In this document: in pieces, positions 1-64,000 of the stretch
Position numbering within the stretch: position 1 is the stretch's first letter
Layout: the number at the start of each line of letters is the position of its first letter
NCBI GenBank assembly: GCA_038049695.1
Contig: CP142455.1
Span: 31,657,501-31,721,500, forward strand
Origin: Cinnamomum chago
Lineage: Eukaryota; Streptophyta; Magnoliopsida; Laurales; Lauraceae
DNA: 64,000 bases
Direction of reading: 5' to 3'
Translations under genes and position numbers: made by a program
Notes under the pieces: model-generated
What the model was told of the DNA's origin: nothing
Seen by the model: the letters and a program-made list of their open reading frames with translations, nothing else
The model's database searches: none

Positions 1-672
1 TCCACCAACATTGAGACCTTCCTTGAGCTTGTTCTTCTCATTTGAAAGTCATCCAAGTAAGTTCCCTCCTCAAATCTTCTAGATATGTGTTCTTCTTGCC
101 CTTGAGAAGCTCCATTTTCATTATTGGGAGTTCTTTCTTCTTCTTCATTGTTTAACCCATTTTTGGGTTGTTTTGGGGGTTTTTGTAGAGATTGTGGATC
201 TTGAGCTTGAGAGGTGATTAGGAGCTTGATTTGCTTGATTAGAGTCAAAGGCAAGTGGTTGAATGGATTGTTTTGCTTATTAACATGTTTTGTGATAAAA
301 ATCTTGATTTCATTGATGGTTTTGGTAATTTTAATAGTTGTTTTTGATATGATAAATATTGATTATGAGATGTGCCTATTGATGAGTTATTCTTTCTTGT
401 TAAGCTCTTGAAAGTGCATGCATCCTATTGTCAAGAATTTCAAATGGTTTCACATGAATGAGTTTTCTCCACCTTGAGTTTTATTGTGGATGGAATAGAT
501 GGAAAGGATGGAAATGGAGGAACTTGAAATGAGGAGCTCTTTAGCTCATTTTAATGTCTTGGAAACATGTGATTAAGCCCCCTTGTTTATAGTTTTATGT
601 GATTGATTATATGTTGGAAGGAAAGGAAAGAAAAAGAGAAAAATCAGAGTTCCCGAACCTGCACTGCGCCCA

Positions 673-764
673 GGTCCGATCGATCGGACGTTCAGGTCGA
701 TCGATCGGACTGACTTTTAACAGTAAGCATTTTTCAGCCGATCGATCGACCGATCGATCGGACC
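673..764. repeat. Cluster of CGATCGATCG palindromes
   Basis: Within about 90 bp the palindromic core CGATCGATCG occurs four times, mostly as TCCGATCGATCGGAC or close variants (about 677, 698, 739 and 751). This gives many CpG sites in otherwise AT-rich DNA and strong local foldback potential. It lies inside the long LTR. Confidence 0.8.
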
Positions 765-1651
765 CTGTGCAGAAATTGGTGAATTTTGAGATTTTTAATT
801 TTCCTTAGTTTTAGGTGGGACCCTTACCCTTTTTGGACTGTTTGGCCTATGAGTGAGGATGTCTTGAGCCGACACTCCTCACGGTGGGTTCGGTGACATC
901 GAGGTTAATCCATTTCAATCTTGAACGGGATGGAACGACGCGATATCTTCTTTATATCTAAACACAAGTCTATTTCCTTGGTTATCGCTAATTCTATTCC
1001 TTTCGAGGACTGAGTAGGTTGCTCGATGTTTCCGGATTAATGTCATGCCTAGGATGGACCGTTTATAATCTTGATTCTTGCTATTGTAACATCTAGTACT
1101 ACCCATAAGCTCATGTTAAGATTTTAAAATAGTAAAAGTGCATAAGGAGCCCGGAATGTCTTCTAACTCAAGGAGTACCAAGTAATTGTCATAATCGACA
1201 TACGGGACCCCTATTCACTTAAATAGATCTTGAAACCGATATGTTTACCCAAAATTGTTATAGTTCATTGTTTCACCTCTTTTCCCGAGACTTGCATTAC
1301 ATGACTTGTTTTCCCGAAAGCATTGAAGTTACTCTAGTAACAGTTACTTGTCCCGAAGTGCATTGCACCACATGATATATTAGTGTGCCCTTGAGCACCC
1401 CCGTCTTGCCCGACTGATTATATATTTATACTTGATTTACTTGCTTTGTCTCGATTGTATTTGACCTATGAGTCGGCACCACTAAGCTTGGATAACCCTG
1501 TTGGTCTGATCAACCGACTTGGAGATCCCCCCTCTTGTCCCGCCAGCTGCAGCTTGGATCCCGCTACCCGGTTATTACCGTGGTCTTGTCCCGATACCGC
1601 AGATTGCTACTGTGGTCCCCGATGCCCGGCTCGCTACCGTGGTCATGTATA

Positions 1652-1789
1652 GTATATGTATATGCATTCATGAGATCCCCTGTTTCTCCTCACCTCGAGT
1701 GACTGAGATCAGGGCCTAGTATATTTATATGTATTGATATGAGATCCCCTGTTTCTCCTCACCTCGAGCGACTGAGATCAGGGCCTAGT
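1652..1789. repeat. Two-copy tandem repeat, period 69 bp
   Basis: The block GAGATCCCCTGTTTCTCCTC...GGGCCTAGT starts at 1672 and again at 1741, nearly identical over its core, giving a 69-bp period. The preceding stretch (about 1530-1650) carries shorter degenerate repeats built on TACCGTGGTC. Confidence 0.85.
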
Positions 1790-2091
1790 TCTTGCTCTAT
1801 CGCTTTAGTGATAGAGGACTTAGCTTCTTGTGGTTGCCATCTTGCCAGTTTCCGATTCCTTGGATACCCGACATGTTTTATATTGCTTTTATGCTTTCTG
1901 ATAAATATTTCGTTTCCTTTATGAAAGTTGTTATTTAAACAAGTGTTAATATTCTCCAATGTAAATTCAGTTATTATTATATTGCCTTCTGTTCTTTGTA
2001 CCCGCACGTGTTTTAAATAAACGCCGGTTGGGCGAATAACCATGCTCTTACCTATGTTTCACACGATCAATGATTTTACTTGATTTGTACG

Positions 2092-2720
2092 ATTGCCCAT
2101 GTTTTAAAGGAATACCCGAATTGTTAAATATCCGTGCTTTGTTTTAACGACATTTGGTTCGTCAGATCCCTAGGTTTAACTGTATTTTAAATGAATACCC
2201 GAATTGTTAAGTATCCGTGCTTTGTTTTAAATGACACTTGTTTTGCTAGATTCCTATGGTTATACCTGTTTCAAATGATTACCCGAGTTATTTAATATCC
2301 ATGCTTAGAAACATGTTTTAAATGACACGTGTTTTACCAGATTCCTATGTCTACACCTGTTTTAAATGAATATCCGATTTGTTAAATACCCATGCTTTGA
2401 AATGTGTTTCAAATGACACTTGTTTTGCCCGATCACTATGTTTATACCGGTTTCACATGAATACCCGATTTGTTAAATATCCCTGCTTTGAATTATGTTT
2501 TAAATGAACCTTAGCTTCGCCAGATTTCTTGGTTACACATTGTTTTAAATGAACGTTTGTTTGTCAAACTTCTATATTTACACATGTTTTAGACGAAAAC
2601 CCGATTGTCAAATATCTATGCCTTTACAGATTATGTAAATGAACATATGCTTTATTAGATCTTCAGGCTTTTACTCATGCTTGAAAAGAATACATGTTTT
2701 GTCCGAGATTCCCGACTTTG
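2092..2720. repeat. Degenerate ~90-bp tandem repeat array, about 7 units
   Basis: Units begin with TTTTAAATGAATACCCGA, continue through TGTTAAATATCC.TGCTTTG and ATGACACTTGTTTTGCC, and end near TAT.TTTACACCTG. Starts fall near 2100, 2192, 2269, 2359, 2449, 2541 and 2587. Units differ by substitutions and small deletions, and one is about half length. It lies inside the long LTR of element A. Confidence 0.8.
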
Positions 2721-3338
2721 CACCCGTTTAATTATATGCAGCACTTGATCGATTAGCATGATTTATTATATGTTTTATTCTTTACTATATTTGTGATCTT
2801 TTCATCCACCTGCCAGACCGTCGTGTCTGACCCACTACTTCTGGTACTCAGGTTCAGATTTCTTCGCCCCGAGTTGAGTGTTTTGTTGGCTTTGGAGCCA
2901 TGCCTTGCAGGTTGTTTTGTCGGCTATGTCATGTAGACATTGAGTCTGACATCGGAGCTACGTCACATTTGGGTAGTAGTTTATAGCTTATTGTTGTATG
3001 GCTTTTATTAGCCTTTTTCTTGGGATTCTTAATTAATGTACATTGATAATTGTAACTTGAACATATTCGGGAATGTAATATCCTGTTACTGTCAGCTCTG
3101 TAATTTATTGTGATGTTTACTCCAGTCTGGTATGATTCTTGATATAATAGCTATGGGCTAAAGGTTGAGTGCGACGCGGAATCCGATGGCCACGGACTTC
3201 GGGTCGCAACGCCACAAATGCTTCCGCAAAATATTCAGAATGTGTTGTCTTCACACACGCGGATCTTGGGAGAAGTAAAAATACATTTATGCTTAATCCC
3301 ATCTCCCGCCCCCGAGGTTTCGGTTCGGGGGCGTGACA

Positions 3339-4516
3339 AAACCCAACTATATCAGTCACAGACCCATGAACAGAGCTCAGTATTGGGTTGTCCACGCCTG
3401 AAGTCACACCCATATAGCATCCAGTGGGTCCCACTCACAAAATCCATGGTCAGCCATCTAGGTGATGGTCGACCACTGCTCAGCTATCAACCCATTGGTT
3501 CTGATCCATCATCAGATCATGTCCTGGGGTCCACAAGTCCAAAACGTGATTCACTGTTTTTCTGTACACAGTCACGCCTGACTGTATTGAATCTGTTGCT
3601 CAGTGGGTCCCACTAATCACAACCCCAGATGCCCCACTACCCTATGGTCGCCCAGGGGTCCACTTCAAGATGTGGGGTTCTGATTTCCAATCAGACCCAC
3701 TGATGGGTCCCACTACCCTTGACGACATACAACCCTGTTTCCTTAAAGTCAGAACCTTGAAACTCAACTGGATGGTGGCCCAACAGAGATCCAATCTTTG
3801 TAAGACCAACACCTCCATGGTCGACTAGCAGTGCTCTACTGGATCTCTGGTCCTGATCTGTGATCAGGTGGGCCATGGGGTCCCACAACCCTTGAATATA
3901 AATTACAGCACTGCCGTCCAGTCTTTGTTTTCAACAGAATTTGAATCTATTCCATGAATCTTTATCCCCTTTCCACATGCATGAATTCCATCTCCATTAA
4001 CATGTAATCCCATAACCAAAACAGATATTATTAGTACAGAATTTACATAACATAGGATTTCCTCAATCAAATCTTCTTAACAGAGAATCTAAATCACATC
4101 ACATTATCAACCATCAAACTTAATCAACTCATTAATTAGGAAGATCCACTCACCTTTGATATGCTATCATTGCTTTTGCAATGTGTGGACGTGAATAGGA
4201 CATCAATCAACCTTCTTCTCCTTCTCCTAGATTGCAACCACACGACTCTCTCTCTCAGAATCTTCTCCAAAGGAATAGAATACAACAACTGTTGTTGGTT
4301 TACTTGTATATATAAAGAGAAGGCAAGTCCTAATCCTAATATGTCTCTTATTTCCTCTGCTATACTTGTTATACAACTCCAATCCCAAAACAACACGTGG
4401 GACACTTTCCAATTCCTAATTCCCTTAGTAAGTAGTATTACTAATTTCATAATAAGAGAACCACTAAAGTACTACCTGGGCCAGACTAATCCTGGCCCAT
4501 TATACAAGATATTACA
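3339..4516 (-). mobile_element. Inverted LTR fragment (first ~1180 bp of the gypsy LTR)
   Basis: This segment is the reverse complement of 9469-10650, the first half of the gypsy 3' LTR, at roughly 97% identity by eye. It ends exactly at the LTR terminus GATATTACA (reverse complement of TGTAATATC) at 4516. Its left edge coincides with the end of element A at 3338. The simplest reading is an inverted copy of the same family inserted into the 5' LTR, later interrupted by element A. Confidence 0.85.
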
Positions 4517-4584
4517 AATGGTAAACATTGCCAAGTTATCACGATCCGAATATCCGATAGGGCCCCGGACTTTGGGTCTTGACA
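4517..4584 (+). mobile_element. Distal 68 bp of the gypsy 5' LTR
   Basis: AATGGTAAACATTGCC...GGGTCTTGACA matches 11521-11588, the end of the 3' LTR, with only a few substitutions. It is all that remains next to the internal region of the original 5' LTR. The rest of that LTR is not present in the window. Confidence 0.88.
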
Positions 4585-4587
4585 AAG

Positions 4588-4599
4588 TGGTATCAGAGC
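4588..4599 (+). other. Primer-binding site (tRNA-Met type)
   Basis: TGGTATCAGAGC lies three bases after the LTR end and is complementary to the 3' end of initiator tRNA-Met, the usual primer of plant LTR retrotransposons. It marks the 5' edge of the internal domain. Confidence 0.92.
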
Positions 4600-4744
4600 A
4601 TAAGGTTTTGGGAAATTAAAAGAATTAGCAACCCATAGGTCACGTGGTGAGGACGTTGGGGTTGTCAATGGTAGAGATTAAGTAAAGTACATTGTTAATG
4701 ATCTTTTAGCTCACAAGTCTTTAATCTGCAGAAGGAATAAGACG

Positions 4745-6172
4745 ATGGACAATGTTACTGGGAATGAGAATGCGAACAACAATGTTCGACCAAACAGTGG
4801 AACTATGGAAATGCCGGAGTACGCTCGGCAAATGTTTGAAAGCTTTATGAAGGCCTATGCTCAGGTTCAAGAGCAGATCTCCGCTATTCATCACCATCAA
4901 AGTGAGAATGGCGAGGGACAAAGTAACAACAGAGATGGTTCGGGTGAAGGTCGCATTAATGGGAGCAGGAATCGGGAAAGGGATACCTTACATAAAAGAT
5001 TCAATGAATTTCGCCCCAAGAGCTTTGAAGAAACAACTAATCCTTGGGATGTAAATAAATGGGCTGAACACACGGAAGGCATCTTTGAAGTTATGGGATG
5101 TACAGAGCATCAAAAGGCCTTGCTCGCAGCATTTAAATTAGAAGGTGATACGAAGGAATGGTGGAAGGCAGCCAAGAGGTCATTCAATGGACAAGAAATA
5201 GAGATTACTTGGGCCTTCTTCAAACGGGAGTTTATCAGGAAGTTTATACCAGATCATATTAGGGCTCAGAAGAAGAGAGAGTTCGAAACTTTGGTGCAGG
5301 GAAATTTGACGGGAGCCAAGTACGCTCTTAAGTTTATAGAGCTGTCACATTTTGCTGAAACACTAGTGGTTACAGAAGGAGAAAGGATGGAACGATTCGT
5401 GAACGGTCTCAGACCAGACATCAAAAAGGACGTGAAGCTGCATGAACCAAAGACTTATGCTGAGGCTTTAAGAAAAGCTTTCGTCTCAGAAGAAGCCATC
5501 AAAGAGATAAAGAGACAGACTCAGATGACGTCCACTGAAGGGAAAGCAGATAACCCCAACCACTAGTTCCCCAATAAGAAACAGAAAACTGGAGCCAAGA
5601 CGGTCTGCAATTATTGCGGGGGATCGCACGAAACAAATCAATGTCGGAAAAGACCTGGGGTGTGCTTTGGGTGTGGAAAAGGAGGCCATAAGGTAAAAGA
5701 TTGTCTAGACATCAAGGAGAGAAATCAGGCCAAACGGAAAGGGGGATGCTACGGTTGCAGTCAGGAAGGGCACCAAGTCAAGGACTGCCCCAGTAAGCAG
5801 GGAAGGAATCAAATTCAAACACAAGGACAAGCACCTCCGCAAAATCAGCAGGGTCGAGAGCGTCCACAAAACCAGCGTTATTATCAGAATCAGACACATC
5901 AGCCCCGTGGAAATCAGTAGAACCCACCCCAAGGACAGCATTACAACCTTGGCAGGAATAACCAGGGAGGGAATCAGACGGAACAGCAGCAGAATGGAAG
6001 GCTCTTTGCCATGACGCACCATGATGCGGAAGCGGCCAACCACGTAGTCGAAGGTATGGTCTTAATTTCCAATTTTGAAGCTAGTACTTTATTTGATTCT
6101 GGTTCAACTCATTCTTTCATCTCGCATACTTTTGCTGCCAAGATAGAAAAATTCCCCCTCAATTTTGACTAA
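4745..6172 (+). pseudogene. Gypsy gag and protease, broken by stops
   Basis: One reading frame starts at the ATG at 4745. The first 273 codons give a retrotransposon gag domain (WAEHTEGIFEVMGC..., WWKAAKRSF, FIRKFIPDHIRAQKK). A TAG at 5564-5566 interrupts it. The frame resumes with three CCHC-type zinc knuckles: one at about 5606-5644 with a shortened spacing (CX2CX3HX4C), then CX2CX4HX4C knuckles at 5663-5704 and 5747-5788. A second TAG at 5918-5920 follows. The aspartic protease motif LFDSGSTHSFIS lies near 6091-6126. A TAA at 6170-6172 ends the frame, and pol continues in another frame, so one base was gained or lost there. The product would form the capsid-like particle and process the polyprotein. 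It cannot be made intact here. Confidence 0.9.
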
Positions 6173-6179
6173 TGCATAA

Positions 6180-9100
6180 GTGGTGTCTACACCCACGGGT
6201 GATCAAATATGCACTAGAACCATATTTTATGATTGCATGATAGCGATTGGGCAAGCCCTGATGCCGGCTGATCTGGTATTGTTACGTATGAACGACTTTG
6301 ATGTTATACTGGGCATGGACTGGCTTACTAGGTATCGGGCTATTTTAGACTACTTTAACAAAGTAGTTCGGTTTAATCTTGAGGGACTTACTCGTGTTAG
6401 TTTGGTGGGAAAAAGGAGACCTGTTCGGTCAATGGTTATCTCAGCCATCAAAGCTGGTGAGTTACTAAGGAATGGGTGCAAAGGCTTTTTAGCCTTCATT
6501 TCGGAGGATAAGCCAAAACTAAGTATAGAAGATATTCCCGTTGTTAGGGAATTCCCTGACGTATTTCTGGATGACTTGCCTGGATTGCCCCCACTTCGGG
6601 AGGTCGATTTTACCATTGAAATAATGCCGGGTACGGCCTCGATTTCCAAGGCACCCTATCGAATGGCTCCAGCAGAATTGAAGGAACTCAAGGATCAATT
6701 GGAGGAACTATTGGACAAAGGACTCATCAGGCCTAGTGTGTCCCCATGGGGAGCACCAGTGCTATTTGCAAAGAAGAAGGATGGAACCTTGAGAATGTGC
6801 ATTGATTATAGGCAGTTAAATCAGGTGACCATTAAGAACAAATACCCTCTACCCCGCATTGATGAACTGTTTGATCAATTGCAAGGAGCGAAATACTTTT
6901 CCAAGATAGATCTAAGGTCCGGCTACCATCAGCTAAGAGTAAGGGAGGAAGACATTCCCAAGATGGCGTTTCGGACGCGGTATGGTCATTACGAGTTTCT
7001 AGTCATGCCTTTCGGATTGACCAATGCGCCAGCCGCCTTTATGGCATTGATCAACCAAGTTTTTCAACCCTATTTGGATAAATTTGTGGTGGTATTTATT
7101 GATGATATCCTCATCTACTCTAAAGAAAGGCAAGACCATGGCGAGCATTTGCGTACCTCCTTGCAGCTCTTGAAGGACAACCAGCTTTATGCCAACTTGA
7201 GTAAGTGTGATTTCTGGTTAGAGCAAGTCGCCTTTTTGGGGCACATTATTTCCGGAGATGGATTGTCGGTAGACCCTACAAAAATAGAAGCGGTTATGAA
7301 TTGGAAGCGACCTTCAAATGTTTCAGAAGTTCGGAGCTTCTTAGGCCTGGCGGGTTATTATCGAAGGTTCGTACAAGGATTTTCTACGATTGCTGGACCT
7401 TTGACCAGACTCAGAAGGAAGGATGTTCCGTTCACTTGGGATGAGAAATGTGAGGGTAGCTTCAGAACATTGAAAGGTAAACTGACATCGGCACCAATAC
7501 TCACCCTTCCGACTGGGAGTGGAGGATTTGTTATCTACTGTGATGCGTCGTTGCAAGGGTTAGGGTGTGTTCTCATGCAGCGTGGAAAGGTGATTGCGTA
7601 TGCTTCCAGACAACTAAAGGTTCATGAACAAAATTATGCTACGCACGACCTTGAGTTGGCAGCTGTAGTTTTTGCATTGAAAATCTGGAGACACTACTAC
7701 CTTTACGGTGAAGAATTTGAAGTTTATACAGATCACAAGAGCCTCAAATATGTATTTTCTCAAAAAGAATTGAACTTGCGCCAACGAAGATGGATGGAAT
7801 TCTTGAAGGATTATAATTTCTCCATATTTTATCATCCAGGAAAGGCGAATGTTGTAGCCAACGCCTTAAGTAGGAAATCAGCACAGATGGCTTATCTTAC
7901 CGCAGAGTGGCGACTACTTGAAGAGATCAAGGACTTGGATGCAAATTTATGGCCTATTGGTGAAAAAGCACTATTGGGAAGTTTTAAGGTTCAACCCGAA
8001 TTAATTCAGAAAATAAAAGATCATTAACGAGATGACAAGGCACTGGTGGAAATCTTCGACAAACTGGATAATAAACCGGACTTCTCCGTTGTTAATGGCG
8101 TGTTATACTTTCGAGGCAGACTTTGTGTCCCAAATATTCGGGAAATCAAAGATGAAATTTTGAAGGAAGCACATCACACAAGATATACCATCCATCCGGG
8201 GAGCATCAAGATGTATCAGAACTTAAAAATCATATTTTGGTGGATCGGTATCAAAAATAATGTTACAGAGTTTGTTGGACAGTGTTTTACTTGTCAACAA
8301 GTGAAGGCTGATCATAAGAAGCTGGGGGGATTGCTACAGCCATTACCTATCCCAGAATGGAAATGGGAACATATCACTATGGATTTCATTTCAGGATTTC
8401 CCAGGACCTCAAGGCAAAATGAAATAATTTGGGTAATTGTGGTTCGATTGACCAAGTCAGCGCACTTCATACCCTTGAAAGGAAGAACTACCATAGAGCA
8501 CCTGGCTAAAACATATGTTTGGGAGGTTGTGAGGTTGCATGGCGTTCCTGCATCAATTGTATCAGACAGGGATACCAGATTTGTTTCACAGTTTTAGAAG
8601 AGCTTACAGAAGGCTATGGGTACGAAACTGAATTTTAGCACGGCATATCACCCTCAGACTGATGGACAGACAGAGAGGACCAATCAAATACTGGAAGACA
8701 TGCTTAGAGCTTGTGCTATAGATTTCAGAGACAACTGGGATGAGCAGTTACCGCTGGCAGAGTTCGCTTATAACAATAGCTATCATTCAAGTATCCAGAT
8801 GGCTACTTTCGAGGCACGGTATGGCAGAAGTTGCCGCTCTCCATTTTGTTGGGAAGAGGTGGGCGATAGGCGGATTTTAGGCCCTGAATAGGTGCAAACC
8901 TCTACTGAGAATATTAAGAAAATCCGGGACAGATTGAAGACTGCACAGAGTCGCCAAAAGAGTTATGCGGATAAACGCCGACGAGAATTAGAATTTTTGG
9001 TAGGTGACTCGGTATTCCTCAAAGTTTCTCCGACGAAAGGAGTGATGCGATTCGGCAAGAAAGGAAAGCGAAGCCCGAGATACATTGGACCATTCAAAAT

Positions 9101-9434
9101 TACAGGGCGGGAGAGCGATGGGAACACTTACAAATTAGAACTACCACCGCAGTTAGCTGGAGTTCATAAGGTGTTTCATGTATCCATGTCAAAAAAGTAT
9201 GAACCAGACCCGTCTCATGTGTTAGATTTCGAACCAATGAACTTACAGCCAGATTTATCCTATGAGGAGAGCCCTGTTGCAATCGTAGACATCAAGGAAA
9301 GGGTGTTGCGGAGACGAACAGTCCGACTAGTCAAGGTGCTCTGGACACATCAGGATTCAAATGAAGCTACATGGGAGATAGAGGACGAGGTCCGAAAGAA
9401 GTATCCCCATCTTTTCACCACAAGTACGTCTTAA
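6180..9434 (+). pseudogene. Gypsy pol: RT, RNase H, integrase, chromodomain-like tail
   Basis: A single frame runs to TAA at 9432-9434 but has nonsense codons at 8025-8027, 8595-8597 and 8889-8891. The first open part (6180-8027, 615 codons) holds reverse transcriptase ([12 protein letters not shown]; catalytic FIDD at 7095-7106) and RNase H ([16 protein letters not shown]). The second part (8046-8597) has the integrase HHCC zinc-binding region (HHTRYTIHPG...CFTCQQ) and the first catalytic aspartates (MDFISGF, SDRDTRF). The third part (8616-8891) has YHPQTDGQTERTN with the catalytic glutamate. The last part (8892-9434) ends in a chromodomain-like tail (VKVLWTHQ...EATWEIEDE...YPHLF), as in Tekay/Del chromoviruses. 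Domain order is that of Ty3/gypsy. The element is dead unless complemented in trans. Confidence 0.93.
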
Positions 9435-9454
9435 ATTTGGAGGACCAAATTTCC

Positions 9455-9466
9455 GAAGGAGGGGAG
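9455..9466 (+). other. Polypurine tract
   Basis: GAAGGAGGGGAG lies two bases before the TG that opens the 3' LTR. It is the expected plus-strand primer of the gypsy element and fixes the LTR start at 9469. Confidence 0.85.
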
Positions 9467-9468
9467 TC

Positions 9469-11588
9469 TGTAATATCCTGTATTATCGGCCAGGATTAGT
9501 CTGGCCCAGGTAGTACTTTAGTGGTTCTCTTATTATGAAATTAGTAATACTACTTACTAAGGGAATTAGGAATTGGAAAGTGTCCCACGTGTTGTTTTGG
9601 GACTGGAGTTGTATAACAAGTATAGCAGAGGAAATAAGAGACATATTAGGATTAGGACTTGCCTTCTCTTTATATATACAAGTAAACCAACAACAGTTGT
9701 TGTATTCTATTCCTTTGGAGAAGATTCTGAGAGAGAGAGTCGTGTAGTTGCAATCTAGGAGAAGGAGAGGAAGGTTGATTGATGTCCTATTCACGTCCAC
9801 ACATTGCAAAAGCAACGATAGCATATCAAAGGTGAGTGGATCTTCCTAATTAATGAGTTGATTAAGTTTGATGGTTGATAATGTGATGTGATTTAGATTC
9901 TCTGTTAAGAAGATTTGATTGAGGAAATCCTATGTTATGCAAATTCTGTACTAATAATAGCCGTTTTGGATATGGGATTACATGTTAATGGAGATGGAAT
10001 TCATATATGTGGAAAGGGGATAAAGATTCATGGAATAGATTCAAATTCTGTTGAAAACAGAGACTGGACGGCAGTGCTGTAATTTATATTCAAGGGTTGT
10101 GGGACCCCATGGCCCACCTGATCACAGATCAGGACCAGAGATCCAGTAGAGCACTGCTAGTCAACCATGGAGGTGTTGGTCTTACAAAGATTGGATCTCT
10201 ATTGGGCCACCATCCAGTTGAGTTTCAAGGTTCTGACGTGAAATTGAAGGAAACAGGGTTGTATGTTGTCAAGGGCAGTGGGACCCATCAGGGGGTCTGA
10301 TTGGAAATCAGAACCCCACATCTTGAAGTGGACCACTCGGCGACCTTCGGGTAGTGGGGCATCTGGGGTTGTGATCAGTGAGACCCACTGAGCAACAGAT
10401 TCAATACAGTCAGGCGTGACTGTCTACAGAAAAACAGTGAATCACGTTTTGGACTTGTGGACCCCAGGACATGATCTGATGATGGATCAGAACCAATGGG
10501 TTGATAGCTGAGCAGTGGTGGACCATCACCTAGATGGCTGATCATGGATTTTGTGAGTGGGACCCACTGGATGCTATATGGGTGTGACTTCAGGCGTGGA
10601 CAACCCAATACTGAGCTTTGTTCATGGGTCTGTGACTGATATAGTTGGGTTTGGCCCAGGATTGGAAAGTGATAATCATATAAAGTTTATTATACAGATA
10701 ACTTAAAGGTTAGATGATTAATTAATGGTGAGTAAATGGCTGATTAATTTAGTTATGAATAATTATATGCATTATGTTACTTAGTGCATATTGTGTTTTG
10801 TTTTATGGTGTGGACCAACCCTATTCTGATAATACCAATTTTGAAATTGAGTGGGGCAATAAACAATGAACTTAGTAAGGGTGGGGCCCACACTATTGAT
10901 GTGTACATGAGGAAAATTGATAATAATATTGAGTTATGGTTGTTATGAGATGGTGAGGTCCCAGACGTGGATGTTGGACTTAATGTCCGAGCCGTGTAGC
11001 GGCTGGTCCATAAGGGACGTGTCCGATGAGACAGGGTCATAGTGACCGGTATACATGTATACAATGGGCCTTTGAGGCGTGGTAAGGTGCATGGGCACGG
11101 ATATATATATATATGGATGTATTTTTAGGGCATTCAATATATTGATTCAAATATGTTAAATCTTGTAATATTATGTTTATGCTGCTTATGTAATTAGGAA
11201 TATTCATTCACCAGTAATACTGATGTTGTGTTGCCCCCTTCAGGTAATCTTACTACGAGTGGGATAAATCAGGATGGCGCTCAGTACGTAGATTTTGGCA
11301 TGCGTGGCTGAAGAGAGAGAACGCGAAATATTCATATGAGTGACAGAAGAATTAGCTTTTGTTTAGCAATTGATTTAATGTTTAGTACATTATTAATTTG
11401 AGTTAGAACATAGGGATTTGGATTATTCAGAGATTTATATATTGTTTGACTTTATTTAAATTAATTGGAATGATAGTTGATTTATATGCCAAATCTCTTA
11501 TGTGAATTATTTGATAAATGAATGGTAAACATTGCCAAGTTATCACGATCCGAATATCCGACAAGGCCCCGGAATTTGGGTCTTGACA
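9469..11588 (+). mobile_element. Gypsy 3' LTR, 2120 bp
   Basis: It starts TGTAATATCCTG directly after the polypurine tract and ends GGGTCTTGACA, matching the 68-bp remnant at 4517-4584. Its first half is repeated in inverted form at 3339-4516. Its length and ends fit the two solo LTRs at 14582-17038 and 18025-20139, which share internal landmarks such as the GCATGCGTGGCT block near the end. The 5' flank of the element is lost, so no target-site duplication can be tested. Confidence 0.92.
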
Positions 11589-11784
11589 AAAAATATCTCT
11601 AGGGCCTTACCTCAACATGCCAACCACACATACCATCAATTGACTGCATACCCGGCCCTTACATGGGTTGTCAATCACATAGGGCGTTAGGAGTCCTTGA
11701 AACTGCAAAACAGGTTCTTTCATGGGCTGTTGAATACAATACAGGCTGCTTGACTTCACTACCAGACTTAGTCAAGCAATATGA
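11589..11784. other. Unassigned spacer
   Basis: About 200 bp between the gypsy LTR and the TRIM element, rich in CA and GGCCC words. No reading frame or repeat was recognised. Confidence 0.4.
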
Positions 11785-12097
11785 CGTTGGGAAGTCCCAC
11801 ATCGCCTAAGTCCTAAGTTGGACCTGGCTTAATAAACTTGTATGGGCCTTCCACCTATCAGCTTAAGCTTTTGGGTTGGTATATGGTTTCTTACATGGTA
11901 TCAGAGAAGGTTTCGATCCCGTCGTTCTTGTGTAGCCCACGTGGCAGGCCCGTCCATGAAATTTATTGGGCCTGCACGTGAGGGAGAGTGTTGGGAAGTC
12001 CCACATTGCCTATCCTAAGTTGGACATGGCTTAATAAACCTATATGGGTCTTCCACCGATCAGCTTAAGCTTTTGGGTTGGTATATGGTTTTTTACA
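11785..12097 (+). mobile_element. TRIM (terminal-repeat retrotransposon in miniature), 313 bp
   Basis: Two direct terminal repeats of 111 bp (11785-11895) and 99 bp (11999-12097) share GTTGGGAAGTCCCACAT, AAGTTGGAC and TTTTGGGTTGGTATATGG. The left repeat ends TTACA and is followed immediately by a TGGTATCAGAG primer site (11896-11906). The right repeat is preceded by the purine tract GAGGGAGAG. Only about 100 bp lie between them and nothing is coded. Both flanks carry the same 5-bp target duplication TATGA (11780-11784 and 12098-12102). It must have moved using proteins of another retrotransposon. Confidence 0.93.
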
Positions 12098-12102
12098 TAT
12101 GA

Positions 12103-12319
12103 AGCCTAGTCGGACTTATGCACAACTTCGGCTACGGTTGAAAGACCTCAGATCTCGACCTCCCTTCGAAGACCTTCAAGTGAAAAGGGATAGCTCCGAT
12201 ACCAAGTTGTTTTTCCAAATGAATAATGAAAAATAACCGAGTCCATAAGAAGGAGGAGAAGAAAGATTTAGAGAGAAGGGCAAGAAAGTCGAACGAGAGG
12301 GAAGAGTTCCATCCAAAAC
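12103..12319. other. Unassigned spacer
   Basis: About 215 bp to the right of the TRIM. It includes GATACCAAGTTG near 12198, vaguely like a degenerate tRNA-Met primer-site complement, but no LTR could be matched to it. Confidence 0.3.
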
Positions 12320-12325
12320 CTATCT

Positions 12326-12706
12326 TAAGTTGGACAACCATCATCATCAAAGCCTTGTCCCAAACATGTTGAGGTCAGCTACACGAATTCTGTTTTTCCA
12401 TTCTGGTCTATCTTAAGCCAAATCCTCAGTTAAATTACACTTCTTCATATCTATTTTTACTACAGTCATCCACGTCCTCTTTGGCCTACCCCTTCCCCTT
12501 GGTGGGCCATCAACCTTCATAGCCAAACTTTTCCTTACCAGTGCCGTTGCCGGCCTATGTTGGACATGCCCAAACCATCTCAAACGGGTTTTTCTAATTT
12601 TATCCCCTATTGTTGCTACCCCTAAATGCTCTCGAAAGCGCTCAATTTTAACTTTATCCTTCCTACCTAAGTTGGATAACCACATCCTTTTATTTAATTG
12701 AACCAT
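12326..12706 (-). pseudogene. RTE-clade LINE, 3' end
   Basis: Read on the minus strand, 97 codons (12413-12706) give the typical C-terminal end of RTE-type reverse transcriptases: LRWFGHVQHRPATALVRK followed by GRGRPKRTW. The non-coding tail continues to a TGATGATGATGG tract (about 12336-12350), the short tandem tail used by RTE elements instead of poly(A). The 5' part is absent here, so this is a truncated copy or the end of the element whose endonuclease lies at 17640-20410. Confidence 0.8.
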
Positions 12707-14581
12707 TTGATATTACAAAGTGGTCCCAGCAGTTTTATGCAATTACACAGATACCATTAAAAAAAATTGATATTTTACTGCACCAAGTTATCAAATAAGC
12801 CAAGTACACAACGCATGCCAAACTCTATCAAATTCAAAAAAAAAAAGCAGATAATATCCTTTTCGCATGTAAAAGATTCTTCTAACTCGTTCATGACATT
12901 ATGAAGCTGTGATCGATTCAATGAACATATTAAATGTTCCCACACCAAAGATAAAATGTGTCAAATAATTAAACATAGTTAAAGGTGGTATTTAAGGTTA
13001 CTGAAAAATACCACTATTTTCAAAATGGACGCCGCTGTGAAAAGCACCTTTAGCAACAATGACTCCACTGCGAAAGAATAAGAGCAAAGGTAATCAGTAA
13101 AACAATGGTTCTTGATAATATAAGACAGCAAATAAAACATTAACTTATATTATTCAGTTCGGTAACAAGAAATACTAGTACAGACAGAATCGCGTACTAG
13201 AGGAATGGACTGATTTAATTCTACTTGGTAAACAAAAAGAATTGAAATATAAAAAGAAAATTTTACTGTATTTCTAAATATTATTAAAGCCATTTTGGTT
13301 GTAACTTAAGGACAATTTTACATTTTCTTTATCTTAACTGCTATTTTCTCACAAATGCCATAAAAAAAGTCATTCACATCAAGATCAAAGGTTTCATGAA
13401 AAATGCTCCCCCATCCATTATCAACACATGACACTATTTGCAGTAATGCCTACTTCAAGCTTCTTATTCTTTTAGAAACCGTCTAACAAGTCTACTTATA
13501 GGGTCCGTTTGACTTGAATTGATTCAAATAGATGTTTGAGTGCTTTAGACTGTTTGAGAAAGTTTATGTGAATCTGTTATTGAATCGGCTTTAAGACCTT
13601 TTGTCTTTTTTTCAAAATGTAATAAAAAGATAACTTTTTCAAGCATACATCAATGTCTAAACCAATCAAACAACTTTCTTTTTACAAGTTTGCCCACATA
13701 ACTTGTAGCAATATGACAAAGATTGATGTAGTACTTTTACTATATGGCAAGTGTGACAATATAACTTTTCTAAATGACAAATTCTTCTCTTTTTACTTGA
13801 ATCAGATAGAACAAACGATCTATTTACAAAAGGGTGCCACCAAAACAGCTTTATTTCAACTTCAATTCAAATAGAACTATACAAAAGAGTTTCCAAAATG
13901 CCCTTATTTTACCTAAAAAGATATGGGTTCCCTAGTATTTGATAACATCAAACGTAGCAAGCAACATAGCTTGTTGGGCCAGACAAATAAACCAACTTGG
14001 GCCCATGGGCCAGGATAATGAGCATATTGGCCAACTGGCCCATGACTCCACTATAATATCTAGAAAAGGGATGTATGAGTTGTTCTAACTGTAGTTATCA
14101 TCTTGTAATAATCTCTTAAGATAGGTTAATCTCGTAAAAGAGGGTAATCTTTTAAGATAAATGTATCACAGAGGGTTTAGGGTTTAGGGCATGGGGCCCA
14201 CATGATCCCGCCTTTGAAGGTGCATCTCTTTTCACACTCTTATCCCCTCATGATCTATCACGATGCCCTGCTTTATGTTCATCTTGTAGAAGCACAAACA
14301 AAGCAGCAGGCCCTGCAGAAGGCCCATCTCATAAGGCCCATGACCAAGAGGGTTGGGAAATTTACTTTAGACGGTTCGGATTCCAATAATTGAGCCCCAA
14401 AGTAGCATTGTTTTCCTTAAACTCATAATTTGTCTAAGTCAAAGCCTTAGAGGGTTGGGACTCAAACGAAGGAGAGGACAAGGTCCTTTTTGTTGTTGTT
14501 ATTGCAGACTACAACGGTTAGCACAAAGCCTTTCTACCAATAATAATAATAACAATAATAATAATAATAATAGTTAAAAAT
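12707..14581. other. AT-rich non-coding DNA with microsatellite and telobox
   Basis: No convincing reading frame. A GGGTCCGTTTGACTTG word near 13501 resembles a MITE end, but no matching inverted end was found. GGGTTTAGGGTTTAGGG at 14173-14189 is a two-unit plant telomere-like (telobox) motif. An AAT/AAC trinucleotide repeat occupies about 14540-14573, just before the solo LTR. Confidence 0.6.
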
Positions 14582-17038
14582 TGTCACGACCCAAATTCCA
14601 GGGCCCTGTCAAATATTTGAATCGTGATAACTTGGCAATGTTTACCATACATTTATCAAATAGTTCACATAAGAGATTTGGCATTTAAATCAAGCTATAA
14701 TTCCAATTAATTTATAAAAGTCACACAATATCAATAATCTCTGAATGATCCAAATTCCTATGTTCTGATTCAAATCAATAATGTACTAAAACATTATATA
14801 AATTACTAAACAAAAGTTAATCCTTCTATCAATTATTTAAATGTTTCTCGTGCTCTCCCTTCAGCCACGCATGCCAAAATCTACGTGCTGAACGCCGTCC
14901 TATTCTGCCCCACCCGCAACAAAATTACCTGAAGGGGGCAGCACAACATCAGTATTACTGATAGATGAATTTTCCTAATTACATACGAAGCATAAAATAT
15001 AATATCGCATGATCAACATATTAAATACCATCAAAAGTACATCCATATACATATCCGTGCCCATGCATATTACCACGCCCCAAAAGCCCATCGTATACAT
15101 GTATACCGGTCACCATGACCCCGTCTCATCAGACACGTCCACTAAGGACCAGCCATCATAATGGCCACTCTCGTCCACTAAGGACCAGCCGCTATAACGG
15201 CCCGGACACTAAGTCCAACATCCCACGTCTGGACCAAGTGCATAATTTCATAATCTCATAGCAACCAGATTTCATTATTAATAATTGGCACAACATCCGT
15301 AGTGTGGAACCAGTCCCATTCAAGTCCTGATCAGATTAGTGCCCCACTTCTGGTCATCACAATTTAAGGAATCATATGGAAATGGCCCACCTTCATAGCA
15401 TAATATACAAGATAACAAAATCATACTAACATTCCCAATTAGTCCATACCAACTATTATAAATCACATAAAACTTCAATTAATTCAGATGGAATGATCAT
15501 ATGATAATTACATAACAAATCTAGTGTTATTCATTAACTATTCAGCACATCTGTCCTCACATAACATGTTTCACGCCTACAACACTCCAATGATATACAA
15601 TCTAGTGGGTCCCACTAGACCAAACCAAGATCAAACCTAATGTCCAAGGTCGCCCAAGGATAGGCTTTACTCTTAATGGATTGGATTCACCATCAGATAT
15701 CTTTACTGGGCCCCACAGGCTTAACAAATACAAATAGAATTCATAAATAAGCCTTATTGTTAATAAAATTGAAGTTTCTGGATAACTGGGCAGATGAAGA
15801 CCAGGCCACATGGGACCACCACCATTCAGATCGTCCATGAGCCTACTTCAAGACGTGGGGTCCTAATCTATGGTTAACTTAGGTAGTGGGTCCCACAACA
15901 GTTATCGACCTTTCAGTTTGTTTCCGTCAGTTTCACCCCTGAGACTCTTTGAGTCTGTTGGATAGTGGGACCCACTTGTCCAAACCCAAGATGTCCCACT
16001 ATACTAAGGTCGCCCAAGGATCCCACACTTGATGGCCGGAGTTGATTTTCAATCGAGTGTCCAAGTGGGTCCCAGAACGTCTGACGACAAGAATCATAAA
16101 ATTCTAAAACAGTCGCCCCTGTTTCAACATATCAACTGGATGAGGGCCCAGATGAGGACCACTCCTCATGGGTCCAAGTCCCCTAAGGTCGACTAAGGGT
16201 CCCTTATAGGATGTGGGGTCCTGATTTCAGATCAGGTCAAACAGTGGACCCCACAATCATTGTCGACCTTCACCCTGTTTCCATCCAATTCACGTCAGTG
16301 CAGTAAAATCAATTGGATGATGACCCAAACAGAATTCAATCCTTATGAGACCAACACCTCCAGGGTCGACCAGTAGTGCCCTACCAGATCTCTGGACCTG
16401 ATCTGTGCTCAGGTGGGCCATGGGGTCCCACAATCCACCAATTCCCATACACAACCTGTCGACAGTCTCTGTTTTCAACAAAAATTCATGCCTATTCAAT
16501 GTATTCAATAAAAAAAACACTCCATCCTATTCGTATTCTTCCATCAACCATGTACATATGATTTCTTAACTCAAAACAGATTTCTATAACCATTCCATGT
16601 TACAGAAAATATCTCTATACACTGAACAATAAAAAAAGAATTGGATCACCTGCCATTATCAAACATCTTGATTAATTAACTGATTAACTAGGAAGATCCA
16701 CTCACCTTTGGTAAACAAACGTCGCCTTTGCAATATGTGAACGCGAATAAGACATCAACCTTCTTCTCCTCCTCCTAAATTGCAGCCCAAAAACTCTCTC
16801 ACAATTTTCTCCTAAGGAAGAAGAATAGAATAGAATGCTATCTATGCGTCGTTGGTTATCTATATATAATGGGGAGATAGAGTCTAAATTCCCTTATACT
16901 TCCTAATTAGAGGAAGTATACAACTCCCTCCCTTTCTAAAACTCCACACGTGAGTTATCTTCTAATTTCATCCTAATTTATCAACTAAAGTCATACCTGG
17001 GCCAAACTAATCTTGGCCCAGTAACTCAGGATATTACA
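14582..17038 (-). mobile_element. Solo gypsy LTR, minus orientation
   Basis: The reverse complement begins TGTAATATCCTGAGTTAC near 17038 and ends GGGTCGTGACA at 14582. It shares long blocks with the gypsy LTR at 9469-11588 (CTGGGCCAAACTAATC, the GCATGCGTGGCTGAAGGG region, GGATCTTCCTAGTTAA). No internal domain, primer site or second LTR flanks it. The flanks AAAAT (14577-14581) and AAAAC (17039-17043) match at 4 of 5 positions and may be a decayed target duplication. Confidence 0.88.
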
Positions 17039-17639
17039 AAAACGTTAGCTTACAAGGCCCAAACGTCTTAACCGGTCTCTTATTGTGTCCAAGAATGAGA
17101 ACTCCATTTTTCTTCTTCATCCCAGAATTTTGCAGAAATCTGTGCGAACGGAGCGGAAAAAGGGAAATTCAGACTTAATCCAACTTATCTCACTATCCAG
17201 TATACAAACCTTGAAATCACACTAGAAACTTGAAAATTTCCTATAATATATATATATATATTGACAATATAGATAAAGATAAAGGGAGTGTATGTAGATC
17301 ATGCGGTTTGGGCCTAACCCGACCAATTTTTATGCGGGTTATAAAACCTTGACCCGTAACCAACCCATATTTTGTGTGGGTCGGGTTTGGAGGGTTAAAT
17401 GCAAATTGGACAAGGTTTTGTCACCCGTAACTATATACCCATGTATATCTTGTATAATCATCAATAAACAAATCATAATAAACATGCCCTCCTTTGGTGG
17501 GTTGGGAGGCAAGTTCCCAACTATCAGAGTGCAGCATATCAAAAGCATGGGTAGTGAGTAGCGCTTGGATGAAAGGGTAAACCAATAAATTTGGAAACAC
17601 AAGTTAAACAATCAGATAAATCATCAAAAATCATATTTC
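17039..17639. other. Non-coding spacer
   Basis: About 600 bp without a recognisable gene. It holds a short TA repeat (about 17246-17262) and a stretch with repeated GGGTTCGGGTT-like words (17300-17400) typical of decayed plant MITEs. Confidence 0.5.
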
Positions 17640-20410
17640 TCAAAATACAAGAAATCAATTGTTTTGAGCAAGTAGCAGACAGTTGGCCTAATGACTAGAT
17701 CGGCGAAATTGTTCTGTTTGGAACCAAACCGAAACAAACTTGACAAGCATGCTTCATGAACTCTCTCATACCCTCTAATATCCTTTCATACATGTCCATT
17801 TAAGTTCTCTCGTAGGAAAAACTTTTCACCAGTAGGAATTTCTTACATTAAACCATCCCCTCCCGAAGTTGTCCCTTAACACTTTCATCTAATCCCACAT
17901 GAGGTGCATAGGCACTAATAATAGGTATTACATTCTTCCTCTAACACTAGTCAACCCCCACAATGTTTTGTTTCGAGTGATTATCTACTACTATACATAC
18001 TCTATTCATGGCATTGTTCTATACTGTAATATCTTGAGTTACCTGGGCCCAGGATTAGTTTGGCCCAGGTAGGACTTTAGTTGGTTAATTTGTTTTTGAA
18101 TTGGAAGTGTCATGTGAAAGATTTGGAAAGGGGAGGAATTGCTAATTAGGAAGTAGGGGTGGACTAGGACTCTATCTCCCTTGTATATATTTAAGTAAAC
18201 AACGACCTCTTTTTGCAGTATGAAATTCAATTTTTCCTTTTGAGAGAAATCCGAGAGAGAGAGCTTGATCGTTGGAATCCAAGGGAAGAAGAGGAAGAAG
18301 TCAAACATAGGAAGATGATCATCGGATGTCCTATTCGCGCCCGGACATCGTAAGATTAACGATCACGTATCAGAGGTGAGTGGATCTTCCTAATTGTTTC
18401 CAATCAATGCATGAGATGAATGATAGGTCTAGATTTATATTGCATTGCTGTTGTGCTGACAACCTGAACCATTGATCAGATGCAAGTTTTATGTTTGAGT
18501 CAAGGGAATCATGTTAGTCTTGACTGTTAGATTTATACAAATAATAAGAAGTTTGTTCATTAGTAATTCCTCAAGGTTAGGCTGATGTACAGAGAGATCA
18601 TGACATGCCAGAACCTGGGGGTGAATGTGCAGAATTGTCGATTGGGGATTATGGGAATCCATGGCCCACTGGATGATGATCTGGTCCACAAATCCTGTAA
18701 TGGACCCTTGGTCGACCCTAGAAGACCTGGACCCATGTGAAGTGGGCCCTATTTAAGCCCCCATCTATTTGATTGTTTGCAACAGAGACGTTACATTGGG
18801 AAAACAGGGTGGTTGGGTCGACATCCACACTGGGACCCACTATCTGATTTAATCATAGATTAGGACCCCACATATTGAAGGGGGCCCAGGGACGATCTGA
18901 ATGATGGTGGTCCCATGTGGCATGGGCTCCATCTGCCCAGTTCTCCAGAAACTTCAATTAACCGTGAGACCTATTCATGAATTCTAATTGTGTTTGTTGA
19001 GACTGTGGGGCCCAGTAAAGATGAATCCAATCCATTAAGAGTAAAGCCTATCCTTGGGCAACCTTGAACTAGAAGTCTGATCTTGGATTGATCCAATTGG
19101 ACCCACTGGATTCTATAGTGAGAGTGTGCAGGCGTGAACTATGTTATGTAACGCTTCTTGTGTGGACAAATGTGCTGGATAATTAAAGAATAACCCTAGG
19201 ATGAGTACATAATTACCATATGACCCTTCTATCAGTAATAATTGAAAGTTTTGTGTACTTTATGATGTATTGTAAGGACTGTTTGGGCATGTTGGCATGT
19301 TTCGGTTGTTTGTATATTATGCTATGAAGGTGGGTCATTCCCATATGATTCCTTAAACTGTAATGATCAGAAGTGGGGCACTAATCTGATCAGGACTTGA
19401 ATGGGGCTGGTTCCACACTACTGTTGTGTCAATTATTAATAATGAAATCCAGTTGATATGAGATTATGAAATATTGTACATTGCGTCCCAAACGTGGGAT
19501 GTTGGACTCAGTGTCTGGGCCGTTATAGTTGCTGGTCCTTAGTGGACGTATGTGGCCATTATGATGGCTGGTCCTTAGTGGACGTGTCTGATGAGATAGG
19601 GTCATGGTGACCAATATACATGTATATGATGGGCCTTTGAAGTGTGGTAATGTGCATGGGCACGGATTTGTATGTGAATGTACTTTTAATGATATTTGAT
19701 TATTAATTCAGATTTGTTGATTATGTGATGTTATGTTATATATGACTTGTGTAATTAGGAATATTCATTCATCAGTAGTACTGATGTTGTATTGCCCCCT
19801 TCAGGTAATCATATTACGGGTGGGCCAGAGCAGAATGACGATCAGCACGTAAATTTCGGCATGCGTGGCTTAAGGGAGAGAACGAGAAAAGCTTAATAGT
19901 TGATAGAATTATTAGTTCTGGTTTAGGAAAAGTCATTTAATGTTTAAAGCACATTATTTATCTAAGTCAAAATATAATAAGTTTGATTATTCAGAGATTA
20001 TTGATATATATAATTGAAATTATAATTTGAATTAAATGCCTGATTCCTAGTGGATATTATTTGATGTGTGTGTGATAAAATATTGCTATATGATCACAAT
20101 CCGGATATCCGACAGGGCCCCAAAATTTGGGTCGTGACATATTCCATGTAGTAGAGTTTGTAACCATCAATGAGCTCCTTCATGGTATCCCCTTTTCACC
20201 TTGCTTCCTTCAAATGGGCTACATTTGCTCTTCTTTTCATTGCATCGACCAATTCCACTATTCTTGTTTGTCAAAGTTTCTATATTCCAAGTAGCAAGTT
20301 GAATCATCTTCTTCTTTAGGAATGACTACTTTTCCTGCACTCATCTACATTGGTGCAGGAACCTTTGCCTACTTTCCACTACAACCAGGCGTCATTGTAA
20401 TGTACCGCTT
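17640..20410 (-). pseudogene. RTE-clade LINE endonuclease, split by a solo LTR
   Basis: The minus strand from about 20340 to 20140 reads MIQLATWNIETLTNK and then, one frame over, LVDAMKRRANVAHLKEA and TMKELIDGYKLYYM. These match the start of the APE-type endonuclease of RTE elements. After the inserted LTR (18025-20139) the minus strand continues with ISAYAPHVGLDES and then GYERVHEA, the next conserved segments. Stops and frameshifts are frequent, so it is an old fossil. The domain would cut target DNA at the start of LINE retrotransposition. Confidence 0.78.
18025..20139 (+). mobile_element. Solo gypsy LTR, plus orientation, 2115 bp
   Basis: It begins TGTAATATCTTGAGTTACC and ends TTTGGGTCGTGACA. 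It is collinear with the LTRs at 14582-17038 (inverted) and 9469-11588. Flanking pentamers are TATAC (18020-18024) and TATTC (20140-20144), a target duplication with one change. No internal region is present, so it arose by recombination between LTRs. It interrupts the RTE endonuclease fossil. Confidence 0.9.
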
Positions 20411-21590
20411 ATAGCGAGGAATGACCAAACATGATCACAAAACTCTTACCTTTTTTTTTATATAATCGGGGGTTGCTACAACTCACCACTTTTAGCGAGG
20501 AATGCCCCAGCATGATCACAAAAAATTCCATTGCATGTGCAAGTCAACATTATCATTCTAAGAAACTTCATGTAGTCTGTAGCAAATTATATGGTAGCAG
20601 GGAAGGAGCTCATTAATAAGATAATTATCATTTTTATGGTAAAAATTTAGCAATAAGGACAGTAATTTAGCAAGATTCTCTTCACACACTTGTGTACACA
20701 CACAAAACAAAGAAAGAAAAGAAATGCCAAAAGAGGAGTGCTATAGCATGTTATGTTCCTTACAAAAATAAGTAGAGAAAAAAAAAATAGCCATAAAAAG
20801 GTGGAACACATCAAACATACCATAAGACGAAAATCAAAGTATTTGCAATGTAGGATACAGTTTCCCTGAAAAAGGAGAGATCGATCAGGTCTTCAAACAA
20901 AGAGTTTCTTAAAAAAAAAGTCATATTCTCAATATACTATAAACAGCCATTACATGAAACCTCCTTTAAAATACAAGCCATCGGACCCCTAGTCCTTATG
21001 AAAGTTATAATCCACAAGGAAATAAACCTTATGGCATCCAAAACAAACAATTCAATAATATCAATTTGTTGCACTTGGGTACTATTCATGTTCAAAATCA
21101 TTGTTGCAGTCACCAACACGGTTGACCTAAAAAAACCAATATGTTGTGGTTCATGGACATTGTGGCATCAAGTTTTTGCGACCTTAAAAAAAATATGAAA
21201 ATTTATCCCAAAACAACAAGAGATTGGAAAATGCTATAGTGTACATCGCACACTAATAATAAAAATCACACCCTGTAAGTTATTAACATCTAGTATCATT
21301 GCTTAATCTTTAACTATTAAACTTGATCAGTTCTAGTGTTTAATCTCTGGGCCAATCCTTCTAACTTATAAATCAATCAATGTAGCCTTTATCTAAAATC
21401 CAAATCACTCAGAATAACTATCACCCCCTGTATAGGCTTCATGAAAATTCACTCTGCTCAAAGACGAGCACACAATCAAATTGACCATGCCATATGATTA
21501 GAATCATTGGCTTTCAAGATACAGCACTTCAGGATCTATCCAACTACAAGAAATCATGCCCTCAAATGTGATGCAGGATGGACTTGCAAC
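20411..21590. other. Non-coding AT-rich DNA
   Basis: No gene recognised. The stretch contains two short similar blocks with TAGCGAGGAATG (about 20414 and 20495), several A- or T-runs and CACA tracts. I see no terminal repeats that would define a mobile element. Confidence 0.5.
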
Positions 21591-22160
21591 CCCACCACAC
21601 ATGGGCCAAGATAGTTTAGGACTTATTTTATTTCCTGAATTATTTATCATTATTTTTCAATTTTATTTAATGATTTGTCATTATGAAAGTTTTATATTTT
21701 ATTTGCTTTCCTAGTTTGTTTAGGATTTGTAGAGTGATTAAGTTCCTTTTCTTAATTAAATGAATAACGTAGAGATTCAATCTTAAAGTTGATTAATAGA
21801 ATTTGAGTGAATTTTTATCCTTTTTCGAGATGCATACTCGTGTCAATGTCTGCGGACACCTCTATAGTAGTTCAGCACTTTTCTGCGCAAGCCCTAGGGC
21901 CTCTATCAATTGGTATCAAAGCGGGTTCACATTTCCACACACGGATCCAAACTCGTGTTGCTGATCAGAGGAGTATCGTTTTGGTTCATCACGTGTTCGT
22001 TGTTGTCAGAGAAGGGCTAGATCTATAGTTCAAGCAAAGGAGAAAGTAAGTGGCTTAACCTTTCTCGACCTACAGCAAGAGAGAAGAGAGGATTGCCGAG
22101 ATATTGATCAAATCTCACAGCGGGCCACTAATCATCACTGCAGAGGAGTCGAGACTTGGA
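21591..22160 (+). mobile_element. LTR-retrotransposon remnant with primer-site motif
   Basis: TGGTATCAAAGCGGGTTC at 21911-21928 resembles a tRNA-Met primer site with one change, preceded by an AT-rich stretch with LTR-like composition. No coding region of that element follows; L1 sequence begins soon after. The left edge of the LTR was not found. Confidence 0.4.
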
Positions 22161-22269
22161 GGCCAAGATGCAGTTTCGACTTTTAAGAGAAGCTTTTTGG
22201 TTCCATTGTTGTGTCTTAGGAAGCAACAGAGAAAGGAGCTGGGGTCATTTGGTTAAAAAACAATTAATA

Positions 22270-23912
22270 AAAAAGGGGGAAGCAACATTTTTGGCAGTTG
22301 CAGAACCCAAAGCACAACAGAGTGACCTTAACATTCTTGATTTCCTCCTCATCAGCATCATAGAAGAGAAGCGTGTCATCAGCAAACTACAAATGGTTGA
22401 TTGTTGGACCGTTACTGCTAGACCTAGACCTTCTAATCAGGTTCCCATTGGCTTCCATTTCAATCATATGACTCAACGCCTCGCCCACCATAACAAACAA
22501 GAAAGGTGAAAGTGGGTCCCCTTGGCGCAGACCTCTGGTAGCTGGAAAGAAGCCTTTTGGAGAGCCATTTACCAAAATGGAGTAATGAGCCGATTGAAGA
22601 CATTCCACAATCCAAGTCCTCCATCTCTGCCCAATACCCATCCGACACATGAGATATTGAAAGAAATCTCAATCTACGATATCCTATGCCTTTTCAAGAT
22701 CCAACTTGCAAATAAGGCCTGGTTTTTTCTCAAGGTTTCTAGAGTGAATACGCTCGTTAGCAATGAGGACCCCATCCAAAATCTGTCTCCCATTAACGAA
22801 GGCTCCTTGATTTATGGAGATCAAATTGGGCAGCACCTTCTGAAGATGAGTAGCCAAAACGTTTGCAATGATCTTATAAATAGACCCAATCAAACTAATG
22901 GGGTGGAAGTCCTTGATACAAACAGCTGCAGACGTCTTAGCAATAAGTGTAATGAAGGTGGCTCCTAAGTTCCTAGAGAGTTTACCTCTAGCATGGAATT
23001 CTCTCATAAAATCTAAATAATCTTCTTTGATAACTTCCCAAAACCTTTGGAAGAAAGCCAATGGAAAACCATCTGGACTAGGGGCCCTTTCATCCCCCAA
23101 TTCAAAAACCGCAGCTTTTATCTCTTCTTCTAGGAACTCTTTTCCAGCGGAGAAGCTAGATCGTAACCAAGCACATTGAAAGGAAGATTAACCAAAGTGG
23201 GCCGAGTCCAATAATCTTTAGAGTGTAGAGCCTTGAAGAATTGAATAATGTGGTCGGATATGCTGTTTTTGTCTTTGATGCATCTGTTCCCATCCCTCAA
23301 TATGACAATCTTGTTGGTCCTTTTCCTGAAAGAGGCAAAACTATGGAAAAATGTGGTCGGATATGCTATTTTTGTCTTTGATGCATCGGTCCCCATCCCT
23401 CAATATGACAATCTTGTTGGTCCTTTTCCTGAAAGAGGCAAAACTATGGAAAAAATTGGAATTTCTGTCCCCATTCATGATCCATTTGACTCTTTATCTT
23501 TGTCTCCATTTAATCTCCTCCCCTACTACTTTTTCTGATAAGATTTTTTACAGCTGAAGCCTCTTAAGAAATTCCACAGAGGAGAGATTACCCATTTCCT
23601 CTTTTTTATCAATCTCCTGAATTTCTTGCAAAAGGCAGGCCATAGAGTGATTCATGCTTCGAAACTGGTTAGCAGCCCAATCCTTGATAAAAAGCTTAAG
23701 ATTCTTAAGTTTTGTCACAATTCTGTATCTTGCCCAACCGGTCAAAGTTTCCTTCCACCAATCTCAAATTAGAAGAAGAAAAGAACTATCCTCAGGCCAC
23801 ATTAGTTCAAATCTGAAAGGTGGCTGTCCCCACCAATCTTTCCTAGAATCCAATAGAATTGGGCAATGATCAGATGTTGGTTTAGGAAGAGCTTTCTGCA
23901 TCGTGTCTGGGT
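22270..23912 (-). pseudogene. L1 ORF2 reverse transcriptase part
   Basis: Minus-strand segments read SDHCPILLDSR (end of the endonuclease), WARYRIVTKLKNLK, then RT motifs APSPDGFPLAFFQRFW, FHPISLIGSIYKIIANVLA, NQGAFVNGRQILDGVLIA, GLRQGDPLSPFLFVMVGEAL and FADDTLLFYDADEEE. The catalytic FADD box is present, but a TAG at 22384-22386 sits just before it where L1 elements have a leucine codon. A 103-bp tandem duplication (23249-23455) and several frameshifts further break the frame. Confidence 0.88.
23249..23455. repeat. 103-bp tandem duplication inside the L1
   Basis: TGGTCGGATATGCT starts at 23251 and again at 23354, with two nearly identical units through GAGGCAAAACTATGGAAAAA. L1 coding sequence is duplicated. 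Confidence 0.9.
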
Positions 23913-23917
23913 ACATG

Positions 23918-24136
23918 TGTCAATCATGCCCATCATGCGCAAGCCCAACTGGACCCAATACTTGTATTGTAGTTATATCTTGTATTCTAGTTAAGCTACA
24001 ATTAGTCAAGTACTCTTTCTATATTAGGGTAGCTATAATTTAGGGATTTAAGTTGTATTAGGAGACTGTTAATAGGGTATTAAACCCTTATATAATACGA
24101 ATGAGAGAACCCTAAAGAGGGCACACGAATTCAGCG

Positions 24137-24181
<45 letters not shown>

Positions 24182-24198
24182 ATATTCTCAACTTCACA
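23918..24198 (+). repeat. Copia 5' LTR
   Basis: TGTCAATCATG to TTCACA. It contains a TATATAAT promoter-like box near 24091 and a C11(CT)n microsatellite (24138-24178) that is shorter in the 3' LTR. Confidence 0.92.
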
Positions 24199-24210
24199 TG
24201 GTATCAGAGC
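24199..24210 (+). other. Copia primer-binding site
   Basis: TGGTATCAGAGC directly abuts the 5' LTR and is complementary to the initiator tRNA-Met 3' end. Confidence 0.92.
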
Positions 24211-24716
24211 ATGGTCAATCATTTGTGATCATCTTCTAGTCAGCTTCCAAGTTCTGGAAGCCATTCAGCCTGATCCTTCAGCCTTCTCCTTTTTTATCAT
24301 CCCTGATCATCCTAGATCAGGCGTCACCCACCTGTGATCATCATCACCATATCAGCGGCCCCTGCCCCTCTTGGTCGCCTGGCTATCCCATTGTTTATGA
24401 AGATTTTTTCCATATTTATTGATCATCAGAGGTAGGTCTTCTACCAATTTTTGTGGAAATTCATTTTTTTCCACTTGTTTTCATCTCAGCCATCGAAAAT
24501 CCTGGATCTGGATTTGTTCTGACTGGGACCACTTCCAGTAGTTGCATAAAACTACTCCTCATTCATCCCCCAATCTCTGATCCGTCTAGAGATCACTTGG
24601 TGGGGCCCACGTGCTGTTCTTCACTCTGATGTCAAGGACGTTTTGCTGCTGTTTGCTGCTGTAGCTGTTGCTGGTTGCCTTGCTGTGGTATCTTCTTCGC
24701 TCTATTGCACTAACTA

Positions 24717-24857
24717 CTTTAGGGTTCTCTCGGTCGCATTATATAAGGGTTTAATACCCTATTAACAGTCTCCTAATACAACTTAAATCCCTAAATTATA
24801 GCTACCCTGATATAGAAAGAGTACTTAACTAATTGTAGCTTAACTAGAATACAAGTA
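24717..24857 (-). repeat. Inverted internal piece of the copia LTR
   Basis: This is the reverse complement of LTR sequence, from TTTAGGGTTCTCTC through TATATAAGGGTTTAATACCC and AACTTAAATCCCTAAATTAT to TAGAATACAAG. It corresponds to about half of an LTR (roughly 23978-24116 in the left copy). It sits inside the element directly before the RT reading frame, where gag-integrase should be. Confidence 0.9.
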
Positions 24858-24862
24858 CTCAC

Positions 24863-25933
24863 TTGGATTGTCCTCATCCATCTTCACCTGCTCTCATACC
24901 GGGTTTTTCAGATCAAACAACTCTTTATAGGTTTCATCCTGACTTTGTTTATCATCGTCGGGAAAAACCTACCACTACAGATGCTCGTCCTCCTGATCAT
25001 CCGCCTGCAACTGGTTCCACAACTCGTCATATCCTGCGTCGCTCCTCAAAAACTTCTAGACCACCTGAGCGGTATGGATTCACCCACACTTCCTTGATGA
25101 CAACCCTTTCTTCTGTATCTAACCCAAGTTCTTATTTGCAGGCAGTACAACATGATAGTTGGAACCAAGCTATGAAGGCAGAATTGGATGCATTGGATCA
25201 AAGTCACACATGGGACATTGTGGATTGTCCTTCAGCAATTAAACCCATCGATTGCAAATGGATCTACTCAATTAAACGTAAATCTGATGGCTCGTTGGAT
25301 AGACACAAAGCTAGACTCGTGGCACTTGGCAACAGGCAAGAATATGGGATTGACTACGAGGAGATGTTTGCCCTTGTGGCAAAAATGACTACAGATCAGT
25401 TACTTCTCGCCATTGCTGCCTCTAAATCTTCGCCATTATACCAAATGGATGTAAAAAATGCCTTTTTCCATGGGCATCTGAAAGAAGAGGTCTATATGCG
25501 GATACCACAGCCACAGGGAGTCACCTCTCCATCTAAGAAATCAATTTGTCGCCTACGGAAGTCTCTTTATGGTCTAAAGCAAGCTCCTCAGGCCTGGTTC
25601 AAAACTTTTAGGGGTCGCCTATGCACAAGTGGCTTTACTCAAAGCCCTTACGATCCGTCTCTTTTTCTGCAAACATCTACCGATGTTATTGTTCTCCTTG
25701 TGTACGTTGACGACATTATTATCACTGGCACTGCTGATGGTATGATCAGGTCTATCCAAAAGTCTCTAAGGGATCCTTTCCATATGAAGGATCTAGGCCC
25801 CTTGCATTATTTTTTGGGGTTGGAAGTGCTTCAATCTCCCAAAGGCCTATTTCTTAATCAACACAAATACACATCTAATCTTATTGAGCTTGTTGATCTC
25901 CATGACTTTTCGCCTGTTGATTCACCAGTATAG
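24863..25933 (+). pseudogene. Copia reverse transcriptase (356 codons)
   Basis: The open frame includes the copia RT core: WNQAMKAELDALDQSHTWDIV, CKWIYSIKRKSDGS, KARLVALGNRQEYGIDYEE, MDVKNAFFHGHLKEEVYM, LYGLKQAPQAWF, the catalytic VYVDDIIITG and HMKDLGPLHYFLGLEV. It closes with a TAG at 25931-25933 after SPVDSPV, where related elements read on. No integrase precedes it, so this is the 3' part of a polyprotein and its own ATG is fortuitous. Confidence 0.92.
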
Positions 25934-26640
25934 GTCAATCTAAAATTGAGTAAAGATGATGCTGACCTTCTTCCTAATCAACATACCTACAGGCGCTTGG
26001 TAGATAGTCTTGTCCATCTCACCATCACTCGACCGGATATCTCCTATGCTATCAATCTTGTGCGCCAATTCCGAGACACCATCATCTGACTGCTGTCAAG
26101 CACATTATCCGGTATTTGTAAGGCACTGTCACTCGTGGTTTATATTATCCCAAGGATAATGCTCTTTAGTTGACCGCTTATGCAGATGCTGACTGGGCGG
26201 TCTGTCAGGATACTCATCGGTCTACTACTGGCTGGTGCATGTATCTCAGAAATGCTCTCATTTCTTGGAAATGCAAGAAACAAGAGCATGTTTCTCGATC
26301 TTCCACAAGGGCTGAATATAGGGCAATGTCTTCTGCCTGTTTTCAAATCTTATGGCTGCGAGACTTCTCTCGGATCTCGGCTTTGCTCAATCCTCTCTTA
26401 CTTCCTTGCATGCAGATAATATTGAGGCTATCAGGATCACTGAAAATCATGTCTTCCATGAACGCGCCAAACATATTGAAGTAGACTGTCACTTTATTCG
26501 GGATGAGTTTAAGCGTGATGTCATTTCTTTACCTCAAGTCCCTAGCTTCAGTTTGCTGATATCTTCACCAAAGGACTTCATCGGCTTCGACATCAGTTTC
26601 TGGTTACCAAATTGCTGCTATATGACTTCCCAGCATCAAT
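25934..26640 (+). pseudogene. Copia RNase H with frameshifts
   Basis: Beyond the RT stop the same frame gives YRRLVDSLVHLTITRPDISYAI. Then, in shifted frames, come AYADADWAVCQDTHRSTTGW, STRAEYRAMSSA, LHADNIEAIRITENHVFHER, AKHIEVDCHFIRDEF and a decayed ADIFTKGL-like end. At least two frameshifts and three stops are present. Confidence 0.88.
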
Positions 26641-26651
26641 TTGAGCGGGGG

Positions 26652-26928
26652 TGTCAATCATGCCCATCATGTGCAAGCCCAACTAGGCCCAATACTTGTA
26701 TTGTAGTTAGATCTTGTATTCTAGTTAGGTTACAATTAGTCAAGTACTCTTTCTATATTAGGGTAGCTATAATTTAGGGATTTAAGTTGTATTAGGAGAC
26801 AGTTAATAGGGTATTAAACCCTTATATAATACGAATGCGAGAACCCTAAAGAGGGCACACGAATTCAGCATCAATCTCTCTCTCTCTCTTTCTCTGCGTG
26901 TTGTGTGTTCTATATTCTCAAATTGACA
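26652..26928 (+). repeat. Copia 3' LTR
   Basis: It matches the 5' LTR over its length by eye, with a shorter CT tract and a GTGTTGTGTGTTC addition near the end. It is preceded by a GAGCGGGGG purine tract. Confidence 0.92.
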
Positions 26929-26933
26929 ATATG

Positions 26934-27560
26934 TCCAACCAGTCTCCCGATAGGAGAAATCTGTCTAATCTAGACAAAATTGGAACTTGCTGGTCCTGCA
27001 ATTCCTGCAATTCGTTCGAATTAATCCAATCAGAAAACTTCTTCATTTCTACCGTTACACGACAGCCTGCTATTCTTTCCTCAAGGTTCCTTATTACATT
27101 GAAATCTCCACCCAAGCACCACGGACCACACCACTTGTTACGAATGGAATCCAATTCCCTCCAAAAGCTATCTCTACTTCCACTATCGGATGGCCCGTAA
27201 ATGGAAGAAATTATCCACTCCTTATTTAGCTCCACGTCCCTCACAACAGCTGAAACAGAAAAATGCCCGGTCCAATGATCTAACATTGCCCATTTTTCTA
27301 GAATCCCACAATAGCAGAATCCCCGTTGAAGATCCCACAGCATTTAAGCCCACCCACTTGAAGAATCTAGACCCAACAGTTTGCCTTACCAAATCATCAT
27401 TCAAAGAGCAAATTTTTGTTTCCTGAATTAGGATCATAGATGCCCTACACTGCTTAATTACCTTCTTGACAACAGCCCGCCGATTGGAGCTACCTAGACC
27501 ATCACGTTCCAGGACAAAATCATTTGTAGACTTTGCTGGCCACCTGAGAGCCCTGAGCGA
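26934..27560 (-). pseudogene. L1 ORF2 APE-type endonuclease
   Basis: On the minus strand GLGSSNRRAVVKKVI, ILIQETK, GILLLWDSRK and, in the next frame, WIISSIYGPSDS, WCLGGDFNVIRNLEER and LSRLDRFLLSGDWLD follow in the order of L1 endonucleases. One frameshift separates the two halves. The catalytic glutamate (QETK) and the GGDFN motif are kept. The frame runs straight into the copia insertion and resumes beyond it as TSDHCPI. Confidence 0.9.
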
Positions 27561-27666
27561 TGTTAGCCTTGCTACCTGCCCCAATCTACTTAGTTCCGCC
27601 TTTCTCATAGTTGACGCTCAGAAGACCTCGCTGCTCTCTAGACCCTTTCCTCTAGGATTTATCTTG

Positions 27667-29759
27667 CTAGGAAGTTTCTTCTTTTTGTCTCTGACAAGCC
27701 TCACCAAACTGAATGAGATTCTCCCAGCCTCTTTCACATTTACTGATAGCAAGCCCCACTACCTCTCCACAAATTTTCAATTCCTCTGGAAGCCATTTAG
27801 AGGAGGAAGAGTCTGAGCAGTTTGTGCAGTGATCTAAATTAACCTTGGAAGAGACTACTTCATTGTTCTCTTGAGCTTCCATGCATCCGTCAATGCTTGG
27901 AGTAGATAGGGACACTCTGTCTATACTAATAGGGGGGGGGGGGTGTGGTCTTCTTGCAACCCGACTTAGAAGGGGAGACAAATTCCCCTCATTCCTCATT
28001 GACAGAAACCCAACCTCCATCTGCTGCTCTATCTGAGGACTGTTAGGAGTCCGCATCCTTTGGCTTAGGAAGTGAGGACTCTGGGGTACATAGAAGTCGC
28101 AGAGGTGGAGCCAAAGGGTCGAAGACTAAGTACCTGGCATCAATCGCTGGAGAAGCAACCCATTTGGCCTTCACTGCAGTATTATCGGCTTGATCCATCG
28201 TCAACATAGGGTAGGGATTTAGATCTAACTCTCTAGAAGGCTTTGACTACGAGAGGGGCCACGATCTTCAACGCGCGAGAGGAGCCTTCCGCCACTCTCT
28301 TGTCTCCGTTGTAGATAGCAGTAGGAGACCAGGAAAACCTAGAGGTTTTCTTCACAGAGTCTCTGAAAGTTGTCGACTTAAAGTCGATATTATAATGGGC
28401 CCCTTTAAATGGGCCATATTCTTTTCTTATTTCTAGGGCCTCCACTGGCTTCTGCTCACCATATTGAGGGCCTTTAAAGTAGATTTGGACCCGGCCCATA
28501 CCATCCAAGTCATGGGCGGCACAATCAGATTTGAATTTCAAATTTTGGTCTCTAACGTCATCGTCTTCAAGCTCCGTCTCTGAGCTAGACACTAAAGTAT
28601 TGCTAGAACCCTCTTCTAAAGTATCATCCGCATCTTGATTTCCATCATCAGAATCCTGGATCGGATGGTTAAGGCCTCCATTCATAATGTCCGACCAATT
28701 TTGACAGTACCCTTTTCGCTAAGGCTCCAGTTGTTCTCCCTCCGCCTTGACCGGCACCTGAATACCATCCAGCCAGAGAGATATCTCCTTAGGAAGATCT
28801 CTCGTCCCGTCCAGAAGCACCTTCACTCTGCCATAGAAGAGGCTGGATTGTTCTGTGATCGACCTCCAGTGTCTGACCCACACAGTCCCCTAGAAGTTAG
28901 AAGACACCTTCCCTCCACACATATAAGGGGACTCCTTTGAAACTCAGCCAAACCTCTCCAGGGGGCCTCCCTAGGACCTCCATCCATCGCTCCACAACCC
29001 TGAAAGGGGTGTCGACTTCATTTTTTATGGATAGTAAAAATTCTTCTGCTTCCAACTCGGATGTAAACCGCATCCAAACCAACATTTGGTCCAAAAATCT
29101 AATATTTTCAGGTTGCTTCCATCGTTGAGATTTTAGCCATTTCTAGATCCCGGACAGCCCATACTCTAGTTGTTTCAGGAATCCAACCAGACTGTTAATG
29201 AGGGAGTTCTTTCCTTCTTTAATGACCCATGGAGAGACTCTCACCATGGGGACTTCTCCTCTCTGCAAGATCCAACCTTCCTACGACGAGCTCCCAGAGA
29301 ATAGAGACATTTGTCTTGTAGGATTGAACCGAGGGTTATCCATCAAGGAGACAGATTTCTCAGGATCCAATCCATCAAGGAGACAGATTTCTCAGGATTT
29401 CCCAGGGTGTGCTCTGATTGGTGCCGGTCAGCCAACAGCGGAGACTCTGCCTTATTTCCTTGGTTTGAGAGCTGCACATTAATCCTCCTCCCTCCCCACG
29501 ATCTACCGCTGGCCAGCTCAATGGCTAGTTCAGCCTCTCTCATCAATCCAAATCTAATGAAGGCGAAGCCCCTGCCTTTTCCATTAACTCTATCTTTTGG
29601 AATGAAAGAGTCCAAAATTCTGCCAGCTCTACAAAACATTGCTTCCAGCTCAGGAGATGAGATGGACACAGGCACATTGGACACGAACAAGGAGATTGTG
29701 TTCTCTCTCAGCGCCAAGATTTTTCTTGGAAGTGGTTTGAGATCCCCAGACCTTCCCAT
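27667..29759 (-). pseudogene. L1 ORF1 with RRM domain
   Basis: The minus-strand start at 29759 reads MGRSGDLKPLPRK, then an RNA-recognition motif with RNP-like segments ISLFVSNVPVS and KGRGFAFIRFG. Further left, shifted frames give WMEVLGRPPGEVWLSFKGVP (a DUF4283-like segment), an acidic region (DDGNQDADD...ETELEDDDVRD), and a final part before ORF2. The first RRM frame closes at 29343. Such ORF1 proteins bind the LINE RNA. A short duplication (CATCAAGGAGACAGATTTC twice, about 29340-29395) lies near the break. Confidence 0.75.
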
Positions 29760-29773
29760 CTCTCTTCCAGACC

Positions 29774-29920
29774 TTCTCCCAATTCCACATCTGTAGTATA
29801 CATTGTACTATAAACATGACTGGTTCTGATTTATTGTAACTAGTGATTCTCCCAATTCCACATCTGTAGTATACATTGTACTATAAATATGACTGGTTCT
29901 TATTTATTGTAACTAGTGAT
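29774..29920. repeat. 73-bp tandem duplication at the L1 5' end
   Basis: TTCTCCCAATTCCACATCTG begins at 29774 and again at 29847, each followed by TAGTATACATTGTACTATAA and TATTGTAACTAGTGATT. Only three or four bases differ. Confidence 0.92.
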
Positions 29921-30698
29921 TTCGGTCCTTCGGATATCATCAGAGATGTAACGAAGGGATGCAATATAGATATTGTGAAAGGGGGAAAAGTCCTCAATAG
30001 ACAGGATACCTTTTGTAATTTGAAATTGATTCTGATTAGAATCTTACTTATTGTATTTATTAGAGGAAACTATGACTTTATAAAAGAGATAGATGCATTT
30101 CACATTAGATAACACTGGAAAAACTCATTCTACATATCCCACATCTCCTCTCTAGCTCTCTTCATCTCTCTCTATCACGAACAAAACACAGTTACAGCAA
30201 TAAAATCAGAATTCAACCAAACAGGCACTGGCCTCTGCTGAACTGAGCTCGAACACCAGAAGCCTTAACATTAAAGAAAAAGATAGGAAAGGAAAACGAA
30301 GAAGAAAGAAAAGTTCTCATTAGCAGGGCCGCTATGTATGATGCTTTGGTACCCCATGTTATGATTTACACACAAGACCTAATAATGGATAACCTGGTCT
30401 ACAATTTATGAGACAAGGGGGTTTTATTAACGCCTTAATTATGATTATTTACTAGAAACACCTGTATTAAACAAATAAGTAGAAAAGAAAACAAAAGGTG
30501 TAACAATAATAATGTCATCAAAAATCATTCTAAACTTAATATCCATCAAACACCCGTCAATTCTCCTCACATTTTCATCCCCAGGCAAAGTAGTCCACAA
30601 GTCAGGTACACTGACACAGTGTTTCTTAGATACGAAGTTAACATGAATTTACCCATATTAATATGGAATAAACCCAAACAAGAATAGAACAAACATAC
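29921..30698. other. Unassigned DNA between the L1 and SOS1 exon 9
   Basis: AT-rich sequence read on both strands for a tenth SOS1 exon (expected EMVAYIANTLIF-like residues). None was found. This would be the start of intron 9. Confidence 0.55.
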
Positions 30699-30764
30699 CA
30701 AAACTGAAGCAAGCTTTGGTCGTTGTCACCCTTGAAAGCTGTTCTAGCCACTGCTGTATAAAAC
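30699..30764 (-). CDS. SOS1: SOS1 exon 9 (last visible)
   Basis: 66 bp between TGTCAG and GTATGT. It reads MFYTAVARTAFKGD then NDQSLLQF, with the first two bases of a tryptophan codon left over. The donor is intact, so splicing to a tenth exon is expected but none was found to the left. Confidence 0.93.
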
Positions 30765-33700
30765 CTGACAATAAAATGTAATACAGTGATGTTTGGTGGA
30801 AATTGAATAACTATCGAAAGCTCTAGAAAAATCATTTTCTCTAGATAGATAAACAAAAAGCCATTCTAAAAGACCACTTCCACTTACATTGCTACTGTCA
30901 TTACTGTCAAGATACCCGAAACACCAGCCGCATCTTGTGCCTGCAAAGAAAAGGTCTTTAAAAGGCAGCAGTATGGATTATAAGTATTGTTGCTTCTCAA
31001 AAGCGAATAACCCAAAAGAAGTACTAGTTTTGAAGAAAGTTGTTCGTACACTGTGGTTCCCATTCCACTAAGATCTTATTTAGCTTTGAAATATGTAAAG
31101 ATAAGAAATGCATTCCTAAGCATGGATCAAAATAACAGCCGCAACGCTATATCAGGCGTAGCGGTCTAAATGGCATTTAGCGCCATTTATATCTGTTGCG
31201 GCCGCTACAAGGCGGCCGCTACGCTTGCTACGGGGCCCGCTACGGAGTGTGAAAACTTCCTACTTTTCAAAACATATAATAATGCTTATTTCTTTTCTCT
31301 CTCCAAAAAAAAAAATTACGCAACTCTTCTACCCTTTTATGTTTAAAAGAAAACCGAAAAGCACATGATCTCGTCGAATTACAGTGGATATGGAGAGTTC
31401 TTCTCAAGATTTCTTCTCTAGGTACATCCTATTAGACACCCCCTTTGGTAGAGGTATTATTTTCTATAGTTACTCTTAAGTCTCAAGTCTTGACTTCATG
31501 ACAGCTTTTTTTTTTTTTTTTTTAATAAGCCTTTCAGTAGTTTCTAAGTTAGCATAACTAAGCAACATGAATATATGAATAAATGTGAAAAAAAAATTAT
31601 CATTACTATTATTTTCTATTTATACAGCGATACAGGACATGAGGGGACCGCTACGCTAACTTACCTTAGTTACTTTTGCAAAAAAAAAAAAGAGCACATT
31701 TTCTCTCATTTTCCAATATTCTAAATTTTCTACAATTTTTTTCAGATATTTTTGACGATTTTTTCAAATCGCACCGCTAATTAGCCCCGTTACGTAGCGT
31801 TTTGGCGGAGGGCAGCTACGCCCGCCGCTGCCGCTATTTTCATCCTTGTTCCTAAGTCCTAACTCCTAATAACAACATGACAACGTGATGTTTAACTACT
31901 CCAAACTCCAAAAAGAGCACACTGCAAACATCTAAAGGTTTCAAATCTAGATCTGGCCCGAATTCACTTGTCTCCAACCTTTTGGAGGAAAACTCTAACT
32001 ACTTAGTGACGGCCTTCCTTCCCAGGATGGTTGGCAAACTCTTGGCCAGTGAGCAGGCAAAACAATCAGCAAATATATTATACAAGGGCTGCCCTGGATC
32101 AAGTTTTCAAGACATTTATCAATATTTGGCACCGAAGCTGGACGGGTTCACAGCTCTGGTCACCATAAAAAATCTCTCACGCATATACAAGAAGTATTCA
32201 TGCCAGTAACAGTATCAAAACCTGCGCACAGAACTAAGCTACACATGCATAAGAATGCAGATAGACTAGACAACATAGCAGTATATTTTTTTTAACGGTA
32301 AATTACATTAAGAAAAAGCAGACAGTACAAGTATACTGAAAGACTACAAACAACACCCAAAAAGGAAAACAACCAAACAGGACGAACAGATCGGAAGAGG
32401 AGCTAATAAGACATGGCAATTTCCTTCCAATTCAGCAACAATTGGTCCAGCAAAATCCCTTGAGAATTTGGGTTAATAGACACCTATAAAGCTACAGAAA
32501 GCTTTATCTTATTGGTAATTGAATTCACACATGAAGTAATCCCTTTGAAACACCTTGCGTTTCTCTCCTTCCAGATAATCCATATAACAGCCAAAAATGA
32601 GAACATAGCAGTATGTTAGACACAATAATAAGCAACATCAGAAGCATGTACTGTAAAATTCTAAACAGAAAGATTACAACTGATGGAGATTCTTACAGTG
32701 AAGTAAGCACAGTAGCTCACAGCAAGAGTCAATGCAATCCCTATCATTTTGTCATTGAAAATAAACCTCAACCACAAAAGAGATGCTACTCCAAAAGCGA
32801 GGCCAACAGCTACACTGATTATAGGAAAGAGTCTTATAAGCATCTTAATACTCATGACGTTCTAACTTTAAATGATTCATGCCAAGTAACTGTTACATAC
32901 GCTCCAAGGGAATTTTGTATTAGAAATTTAATTAAATTGCCAATGCTAAAGCTCCGACCGAGTACCATCTGATAGAATAGCTGATATACCACAATTGATA
33001 TCCTGAAAAGGAAGGAGAGATTCTGAGAAAATTCTGAAGAATGACATGAAAATGGAAGGCTATATCATCCAAGAAACCATAATATTCTACCCAATCACAC
33101 TGTTTGGCATCATTTCTTAAGAACATTCTGGCATTTCTTGGAAAGAAAATGAACAAATTCCCAGTTCGAAAAGAACCTAACATTAAGAAATAATCCTTTG
33201 ATAGAAAATGATACTTTTTTTAATGTAACTATTTTATTAAAAAGGAGGCTAATCAGAGTGTACCCATCATTCATCATGGATTCTCCTTCAATTAGTGTAC
33301 TCAATTTTTTGCTTGCACCAAGCTCTTTCAATAAAGCCACTACAGCTACAGGATCTGTTGCACTAAGAAGGCCTCCAAGCAACAATGACGTCTTCCAGTC
33401 CCAGTTATATGGAAAAGTAAACTGCAGTACATTTCTTAAGTTTTTGTTATTAAAAGCATGGTAACTTCTCTTAAAGCAATAGGCTGAATGCATACCTTTA
33501 CAGCAGTCCCAATGCAAAATGTTGATATTAGAACACCTGGACCTGCAAGTAACAACATCTGTACCATGCACCTCTGGATAAGGAGGAAAAAAAATTCAGC
33601 ATTTAGATTTTTTTTATTTTTTGGCAAATCAGCCTTTAGAATATCAATGCAATTAACAACCAAGAAGCATATAATTTCTTTTGCCCCATTTAAAAGTTCA

Positions 33701-36700
33701 TTAATGAGTCCCAATGCAAAAGGTTGATATTAGAACACCAGGACCTGCAAGTAACAACATCTATACCATGCACCTCTGGATGGGGAGGAAAACAAATTCA
33801 GCCTTTAGATTTATTTATTTATTTTTTATTTTTGTTTTTGGGTAAAACAGCCTTTAGAATATGAATGCAATTAACAAGCAAGAAGCATATAATTTCTTTT
33901 ACCCCATTTAAAAGTTCATTAAGGAGCCAAAAGGCAGTAATAAAAAGAAAGGTCCCTCAAACAAGGTCTTAGCCTGGAGGAAGAAACTTGCCGAATCAGC
34001 ATATCATTCCATTAAAACTCAGCATTGCTAAGAAAATGCAAACTTGTACAAGGCTTAGCAACTCAATTGTTCTATGACCTTCAAAAAGTACTTGATAGCT
34101 CCATGTCATTGTAAAACGTTAATATTCAGTGGTAAGAGAAATAAAGTATAACAGTCCCAATCACCAGACATGAGTACACAAGTTTGGGACAAAAAATTAG
34201 TAGTAACATCCTGGGAAATAGTATCTTGATTGGCTGAATTCCTCTTGCAAGTAAATCAGAAGTTGTTTGGTCTGGAATTGAATGGGTAAACTATGCTTAC
34301 GATACTAGATTCGCTTCATTCTGCTTCTGATTTCATTGTGATTTGCAGTTGAGGTCTTTTCCACACATCAAATTCTTGCTTATCTATGAATAACAACAGG
34401 AAAGTCATTGACAAGAAAGAAAAAAGAAAAGTTGTTCTTTAGCATATTTTTGTCATATTGGATGAATTTCGTAAAAGCACATGAAGCCATAGAAAGATTT
34501 ATTTTTTTATCATGTAAGGACATTCCTGGTCACAATTCCATATACACCTCTTCATGTAGATCTCCATGTAGAAATGCAATTTTTACATCTCTCTGATATA
34601 GAGGCCAAACCAGATTTGCAGCAAGACAGTGAATAAATCTTACTAAATTCAATTTTGCTACGGGAGAAAATGGATCAAAATAATACATACCATATTTTCA
34701 CCGCCAACCTAGCTTAGTAGCATTGGATAGTACCAAATGGGTTGTATTTTAAGGTATACACCCACTTACATATCCCTGCATGCTTCGTGAAGATCAACAA
34801 TTTCCCAAGTCTTGTTCTTTCCAAGAGCTTCTCCAACATGTGAAGGTATGTGTTCAGCAAAAAATCTTAATAGAAACGCACAGTATTTAGGTGATAGATG
34901 ATGGTATGAAATGAAGTTCTAAATTGGGTGGTACCATGGTAGGTAACACAAGATCGCTTCCCCTTATGCGGAGCAATAGGTAGATCAAGATCAGCCTTAT
35001 CTTTATTACCAGCATATGATGAGGAATCGAACTCCTGAGCATTTGTTTGTGCTTGATCTGGAAAAAGTAAAAAAACTTCTTCTTCTCTGGTCTTCGAAAA
35101 TACACTTTGATTGGCTTTTCTGAAACCTTTTCTGGAGCTTTTTCACTTGATTATCAACTGTCTGTTCAAGATGCTTCTGTTTCTGGCTTGGAGTTACCTA
35201 TACGCAATTATCAACTTTTCCAGATTCTTCTGGATTGGTCGGTGGTGATACATACTTCAAAAAAGGAGATACATCCTCCTCAAGTGATGTCTCCCCCTGT
35301 CTACTTGGCTCTATTATTTATCTCTTTGCTTCCAGGAGAATAAAAAGAAATATCCGCAAAAAAAATCAAGTCCATCCTAAAAATTAGTTCCCATTATTTA
35401 CTGGTAAATAGAACTTATAACCCTTTTGTGCACTTGGATAACCAACTGACGCATTCACAGGTATCAACCAAACCCGTACATATTAAATCAGTCAGTTACT
35501 GCCACAACAACCAGTTTACAATGACTGCTCGTCAAGGGGCTCAAAGATGCACACTGAGAACACGGGCTGATGCAATAAATCACTCGCTTTCGCCATAAAA
35601 TCAGCATAGAACTTCAGCAATAATGGTAGGCAACTCACACAAAGATCCAAGGAGACAGTCTCAGTTTTATTCAATGCATAAACACCCAGTCGAATATAAC
35701 TATCTGACTGTCGACTATTGCTAATCATATATAGCACTAAAACCATAGGAAAAAAATAGCAATTTTGCTATAAGAAGCACGGACACCTCTCCGGGGCCAT
35801 CTGTGTCCATGTCCAACACGCTCCGGACACGCCAAAAAGAGTATCCTATTTATTTATTTTTATATTTTATATTCTGGACACGATTGGACACATTAGGGAC
35901 ATGCTGAGGGACACGCTGGCCTCTTTTAATTGGAAAAAATATTAAAATTAGAGTAAAAAAAAGAAAAGAAAAGGGGGCTGTTCGTAAAAAGTTACAGATT
36001 AAGAGGAAAAGGGGGCTCTTTTAATTCGTCCATCCAATTCCAACCCTAAACAAAAGAGAGAAAAAAACTCATTCGTCCGTCCAGCCCTAACGAAAGAAAA
36101 AGAAGAAGAAGAAAGAAGAAGGAAGAAGGAAAGAAAAGAAGAAGAAGATCTGCTGTGGTACTGCTTCTGCTTAATTTTTTCGCTCGTGGTACTACTTCTG
36201 CATATCAAGTTCGCTGTTTTTTTTTTTTTTTTTTTGCTCTTTTTTTCTTACTCTGCTGCTGCTTCTTTTTTCTTTTCAAGTTTTTGCCAAGAAAAACAAT
36301 TTGCTGTTTTTTTTTTGGCCCATCAAATCTATTTTTACTGTTTGTTGTTTTTGTGCTATTTTTTTTGTAATATGCTATATTGGGTATTTTTTTACTCATC
36401 AAATATGTTTGTTGTTTCTGTACAATTTTTTTTGTAATCTGCTGCTGTTTCTGTGATCATTAGTTCTGTTTTTGCTGTTTTCTTCTTTGTTGTGTTGTTG
36501 TTGCAAACCTCCTTGATGCTGTTTTTTTTTTTTTTTTTCACTGCGAATATGCAAATCTGCAAATGTCCTTGCTGCTGATGTTCTTTATTTTTTGCTGCTG
36601 TTGTTTATATCAAATAATTCTTTTTTTATTTATCAGCTGCTTCTTCACCTCTGGAATTTAGGAATATGAGTTCCATTCCTGGCTCTAGCTCACACCCCTC

Positions 36701-39700
36701 CGATGAAGAAGATATAAATAAGCCTATGTGGAAATATGTAACCAAGTTTGAGCAACTTAATGAAGAAGTGGGAAATATTACAATGGTACACTGGTAATTC
36801 GACTTTTATTTATTTGATTTCTAAATTGATTACAAAGTTAAAATGATATTATCTTTTAGTATATGATTAGATTCATTATTATTATTATTATTATTATTAA
36901 ATATTAACATGTCCCCGACGTGTCCGTGTTCTACTTTTTTTAGAAATGCCGTGTCGGTGTGTCCGCGTCGTGTCGTGTCTGTATCCATGTCTGTGCTTCT
37001 TAGATTGAAATCCTAACACAATTAGATATCTTAGTCGTCGTTTCCAGACAAAAGGAATAAAAAATTACTAATAAATCAAACATATCTAGGAATTTCCTAA
37101 AATCAGGATGTTACCATCGACTTGCACAAGATTCCCTGCGGGCCCCACATGACCCATCTTATGATGAAAAGGCTTCAACGATCTTAAAGTAGATTCATTG
37201 GCAACACTTGTAGATCTTTAATGGGTTTGGGCCCAGGTAAGCACACAGAATCCAACCCAGAATGACTGCACAACGGGCCCATTTTTCCTTTATTTGTTGT
37301 TGAATTGAAATTAAAAATCTACAAGAACCCCAATATAATGCATGTTTATATTAAAACAGCCCCTGCAGGTTTAAATTTCAACAATTCTCGGACTAGTTGG
37401 CATTCTTATACTCATATAACGCCATCACACATGGGTCCTAACCCCATGTGTGCGATCATAAGCCTCCAAATTTGTACAAACACTAGATCTTCACCGTGCT
37501 CCGCATCACCCACAAATACACACTTAACTGCTTTTGAATCCAACTTATCCTGCTGATGTTTCGGAATATGAATAAAACATACACAGCCAAATATATTTGA
37601 TGGAACTGGAAATACTGCCGCAGGTTGTAGTACCTGTAATGGAGGTTTTCCTTTTATCACTTGCGATGGCATCTGATTTATAAGAAATGTCGCAGTAAGA
37701 ACAGCATCTGGCAAAAACATAGTAGGAACAACCAACTGTAACAAAAGTCCCCTTGCAACTTCCAGCAAATGTCTGTTTTTACGCTCTGCAACCCCATTTT
37801 ACTCAAGCATATAAGCACCTGAAGTTCAAGACTCTATTCCATTCATTGCTAAATATGAGTGAAACTCGAGTATACTCTCACCATTATCTGAATGTAATAC
37901 TTGAATTTTTGAATCAAATTTCAAGCCAACCTTTTGATGAAAGTTTTCAAATGTTGAAGGCAGCTCGTCACGAAACTTCATTAAATACACCTAGGTATGC
38001 CTTGTTGCATCATCAAATATCAATGGCCAGTAATTGAGATTAAGGAAGCATACCAAACATCAGTGTGTATCAAAGAAAAAGGAGCCTCACTTTTTTCACT
38101 AACACTTACTGGATAAGGGCTCCTACACTTTTTAGACAGTTGACAAACCTAACTATCAATTACCTTTATGTGACTTCTGATATTATGAACCAGATAGAGG
38201 CTCTTCATGCTTTGAATTGCTACGGGCCCCAGACGCCAAGGCCATTATATGATATCTTGTGTATTAAGGCCTAAGGGCATATTTCTTTAGCAGAATTTCT
38301 AACTGGGATTTGTGATGTTAGGAATTCGAAGACAGTGACGTGATGGCTGTCCCCTAAAATTTCTGGATGTTGTGTTCTTATGTTGAAATTATGAATTCCA
38401 ACCGCCTGAAAAGTCAAAAGTAACCTCTAGAATTCCGGGACCTCCAACCTCCTTGTCATTTATGGATGCTCAAGTGGAGAGGAGGATTCAGGAATTCCTT
38501 TCAGGGGACAGCTTTTGGAGAATTTATAAATTCTCCACACAGGAATTCTTGGAATTTTGCTAAAGAAATGGGCCGTAACTGATGATTTGAAGGCCAACTT
38601 AAATTGAAACTCTGAATCATCATAATAGAGACCATTATATTCACGACCATCTCCAATTTCCTGCCGTCATCAAGTCTTGAAAAACACAATATGACAGATA
38701 GGACGTAATGTTGTAATTATGAGATCTAATTAATGCACTCAGTGAAACCAGATTATGTGTAGACTGTGGTACATGTAAGACAGAAGACAATGAAAAAATT
38801 TGATCAAACATTAGTTGATCCATCAACCTTGACCTGAATATAATTCCCATCTACAATACGAATATTCCCCGTGAACAGAACATCCGTATGACATAAAATC
38901 TGACCTCATACTTGTCATGTGATTTGCGGTGCATGAATCAAATACCCAACTAGAATTATGGGAGACCATAGACACCATGTCTGTGTCATGTCTACTGTTG
39001 AAGTTACTCGATGTAGTGATTGATAGAACACTATCCTCATTCAGCCTATGAGGCTATGACGAAGCACTGAAATTGCATTAATTATTGAGTTTTCTCAGTT
39101 TTCTCTTGGATTCCATAAGAAACCTTAGAATGGGCCCAATACTAGACCAACCCAGCTTGAGGGTGACCACTGGTAGGTAATGGCCCTTGGCAGTCCACTA
39201 ATGGTAGTGCTTCAGTGCCAAAGTCCAGATAAGACTGAAGAAACCGAAAAAAACAGGGGGGGCGGGGTGGTTCTACCAAGAGAAAAAGATGCCCAATACA
39301 ACATAAGCAGTAGATAAAACAGTCATGACTGCCATCCCAAGTTTCTGAATTCCATCCCCGACCAATACATAAATAGCTTAGAATTTGCTTGCAGGAGTGA
39401 ACACATCACCGACCACAAGCTTCCAACCTGATCACTCCTCATTCATCTGTGCACATGCCTCCTTGTCAAGTTGTTCATATTTGGTCAGATCTTGACGAAC
39501 TGTGAGAAACAAAATCACATAAACAGACGCGAAAAGTGCTCCGAGCTTCAGAGGTTCGTTGCAGCAGGGATGGCTCGCTGCAGGTTCTTCGAAAAGCTAC
39601 TGGCTGCTGTTGACTGTCAAGTTCACTGTGCATAGCCGAACTAAACACTTCGTGTTAAGCAGTTTGAAAAAAGTTCAGATCTTTGCTGTTTCTTTAATCC

Positions 39701-42700
39701 AAGCCCTTAGAAGTTGGAATCCTTTGTACAGTTATCTCCTACTACCTTGTATGCTCTAGTACCAAGTTAAAAATGCTGATTTAACCCAATCTAGGGATTT
39801 CTCATTGAGGATCAAGAAATCATAAATTAAAGAAAAAAAAAAAGAAAAAAAGAAAAGAAAGAAGAGGATTTGAATTGAATGAAATTCGTTAGGAGATCCA
39901 CCAAGGCTGGGCGACACCTCGTGTGTGTGTATTATATTTTCAGCATTAAAAAAATAAAAAAATAAAAAAACCTCGTCAATCTTAGTATGTACAAAATAGT
40001 CCCATAATTTCCAAATTACAAATAAATCCATACTGACTCTTGACAGCGATAATGTTTCCTAATTAAACATAAATGCCTTGGTTGTAACTCGATAAATAGC
40101 ATTGGATCTTCTGAGTGAGAAATAACATAGACAACTTTTCAAGATGTAGTCCCTAAACTCTTTAACTAAAACAACACCCTTACATGATGAAACCATTAAA
40201 GAATGACAACTTCAACTTATTGCCTATGCGTTGGCATCAGCACCAAGGGGTGACATCAGACCTATAATAGATTTAAACTCACAAACTTGATGAAAAACTT
40301 CATGTTTTCTGCTCCTTGACAAGTCGTCTGCCTCTTGGATGGCTCTAATATCATGTTAGGTTTTTAGGGTTTGATTTATTTCATTTTGAATAAAGAAAAG
40401 TCTATAAAATTGGGGAGAAAATAAGAAAGAGAAGAAAGAGATTCAAGAGGTATAAGAGAAGAACTAGAAAGAAAAAAAAGGTGATGGGCGTCCATTCGAG
40501 GACTGGACAACCCTCACTGGATACTTCTATTGTTTCTCTTTCAAAATTACAAAAAAAAAAAAGAAGATAAAAGAAAAGAAAATCATTAAGTTTATCATAT
40601 TTACATAAACATTTCAGAAGTAAGCGTAATGAATATTTCTATAATCCATGGATAGACTGAAGTACTAATGGAACATTTCATTTTTTCTTTTTCTCAATCA
40701 CTCATATTACATGTATTTTATTAATTAGACAATCATGGCCAAATCGAGTTCAATTTTCACATGTACTTAATCATGATAAGCTCCTCGTATGCATGCTCAA
40801 CGTAGCATCTAGCTTCCTAGGCCCTATGCTGAAATATGTGAAGAATTGACAAGAATAGGCGTCTGCTCCAAGAAATTAGCAACGATTCAACCATCTCAAG
40901 GTTTACTAAATATAATTCTGTTGGGTTTAAACCACATATCTGATATTTTTGTCTTCTTCAATCATCCAACTTGTGTGAAAACCAGAGGCGGATACAGATT
41001 TTGGATTAAGTATAGAAGTTCCCCTTAAAATCATATAGGAAGTTTCATAGGCACCCAAACAACAACAGCAAAAACAACCAAGTCCCCTTCAACCATATCT
41101 AGGGAAATTTAAATAAAGAAAAGTCATACAGACACCACCATCACTGCAACAACAACATATTAAGGTAGAAACTCATGTGCACAAGGTTAATTTTAGTAGC
41201 CAAAGCCTCGTCACTAAGATGCTCAATTTTATCAAGTTGTCTGAGAGAAAATGAACCTTTATTTGGTGATAGTCCATGGCAAACGAGCCCTCAAAAATCA
41301 GAGCAGGAAGAAAAACATACAATAGAAGGTCAGGATTGATATTTGCCCCTGCAATGTTTACAGCATCAATTATTATGAAAAGTACAATCAAGTCCTCAAG
41401 AATATCGAACCTACAGCATACGCACCCTAAGTGCTGTATTCAATGAATTTGAACTTACATAGACGGACGCCAACCCCAACTTTTCCCAATCCAATCTTTG
41501 TGTTGTATTCTGTGAATAAAAATATCAATAATCAAATATGAGTGAGATTTTCAAACATTAATGCTAGTAAGCATTCAGTTTAATCGGTAATGACATACAA
41601 CCATGGTTTGAAAACTCAGCCCAATCCAAGTTGTATCACCCAATACATAAAGGTTCAGCAGCGATTGACACCAATTTTCTATGTATGTATTCTGGAACTT
41701 AAAATGCATTAAACCACCACTGTCACTGCCTTTATATTCTATTTTCCCGGTTTTTTTATTATTATTATTTTGCTATGATATTTGCAGCTAAAACAACCTA
41801 AAAGGAAATATAATGGAAGATTTGCATTTGTTATTACTATTTTTTAGAATTTTTTTGTTTGTACAAAAGGCCTGAAAGAAACAGATATGTAACAGATGTA
41901 TCGATATATCGGCTTATACATAAATGTTTTGGCCTTGAAAGACAAAAATGTTGAAAACAGTATTATAAAACAATGCATACCACAGACAAAACATCAGGTA
42001 TGCTAAGGAATTGATAGAAGTAACTTGCAGAAACATAAGAAGATGGACAAACAAAGCAACAAAGAAACATGAAAATCTTAATGAAGCTTGTGCAGCCCTT
42101 ATAATGTTAAATCTAGAGAAACAATTATAAAATTTAAAGTATAAGGGAAATAAAATCTGCCTAATTCTAAGGAAAAATGTTAAAAAGGAGAACAATAGAA
42201 TTTCAATTTTACATTTTCTTCTGTGAAACCTAAATAACAATAGCAATAAACTCTGGCTTTGGATAAAGATAATTACATTTGCTTCCTGTGAGAGATGCAA
42301 CAAACAAAATTAAAACTGTTACTTCATTTTTATAGTAAGATCATTTTTCTCAACAAAAAGAAACTGGGATATATATATATAGGAGATGCTCCTATGAGAG
42401 CATCTCTCACCTTACTATGAGAGATAAGGTGGGGGCCCTCACATCCATATCCAGTGCCAACAACTTAAATATGAGGGCCCCCACCTTATCTCGCATAGTA
42501 AGGTGAGAGATGCTCTCATAGGAGCATTTCCATATATATATATATATATATATGATCATCCATCAAAGAGATATTATATGCGTGGGTCAGGAAACTCTGT
42601 AACATTTGGAAACCAGATCAATGAGATATGACTGATTTTCCGGAAGAGGTTAAAACTGTCCTTATACAGAAAAATCTAAATTTTTACCTAGCATGGTTAA

Positions 42701-45700
42701 CCGGTAGAACTTGTTTCTAGTTGCAATCAGTTGCAGTGATTTCCTTAAATGATTGCCTACATTCCCAGTAATTCTAGCCTAATTGTTGGAACCATTCGGA
42801 GTCATCCTTAATTTTAGAAAAATAAGAAAGCAAGTATGTTTTGTTTTTATTAGTCTGTATCCCTTGGTGTTTTGTTTTTCTTAGTCTGTATCCCTTGGTG
42901 TCTTAACCCTTCTGTTGGAAAATTGTAGACTCCATAACTCGATCATCTTATGTTGGATTTTGTTTGATATTCTAATGGTTCGCTCTTTGTGGTGAATCGA
43001 TTTCATGTTTGTGTGTGACATAGGTCTATAAAATAAGAGTACTCCCTTATGTGCAAGTAACCGCTTGATGAGGCAATTGTGACCAAGAGTCGTGATCTAT
43101 TCCGATATTCATGTTGCTTATGCTTCAACCTTGACTCATGTTTTGAGGCACTCTCAAATGGAATTGGGTTTCAAATAGTTTGCTTGATAAACGGGCTTTG
43201 CTTGGTCACTTGACCCCGATAGGTTTGTGATCTATACATGGCTGGGTTTACAGGTGGCCCCCAGTGAGTACCAGTGTATAGATGTTTACCCATTGTACAG
43301 GGGGTGTAAATTCTATACTTAAGGAGATGTTTATCCATCATACAAGAGGCATAAATTTTGTATCTATGTGTAACTATGAGATGTGCCTGATTCTAGGTTG
43401 CTTGATTTGTGAGTCTCGATTGCTCGATTTGTAATCCTAGATTGCTTGTTGGTAATTCCTGAATTCTCGTTTGTGATTCCTATTTACTTATTAGAATCTG
43501 TTGCGCCTGTTGAGTATTGAACATGACCCATGAGTCCAATCTGTGTAACCTGATTTATATACTTATGATCTCTTGTCCTGTTTACTTGCATATCAGTTAT
43601 TTGTTACTCTGATATGCTGTAGTTGTGTAGATTGGTTACTTGTTGAGCATTAACTCACTAGCATATATATATATATATATATATGTTTTTCTCGAATACT
43701 GAGGCGGATGGTGTTGCCAAATAATGCTTAGCTTGGATGTGAGGCTGGTGTTGAGGAAGCGGGGTCAATTAGAGATCGCATAGACAATAGTTTGATTTAA
43801 TTTGGTGGGTTTTATATAAAAGGAGTGTCCCAAGAGGTATCCTGAAATCATTAAAAGACATGTATAAGGAGTGGTAATGAGTGTGAGAACTACCTGTGGA
43901 GAGACACGTTAATTTCCTATGACCATAGGTTTGCATCGAGGATCCACTTTAAGCCCTTAGCTTTTGACATTGATCATGGACGAGTTAACTACTCAAATTC
44001 AAGAGGAGGTGCCCTGGTGTATTTGGTTTGCAAATGATATAGTGTTGGTGGATGAATCGAGAGATAGCGTGATGCGGAACTTGAGAGACGACAGGAGGCT
44101 TTAAAATAAGACGTGCAAAGACAAAATATATGGATTGCAACTTCATGGGGAATGTTCAAAGAGCTGAAACTACTACGAGAATTGAAGCTCGAGAGATAGC
44201 ACAAAGAGATTCATTCCAATACATTGGCTCAATAATTAGTGAGGATAGAGAGATTGAGGAAGTTATCAAATGTAGGATAAGAGCAGAATGCTTGAAGTGG
44301 ACTTTCTTCTAAAGTGATTTGCGATTAACATCTATGAGCAACATTGAAGGAAAAATTTTACAGGACAACGATTAAACCGACTATGACATATGGAGCAAAA
44401 TCTTGGTCGATCAAGAAGTAACATATGCGCAAAATGAGTGTAGCAGAGATGAAAATGTTAAGATGGATATGTGGTAAAACTAGGGAATATAAAATTAAAA
44501 AAATAACTCTTTCAGGTGCATTCGGGGTAGCATCAATAGGTTATAAGTAAGAGAGACTCATTGGAGGTGGTTTAGACATGTCCAACGCAGGCCAACAACG
44601 GTGTTGTTAAAGACAAGAATTTTTATGCAAGTTGATGGGCCATCAAGGAGAAAGGGTAGGCCGAAAAGGAAATGCATGGAAGTAGTGCATATTAATCGGA
44701 AGAATTACAATCTATCTGAGGCTTTGATGATGATGATGATGATGATGATCTAGTTTGATGAACTGCCTAATTGGTGACAGAATACCCTAGATGTGCTCCT
44801 TCCCCCATAATTTGACAGGACCAACCAGGAGATGAACCAAGTTTGGGGTGGTGGAAACATATCCTTGGGATGGGTTAATGTTATGGACCTAACTGGTGAT
44901 TGATTGCTAGTTTCAAACCTGCCACGCTCCAAGGGGAGACAACCCAAGTTTGCATGACGTCAAAATCTGTGGTAAAGATGAACTAGTAAAAGAAGTTTAG
45001 TAATGCTAGAATTTCATACTATCTTGGACACGATAGACCCGATAGTCACTAGCATCTTTACTGATAGCAAGGGGCTTATAAGTTTCCCAATGAGAGACAT
45101 ACTGCAAGACTACCAACTTTGAGCCAACAGTTCTTGATCAAATGGGATCAAAGGGACATCAGTTATAGGTGGCTCCAAGGACAATTAATATCAAATACCA
45201 AACCACAATATAGCAGTGTGTGCACTACTATCGACAGAGGATATCTCTGAACGTCTTCCTACTAGTTGGTGTTAAAATATAGATATCCATTAGTGAGATC
45301 AGAGTTTTTGTTATTTCAGTAGTTTCCTCCTAGTGCCCTTCTGACAACTGGCAATGGAGTTGATATGATGTCTGTAGAACTAGGTTCAGAGGAACTAGGT
45401 TGAAAGCGGTTAGTTATAGAGATGAGTGCTGCTGGTGATATGCGGAGTATGGATGTGGTGGGGTTAGGGGAGGCAACAATGTGAAAGGCCAAAATTGAAG
45501 TGGAAGTTGAATTCAAGAGGGAACTCAAAGTAGACAATAGTCTCTTGTTTTGTATGATTTTAATATAGCCTTCAACTGTAGGGATGTTAAAGGACCTACG
45601 ATTACTCGGTTACCCAAAGGAACCGACCCAAAAAAATCTAGGTATGGTATGGACCCTCATTTTGGACACTGAATAATAACAAAGTCAGATATGGTCCAAT

Positions 45701-46976
45701 CTGCTCCATAACCGAAAAATCCATGTACACAAGTGATATTTATAAAGAAAAAAATCTATATTATATAAAATATATATTTATATACCACAAATACACTCAA
45801 AAGTATTTCTTTCTTACAAACATTAGATCACAATTTTGATTCATGTACCATGTGATATATATTTGGTACAAGTATCTGGAAGTGATTCCCTAGAGTAAGG
45901 TCCAGGCGAAGTATTTTAAATAAATCAGGTTAGGTAGGGGACCTAAGTATTTAAGTTAAACAGGGTTCGGTCCATGGACCTAATTTGACCTAATTTAAAA
46001 TAAAATGGCATTTGTTTTCTAAAAGCAAATAAGCAATTTTTTTCTTTCTTTTAAAAAACTGCCTTCACTTCGCCTTACCTTTTTTGCAAAAGGCCAGGTT
46101 AGAAACATAGAAGCATTTTCTTTAATTCCACCCCTAACCATCACCAACATTGATTTTGAAGGGAAATATCCACATGAAATAGTGCTCAAAAAAGACATGA
46201 ATTTATCGTGGTAAATAAAATAGAACACAATACTCAATACAGACATGAACTATCATGGTTTTCAATCCCTTACACAAACAGCAAAGAGGCTGGTATTTAT
46301 GTGTGTAATCCACTTTTCCAATGACCCTTCTGAAGTATTCATACTGTAGGGGGTTAGGGCCACCTTTAATCGATCCATTGCCACACACCAACCCACTTTA
46401 AATTGGCATTATCCTAATTTCACACTGCTCCAGACTTTGTTTGCCGTTGGATTTTGTCACAACAAATTTGCAGGTGTATAGACAATTAAACTTTGAGGAC
46501 TTGATACTAAGGGCTAGGATCATTCAATCTGCCTAATATCTCATAATTCCCTCCTATGGCCATTCAATCAGCCTAATATCTCATAGTCCCCCTTAAATAT
46601 CATCAGGGTCAGTCTCAAATGCAAATAAATGCTAACATGCTCGTGAGAGATTTGATCAATCACATTATCACCTGGGTGAGGGAAGGCGGATATATCAAGT
46701 AAAAGGTGGGTCCCACAACAGTAAGAGAAAGAAGCAGCATAGAATCTCTTTAGAGAGATGCTACTGACCGAGGCATCCGAGGGCGACACCGAGCAAGAGC
46801 AGGACGATGGTGTGAGGAACACGTGTGCCGCAGAGATGCTTCGAGGCAGCCCCAAGCGTCAGAGATACACCCACGAATATCACTGCGTCTACAGGATCCG
46901 CAGAAGAAGAAGATGAAGAAGAAAGACTACTGCTTTCCAGTAGAGCTCGAGAGCAGCTACACTCTTCTGTGTTCAT
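30699..46976 (-). CDS. SOS1: SOS1/NHX7 plasma-membrane Na+/H+ antiporter, exons 1-9 (5' part)
   Basis: Nine exons join in frame (46976-46769, 41509-41459, 41348-41257, 33573-33496, 33421-33264, 33002-32901, 32814-32697, 30940-30888, 30764-30699; 926 nt, 308 codons plus two bases). The start MNTEEC is followed by a serine-rich stretch, then the first membrane segment VDAVIFVGVSLTLG. Later landmarks are NPDLLLYVFLPALIFEGSF, GPGVLISTF, the antiporter signature SATDPVAVVALLKELGASKK, GESMMNDG, FIFNDKMIGIALTLAVSY and VARTAFKGD. This is the N-terminal half of the cation/proton antiporter domain. SOS1 exports Na+ at the plasma membrane and is activated by the SOS2-SOS3 kinase complex in salt stress. 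No stop interrupts the joined frame. The rest of the membrane domain and the long cytosolic tail (the family is about 1100-1150 residues) are not in the window, so the copy is either split by a very long intron 9 or truncated. Confidence 0.92.
30888..30940 (-). CDS. SOS1: SOS1 exon 8
   Basis: 53 bp between TTGCAG and GTAAGTG. It reads AQDAAGVSGILTVMTVA, the counterpart of AQEWAGASGVLTVMTLG. Intron 7 carries the L1 fragment and the GC-ended hAT. Confidence 0.92.
31121..31848. mobile_element. Non-autonomous hAT element with GC-rich subterminal repeats, 728 bp
   Basis: Terminal inverted repeats CATGGATCAAAATA and CAAGGATGAAAATA (right end reversed) differ at two positions. Identical 8-bp target duplications TTCCTAAG flank it (31113-31120, 31849-31856). 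Inside both ends the motif CCGCTACG/GCGGCCGCTAC is repeated about ten times, while the middle is AT-rich and non-coding. hAT transposases bind such subterminal repeats. It lies in SOS1 intron 7. Confidence 0.92.
32285..32601 (-). mobile_element. 5'-truncated L1 LINE insertion
   Basis: Read on the minus strand it ends in a short A-run (T8 at 32286-32293) and encodes the usual L1 C-terminal IWIIWKERNARCFKG. A 13-bp target duplication AACATAGCAGTAT flanks it (32272-32284, 32602-32614). It sits in SOS1 intron 7, in the same orientation as the gene. Confidence 0.9.
32697..32814 (-). CDS. SOS1: SOS1 exon 7
   Basis: 118 bp between AATCAG and GTAAGA. It reads VAVGLAFGVASLLWLRFIFN then DKMIGIALTLAVSYCAYFT. 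It ends in phase 0. Confidence 0.94.
32901..33002 (-). CDS. SOS1: SOS1 exon 6
   Basis: 102 bp between TTTCAG and GTATGT. It reads GISIVVYQLFYQMVLGRSF then SIGNLIKFLIQNSLGA. The usual TAIVV after NDG is ISIVV here. Confidence 0.9.
33264..33421 (-). CDS. SOS1: SOS1 exon 5 (antiporter signature)
   Basis: 158 bp between CTGCAG and GTACAC. It codes FTFPYNWDWKTSLLLGGLLS, ATDPVAVVALLKELGASKK, then LSTLIEGESMMNDG. The ATDPV aspartate belongs to the ion-binding core of the CPA1 family. Confidence 0.95.
33496..33573 (-). CDS. SOS1: SOS1 exon 4
   Basis: 78 bp between ATCCAG and GTATGC, phase 0 on both sides: RCMVQMLLLAGPGVLISTF then CIGTAVK. Intron 3 before it is about 7.7 kb and full of transposon remnants. 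A broken duplicate lies at 33707-33773. Confidence 0.94.
33508..33925. repeat. ~200-bp tandem duplication spanning SOS1 exon 4
   Basis: The block GTCCCAATGCAAAA..GTTGATATTAGAACACC...CCCCATTTAAAAGTTCATTAA occurs at 33508-33706 and again at 33707-33925 with about 10% differences and one small T-rich insertion. It includes most of exon 4 and the intron beyond its acceptor. Confidence 0.92.
33707..33773 (-). pseudogene. Broken duplicate of SOS1 exon 4
   Basis: The copy keeps the acceptor side and reads RCMV, a TAG stop, then MLLLAGPGVLISTFCIG. It stops short of the splice donor because the duplication border falls within the exon. In transcription order it lies before the true exon 4. If used, it would end the protein after about 121 residues. 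Confidence 0.88.
33926..34529. other. SOS1 intron 3, unassigned part
   Basis: AT-rich DNA without a recognisable frame or terminal repeats. It may be decayed copia sequence that continues the fossil to its right. Confidence 0.4.
34530..35345 (-). pseudogene. Copia pol fossil (end of integrase region and start of RT)
   Basis: Minus-strand frames give DLDLPIAPHKGKRSCVTYHG, EALGKNKTWEIVDLHEA, YFDPFSPVAKLNLVRFIH and VKIAFLHGDLHEEVYME, in the order of copia pol. Stops and frameshifts abound. With the fossil at 37412-39000 it probably forms one old copia element in SOS1 intron 3, split by the TIR element between them. Confidence 0.82.
35771..37002 (+). mobile_element. TIR element with hAT (BED-finger) transposase remnant, ~1.23 kb
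   Basis: Ends TAAGAAGCACGGACAC and, inverted, TAAGAAGCACAGACATGG match closely, and GGACACG-type words recur near both ends. About 36667-36789 reads MSSIPGSSSHPSDEEDINK then PMWKYVTKFEQLNEEVGNIT, resembling the N-terminus of BED-type hAT transposases; the zinc-binding residues themselves are missing. The middle is a long T-rich tract with CTGCTG repeats. No clear target duplication was found. It interrupts the copia fossil. Confidence 0.7.
37412..39000 (-). pseudogene. Copia protease and integrase fossil
   Basis: On the minus strand SWVFDSCTANHMTSM (protease with DSG changed to DSC), VLHVPQSTHNLVSLSAL (pre-integrase region), FKFAFKSS-like residues, KIQVLHSDNGES and NGVAERKNRHLLEVARG (integrase core with D and E), then INQMPS, IFGCVCFIHIPKHQQDKLD and KAVKCVFVGDAEHG follow in copia order. 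A MITE (38275-38575) lies inside. The frame is broken at many points. Confidence 0.87.
38275..38575. mobile_element. Tourist-like MITE, 301 bp
   Basis: Left end GGGCATATTTCTTTAGCAGA and inverted right end CGGCCCATTTCTTTAGCAAA match over about 17 positions. Both flanks carry TAA (38272-38274, 38576-38578), the usual 3-bp target of PIF/Harbinger elements. Nothing is coded. It sits in the copia integrase fossil. Confidence 0.82.
39001..41256. other. SOS1 intron 3, upstream part
   Basis: AT-rich intron DNA. GCTCTAGTACCAAGTT at 39749-39764 and GGCTCTAATATCATG at 40341-40355 resemble the reverse complement of a tRNA-Met primer site (GCTCTGATACCA). They may mark 5' ends of old minus-strand copia elements, but no LTR pair could be drawn. 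Several A-rich runs follow (39830-39970, 40540-40580). Confidence 0.45.
41257..41348 (-). CDS. SOS1: SOS1 exon 3
   Basis: 92 bp between TTGCAG and GTTCAT. It reads WANINPDLLLYVFLPALIFE then GSFAMDYHQIK, a strongly conserved SOS1 segment. It ends in phase 0. Confidence 0.94.
41459..41509 (-). CDS. SOS1: SOS1 exon 2
   Basis: 51 bp between ACAG and GTAAGT. With the last base of exon 1 it reads EYNTKIGLGKVGVGVRL, matching the short loop after the second helix in SOS1 (E.GTKH.LGK.G.GIR.W). Confidence 0.9.
41510..43849. other. SOS1 intron 1, distal part
   Basis: No exon recognised. It contains the hairpin MITE listed separately, a short direct repeat (AGTCTGTATCCCTTGGTGT twice, about 42853-42901) and a TA tract at 43664-43684. 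Confidence 0.5.
42381..42531. mobile_element. Snap-back (foldback) MITE, ~150 bp
   Basis: Arms 42382-42444 and 42469-42531 are reverse complements with only 3 mismatches in 63 bases, around a 24-nt loop. Smaller palindromes (GAGATGCTCCTATGAGAGCA) lie within each arm. It is embedded in TA repeats on both sides, consistent with insertion at TA. Transcribed as part of the SOS1 intron, it would form a long near-perfect hairpin. Confidence 0.88.
43850..44755 (+). pseudogene. RTE-clade LINE, RT C-terminal half
   Basis: Plus-strand frames give GLHRGSTLSPLAF, MDELTTQIQEEVPWC (with shifts), NDIVLVDESRD, AEMKMLRWICG, LRWFRHVQRRP-like residues and a final GRPKRKCMEVV, in RTE order. The element ends in (TGA)n, GATGATGATGATGATGATGATG at 44726-44747. 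It is 5'-truncated and lies antisense to SOS1 in intron 1. Confidence 0.82.
44756..46735. other. SOS1 intron 1, proximal part
   Basis: No exon or complete mobile element was recognised. A short duplicated block (ATTCAATC.GCCTAATATCTCAT, about 46523-46548 and 46562-46587) lies near the right end. The right border is where the segmental duplication begins. Confidence 0.5.
46769..46976 (-). CDS. SOS1: SOS1 exon 1 (coding part)
   Basis: ATG at 46976-46974. Residues 1-69 include SSSSSSSADPVDAVIFVGVS and GTRVPHTIVLLLLGVALG. Donor is CTCG|GTCAGT, phase 1. Intron 1 is about 5.3 kb. A second copy of this exon is at 60044-60242. Confidence 0.93.
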
Positions 46977-47222
46977 CAGGATCCTGAAATCAAAACCCTA
47001 AATTCAAAGAAGAAGAGAAGAAGGATGATAAAAAAGAGGCTTGCTTGCTTTCCTTCCTTCCTTCCTTCCTTATTTGCGAGGAACATAAGAGCATGCATTT
47101 GATTTGTAGACGTCCATGTCTCGCTTTCACATCCCTTTTTGTGAACAGGAAGCAGTTAGCGTGTAAAGAAAGGGTTGCAGAGGCGGTCACCATCGTGGGG
47201 CCCGTTTATTAGTGGAGGAAAC

Positions 47223-47990
47223 TCTAGTCGTTTAACCGTATGGTCGTTTTTTTTTTTTTTTTTATTGTTCTCTTATCTTTGTAAGGGCATTTTTTTCGTG
47301 ACACTTTTTCATGGAAAAGTGAACGATTTTTTTATGAAAATTTTATTTTTTCAATATTTGGTGCGGAATAATTTTATAAAAATATTTTTTTATCTTATTA
47401 GCATTTTCCTTCATAATTGTGGAAATGAGTTTCTCATGGGGGTATGGAAAATGGATTTTCTTGAAAAACTTCTCCCTTTTTTCCTCACTCTTGTCCATTT
47501 CAACCTAAAAATCGTATAACTCTTTCATTTTTTATTTTTTATATAAATTATTATTTAATGTTAAATAAATAATATATATGTCATATTATTTTTCTTCAAA
47601 AAATTATATCACCAAATAAGAAATTTTGATTTTCTATAAGGAATCCACAGCTGCACCAAACAACATCTGCACCAATTCAATGAGGAAACTCTTTTTACAC
47701 TGAACATAAATTTCTAAATTCTACAAAAATCATTTTTCGAGGTTTTTATTTTTATGGAATTTGCTGACGTGGCAATTTCCTCTTTCTGCGGAAAGGGTGT
47801 GTACACAAACATGCCCTAATAGTGGTTCCAATCCTTTGGACTTTGAACTGGACTAATCCATCCAATGACCTAAGTGGTAGCACAAGTAGACTCCGAAATA
47901 GAGGAATGGGGTCAATACCAAGACCTCTAATTTTGAAAGAGGGAGGAACCACGGTCCTGACCACTCGGCCAACTCCTTGAAATTTTTTCA
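47223..47990. mobile_element. Insertion specific to the left copy, with SINE-like segment
   Basis: About 770 bp between GTGGGGCCCGTTTATTAGTG and AAATGGTGCAACTTGGGATG is absent from the right copy at about 60470-60496. At 47820-47975 the minus strand reads GGAGTTGGCCGAGTGGTCAGG, a good pol III A box of Leu/Ser tRNA type, followed by a poor B box (GGTATTGACCCC). A tRNA-derived SINE is likely there. The remainder is AT-rich. No target duplication was resolved. Confidence 0.5.
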
Positions 47991-49724
47991 TATGACAGGT
48001 AAATGGTGCAACTTGGGATGGGCTGAGCCTAACCCGAGGACAGAAACTTTTCAAAAGCATCAAGTCCAAAATGAACTAGTCGATATAGGCAAAGACCTTT
48101 TATTTACTTGGACATGGGAACAGGAGAATCGAAATTTCTCTCCAAACACTGCTCGTGTACTGTGACAGAGGCACCAATCATCACTGGCCACACTTGATAC
48201 ACGGCAAAGAAGTTTCCACGGCTCAAAATGAGTGCACGCTTGTCCCAATAGTCCAATTCAATCAAATTGGTGCCAAACCTTAAGACCCACGACAATCCAA
48301 GGGGGGTCGGTCCTATTTTATGCTCCACTCGAAAGGATCAGAACATGGGCCCCACCATGTGTTCCAAAGCATCGGTGCACCCATTTTCAACATCATACTG
48401 AGCCAGTTAAAACAACCTAGCAAAATAAGTAGGCACTTTATTACGAAAATAGAAATAGTAATATTTATTGTTCTGTCATGCATTTTGTTAATAGAATAAC
48501 AGTTCAAGTGATAGGTTAGCATTACATAATCAACTTGATCAGTGACTTTTATTTGGAAGTTCTTATGATATGTTAATGCATTTTGATAAACTACAAAACT
48601 ATCATGGTCTTCACTTTTGTGTGCCTTGATGATTATCCCTATAGAATAACAGATAACAGTAAGCAATACATTAATGTCTTGTCTACTATAACATCTATTT
48701 TCCAATATAAGTAGTATATATTCATTAGATTTTCATGAATACACTAATTAGAGATTTTATCTGTAGGTATTTCTACAAATCCCTACAATGTTCATAATTG
48801 AGGTCAGAGATCCCATACTTAGATTGGTTAATGTTGCGACCAAATAGTGCCAAACCATGAGATAAGGATATCGTATGGCTTTTAGGCTTCTTTGAAGAGC
48901 TAATTTTGAATTACTTTAAGTTCCAATCGAAAAAACTAATTAATGTATGATCTAGTCGAGTAAGATTTAAAATATAAGCATAAAATTATAAAGGATTTTG
49001 TTCTAGAAAGAACTGTTATCACGAAGTCAACCTGGAAATTTTGGGCCCCAACAGGGGATGGTAGTGGATTCGAGGGGAGGGAAAGATCTATGTGTGACCA
49101 CATCAAGTATCAAATTTGACCCAAATCTCATACCCCTAAATCCTTCATCTGCGGCTCACGAGTTTAATAACTTCATATTAAAAAAAAATTAACCCTTCAT
49201 CCAACGGTCCAGTCCATTTGGATGGGTGTCAAACCTTGAGATTAGTGTCTATTAAGGGGGGTGCATGTTTGTGCATGGTTTGGATTGATAGGTGGGGTCC
49301 ACTAATAGTTCTTACGGAAGCATGGTGAGAACTAATACTCACTTTAATATTTCCCAAGAAAACATATTCATATCATGATTTTGACCTACCTTTTTCAATC
49401 GTAATGATAAATTGCAATGTAGCCTAGCAATTTTGCAAGGTTGATGCCTTGCAATGTACCATAATCCTCATTTGAAGGTAATAATGAGAAAAAGGATGTT
49501 TCTTTTTCAATTAGATTAAATGATAGAAAGTTGAGACAAACCCTCTCCAGAAATACAAAGAGAGAAAACCCTAATAAATATTAACATATCGATATATAAT
49601 AAAATAAGTTGCAAGCATGATGATTAAGTTGAGATTTGGATGTCCCATTTGAAACTAAAATATAAATAACGGACACCACCAACAACAAATATAAAACTGA
49701 AGTTATGAAATTCATTAAACAGCT
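47991..49724. other. Upstream DNA shared by both duplication copies
   Basis: No gene recognised. The stretch aligns to about 60490-62340 of the right copy apart from the MITE there. It carries no frame conserved between the copies, which argues that it is non-coding. Confidence 0.6.
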
Positions 49725-49742
49725 ATATATCGAAAAATGCTT

Positions 49743-49920
49743 CTTTTTTTTTTTTTGCTATCGGAGGGTTCCCAACCCTTTGGGTTGGACTAATCCCTCC
49801 AGACCCAGAGGGAAGCCGGGTAAACTCCCTTGTAGCCCCAGTGTGGTAGTGCAGTTTCGAACCTACAACCTCCGGGTGCAAACCATAGTCCTAGGCCAAC
49901 TGAACTACCCCTTGGGGTTG
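49743..49920 (-). mobile_element. tRNA-derived SINE, 178 bp
   Basis: On the minus strand it starts CAACCCCAAGGGGTAGTTCA and has A box TAGTTCAGTTGG and B box GGTTCGAAACTG about 40 bp apart, then a tRNA-unrelated body and a poly(A) tail (T-run 49744-49755). An 18-bp target duplication ATATATCGAAAAATGCTT lies at 49725-49742 and 49921-49938. The right duplication copy (around 62352-62375) has an empty site. Confidence 0.93.
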
Positions 49921-50616
49921 ATATATCGAAAAATGCTTATTAAACTGCTAGTCCTTGATGAGGTTGATATCAGCTCTAGTTTGAGTATATTTGTGCATTT
50001 CTATAGTTGCAGTCATTACAAATTTATTGCTTTAAAAGGGCATTATTTTGACAATGCTCACGGATGATGCTTATTGGACGATTTATATGGCTTGACCCCG
50101 TCAAAGCTGACCCGACCCGGCCCATTGTCTAGTAATATATATAAAAATTATACATGGGCAATGTTCCTGTTCATAACCTCTCGAGGTAGCTTGAGCCTTG
50201 ATGGGGCTCATTTGGGATTGCACTGATCATAGGACCAAGGGGAATGGAAAGAGCTATCTTGAATGGGCTTTGATATTAAGTTCGGAGTCAATATCATACC
50301 TCTAACCCTTTCATCTGTGGCCCACAAGTTTAACAACTTTATATTAAAAAAAAAAGACCGATCAAACATCCTAATTTATTTGGATTGGTGAAAACTCAAC
50401 TGGTCCAGTGTAATTCAAGGGCTTGTGTGTACGATTTGAATTGGTGATGGGTGTGCCCCAACATACTACGAGATGTATATATATATATTAGCCATGTCTA
50501 CTTATCAAGTTGTGACTTATAGTGCTTAACATTTTAGGTTAGTTTTAAAAGGCAGAGTGGCCAAAAAAAAAAAAAAAAAGTTGTAGCCACCTAACATGCG
50601 CACCCCAATCATTTTG

Positions 50617-51594
50617 GGCCAGTTTGGTAAATTTACTTTTAACATGAAGTGAGGTGAAATCTCAAATTAAAAGATAAAAAAAGAGGAGGGGTCAAATCAC
50701 AAAGTGATTTTTTTTTGTCATTTTAGTGAAATGAAAATATAACTTTTTGACTTTTTATTTTAAGATAAGATGGTTTTTTTTGTCATTTAATGACATGTAA
50801 AAGTAACATTTTGAGTTTTTTTGGTAAAATGTAGAGGTATTTTTTGAAAGATTGTTGCTAATGCCATGTTTTTTGAAAGATGATTTCTAATGCCACACCG
50901 CAAACTTCTCTGAGCACACCCCTTAAGTTTAAGACCAATATGGATATCACTCATATTTTCGTACTCCACCCAATTTCTCTCTACACTCACCCACCCTAGC
51001 CCAACCACCACCGCCCCCTCCTGCAGCACCGCCAAAGGGGGATAGCGACATGGGAGAGAGGAAGTGGGAGGTGGAGGTGGCGGCGGCGGCGGCGGGCGAA
51101 AGAGAGAGGGAGAGGGAGAGGGAGAGAGGGCGAGCAGGGAGAGGGAGAGAGGGGGAGGAGGCGAGCAAGGGAGAGGGAGAGTTGGTGGCGAGCTGGGAGA
51201 GAGTGAGAAGGGAGGAGGGAGAGGGAGTGAGACAGGGAGAAAGAGAAAGAGAGGGAGGGGGCGGCAGTGGAGGCGGGCAAGGAGAGGGAGAGAGGGTGGC
51301 GGGCAGGGGGGACAGGGATAGGGAGAGGAGGGAAAAGGGGGAGTGAACCAATAAGTGGAGTTTAGAGCAGTTTTGGTATTTTGGGAAGAATGAGGTGTGT
51401 AGGGAAAGATTTTGGGAATCTTTTGACTTATTTGAGGTGTGTAGAGGGAATGGGTGTGCTCTGAGAAATCTTGGGTGTGGCATTAGCAACTATCTCTTTG
51501 AAATATGATACTTTCGGATTTGACCCATTTTATTTTACTATCTTTTGAAATAATCATTCACCCTACTTCACTAGTGAAGTGAGTTAACAAACCC
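50617..51594. mobile_element. MITE-like outer element (TIR GGGCCAGTTTGGTAAA)
   Basis: The left end GGGCCAGTTTGGTAAATTTA and the inverted right end GGGTTTGTTAACTCACTTC are similar, and the left end matches the MITE ends at 60978-61271 and the start at about 63222. The GA-rich TIR element lies inside it. Right border and target duplication are uncertain. Confidence 0.5.
50868..51505. mobile_element. TIR element with GA-rich, GC-rich core
   Basis: The left end (GAAAGATGATTTCTAATGCCA and on to CTCTGAGCACACCCCTT) and the inverted right end (AAAGAGATAGTTGCTAATGCCA through TCTCAGAGCACACCCATT) form terminal inverted repeats of about 55 bp. The core 51020-51345 is a GC-rich (GGNGGN)/(GAGAGG) tract utterly unlike its surroundings. 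It can be read as long open frames on both strands only because of its simple composition. It could be a Pack-MULE-like element carrying a host 5'UTR or exon. Only the left end remains in the other duplication copy (63830-63900). Confidence 0.6.
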
Positions 51595-53076
51595 ACGAAT
51601 TAAGAGCTCATTTGAGTCACACCAAAAACAATATAAGTAGACAAATATCTTGACTTTACTACTTATGTATCCTAAATGCAAACACTCCTTTTAAGTTGGC
51701 ATACAAAATATAGGGCATAAATCAGCAAATAGACCACATGGCAACAATGTTCATGTCTTCTTAAAAATATTAGCCATGATGGCCCCTGCTTATCCCTAAG
51801 CCTTCCTCCCTATTGGGCACTCCTAAGTTGCAGCTTATATTATCGTAAGCTAAAATCGTCGGTAAAATCATCTCAATCATAAACTGCCTCAAATCATCGC
51901 CTCTAGAATCAGAATAAATCCATTCAGAACTGGATTCTCCAGTTCCATCATGCCAAAAATAGAGATAGTTAACTTTGATTTGTGAGACAGCTTTTGATAA
52001 TATAAGCTATAGCTTAGGAGAGCCTTGCTCATATATATAAATATATATATATACACATATTTTACTAAAATCCTACTCTTGGTCATTTTCTGCATTTGGC
52101 AAGTCTTACTTGAGGCCATTCTCTCTGCACTCTAATTCAGTCTATGGACAGTGAGTCTCCTCTTGTTGCCTACGCTTGAAGAGCCGATCTTTCTCAGTAT
52201 GTAGTTGTTCTCTTTTTCTCTTTTTTTTTTTTTTTTTCCCTTATCGAGCATTCCAACGGTGTCTTTTTGTCTAAAGATTAGTTGGACGTTGCTTCAAAGC
52301 CTGATTCTTTACCTCAATTTATCTTTGCGCTGGACGAAAAAAAATTAAAAATTAAATCCTACTCTTGTTGGTTTCTAAATGAGCATCTGACCAAAACAGG
52401 TGTAGCCATCCATTCCAGCGACAACTCCAAAGTACACACAATGATTCATGCCTACAGCTCGTAAGGACACCCACTAACTCAAGAAAGTAAATGACATGTC
52501 ATGGCTATTGTTAGCATATGCACTTGAAATCTCAAAAAATTAATATTAGAGAAGCATGCCAAAACCAAACATTCTTGGAGATTTCAAATCTCATGCTTAG
52601 AGAAAACCTTCATGGTAAATTAATAAGTTACTATGCGTTAGAGATTAAATTGAACACTCATGTGATCTTATTTTCCATTGTATTATCTTTGATTAGGCAA
52701 GGAAGCACAGACTTTTATTAGTGGGGACGTGAAATATGACGTGGTTCTTGGCACAGCTGAGGGGAAGAAAGGATGAATAAAGGGAAGGAGAGAGCTATTG
52801 TAGCTGCTTAAAATAATAAAAATAGGGGCTATGCATTAACCTTTGAGAAACAGAGGAAATGGAGGGGATAGAAGAGAGAAACGAGCAGAGAGTGATGAAA
52901 ATTTTCTGGATACCCTCCTTGTGAGGTGCTATCCACTTTTATAATTACTATATGTTGTAATCAGGGATTTTACATACTACTAGCGTACAATAACCACTGA
53001 TATTTTGCTAACAGGAAATCATCCTACTCATCATCTAGTCACCAAAGATTATAGTAATATTACAACATTTGTATGT
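51595..53076. other. Unassigned DNA
   Basis: AT-rich stretch with a TA tract (52028-52056) and a T-run (52221-52238). The frame at 52282-52464 (60 codons, MDVASKPDSLPQFIFALDEK...) looks gene-like in composition but has no family I recognise and no splice context I can support. Confidence 0.4.
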
Positions 53077-53438
53077 TAGGGATGTAAACGGGTCAGTTCC
53101 GGTTCCGGGTCCACCGTTTGTGGAACTGGATCTTGATCCGGAACCATTTTGGAACCGGTGTCATGACTCCGGAACCGGAACCGGAACCATATATGAGACG
53201 GGTCCGGATCCGAGTCTAGGTAGATAATGATATTAAAAAATATGATTTTTAAAAGAAATTTTTAAAAATTGAGGTATAATATGTCGGATCTTAGGTCAAC
53301 GGGTCTGAACCAAAGTTGAACCGGACCCGGACCTAGACTCATTTACTTATTATTGGGGCCTAAATAAGACCCAGATCCGATTTTTATGGGTCGGAACCTC
53401 CGAGTAACTGGAGAATCAGAGACCCATTTACATCCCTA
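53077..53438. mobile_element. hAT-type MITE, 362 bp
   Basis: Terminal inverted repeats TAGGGATGTAAACGGGTC and TAGGGATGTAAATGGGTC (right end reversed) differ at one base. Identical 8-bp target duplications TTGTATGT flank it (53069-53076, 53439-53446). The interior is rich in CCGGAACC/GGTTCCGG words. It inserted into the RNase H end of the copia fossil. A relative begins at about 63907. Confidence 0.93.
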
Positions 53439-54251
53439 TTGTATGTACATATGTGATAGTCGACTTCTACATATTTTGTCCTTTCATGAAACACTGAATT
53501 AGTAGCAATCTGTATTGCACTATTATTGTTAGCATGTAATGGAGAAGGTGCGTGAAGGAAAACACCAAAATCAGTCAATAATCTCAGAAGCCATAAAATC
53601 TCACTGGTGGCAGAAGACATTGTAGGATACTCCGCTTCACATTAGAAACTGTCTTTTGTTTTTTTACTCTACTACAAAATGAGAGACAATCGAAGGAACA
53701 TACAACACCCTATAGTGGATCGCCTAGTGTCTGGACCGCCTGTCCAGTCTGCATCAACATAAGCATTAAGACGAAGGGGAGAATGGGAATAGTAAAAAAG
53801 ACCTTTGTAGATTATTCCTCGAAGATATCGAATGATACGATGTATAGCATTAAGATGAGGACAGCCAGTGGCGGACCCATATATACTCATATGGGTGCAG
53901 GTGCACCCGGTGAATTTTGAATTTCCTGTTAAATGGATATGGGTCAGACAGCCATGCCCCACTTAAAAATATATCTTGCACCCCATTTAAATCCAGCCCA
54001 TAGATAAAATGCACCCATGACCTGATGAGTGATGACCCACCCTTATCAAATGTAAAAACCCTCATTTGAGTCATTTCCCCCAAAACCCATCGATCTCAAA
54101 CCCTTTCCCCTCTCAAACCCTTCTTCCTCTCCACACTACATCGCACCCCAAAGGCAAAACCCATCTATTGAAAACCCTTGTATCTCTGATCTCTCCAACC
54201 GTTCTCCCACTCCACATCGCACCCAGCTCCAGGTCCATCCAGCAGGCAGCA

Positions 54252-54305
54252 ATGGCGACGATGACGACCGGGGTCGTGCAGAAATTCGAAGACATCCAAG
54301 AAGAG
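54252..54305 (+). CDS. Possible first exon inside the hAT (MATMTTGVVQKFEDIQEE)
   Basis: A C/T-rich leader like a plant 5'UTR (54064-54250) precedes ATGGCGACGATGACGACC, and 18 codons later comes a donor-like GAAGAG|GTATCC. Codon use here is GC-rich, unlike the AT-rich transposase. I do not recognise the protein. It could be a 5' exon of the transposase gene or a captured host exon. A second exon-like block (about 56312-56394, ACAG...GTGCAG|GTATTC) is weaker. Confidence 0.4.
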
Positions 54306-56027
54306 GTATCCTTGATTCCTTTCCTTTCCACTTCTCCTCTTTCTATTATTCCTCTATTCAGATGATGTTCTTCTTCTTTGCAACCTATTACAAAAGAAAG
54401 CCTATCTGTTGTTTGTTCCTCTGTTTTTCCCCTTATTGGTTTTTTCTCCAAATCTAACAATGAAATCTCTGAAGAGAGTGCGGATCCTTGTTTTTGGGAC
54501 CACTTGGGGCCTTCACCCATACATTTACTTGATCTATATGAGTTTCTCCTACAAATGGATTAACTGTTTGAATGTTTGGTGAAAAACATGATAATCAATT
54601 TACATAAGACTCTGTTAATAATATTTTTCTTATGAAACGGACCATCCAACGGTGGAAAAGCCTCCGATTGACCTAAATTTTGAGGATACCAGATATATTT
54701 AGAGGGTGTTATTTTGAAATGTTCGAAGTTCAGTGGTTGGGTGCCACTGTGGTTCACCCCTTTTAACTCTGGCTTTCTTGAGGTTAAAGAATTTTGAGCA
54801 TACCTATACTTATTATTATTATTTTTCTTCTGTCTTCACATGAAGTTGCATCTCTTGGCTCTTGCTAGGTAACATTGCCAGTGGCAAAGAGATGAATTTG
54901 GAAACTAGTTGCAGTTTTTAGGCTATTAGATGTATATAATGGATGCTTGACATAGCTCTGTATTCAATTATGGATTAAGCATACTGATGTGGCTATGCTT
55001 GAACAATTGTTAGTAGTCATAGGGAGTGTTTTAAATCCATGACTTCTAGCCATGCAGAAATTGAATCAAAACTCAAAAGCCTCGGGACTTGGGGTTAAAA
55101 TGATTTTGGGCTGTGTTTCTGTGCAGTGTGGTGAAAAGAATAATATGAGATTACTTTTGCAGGGAGAGGTGCAATTCTCTTAATCCAATCAAACAATTTA
55201 GTACTTTGCATTCTTGTAAAACACTTTATAATAAAAAGACCAAAACATATTTAAGAGTGGTTGATCTTGATCAATTTAGATAGATATCAATGTGAGTTTT
55301 GTTTGAAGAAAAAAAAATCCAGAAAATGGTCAGAAACTCTAGTAAAAGAAAATGTTAGCTGTGATGATTTTTTTCATTAGCAATTAAAATAAATATATGA
55401 TTGGACCTTTACTGCTTGATTTTAGATAAACAATACTAGTATGCTTGTTCACTTACAATCATATTACTTGTCTTTGAAGTTAGACCTGTAAATGTTATTT
55501 GGAAATAGTTAGAACAACATTCCACAAGTCGACTAGTTATTACTTATGACTTGGTAATATGTATAATATGCAGTTTGTTCATCTTTTGTACATTGGGGAT
55601 ACGCTCTCTAAGCCTATCTATCCTTCCATTCTTATTTCTTAATATATACTTTCACCTTCCAACAGGAGGAAAAAAAAAAAAAAACAGAGCAAAACTTGCA
55701 GCCAATGGACAATCCCCGGTCCAACAAATTAACCTGTTAGCATGGAAGTGAATTTATGTCCATAGCATGGAAGTGAATTTCAAATTTTGTTTTGTTTGAC
55801 AGCCACTTCATAATATGGTGCTTATAACATGATAACCATGTTAGAGAATAAATGTTCTCTTTCATTTGTTGGTATAAGAAATATGTTGTTTTACTAGGGA
55901 CTTGCAATTTGAGAGGCATATCTGGATGGTTAAATGAAATTACATTATGTACCCATTTGATTGGCCATGTTGTTGTTAGTCATTACTCAAATCAAGCCAA
56001 CATCTTTTTTTTTTTGTTCTTATCAAG

Positions 56028-56063
<36 letters not shown>

Positions 56064-56766
56064 AAATTGGTTTTCTCTCAAGTCATTCATTATCATAATA
56101 TTAACTGTACTTGTGTGAAGCTCTTACCAAGGATAGATCTATCTCTTAACATATCTCCGTATTTCATTGTTCTCTTCATGATATCTGACCCATCCCCACT
56201 TAATCATCTAACTCCATATCTAATTTTATTGCAATAGACTCTAATAAAAAATGTGATTAGAAATAAAAAAGCTTTTTATTTACATGGATTTATTTTTTCA
56301 TTATACACAGGAGAGCTATCTAGCTATTGATTGGAGGTGCATCATCTAATAGTTCTGCAACTTTGGTGGGCCCTCTCTCTGGCAGCGTAGTGCAGGTATT
56401 CCCCCTCTCTCTTGATTTTTTTTTTTAATTTGTATATCATAGTCAAATTAAATAAATTGTTGATTTGATTTAGAGCTTTATGCTTTTAACTATATACTGG
56501 CAATTTGATGTACAAATGTTCATATTTCTATGATACTTTTTAATTTGATGGATGTGGTTTACATATGTGTAGTCATGATTGATTTGTGTCTTAAGTATTT
56601 TCATATACCCATGTGTTTGTGTCCCAACCTTTCCAATAATCAATTAAGTTAATGTGCTCGAACTAAGTTCTGATCCAATCAAGTTATGCGTTTCTACTAA
56701 GTTATGTGTTTTTAGGCAGGCGTTGATTTTGATGAAATTTTCTATATCTTTGACTTTGAATCAGCT
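54306..56766. other. Non-coding interior of the hAT
   Basis: About 2.4 kb with no supported frame. It holds a CT microsatellite (56030-56056), T-runs, and AT-rich DNA compatible with one or more introns between the leader and the transposase exon. Confidence 0.5.
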
Positions 56767-59123
56767 ATGGAAAATTATTTCAAAAGAAAATCAACTCCTA
56801 GTCTACCATGTCCGAATTTAGAGAATGATAACAATGATCAAATGCCATCAGCTTCGAAGAAAAGTCGTGTAGAAGTTAACTTGGCAGATCTTCCTGCAGA
56901 TCCTGGGTTACGAAATCCAATCTTGAGTTTTCATCCTATGGATCGAGATCAAATCCGAAGAGCGTATCTACAAAAGGGTCCTTGTCAGCCTCGTGATCAT
57001 AAATTTCCTTTTACGGAGTCTGCACAAGATAAGAGGCGATTTAATCCGGCTTGGTTTAAGGATTATGGTAGTTGGTTGGAATACAGCATAAAAAAAGATG
57101 CTGCATTTTGCTTATGTTGTTATCTTTTTGGAGAGCATGCACGTCATGATGCCTTTATAGCTCAAGGATTCAAAAATTGGAGGAAAAAAGAAAGAATTAG
57201 AGATCATGTGGGAGGCCCGAAGAGTGCTCACAATCAAGCATATGAGAAGTGCCAAAATTTATTAAATCAAAAGCAACACATTGAGACAATTGTTGTCAAG
57301 CAATCGGATCAAGCTCGGATTGAGTATCGAATCCGCTTAAAGGCAACGCTTGATGCCATTCGCTTTCTTCTACGCCAAGGGTTGCCTTTTCGTGGTCATG
57401 ATGAATCTGAGCATTCAAATAACATGGGTAACTTCCTTGAGCTTTTGTAAGTAATTGGCAATCAAAATGAAGCTACTAAGAGAGTCATTTTGGAAAATGC
57501 TCCTGAAAATTTAAAGCTTACCTCGCCTAAGATTCAGAAAGATATTGTAAATGCGGCTTCTATGGAGACCACTCAGGCTATCATTTCTGAACTTGGAGAT
57601 GCACCATTTGCTCTTTTGGTGGATGAATCTCGTGACATCTCTATGAAAGAGCAAATGGCCGTTGTTTTACGCTATGTGGATGAGCGGGGTTGTGTGATTG
57701 AACGCTTTTTGCTAGTAGAACATGTCACAAACACTACTGCTCAATCGCTTAAAGCGGCAATCGATGCGATATTTTCCAGGCATGGATTGAGCATAACAAG
57801 TTTGCGCGGGCAAGGTTATGATGGAGCTAGTAATATGCGGGGTCATCTTAATGGTCTCAAAACACTCATTCAAAATGAGAATCCTACTGCATTTTACGTT
57901 CATTGTTTTGCACATCAGCTTCAATTGGCACTCATTGCTGTTGCAAAAAAACATGTACCAATTGCCATGTTCTTCGAATCGGTTTGCTATACGTTGAATG
58001 TCGTTGGAGGCTCTTGCAAACGCCATGACATGCTCCAAAATATACAAGCTGCTAAAGTTGTTGATGCGCTCAATACTGGTGAACTTGAAAGTGGACAAGG
58101 TTTGAATCAAAAGACTAGTCTCAAACGGCCGGGAGAGACACGATGGGGCTCGCATTAGGTACATTGATTAACTTGATCCACATGTTCTCCTCTGTGATTG
58201 ATGTGCTTGAGATTATTGTAAAAGATGATACAAATGAAAATGTGGGTAGTGCGGCTCACTCATTGCTTCAATTGGAATATTTTTATTTCGCATTTAAAAT
58301 GCATTTAATGACAAATATTTTGGGGATCACGAATGTCTTATCAAAGGCATTGCAGCGAAAAGATCAAGATATTGTCAATGCCATGAAAATGGTAAGAATA
58401 TCAAAACAAAAATTGCAAATGATGAGAGACGATGGGTGGGATTCTCTCCTCTCTGAAGTTCATTTATTTTGTGATAAATATGAAATCCCCATTCCGAATA
58501 TGGATGATTTGTTTGTTGATCGAAAGCGATCACGACGCAAAGCTGAAGTGACAAATCTACATTTTTACCGTGTTGAAATATTTTATACTACCATTGACAT
58601 GCAACTTAAAGAGCTCAACGATCGCTTCAATGAGGCGACCACCGAGTTGCTTCTTTGTGTGGCATGCTTCAATCCAAGTGATTCATTCTCTGCCTTCAAC
58701 AAGGAAAAACTTATCCGCCTTTCTCAATTCTATCCAGATGATTTTTCAGACTCAAAACGATTGATACTTGATAATGAACTGGAGATTTACATTATCGACA
58801 TGCGAACCAATAGCAAGTTCTTAGAAGTGAAAGGAATTAGTGGCCTTGCTCAGAAGATGGTTGAAACAAAAAAGAACATCCTATATCCTTCGGTTTTCTT
58901 CCTTTTGAGATTGGCGCTAACTCTACCAATTGCTACTGCTACTGTTGAGAGAGTGTTTTCTGCTATGAAAATTGTGAAGAGTCGACTACGCAATCGAATG
59001 GAAGATGAGTGGATGAATGATTATTTACTTTTATATATTGAAAGAGACATTTTTAATAGCATCGATGATGAGACAATCATGCAACGCTTTCAAAACATGA
59101 AGAACCGTCGAGGGCAATTGTAA
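56767..59123 (+). pseudogene. hAT transposase (TTF zinc finger, DUF4371, dimerisation domain)
   Basis: The start MENYFKRKSTPSLPC leads into a TTF-type zinc-finger region (WLEYSIKKDAAFCLCCYLFG; HVGGPKSAHN). Then follow a DUF4371-like catalytic core (LVDESRDISMKEQMAVVLRY; GQGYDGASNMRGHLNGLK; CFAHQLQLALIAVAKKH) and the C-terminal hAT dimerisation motif (TVERVFSAMKIVKSRLRNRM; LLLYIERDIFN). The total of about 785 codons is normal for the ZMYM1-like group. Two lesions break it: a TAA at 57448-57450 after GNFLELL, and loss of one base near 58154-58158 (after RWGSH), which moves the rest to another frame (58143-59123). The protein would cut and paste the element. Confidence 0.95.
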
Positions 59124-59734
59124 AAGCTTTATTGTATAGTTGATATATGACTTTTGATGAGAAAATGTAGTTGATACACTTGAATATTTTGTAATCATTT
59201 AAATGTAATACATTTTCTCTTTTGTCATTATTAATGTGAAGAAAGTATCACAAAATAATATTTTTGGACTTTTTCAATTGCCATTGTTTTGCACCCCTCA
59301 AACGAAAATCCTGGGTCCGCCACTGAGGACAGCTACGACCAGATACAAATTTACTGACTATTTGTACAACATGAGCAATGTTTGGTCTGGTCATAATAAG
59401 ATAATAATAAGATGGATAAGATTCCCATCCAAATGGCAATACATAGTGGCATTACGAAGTGGAGACCCTTCAGAGCGACTATATTTACCATTCAATTCCA
59501 ACGGAGTTTCAGCAGTCCGTTTATCAGTCAAATGGGCCATGGTGATTATGTCCTCAGTATATTTCTTTTGATGAAGAAATATGCCTACTGAGGCTCTAGA
59601 AAATTGAAGCCCAAGAAAGTACGATAGAGGGCCCAAGTCTTTCATATGAAACATCTTCATTAGATAGTTGTTTAGAGCATTCATCTCTTTTTCATTATTC
59701 CCTATGATGATGATATCATCAACATACAGTAGCC

Positions 59735-60010
59735 AGGGCGGAACCAGAAATTTTGAAATTGGGGGGAATAAAATTAAAGATTTTAAAAATAAAATGCACA
59801 AGAAAAAGGAAATATTTAAGTTGTGCTCAATGTTCTTTCAATGAGAAGGTAGCTATTTGGTACTGAGATAACTATGATTGAAATAGAATTTTCTTTAATC
59901 ATAGATGATTTGTGACAATGTTTTGAAGTAATCTAAACTTAAAACCTTGGGTACGCATAGGGGATTTATATAATGGACAATAAAGATTTCATATCATTTA
60001 ATTCAAATAT
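59735..60010. mobile_element. Truncated hAT-like end between copia fossil and duplication border
   Basis: CAGGGCGGAACCAGAAATTTTG at 59735 resembles hAT termini of the CAGTGGCGGACCC type and abruptly replaces copia RT sequence. No matching right end is seen before the segmental-duplication border at 60011. Confidence 0.5.
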
Positions 60011-60043
60011 AGCATAGAATCTCTTTAGAGAGATGCAACTGAC

Positions 60044-60242
60044 CGAGGCATCCGAGGGCGACACCGAGCAGGAGCAGGACAATGGTGTGAGGAACACGTG
60101 TGCCGCAGAGATGCTTCGAGGCAGCCCCAAGCGTCAGAGATACACCCACGAATATCACTGCGTCTACAGGATCCGCAGAAGAAGAAGAAAGACTGCTGCT
60201 TTCCATTAGAGCATGAGAGCATCTACACTCCTCTGTGTTCAT
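60044..60242 (-). pseudogene. SOS1: Duplicate SOS1 exon 1
   Basis: ATG at 60242-60240. It reads MNTEECRCSHALMESSSLSS then SSADPVDAVIFVGVSLTLG and GTRVPHTIVLLLLGVALG, and ends CTCG|GTCAGT in the same phase as the main gene. It lacks three of the seven serines in the poly-serine run and has three other substitutions near the N-terminus. Only 33 bp of intron 1 follow, then unrelated DNA, so no exon 2 is available unless it splices across about 18.5 kb to the main copy. Unspliced, it reads on for about a dozen residues to a stop at 60003. Confidence 0.88.
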
Positions 60243-60977
60243 CAAGATCCTGAAATCAAAACCCTAAATTCAAAGAAGAAGAGAAGAAGGATAATAAAAG
60301 AGAGGCTTTATTTCCTTCCATCCTTCCTTCGTTATTTGCGAGGAACATAAGAGCATGCATTTGATCTGTAGACGTCCATGTCTCGCTTTCACATCCTTTT
60401 TTGTGAACAGGAAGCAGTTAGCGTGTAAAGAAAGGTTTGTAGAGATGGGCCCCATCGTTTATAAGTGGGCGCAACCCTTTGTCTTATTTCGTATGCTTGG
60501 CAAATGTTGCAACTTGGGATGGGTCAAGCCTAACCCCAGGACAAAAACTTCTCAAGTCCAAAATGAACTAGGCAGTATCGGCATAGACCTTCTGATGACT
60601 ACTTAGACACACCATTAATTTCTTTTTAATGATGATTAACTATTCAAATGGATCAAAACGCGGGCCCCACCTTGTGTTCCAAAAGCACCTTGTGAGCCAG
60701 TTAAAACTACCTAGCAAAATATGTAGGCGTTTTATTACGAAAATAGAAATAGTAATATTTAGTGCTTTATTATGAAAATAGAAATAGTAATATTTATTGT
60801 TTTGTCATGCATTTTGTTAATAGAAAAACAGTTCAAGTGATAGGTTAGCATTACATAATCAACTTGATCAGTGACTTTTGCATATTTGGAAGTTCTTATG
60901 ATATGTCAATTCATTTTGATAAACTACAAAACTATTCTGGTCTTCACTTTCGTGTGCCTATACTTGATGATTATCCT

Positions 60978-61271
60978 GGGCCCGTTTGATAATTTTACTA
61001 ATATAGTCAAGTCAAGTTAAGTCAAGTTAAACATCCTATCAAAAGCACTTTTTACCAAAATTCCCTCCATCTTTTTCAAAAAAAGTCAAAAAGCAACTAC
61101 ATTTACTCACTAAAAGACAAAAAAAACTTCATTTCCCCATACAAAAAGTCAAAAATTTTCCATCCCAAACAACTAAAAACAAAATATCATCATAACTCAC
61201 TTATATTTTATTCATTCTTTTCATTTCACTTTACTCCACTTTATTTTAATAGTAAATTACCAAACGGGCCC
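60978..61271. mobile_element. TIR MITE (GGGCCCGTTTGGTAA), ~294 bp
   Basis: Ends GGGCCCGTTTGATAATTTTACT and, inverted, GGGCCCGTTTGGTAATTTACT match over about 20 bases. The left duplication copy has the empty site (GATGATTATCCCTATAGAATAACAG, near 48628), proving insertion after duplication. The target duplication is unclear. It is non-coding. Confidence 0.9.
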
Positions 61272-62502
61272 TAATGGAATGACAGATAACAGTAAGCAAT
61301 ACATTAATATGTGTTTTCTAATAAAACATCTATTTTCCAATATAAGTAGTATATATTGATTAGATTGTCATGAATACACTAATTAGAGATTTTATATGTA
61401 GGTATTTATACAAATCCCTACAATGTTCATAATTGAGGTCAGAGATCCCATACTTGGATTAATTAATGTTGCAACCAAATAGTGCCAAAATGAGATAACG
61501 ATGTCATACGGCTTTTAGGCTTCTTTGATGAGCTAATTCTGAATTACTTTAAGTGCCAATAGAAAAACTAATTAATATATGATTTAGTTGAGTAAGATTT
61601 AAAATATAATCATAAAATTATAAAGGACTTTGTTCTGGTAAGAATTGTTCTCATGGGGTCACTGTGAAAACTTTCTATGGGGTTCATCCCCAACAAGAGA
61701 TGGGACTTGATGGGAGGGAAAGATGTATGTGCGACCATCTCAAGTAGCTAAATTTAACCCCAATCCCATACCCCTAAATCCTTCATCCATGGCTCATGAG
61801 TTTAATAACTTCATATTAAAAAAAAGTAATCCTCCATCCAACGGTCTAGTCCATTGGGATGGGTGTCAAACCTCGAGATTAGTGCCTATCAAGGGAGGTC
61901 CATGTTTGTGCGCAGTTTGGATTGGTTGGTAGGTGGACCCACCAATAGTTTTCATGGAAGCATGGTGAGAACTAGTTCTCACTTGAATATTTCTCAATTA
62001 GAAATACTAAAAACATATTCATATCATGATTTTGACCTACTTTTTTCAATCGTAATGATGAAGCGCAATGTAGCTTTGTTAATGCCTTGCAATGTACCAT
62101 AATCCTCACTTGAAGGTAATAATGAGATAAAGGATGTTTCTTTCTCAATTAAATGATAGAATGTGGAGACAAACCCTCTCCAGAAATATAAAGAGAGAAA
62201 ACCCTAATAAATATTAACATATGGATATATAATAAAATAAGTTGCAAGCATGATGATTGAGTTGAGATTTGGATCTCCCATTTGAAACTAAAATATAAAT
62301 AATGTACACCACCAACAACAAATATAAAGCTAGTGTCATGAAATCCATTCAACAGCTAGATAACGAAGAAACTAAACTGCTAGTCCTTGATGAGGTTGAT
62401 ATCAGCTCTATTTTGAGTATATTTGTGCATTTCTATTGTCGTAGTCATTACAAATTTATTGCTTTAAAAGGGCATTATTTCAATAATGCTCACGGACAAT
62501 AG

Positions 62503-62735
62503 CAGACCCAGGATTTTTATTTGGGTGGTGCTAAACCGTTGCTTGACTTTACTAACTTTTTTCATATGAATAATACCAAAAGAGAAAATTTATTACAATT
62601 AAATTGACACAGCCCAAATCTTTTGCCCAATTGACCGGTATTCCCACTACCTCTACCAAATTTAAGTGGTCATCAATTTATAATCATCAAAGCAACCTAA
62701 AATAATATTTCCTTTAAATAAATTCAGAGCTTCCC
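62503..62735. mobile_element. Truncated hAT-like insertion
   Basis: AGCAGACCCAGGATTTTTATT resembles the hAT terminus at 59302-59325 (reversed) and starts where the right copy departs from the left copy (CTCACGGA, about 50058). Homology resumes at CCCGGCCCGTTGTCTAG. The other terminus is not evident. Confidence 0.5.
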
Positions 62736-63332
62736 CAGCCCGGCCCGTTGTCTAGTAATATATGTATATATATGTATATTATACATGGGCAATGATCCTG
62801 AGCTTAATGGGGCTCATTTGGGATTCCACTGTTCATGGGACCAAGGGGAATGGAAAGAGCTATCTTGAATGGGCCCAAATATCAACTTTGGAGTCAATAT
62901 CATATCTCTAATTCAATCATTTGTGGCCCACAAGTTTAACAACTTTATATTAAAAAAATTAAGACTGATCCAACAACTCAATTTATTTGGATTGGTGAAA
63001 ACTCAACCGGTCCAGTGTAATTCAAGGGCCTGTGTGCACGGTTTGAATTGGTGATAGGTGTGCCCCAATATACTACCTGAGAGATGAATATATTAGCCAT
63101 GTCTACTTATCAAGTTGTAACTTATAGTGCTTTAACATTTTAAGTTACGTTTAAAAAGGCAGAGTGGCCAAAAAAAGAAAAAAGTTGTAGCCACCTAACA
63201 AGCACACACCAATCATTTTGGGCGAGTTTGGTAAATTTACTATTAACATGAAGTGAGGTGAAATCTCAAATTAAAAGATAAAAAAAAAAGGGGTCAAATC
63301 ACAGAAGTTTTTTTTTTTTTTTTGTCATTTAG

Positions 63333-63668
63333 TTCACATTTGGCAACCAAATGTGAGCGGAAATGATTTTCAGTTTTCTTAAAGTTGTGGTAAAGCTATG
63401 TTTGACAATTATAAATTTCTGAGGATTTGGACAAATAAAAATCTTCATTTATTAAGATTTTTATATCCAACCACCTCCCATAAGATTTGAAAATCTTCAC
63501 TTAAGTGGATGTGCACACCGAACCCTTCTTTTTTTAACTTTATGCATCGACACACAACAATATCAATGTGAAATCCTCAAATATACAAATCCCCAGCGAT
63601 GAATCCTTGTTCCAGTGATAATGAAAAATCATCAGATCTATGGATTCCTCGCCTGTTACCAAACATGC
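63333..63668. mobile_element. Short TIR insertion, 336 bp
   Basis: The right duplication copy is interrupted between GTCATT and GTGAAATGA, which are joined in the left copy (near 50720). The ends CACATTTGGCAAC and, inverted, GCATGTTTGGTAAC are similar, and TAG is repeated on both sides (63330-63332, 63669-63671). Nothing is coded. Confidence 0.75.
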
Positions 63669-63904
63669 TAGTGAAATGAGAATGTAACTTTTTGACTTTT
63701 TAGATAAGATGATTTTTTGTCATTTAATGACATGTAAAAGTAACGTTTTGACTTTTGAAAGTAACTTTTTGAGGTTTTTTGGTAAAATGTAGAGGTATTT
63801 TTTGAAAGATAGAAACTAATGCCATATTTTTTGAAAGATAGTTGCTAATGCCACACCCCAATCTTCTCTGAGCACACCCCTTAAGTTTAAGACCAATATA
63901 CCTT

Positions 63905-64000
63905 GGGTTGTAAATTGGTCGGTTCCGGTTCGGGTCCTTGGTAGACCCGGAGCCGGAAAGGAGAAGGTGGAACTGGATCCGGATACGGAACCGTTTCGGA
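63905..64000. mobile_element. Left end of a MITE related to 53077-53438
   Basis: TTGGGTTGTAAATTGGTCGG followed by TTCCGGTTCGGGTCC and GGATCCGGATACGGAACC mirrors the start and interior of the MITE at 53077. It runs off the window. Confidence 0.65.

Follow-up and report, generated by a model that had tools for sequence, protein, structure and literature searches.

The start of an SOS1-type Na+/H+ antiporter gene is present twice in the genome of Cinnamomum chago, and the partial tandem duplication that accounts for this is confirmed here as real and old. The window, i.e. the whole 64,000-nucleotide stretch that was analysed, holds copy A (46736-53453) and the beginning of copy B, which starts at 60011 and extends past the window end to about 71543; the copies are colinear and share one orientation. 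Common to both are the start codon, exon 1 and its donor, gtcagt; exon 2 is absent from copy B. Copy B is a structurally sound candidate for an alternative upstream promoter and first exon, which would splice to exon 2 of the main gene. Partial tandem duplication of a gene start is an already known type of change. The features concerned are as follows.

33496-33573, minus strand: exon 4 of the main gene, with a dead duplicate just upstream (about 33707-33781)
41257-41348, minus strand: exon 3 of the main gene
41459-41509, minus strand: exon 2 of the main gene, the acceptor of which is needed by either exon 1
46736-53453, minus strand: copy A, made up of upstream DNA, the proximal promoter side with the 5' UTR, exon 1 and 33 bp of intron 1 (self-blastn blocks; 53075-53453 by eye)
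46736-46768, minus strand: shared 33-bp piece of intron 1 (counterpart in B, 60011-60043), at the inner duplication break-point
46769-46976, minus strand: exon 1 of A, coding part 208 nt, donor gtcagt at 46768-46763
46977-47196, minus strand: 5' UTR/proximal upstream block of A, with 15 differences in 216 aligned bases from B 60243-60458
53454-59732, minus strand: spacer part 1, a Copia-type polyprotein fragment (about 811 bp net) interrupted by the hAT element; RVT_2 (Pfam), the reverse-transcriptase part
53866-59325, plus strand: hAT-type DNA transposon of 5,460 bp, with DUF4371 and Dimer_Tnp_hAT
59733-60010, no strand assigned: spacer part 2, a dispersed repeat cut at the duplication junction
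60011-64000, minus strand: copy B, with insertions, running on to about 71543 and thereby into locus L009 (blastn and by eye)
60044-60242, minus strand: exon 1 of B, coding part 199 nt, in frame, donor gtcagt, MNTEECRCSH variant

When the right flank was included, colinear blastn blocks reached 53074 in A and 71534 in B, and colinearity could be followed by eye to 53453 and about 71543, respectively. The first-pass annotation had proposed a tandem segmental duplication of at least 4 kb in the same orientation; self-blastn bore this out, with 4 kb as a minimum. The offset between A and B is 13,275 at exon 1, matching the proposed spacing of 13.3 kb, and indels reduce it to about 12.3-12.6 kb for most of the upstream DNA. 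The claim that the right copy contains only 33 bp of intron 1 was exact as well. At its inner end the duplication breaks off 33 bp into intron 1, and at its outer end about 6.5 kb before the start codon; the duplicated unit is about 6.7 kb in present-day A. With defined break-points and adjacent colinear copies on the same strand, the structure is a tandem partial gene duplication. The blastn blocks, which give lower bounds for divergence, contained 420 differences in 4,063 aligned base pairs (E-values down to 0, far beyond chance), and the noncoding divergence was about 11% (411/3,831). Both A and B contain blocks that are missing from the other copy. Exon 1 and its proximal upstream DNA were found at two places in the 1.06-Gb genome, at 100% and 92%, by a whole-genome DNA search whose tool ignores very common words, so that absence elsewhere is not strictly proved.

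The main gene is intact, with 22 coding exons over about 121 kb, splice signals present and a single stop at the end, and its product is identical to the Persea protein P0001 in 927 of 964 aligned columns (96%). The name SOS1 given in the first-pass annotation holds in the plant sense (SALT OVERLY SENSITIVE 1): Na_H_Exchanger and cNMP-binding domains, as in a plant SOS1 (NHX7-type), were detected in a scan of the gene model carrying the B exon 1, and these domains and homology along the protein are shared with AtSOS1 and OsSOS1. The animal Ras exchange factor called SOS1 is not meant. The name does not hold in the sense of canonical SOS1. Unlike AtSOS1 and OsSOS1, the window gene has no C-terminal autoinhibitory tail and is therefore an SOS1-type paralog; its end corresponds to residue 972 of Arabidopsis chain 7y3e, which is 1146 aa long. 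In this respect it is built like the hyperactive Arabidopsis SOS1 truncation. A longer canonical SOS1 sits on contig C2, the window gene being a second SOS1 paralog. A search of the 234-kb C5 stretch for the tails of P0003 and P0004 gave only two weak matches, one with E 0.24 and one with E 0.013 that falls in low-complexity DNA upstream, and tail exons were placed on C2 only by the whole-genome search. The stop of the tail-less paralog follows directly after VILINLDHLH.

Between the A end (53453) and the B start (60011) lie the hAT element and repeat fragments that total about 1.1 kb. The hAT element is a later insertion into the spacer, with terminal inverted repeats CAGTGGCGGACCC/GGGTCCGCCACTG and an 8-bp target duplication AGGACAGC. 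The RNase H-like part of the Copia fragment was recognized by eye only, without a Pfam match, and no Copia fragment was detected where copy B ends. For the 278-bp repeat beside B, 30 genome-wide matches were obtained, itself included, and in the single relative read (on C4) the repeat continues past the join point. The Copia fragment and the 278-bp repeat occurred together in 0 of the 16 other matches listed besides the window itself. These fragments of about 1.1 kb may represent filler or a later insertion. We infer a tandem origin with illegitimate end-joining. For maize p1/p2, tandem duplications altering regulatory sequence are described, with end-joining and composite filler DNA at the join (50 bp in the p2/p1 chimera) (PMC2686159). 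The window gene would resemble that case as a plant tandem duplication with proposed illegitimate end-joining. Its spacer, however, consists of about 1.1 kb of transposon fragments and a nested hAT element, maybe inserted later, and its duplication covers the gene head only.

Copy B exon 1 has a start codon, an open frame, a donor and the matching phase of an alternative first exon. Joined to exons 2-22, it gives an open frame of 961 aa. The intron between B exon 1 and exon 2 would be 18,534 bp long, which is within the gene's own range, as two of its introns are longer than 18.5 kb (20.9 and 32.1 kb; maximum 32,085). The MNTEECRCSH variant named in the first-pass annotation was seen in the translated exon 1 of B, where A has MNTEECSCSR; altogether, the B protein differs from A by S7R, R10H, L13M and three serines fewer. 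In the mechanism we propose, the start of a Lauraceae SOS1-type antiporter gene was copied in tandem and the ends were joined illegitimately. A remained joined to exons 2-22; B retained DNA of the promoter side and an exon 1 whose donor looks functional, and lacks exon 2. Some transcription of B is most likely, and B exon 1 could be spliced directly to exon 2, skipping A, for which, being a first exon, no acceptor is proven. The outcome would be a near-identical protein from a second promoter. Judged from the sequence, with promoter activity and splicing both predicted, we consider the chances evenly balanced that the tandem copy B is transcribed and its exon 1 spliced to exon 2. That this tail-less Lauraceae paralog has two paralogous promoters and first exons, with B selectively kept as a separate (e.g. 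tissue- or stress-specific) start, seems rather unlikely. B transcripts would cross the transposon-rich spacer. An acceptor-like TTTCAG is found about 10 nt before the A start codon; thus a B transcript might splice into A exon 1 and then hit a stop.

Indirect evidence suggests that B exon 1 is under constraint. Its last 133 coding bases differ from A at 2 positions, both silent, and among 2,442 overlapping noncoding windows of 133 bases none showed 2 or fewer differences. The whole 199-base exon, with 8 differences, gave a weaker test than the 133-base core, 5 of 1,979 windows reaching that value. The Poisson P for the core was 0.027, supposing A frozen, and dN/dS for exon 1 was 0.27, from 8 differences only. 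In a neutral simulation of B, with A minus the 9-bp serine stretch as the ancestor, an open frame survived in 27-31% of runs and an intact donor in 90-93%; taken by themselves, frame and donor are thus poor indicators of function. The core protein was unchanged in 0.7-4.0% of runs, and frame, donor and core protein were all kept in 0.15% (1.2% at the lower rate).

Copy B could also be a dead relic that has stayed intact by chance, either silent or giving transcripts that yield no usable product, and the survival rates of frame and donor in the neutral runs agree with this. Both polarisable amino-acid changes (n=2, R10H and L13M) are on B, as A, Persea and Cinnamomum keep R10 and L13. The proximal block as a whole has 24 differences in 448 bases, about half of the noncoding value, which matches the expectation when only A is constrained. 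A B-type product was absent from the results of two B-like protein searches, with none above 86% identity among the 120 matches listed of 970 in the first and none in the 13 candidates of the second. Such a product could easily be missed, since only query-length proteins were eligible and the database was clustered at 90%, so that a full-length B product would hide within an A cluster. Against a relic stands the unchanged core protein, so rarely kept in the neutral runs, and we regard it as a serious possibility of somewhat less than even chance. Low divergence without function would also result from recent gene conversion of exon 1, in either direction between A and B. Similarity is highest over 46736-46901, with 3 differences in 166 bases, a stretch that takes in the shared intron; the N-terminal codons show a sudden increase in differences (6/66). 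The diagnostic sites are mixed: the Persea protein has S7, R10 and L13 as in A with a short serine run as in B, and the Cinnamomum protein has R7 as in B with R10, L13 and a long serine run as in A. Assignment of these proteins to A or B was dropped for this reason; the Cinnamomum 5' leader, aligned with B in a single frame, scores 119, versus 94 for the best A frame. However, the low-divergence stretch largely coincides with membrane-segment codons, whose protein sequence does not vary among A, B, Persea and Cinnamomum, as purifying selection predicts, and such gene conversion appears improbable.

A haplotype duplication or a misjoin at 60010 would make copy B an assembly artefact. The last exons of the canonical SOS1 on C2 are repeated about 93 kb apart at 99.7-99.97% identity, so assembly duplication is possible for this genome in general. 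The divergence of A from B and their copy-specific blocks are, however, far beyond those of alleles, and a 51-aa downstream-exon query matches C5 and C2 only. An assembly echo or two alleles was therefore judged very unlikely. We also rejected B as the head of another complete SOS1 gene misjoined here, because this query, from the conserved exon 5, found no place but C5 and C2.

The closest precedents of a transcribed copy B are human PGM1 and the vertebrate UGT1 cluster. Human PGM1 has duplicated first exons 1-1 and 1-2, each with its own 5' UTR, and common downstream exons; the first exons share 51% protein identity and the isoforms are known (PMC7101342). The window gene likewise combines one gene body with two paralogous first exons, the second of them a candidate; unlike those described for PGM1, its two exons encode nearly the same protein. 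Compared with the variable first exons of UGT1, it has two only, a change in protein function is not expected, and promoter choice is a candidate only. Titles in the Lauraceae SOS1 literature included none on first-exon duplication, and among the matches listed for plant tandem duplication and alternative first exons no title concerned SOS1. If true, the proposed arrangement would be a clean natural plant example of a second promoter and first exon gained by partial tandem duplication. As the protein changes little, any effect would then be on expression alone. The variants S7R, R10H, L13M and the serine run are diagnostic and would distinguish B from A transcripts.

The window covers positions 31,657,501-31,721,500 of contig C5 (CP142455.1). 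The main gene on this contig, read on the minus strand, is by sequence a plant SOS1-type Na+/H+ antiporter. Its exon 1 matched SOS1 chains of Arabidopsis and rice, and a nearly full gene model matched the SOS1 chains of both species over the whole length. The two best protein matches came from Persea americana and Cinnamomum (93%), and the next best reached 70%. The final model contained 22 coding exons (2,895 nt) with a single stop at the end, and its 964-aa protein was identical to the Persea protein P0001 in 927/964 aligned columns. An AG acceptor was found in 21/21 introns and a GT donor in 20/21, with GC after exon 12. The gene runs from window position 46976 to -74098 (C5:31583403-31704476), about 121 kb, and its introns measure up to 32 kb. 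Exon 4 is present as a tandem pair as well (33505-33926), the upstream copy of which contains a stop codon, has lost the donor and is a dead exon.

The start of this gene is present twice, as copy A, joined to exons 2-22, and copy B, farther upstream.
46976-46769, minus strand, exon 1 of copy A
60242-60044, minus strand, exon 1 of copy B
-74098..-74031, minus strand, last exon of the main gene

The first-pass annotation had proposed a tandem duplication of exon 1 and its upstream DNA, and this was borne out by self-comparison, in which A begins at 46736 and B at 60011 in the same orientation, with colinear blocks of 77-94% identity. When the right flank was included, the blastn blocks reached A 53074 and B 71534, and alignment by eye carried the copies on to A 53453 and about B 71543. 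The copies differ at 420/4,063 aligned base pairs over all aligned blocks and at 411/3,831 in the noncoding blocks, where the K2P distance is 0.07-0.16. With plant substitution rates from the literature, this would place the duplication somewhere between about ten and a few tens of million years ago. In a DNA search of the whole genome (1.06 Gb, 14 contigs), exon 1 and the proximal upstream region matched at A and B only. Both copies hold blocks absent from the other, each of which may have been inserted where it now stands or deleted where it is missing.
47197-47982, A-specific block of 786 bp, where B has 25 bp
49738-49940, A-specific block of 203 bp, with a direct repeat on its flanks (by eye)
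end near 53438, A-specific repeat of ~360 bp, flanked by TTGTATGT
60977-61268, B-specific block of about 292 bp
63331-63668, B-specific block of 338 bp
63900-64302, B-specific block of about 400 bp
The outer parts without alignment amount to about 0.8 kb in A and 5.6 kb in B.

The right copy had also been put forward as a possible alternative first exon. Both exons 1 end in CTCG|gtcagt in phase 1, exon 2 starts with AATACAAC, and the junction encodes GCL-EYNTK. Relative to A, exon 1 of B carries S7R, R10H and L13M; its serine run differs by 9 bp in frame, and four codons differ silently. Joined to exons 2-22, exon 1 of B gives an open frame of 961 aa, in the product of which both SOS1 domains were found. 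Because an acceptor-like TTTCAG stands ~10 nt upstream of the start codon in both copies, splicing of B into exon 1 of A, with an early stop, is a possible alternative.

In the last 133 coding bases of exon 1, A and B showed only 2 differences, both silent, while 0/2,442 overlapping noncoding windows of equal length were as similar (minimum 3, mean 14.1 differences). Over the whole 199-base exon there were 8 differences, a level reached by 5/1,979 windows. When neutral evolution of B was simulated at two rates (40,000 histories each), 0.15% and 1.2% of histories kept the frame together with the donor and the core protein. The 133-base similarity, the window test and the simulation favour a B that would still be alive. 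Against this speak the two changes whose direction could be read from Persea and Cinnamomum, since they lie on B in each case, and the proximal block as a whole, where 24/448 differences is the divergence expected with A alone constrained. Gene conversion could likewise have caused the low divergence between A and B. No relative above 86% identity was among the 120 matches listed of 970 for the query B exon 1 plus exons 2-5, and no B-type product was among 13 candidates from an orphan-exon search; both protein searches reach similar-length proteins only, and 90% clustering would hide a full-length B product. The C5 arrangement would work like the duplicated alternative first exons of PGM1 (PMC7101342) or UGT1 (PMC3325998), and B would count as one of this kind if transcripts are found.

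The copies probably arose by tandem duplication, with one break 33 bp into intron 1 and the other some 6.5 kb before the start codon. The end of A is separated from the start of B by a Copia fragment, into which a hAT element has been inserted, and by a dispersed repeat of 278 bp.
53866-59325, hAT-type transposon whose 13-bp terminal repeats are perfect and whose open frames are interrupted, bordered by a target duplication of 8 bp
The one relative of the 278-bp repeat that was read extends past the point where B starts, and the repeat is thus cut at the join. The Copia fragment and the repeat occurred together in 0/16 other listed matches, the window itself set aside. This fits illegitimate end-joining that took in foreign pieces, of the sort known from maize p2/p1 (PMC2686159); it is equally possible that the Copia piece is a later insertion at the join.

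The end of the main-gene protein corresponds to residue 972 of the 1146-aa Arabidopsis chain, and at this point the genome has a stop. P0001 stops at the same place, and the Cinnamomum record has a different end after ETRAR, yet is no longer (926 aa). Tail exons were found only on contig C2, which carries a second, longer SOS1; in a blastn search for the tail downstream of the C5 stop, the sole match was 34 bp before the stop. According to PMC10372031, loss of the last 148 residues of Arabidopsis SOS1 (delta-998) leads to full activation, and the C5 paralog resembles this hyperactive truncation without the autoinhibitory tail. Since delta-998 activates the Arabidopsis protein, the natural tail-less paralog, 96% identical between C. 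chago and Persea, may be free of autoinhibitory control.

The last exons of the C2 gene, the canonical SOS1, are present twice, at C2:42916267-42920420 and C2:43009498-43013652 (loci L023-L028), ~93 kb apart and with 99.7-99.97% identity across the 2-3.4 kb compared, which represents either a segmental duplication of recent date or one introduced by the assembly. This gene (C2:42916267-43123645) measures ~114 kb to the nearer and 207 kb to the farther copy. Both SOS1 genes are very long; the view of the transposon content of their introns covers C5. SOS1 proteins of Ancistrocladus, Dionaea and Asimina carry the database name 'Son of sevenless 1', a confusion with the animal Ras exchange factor.
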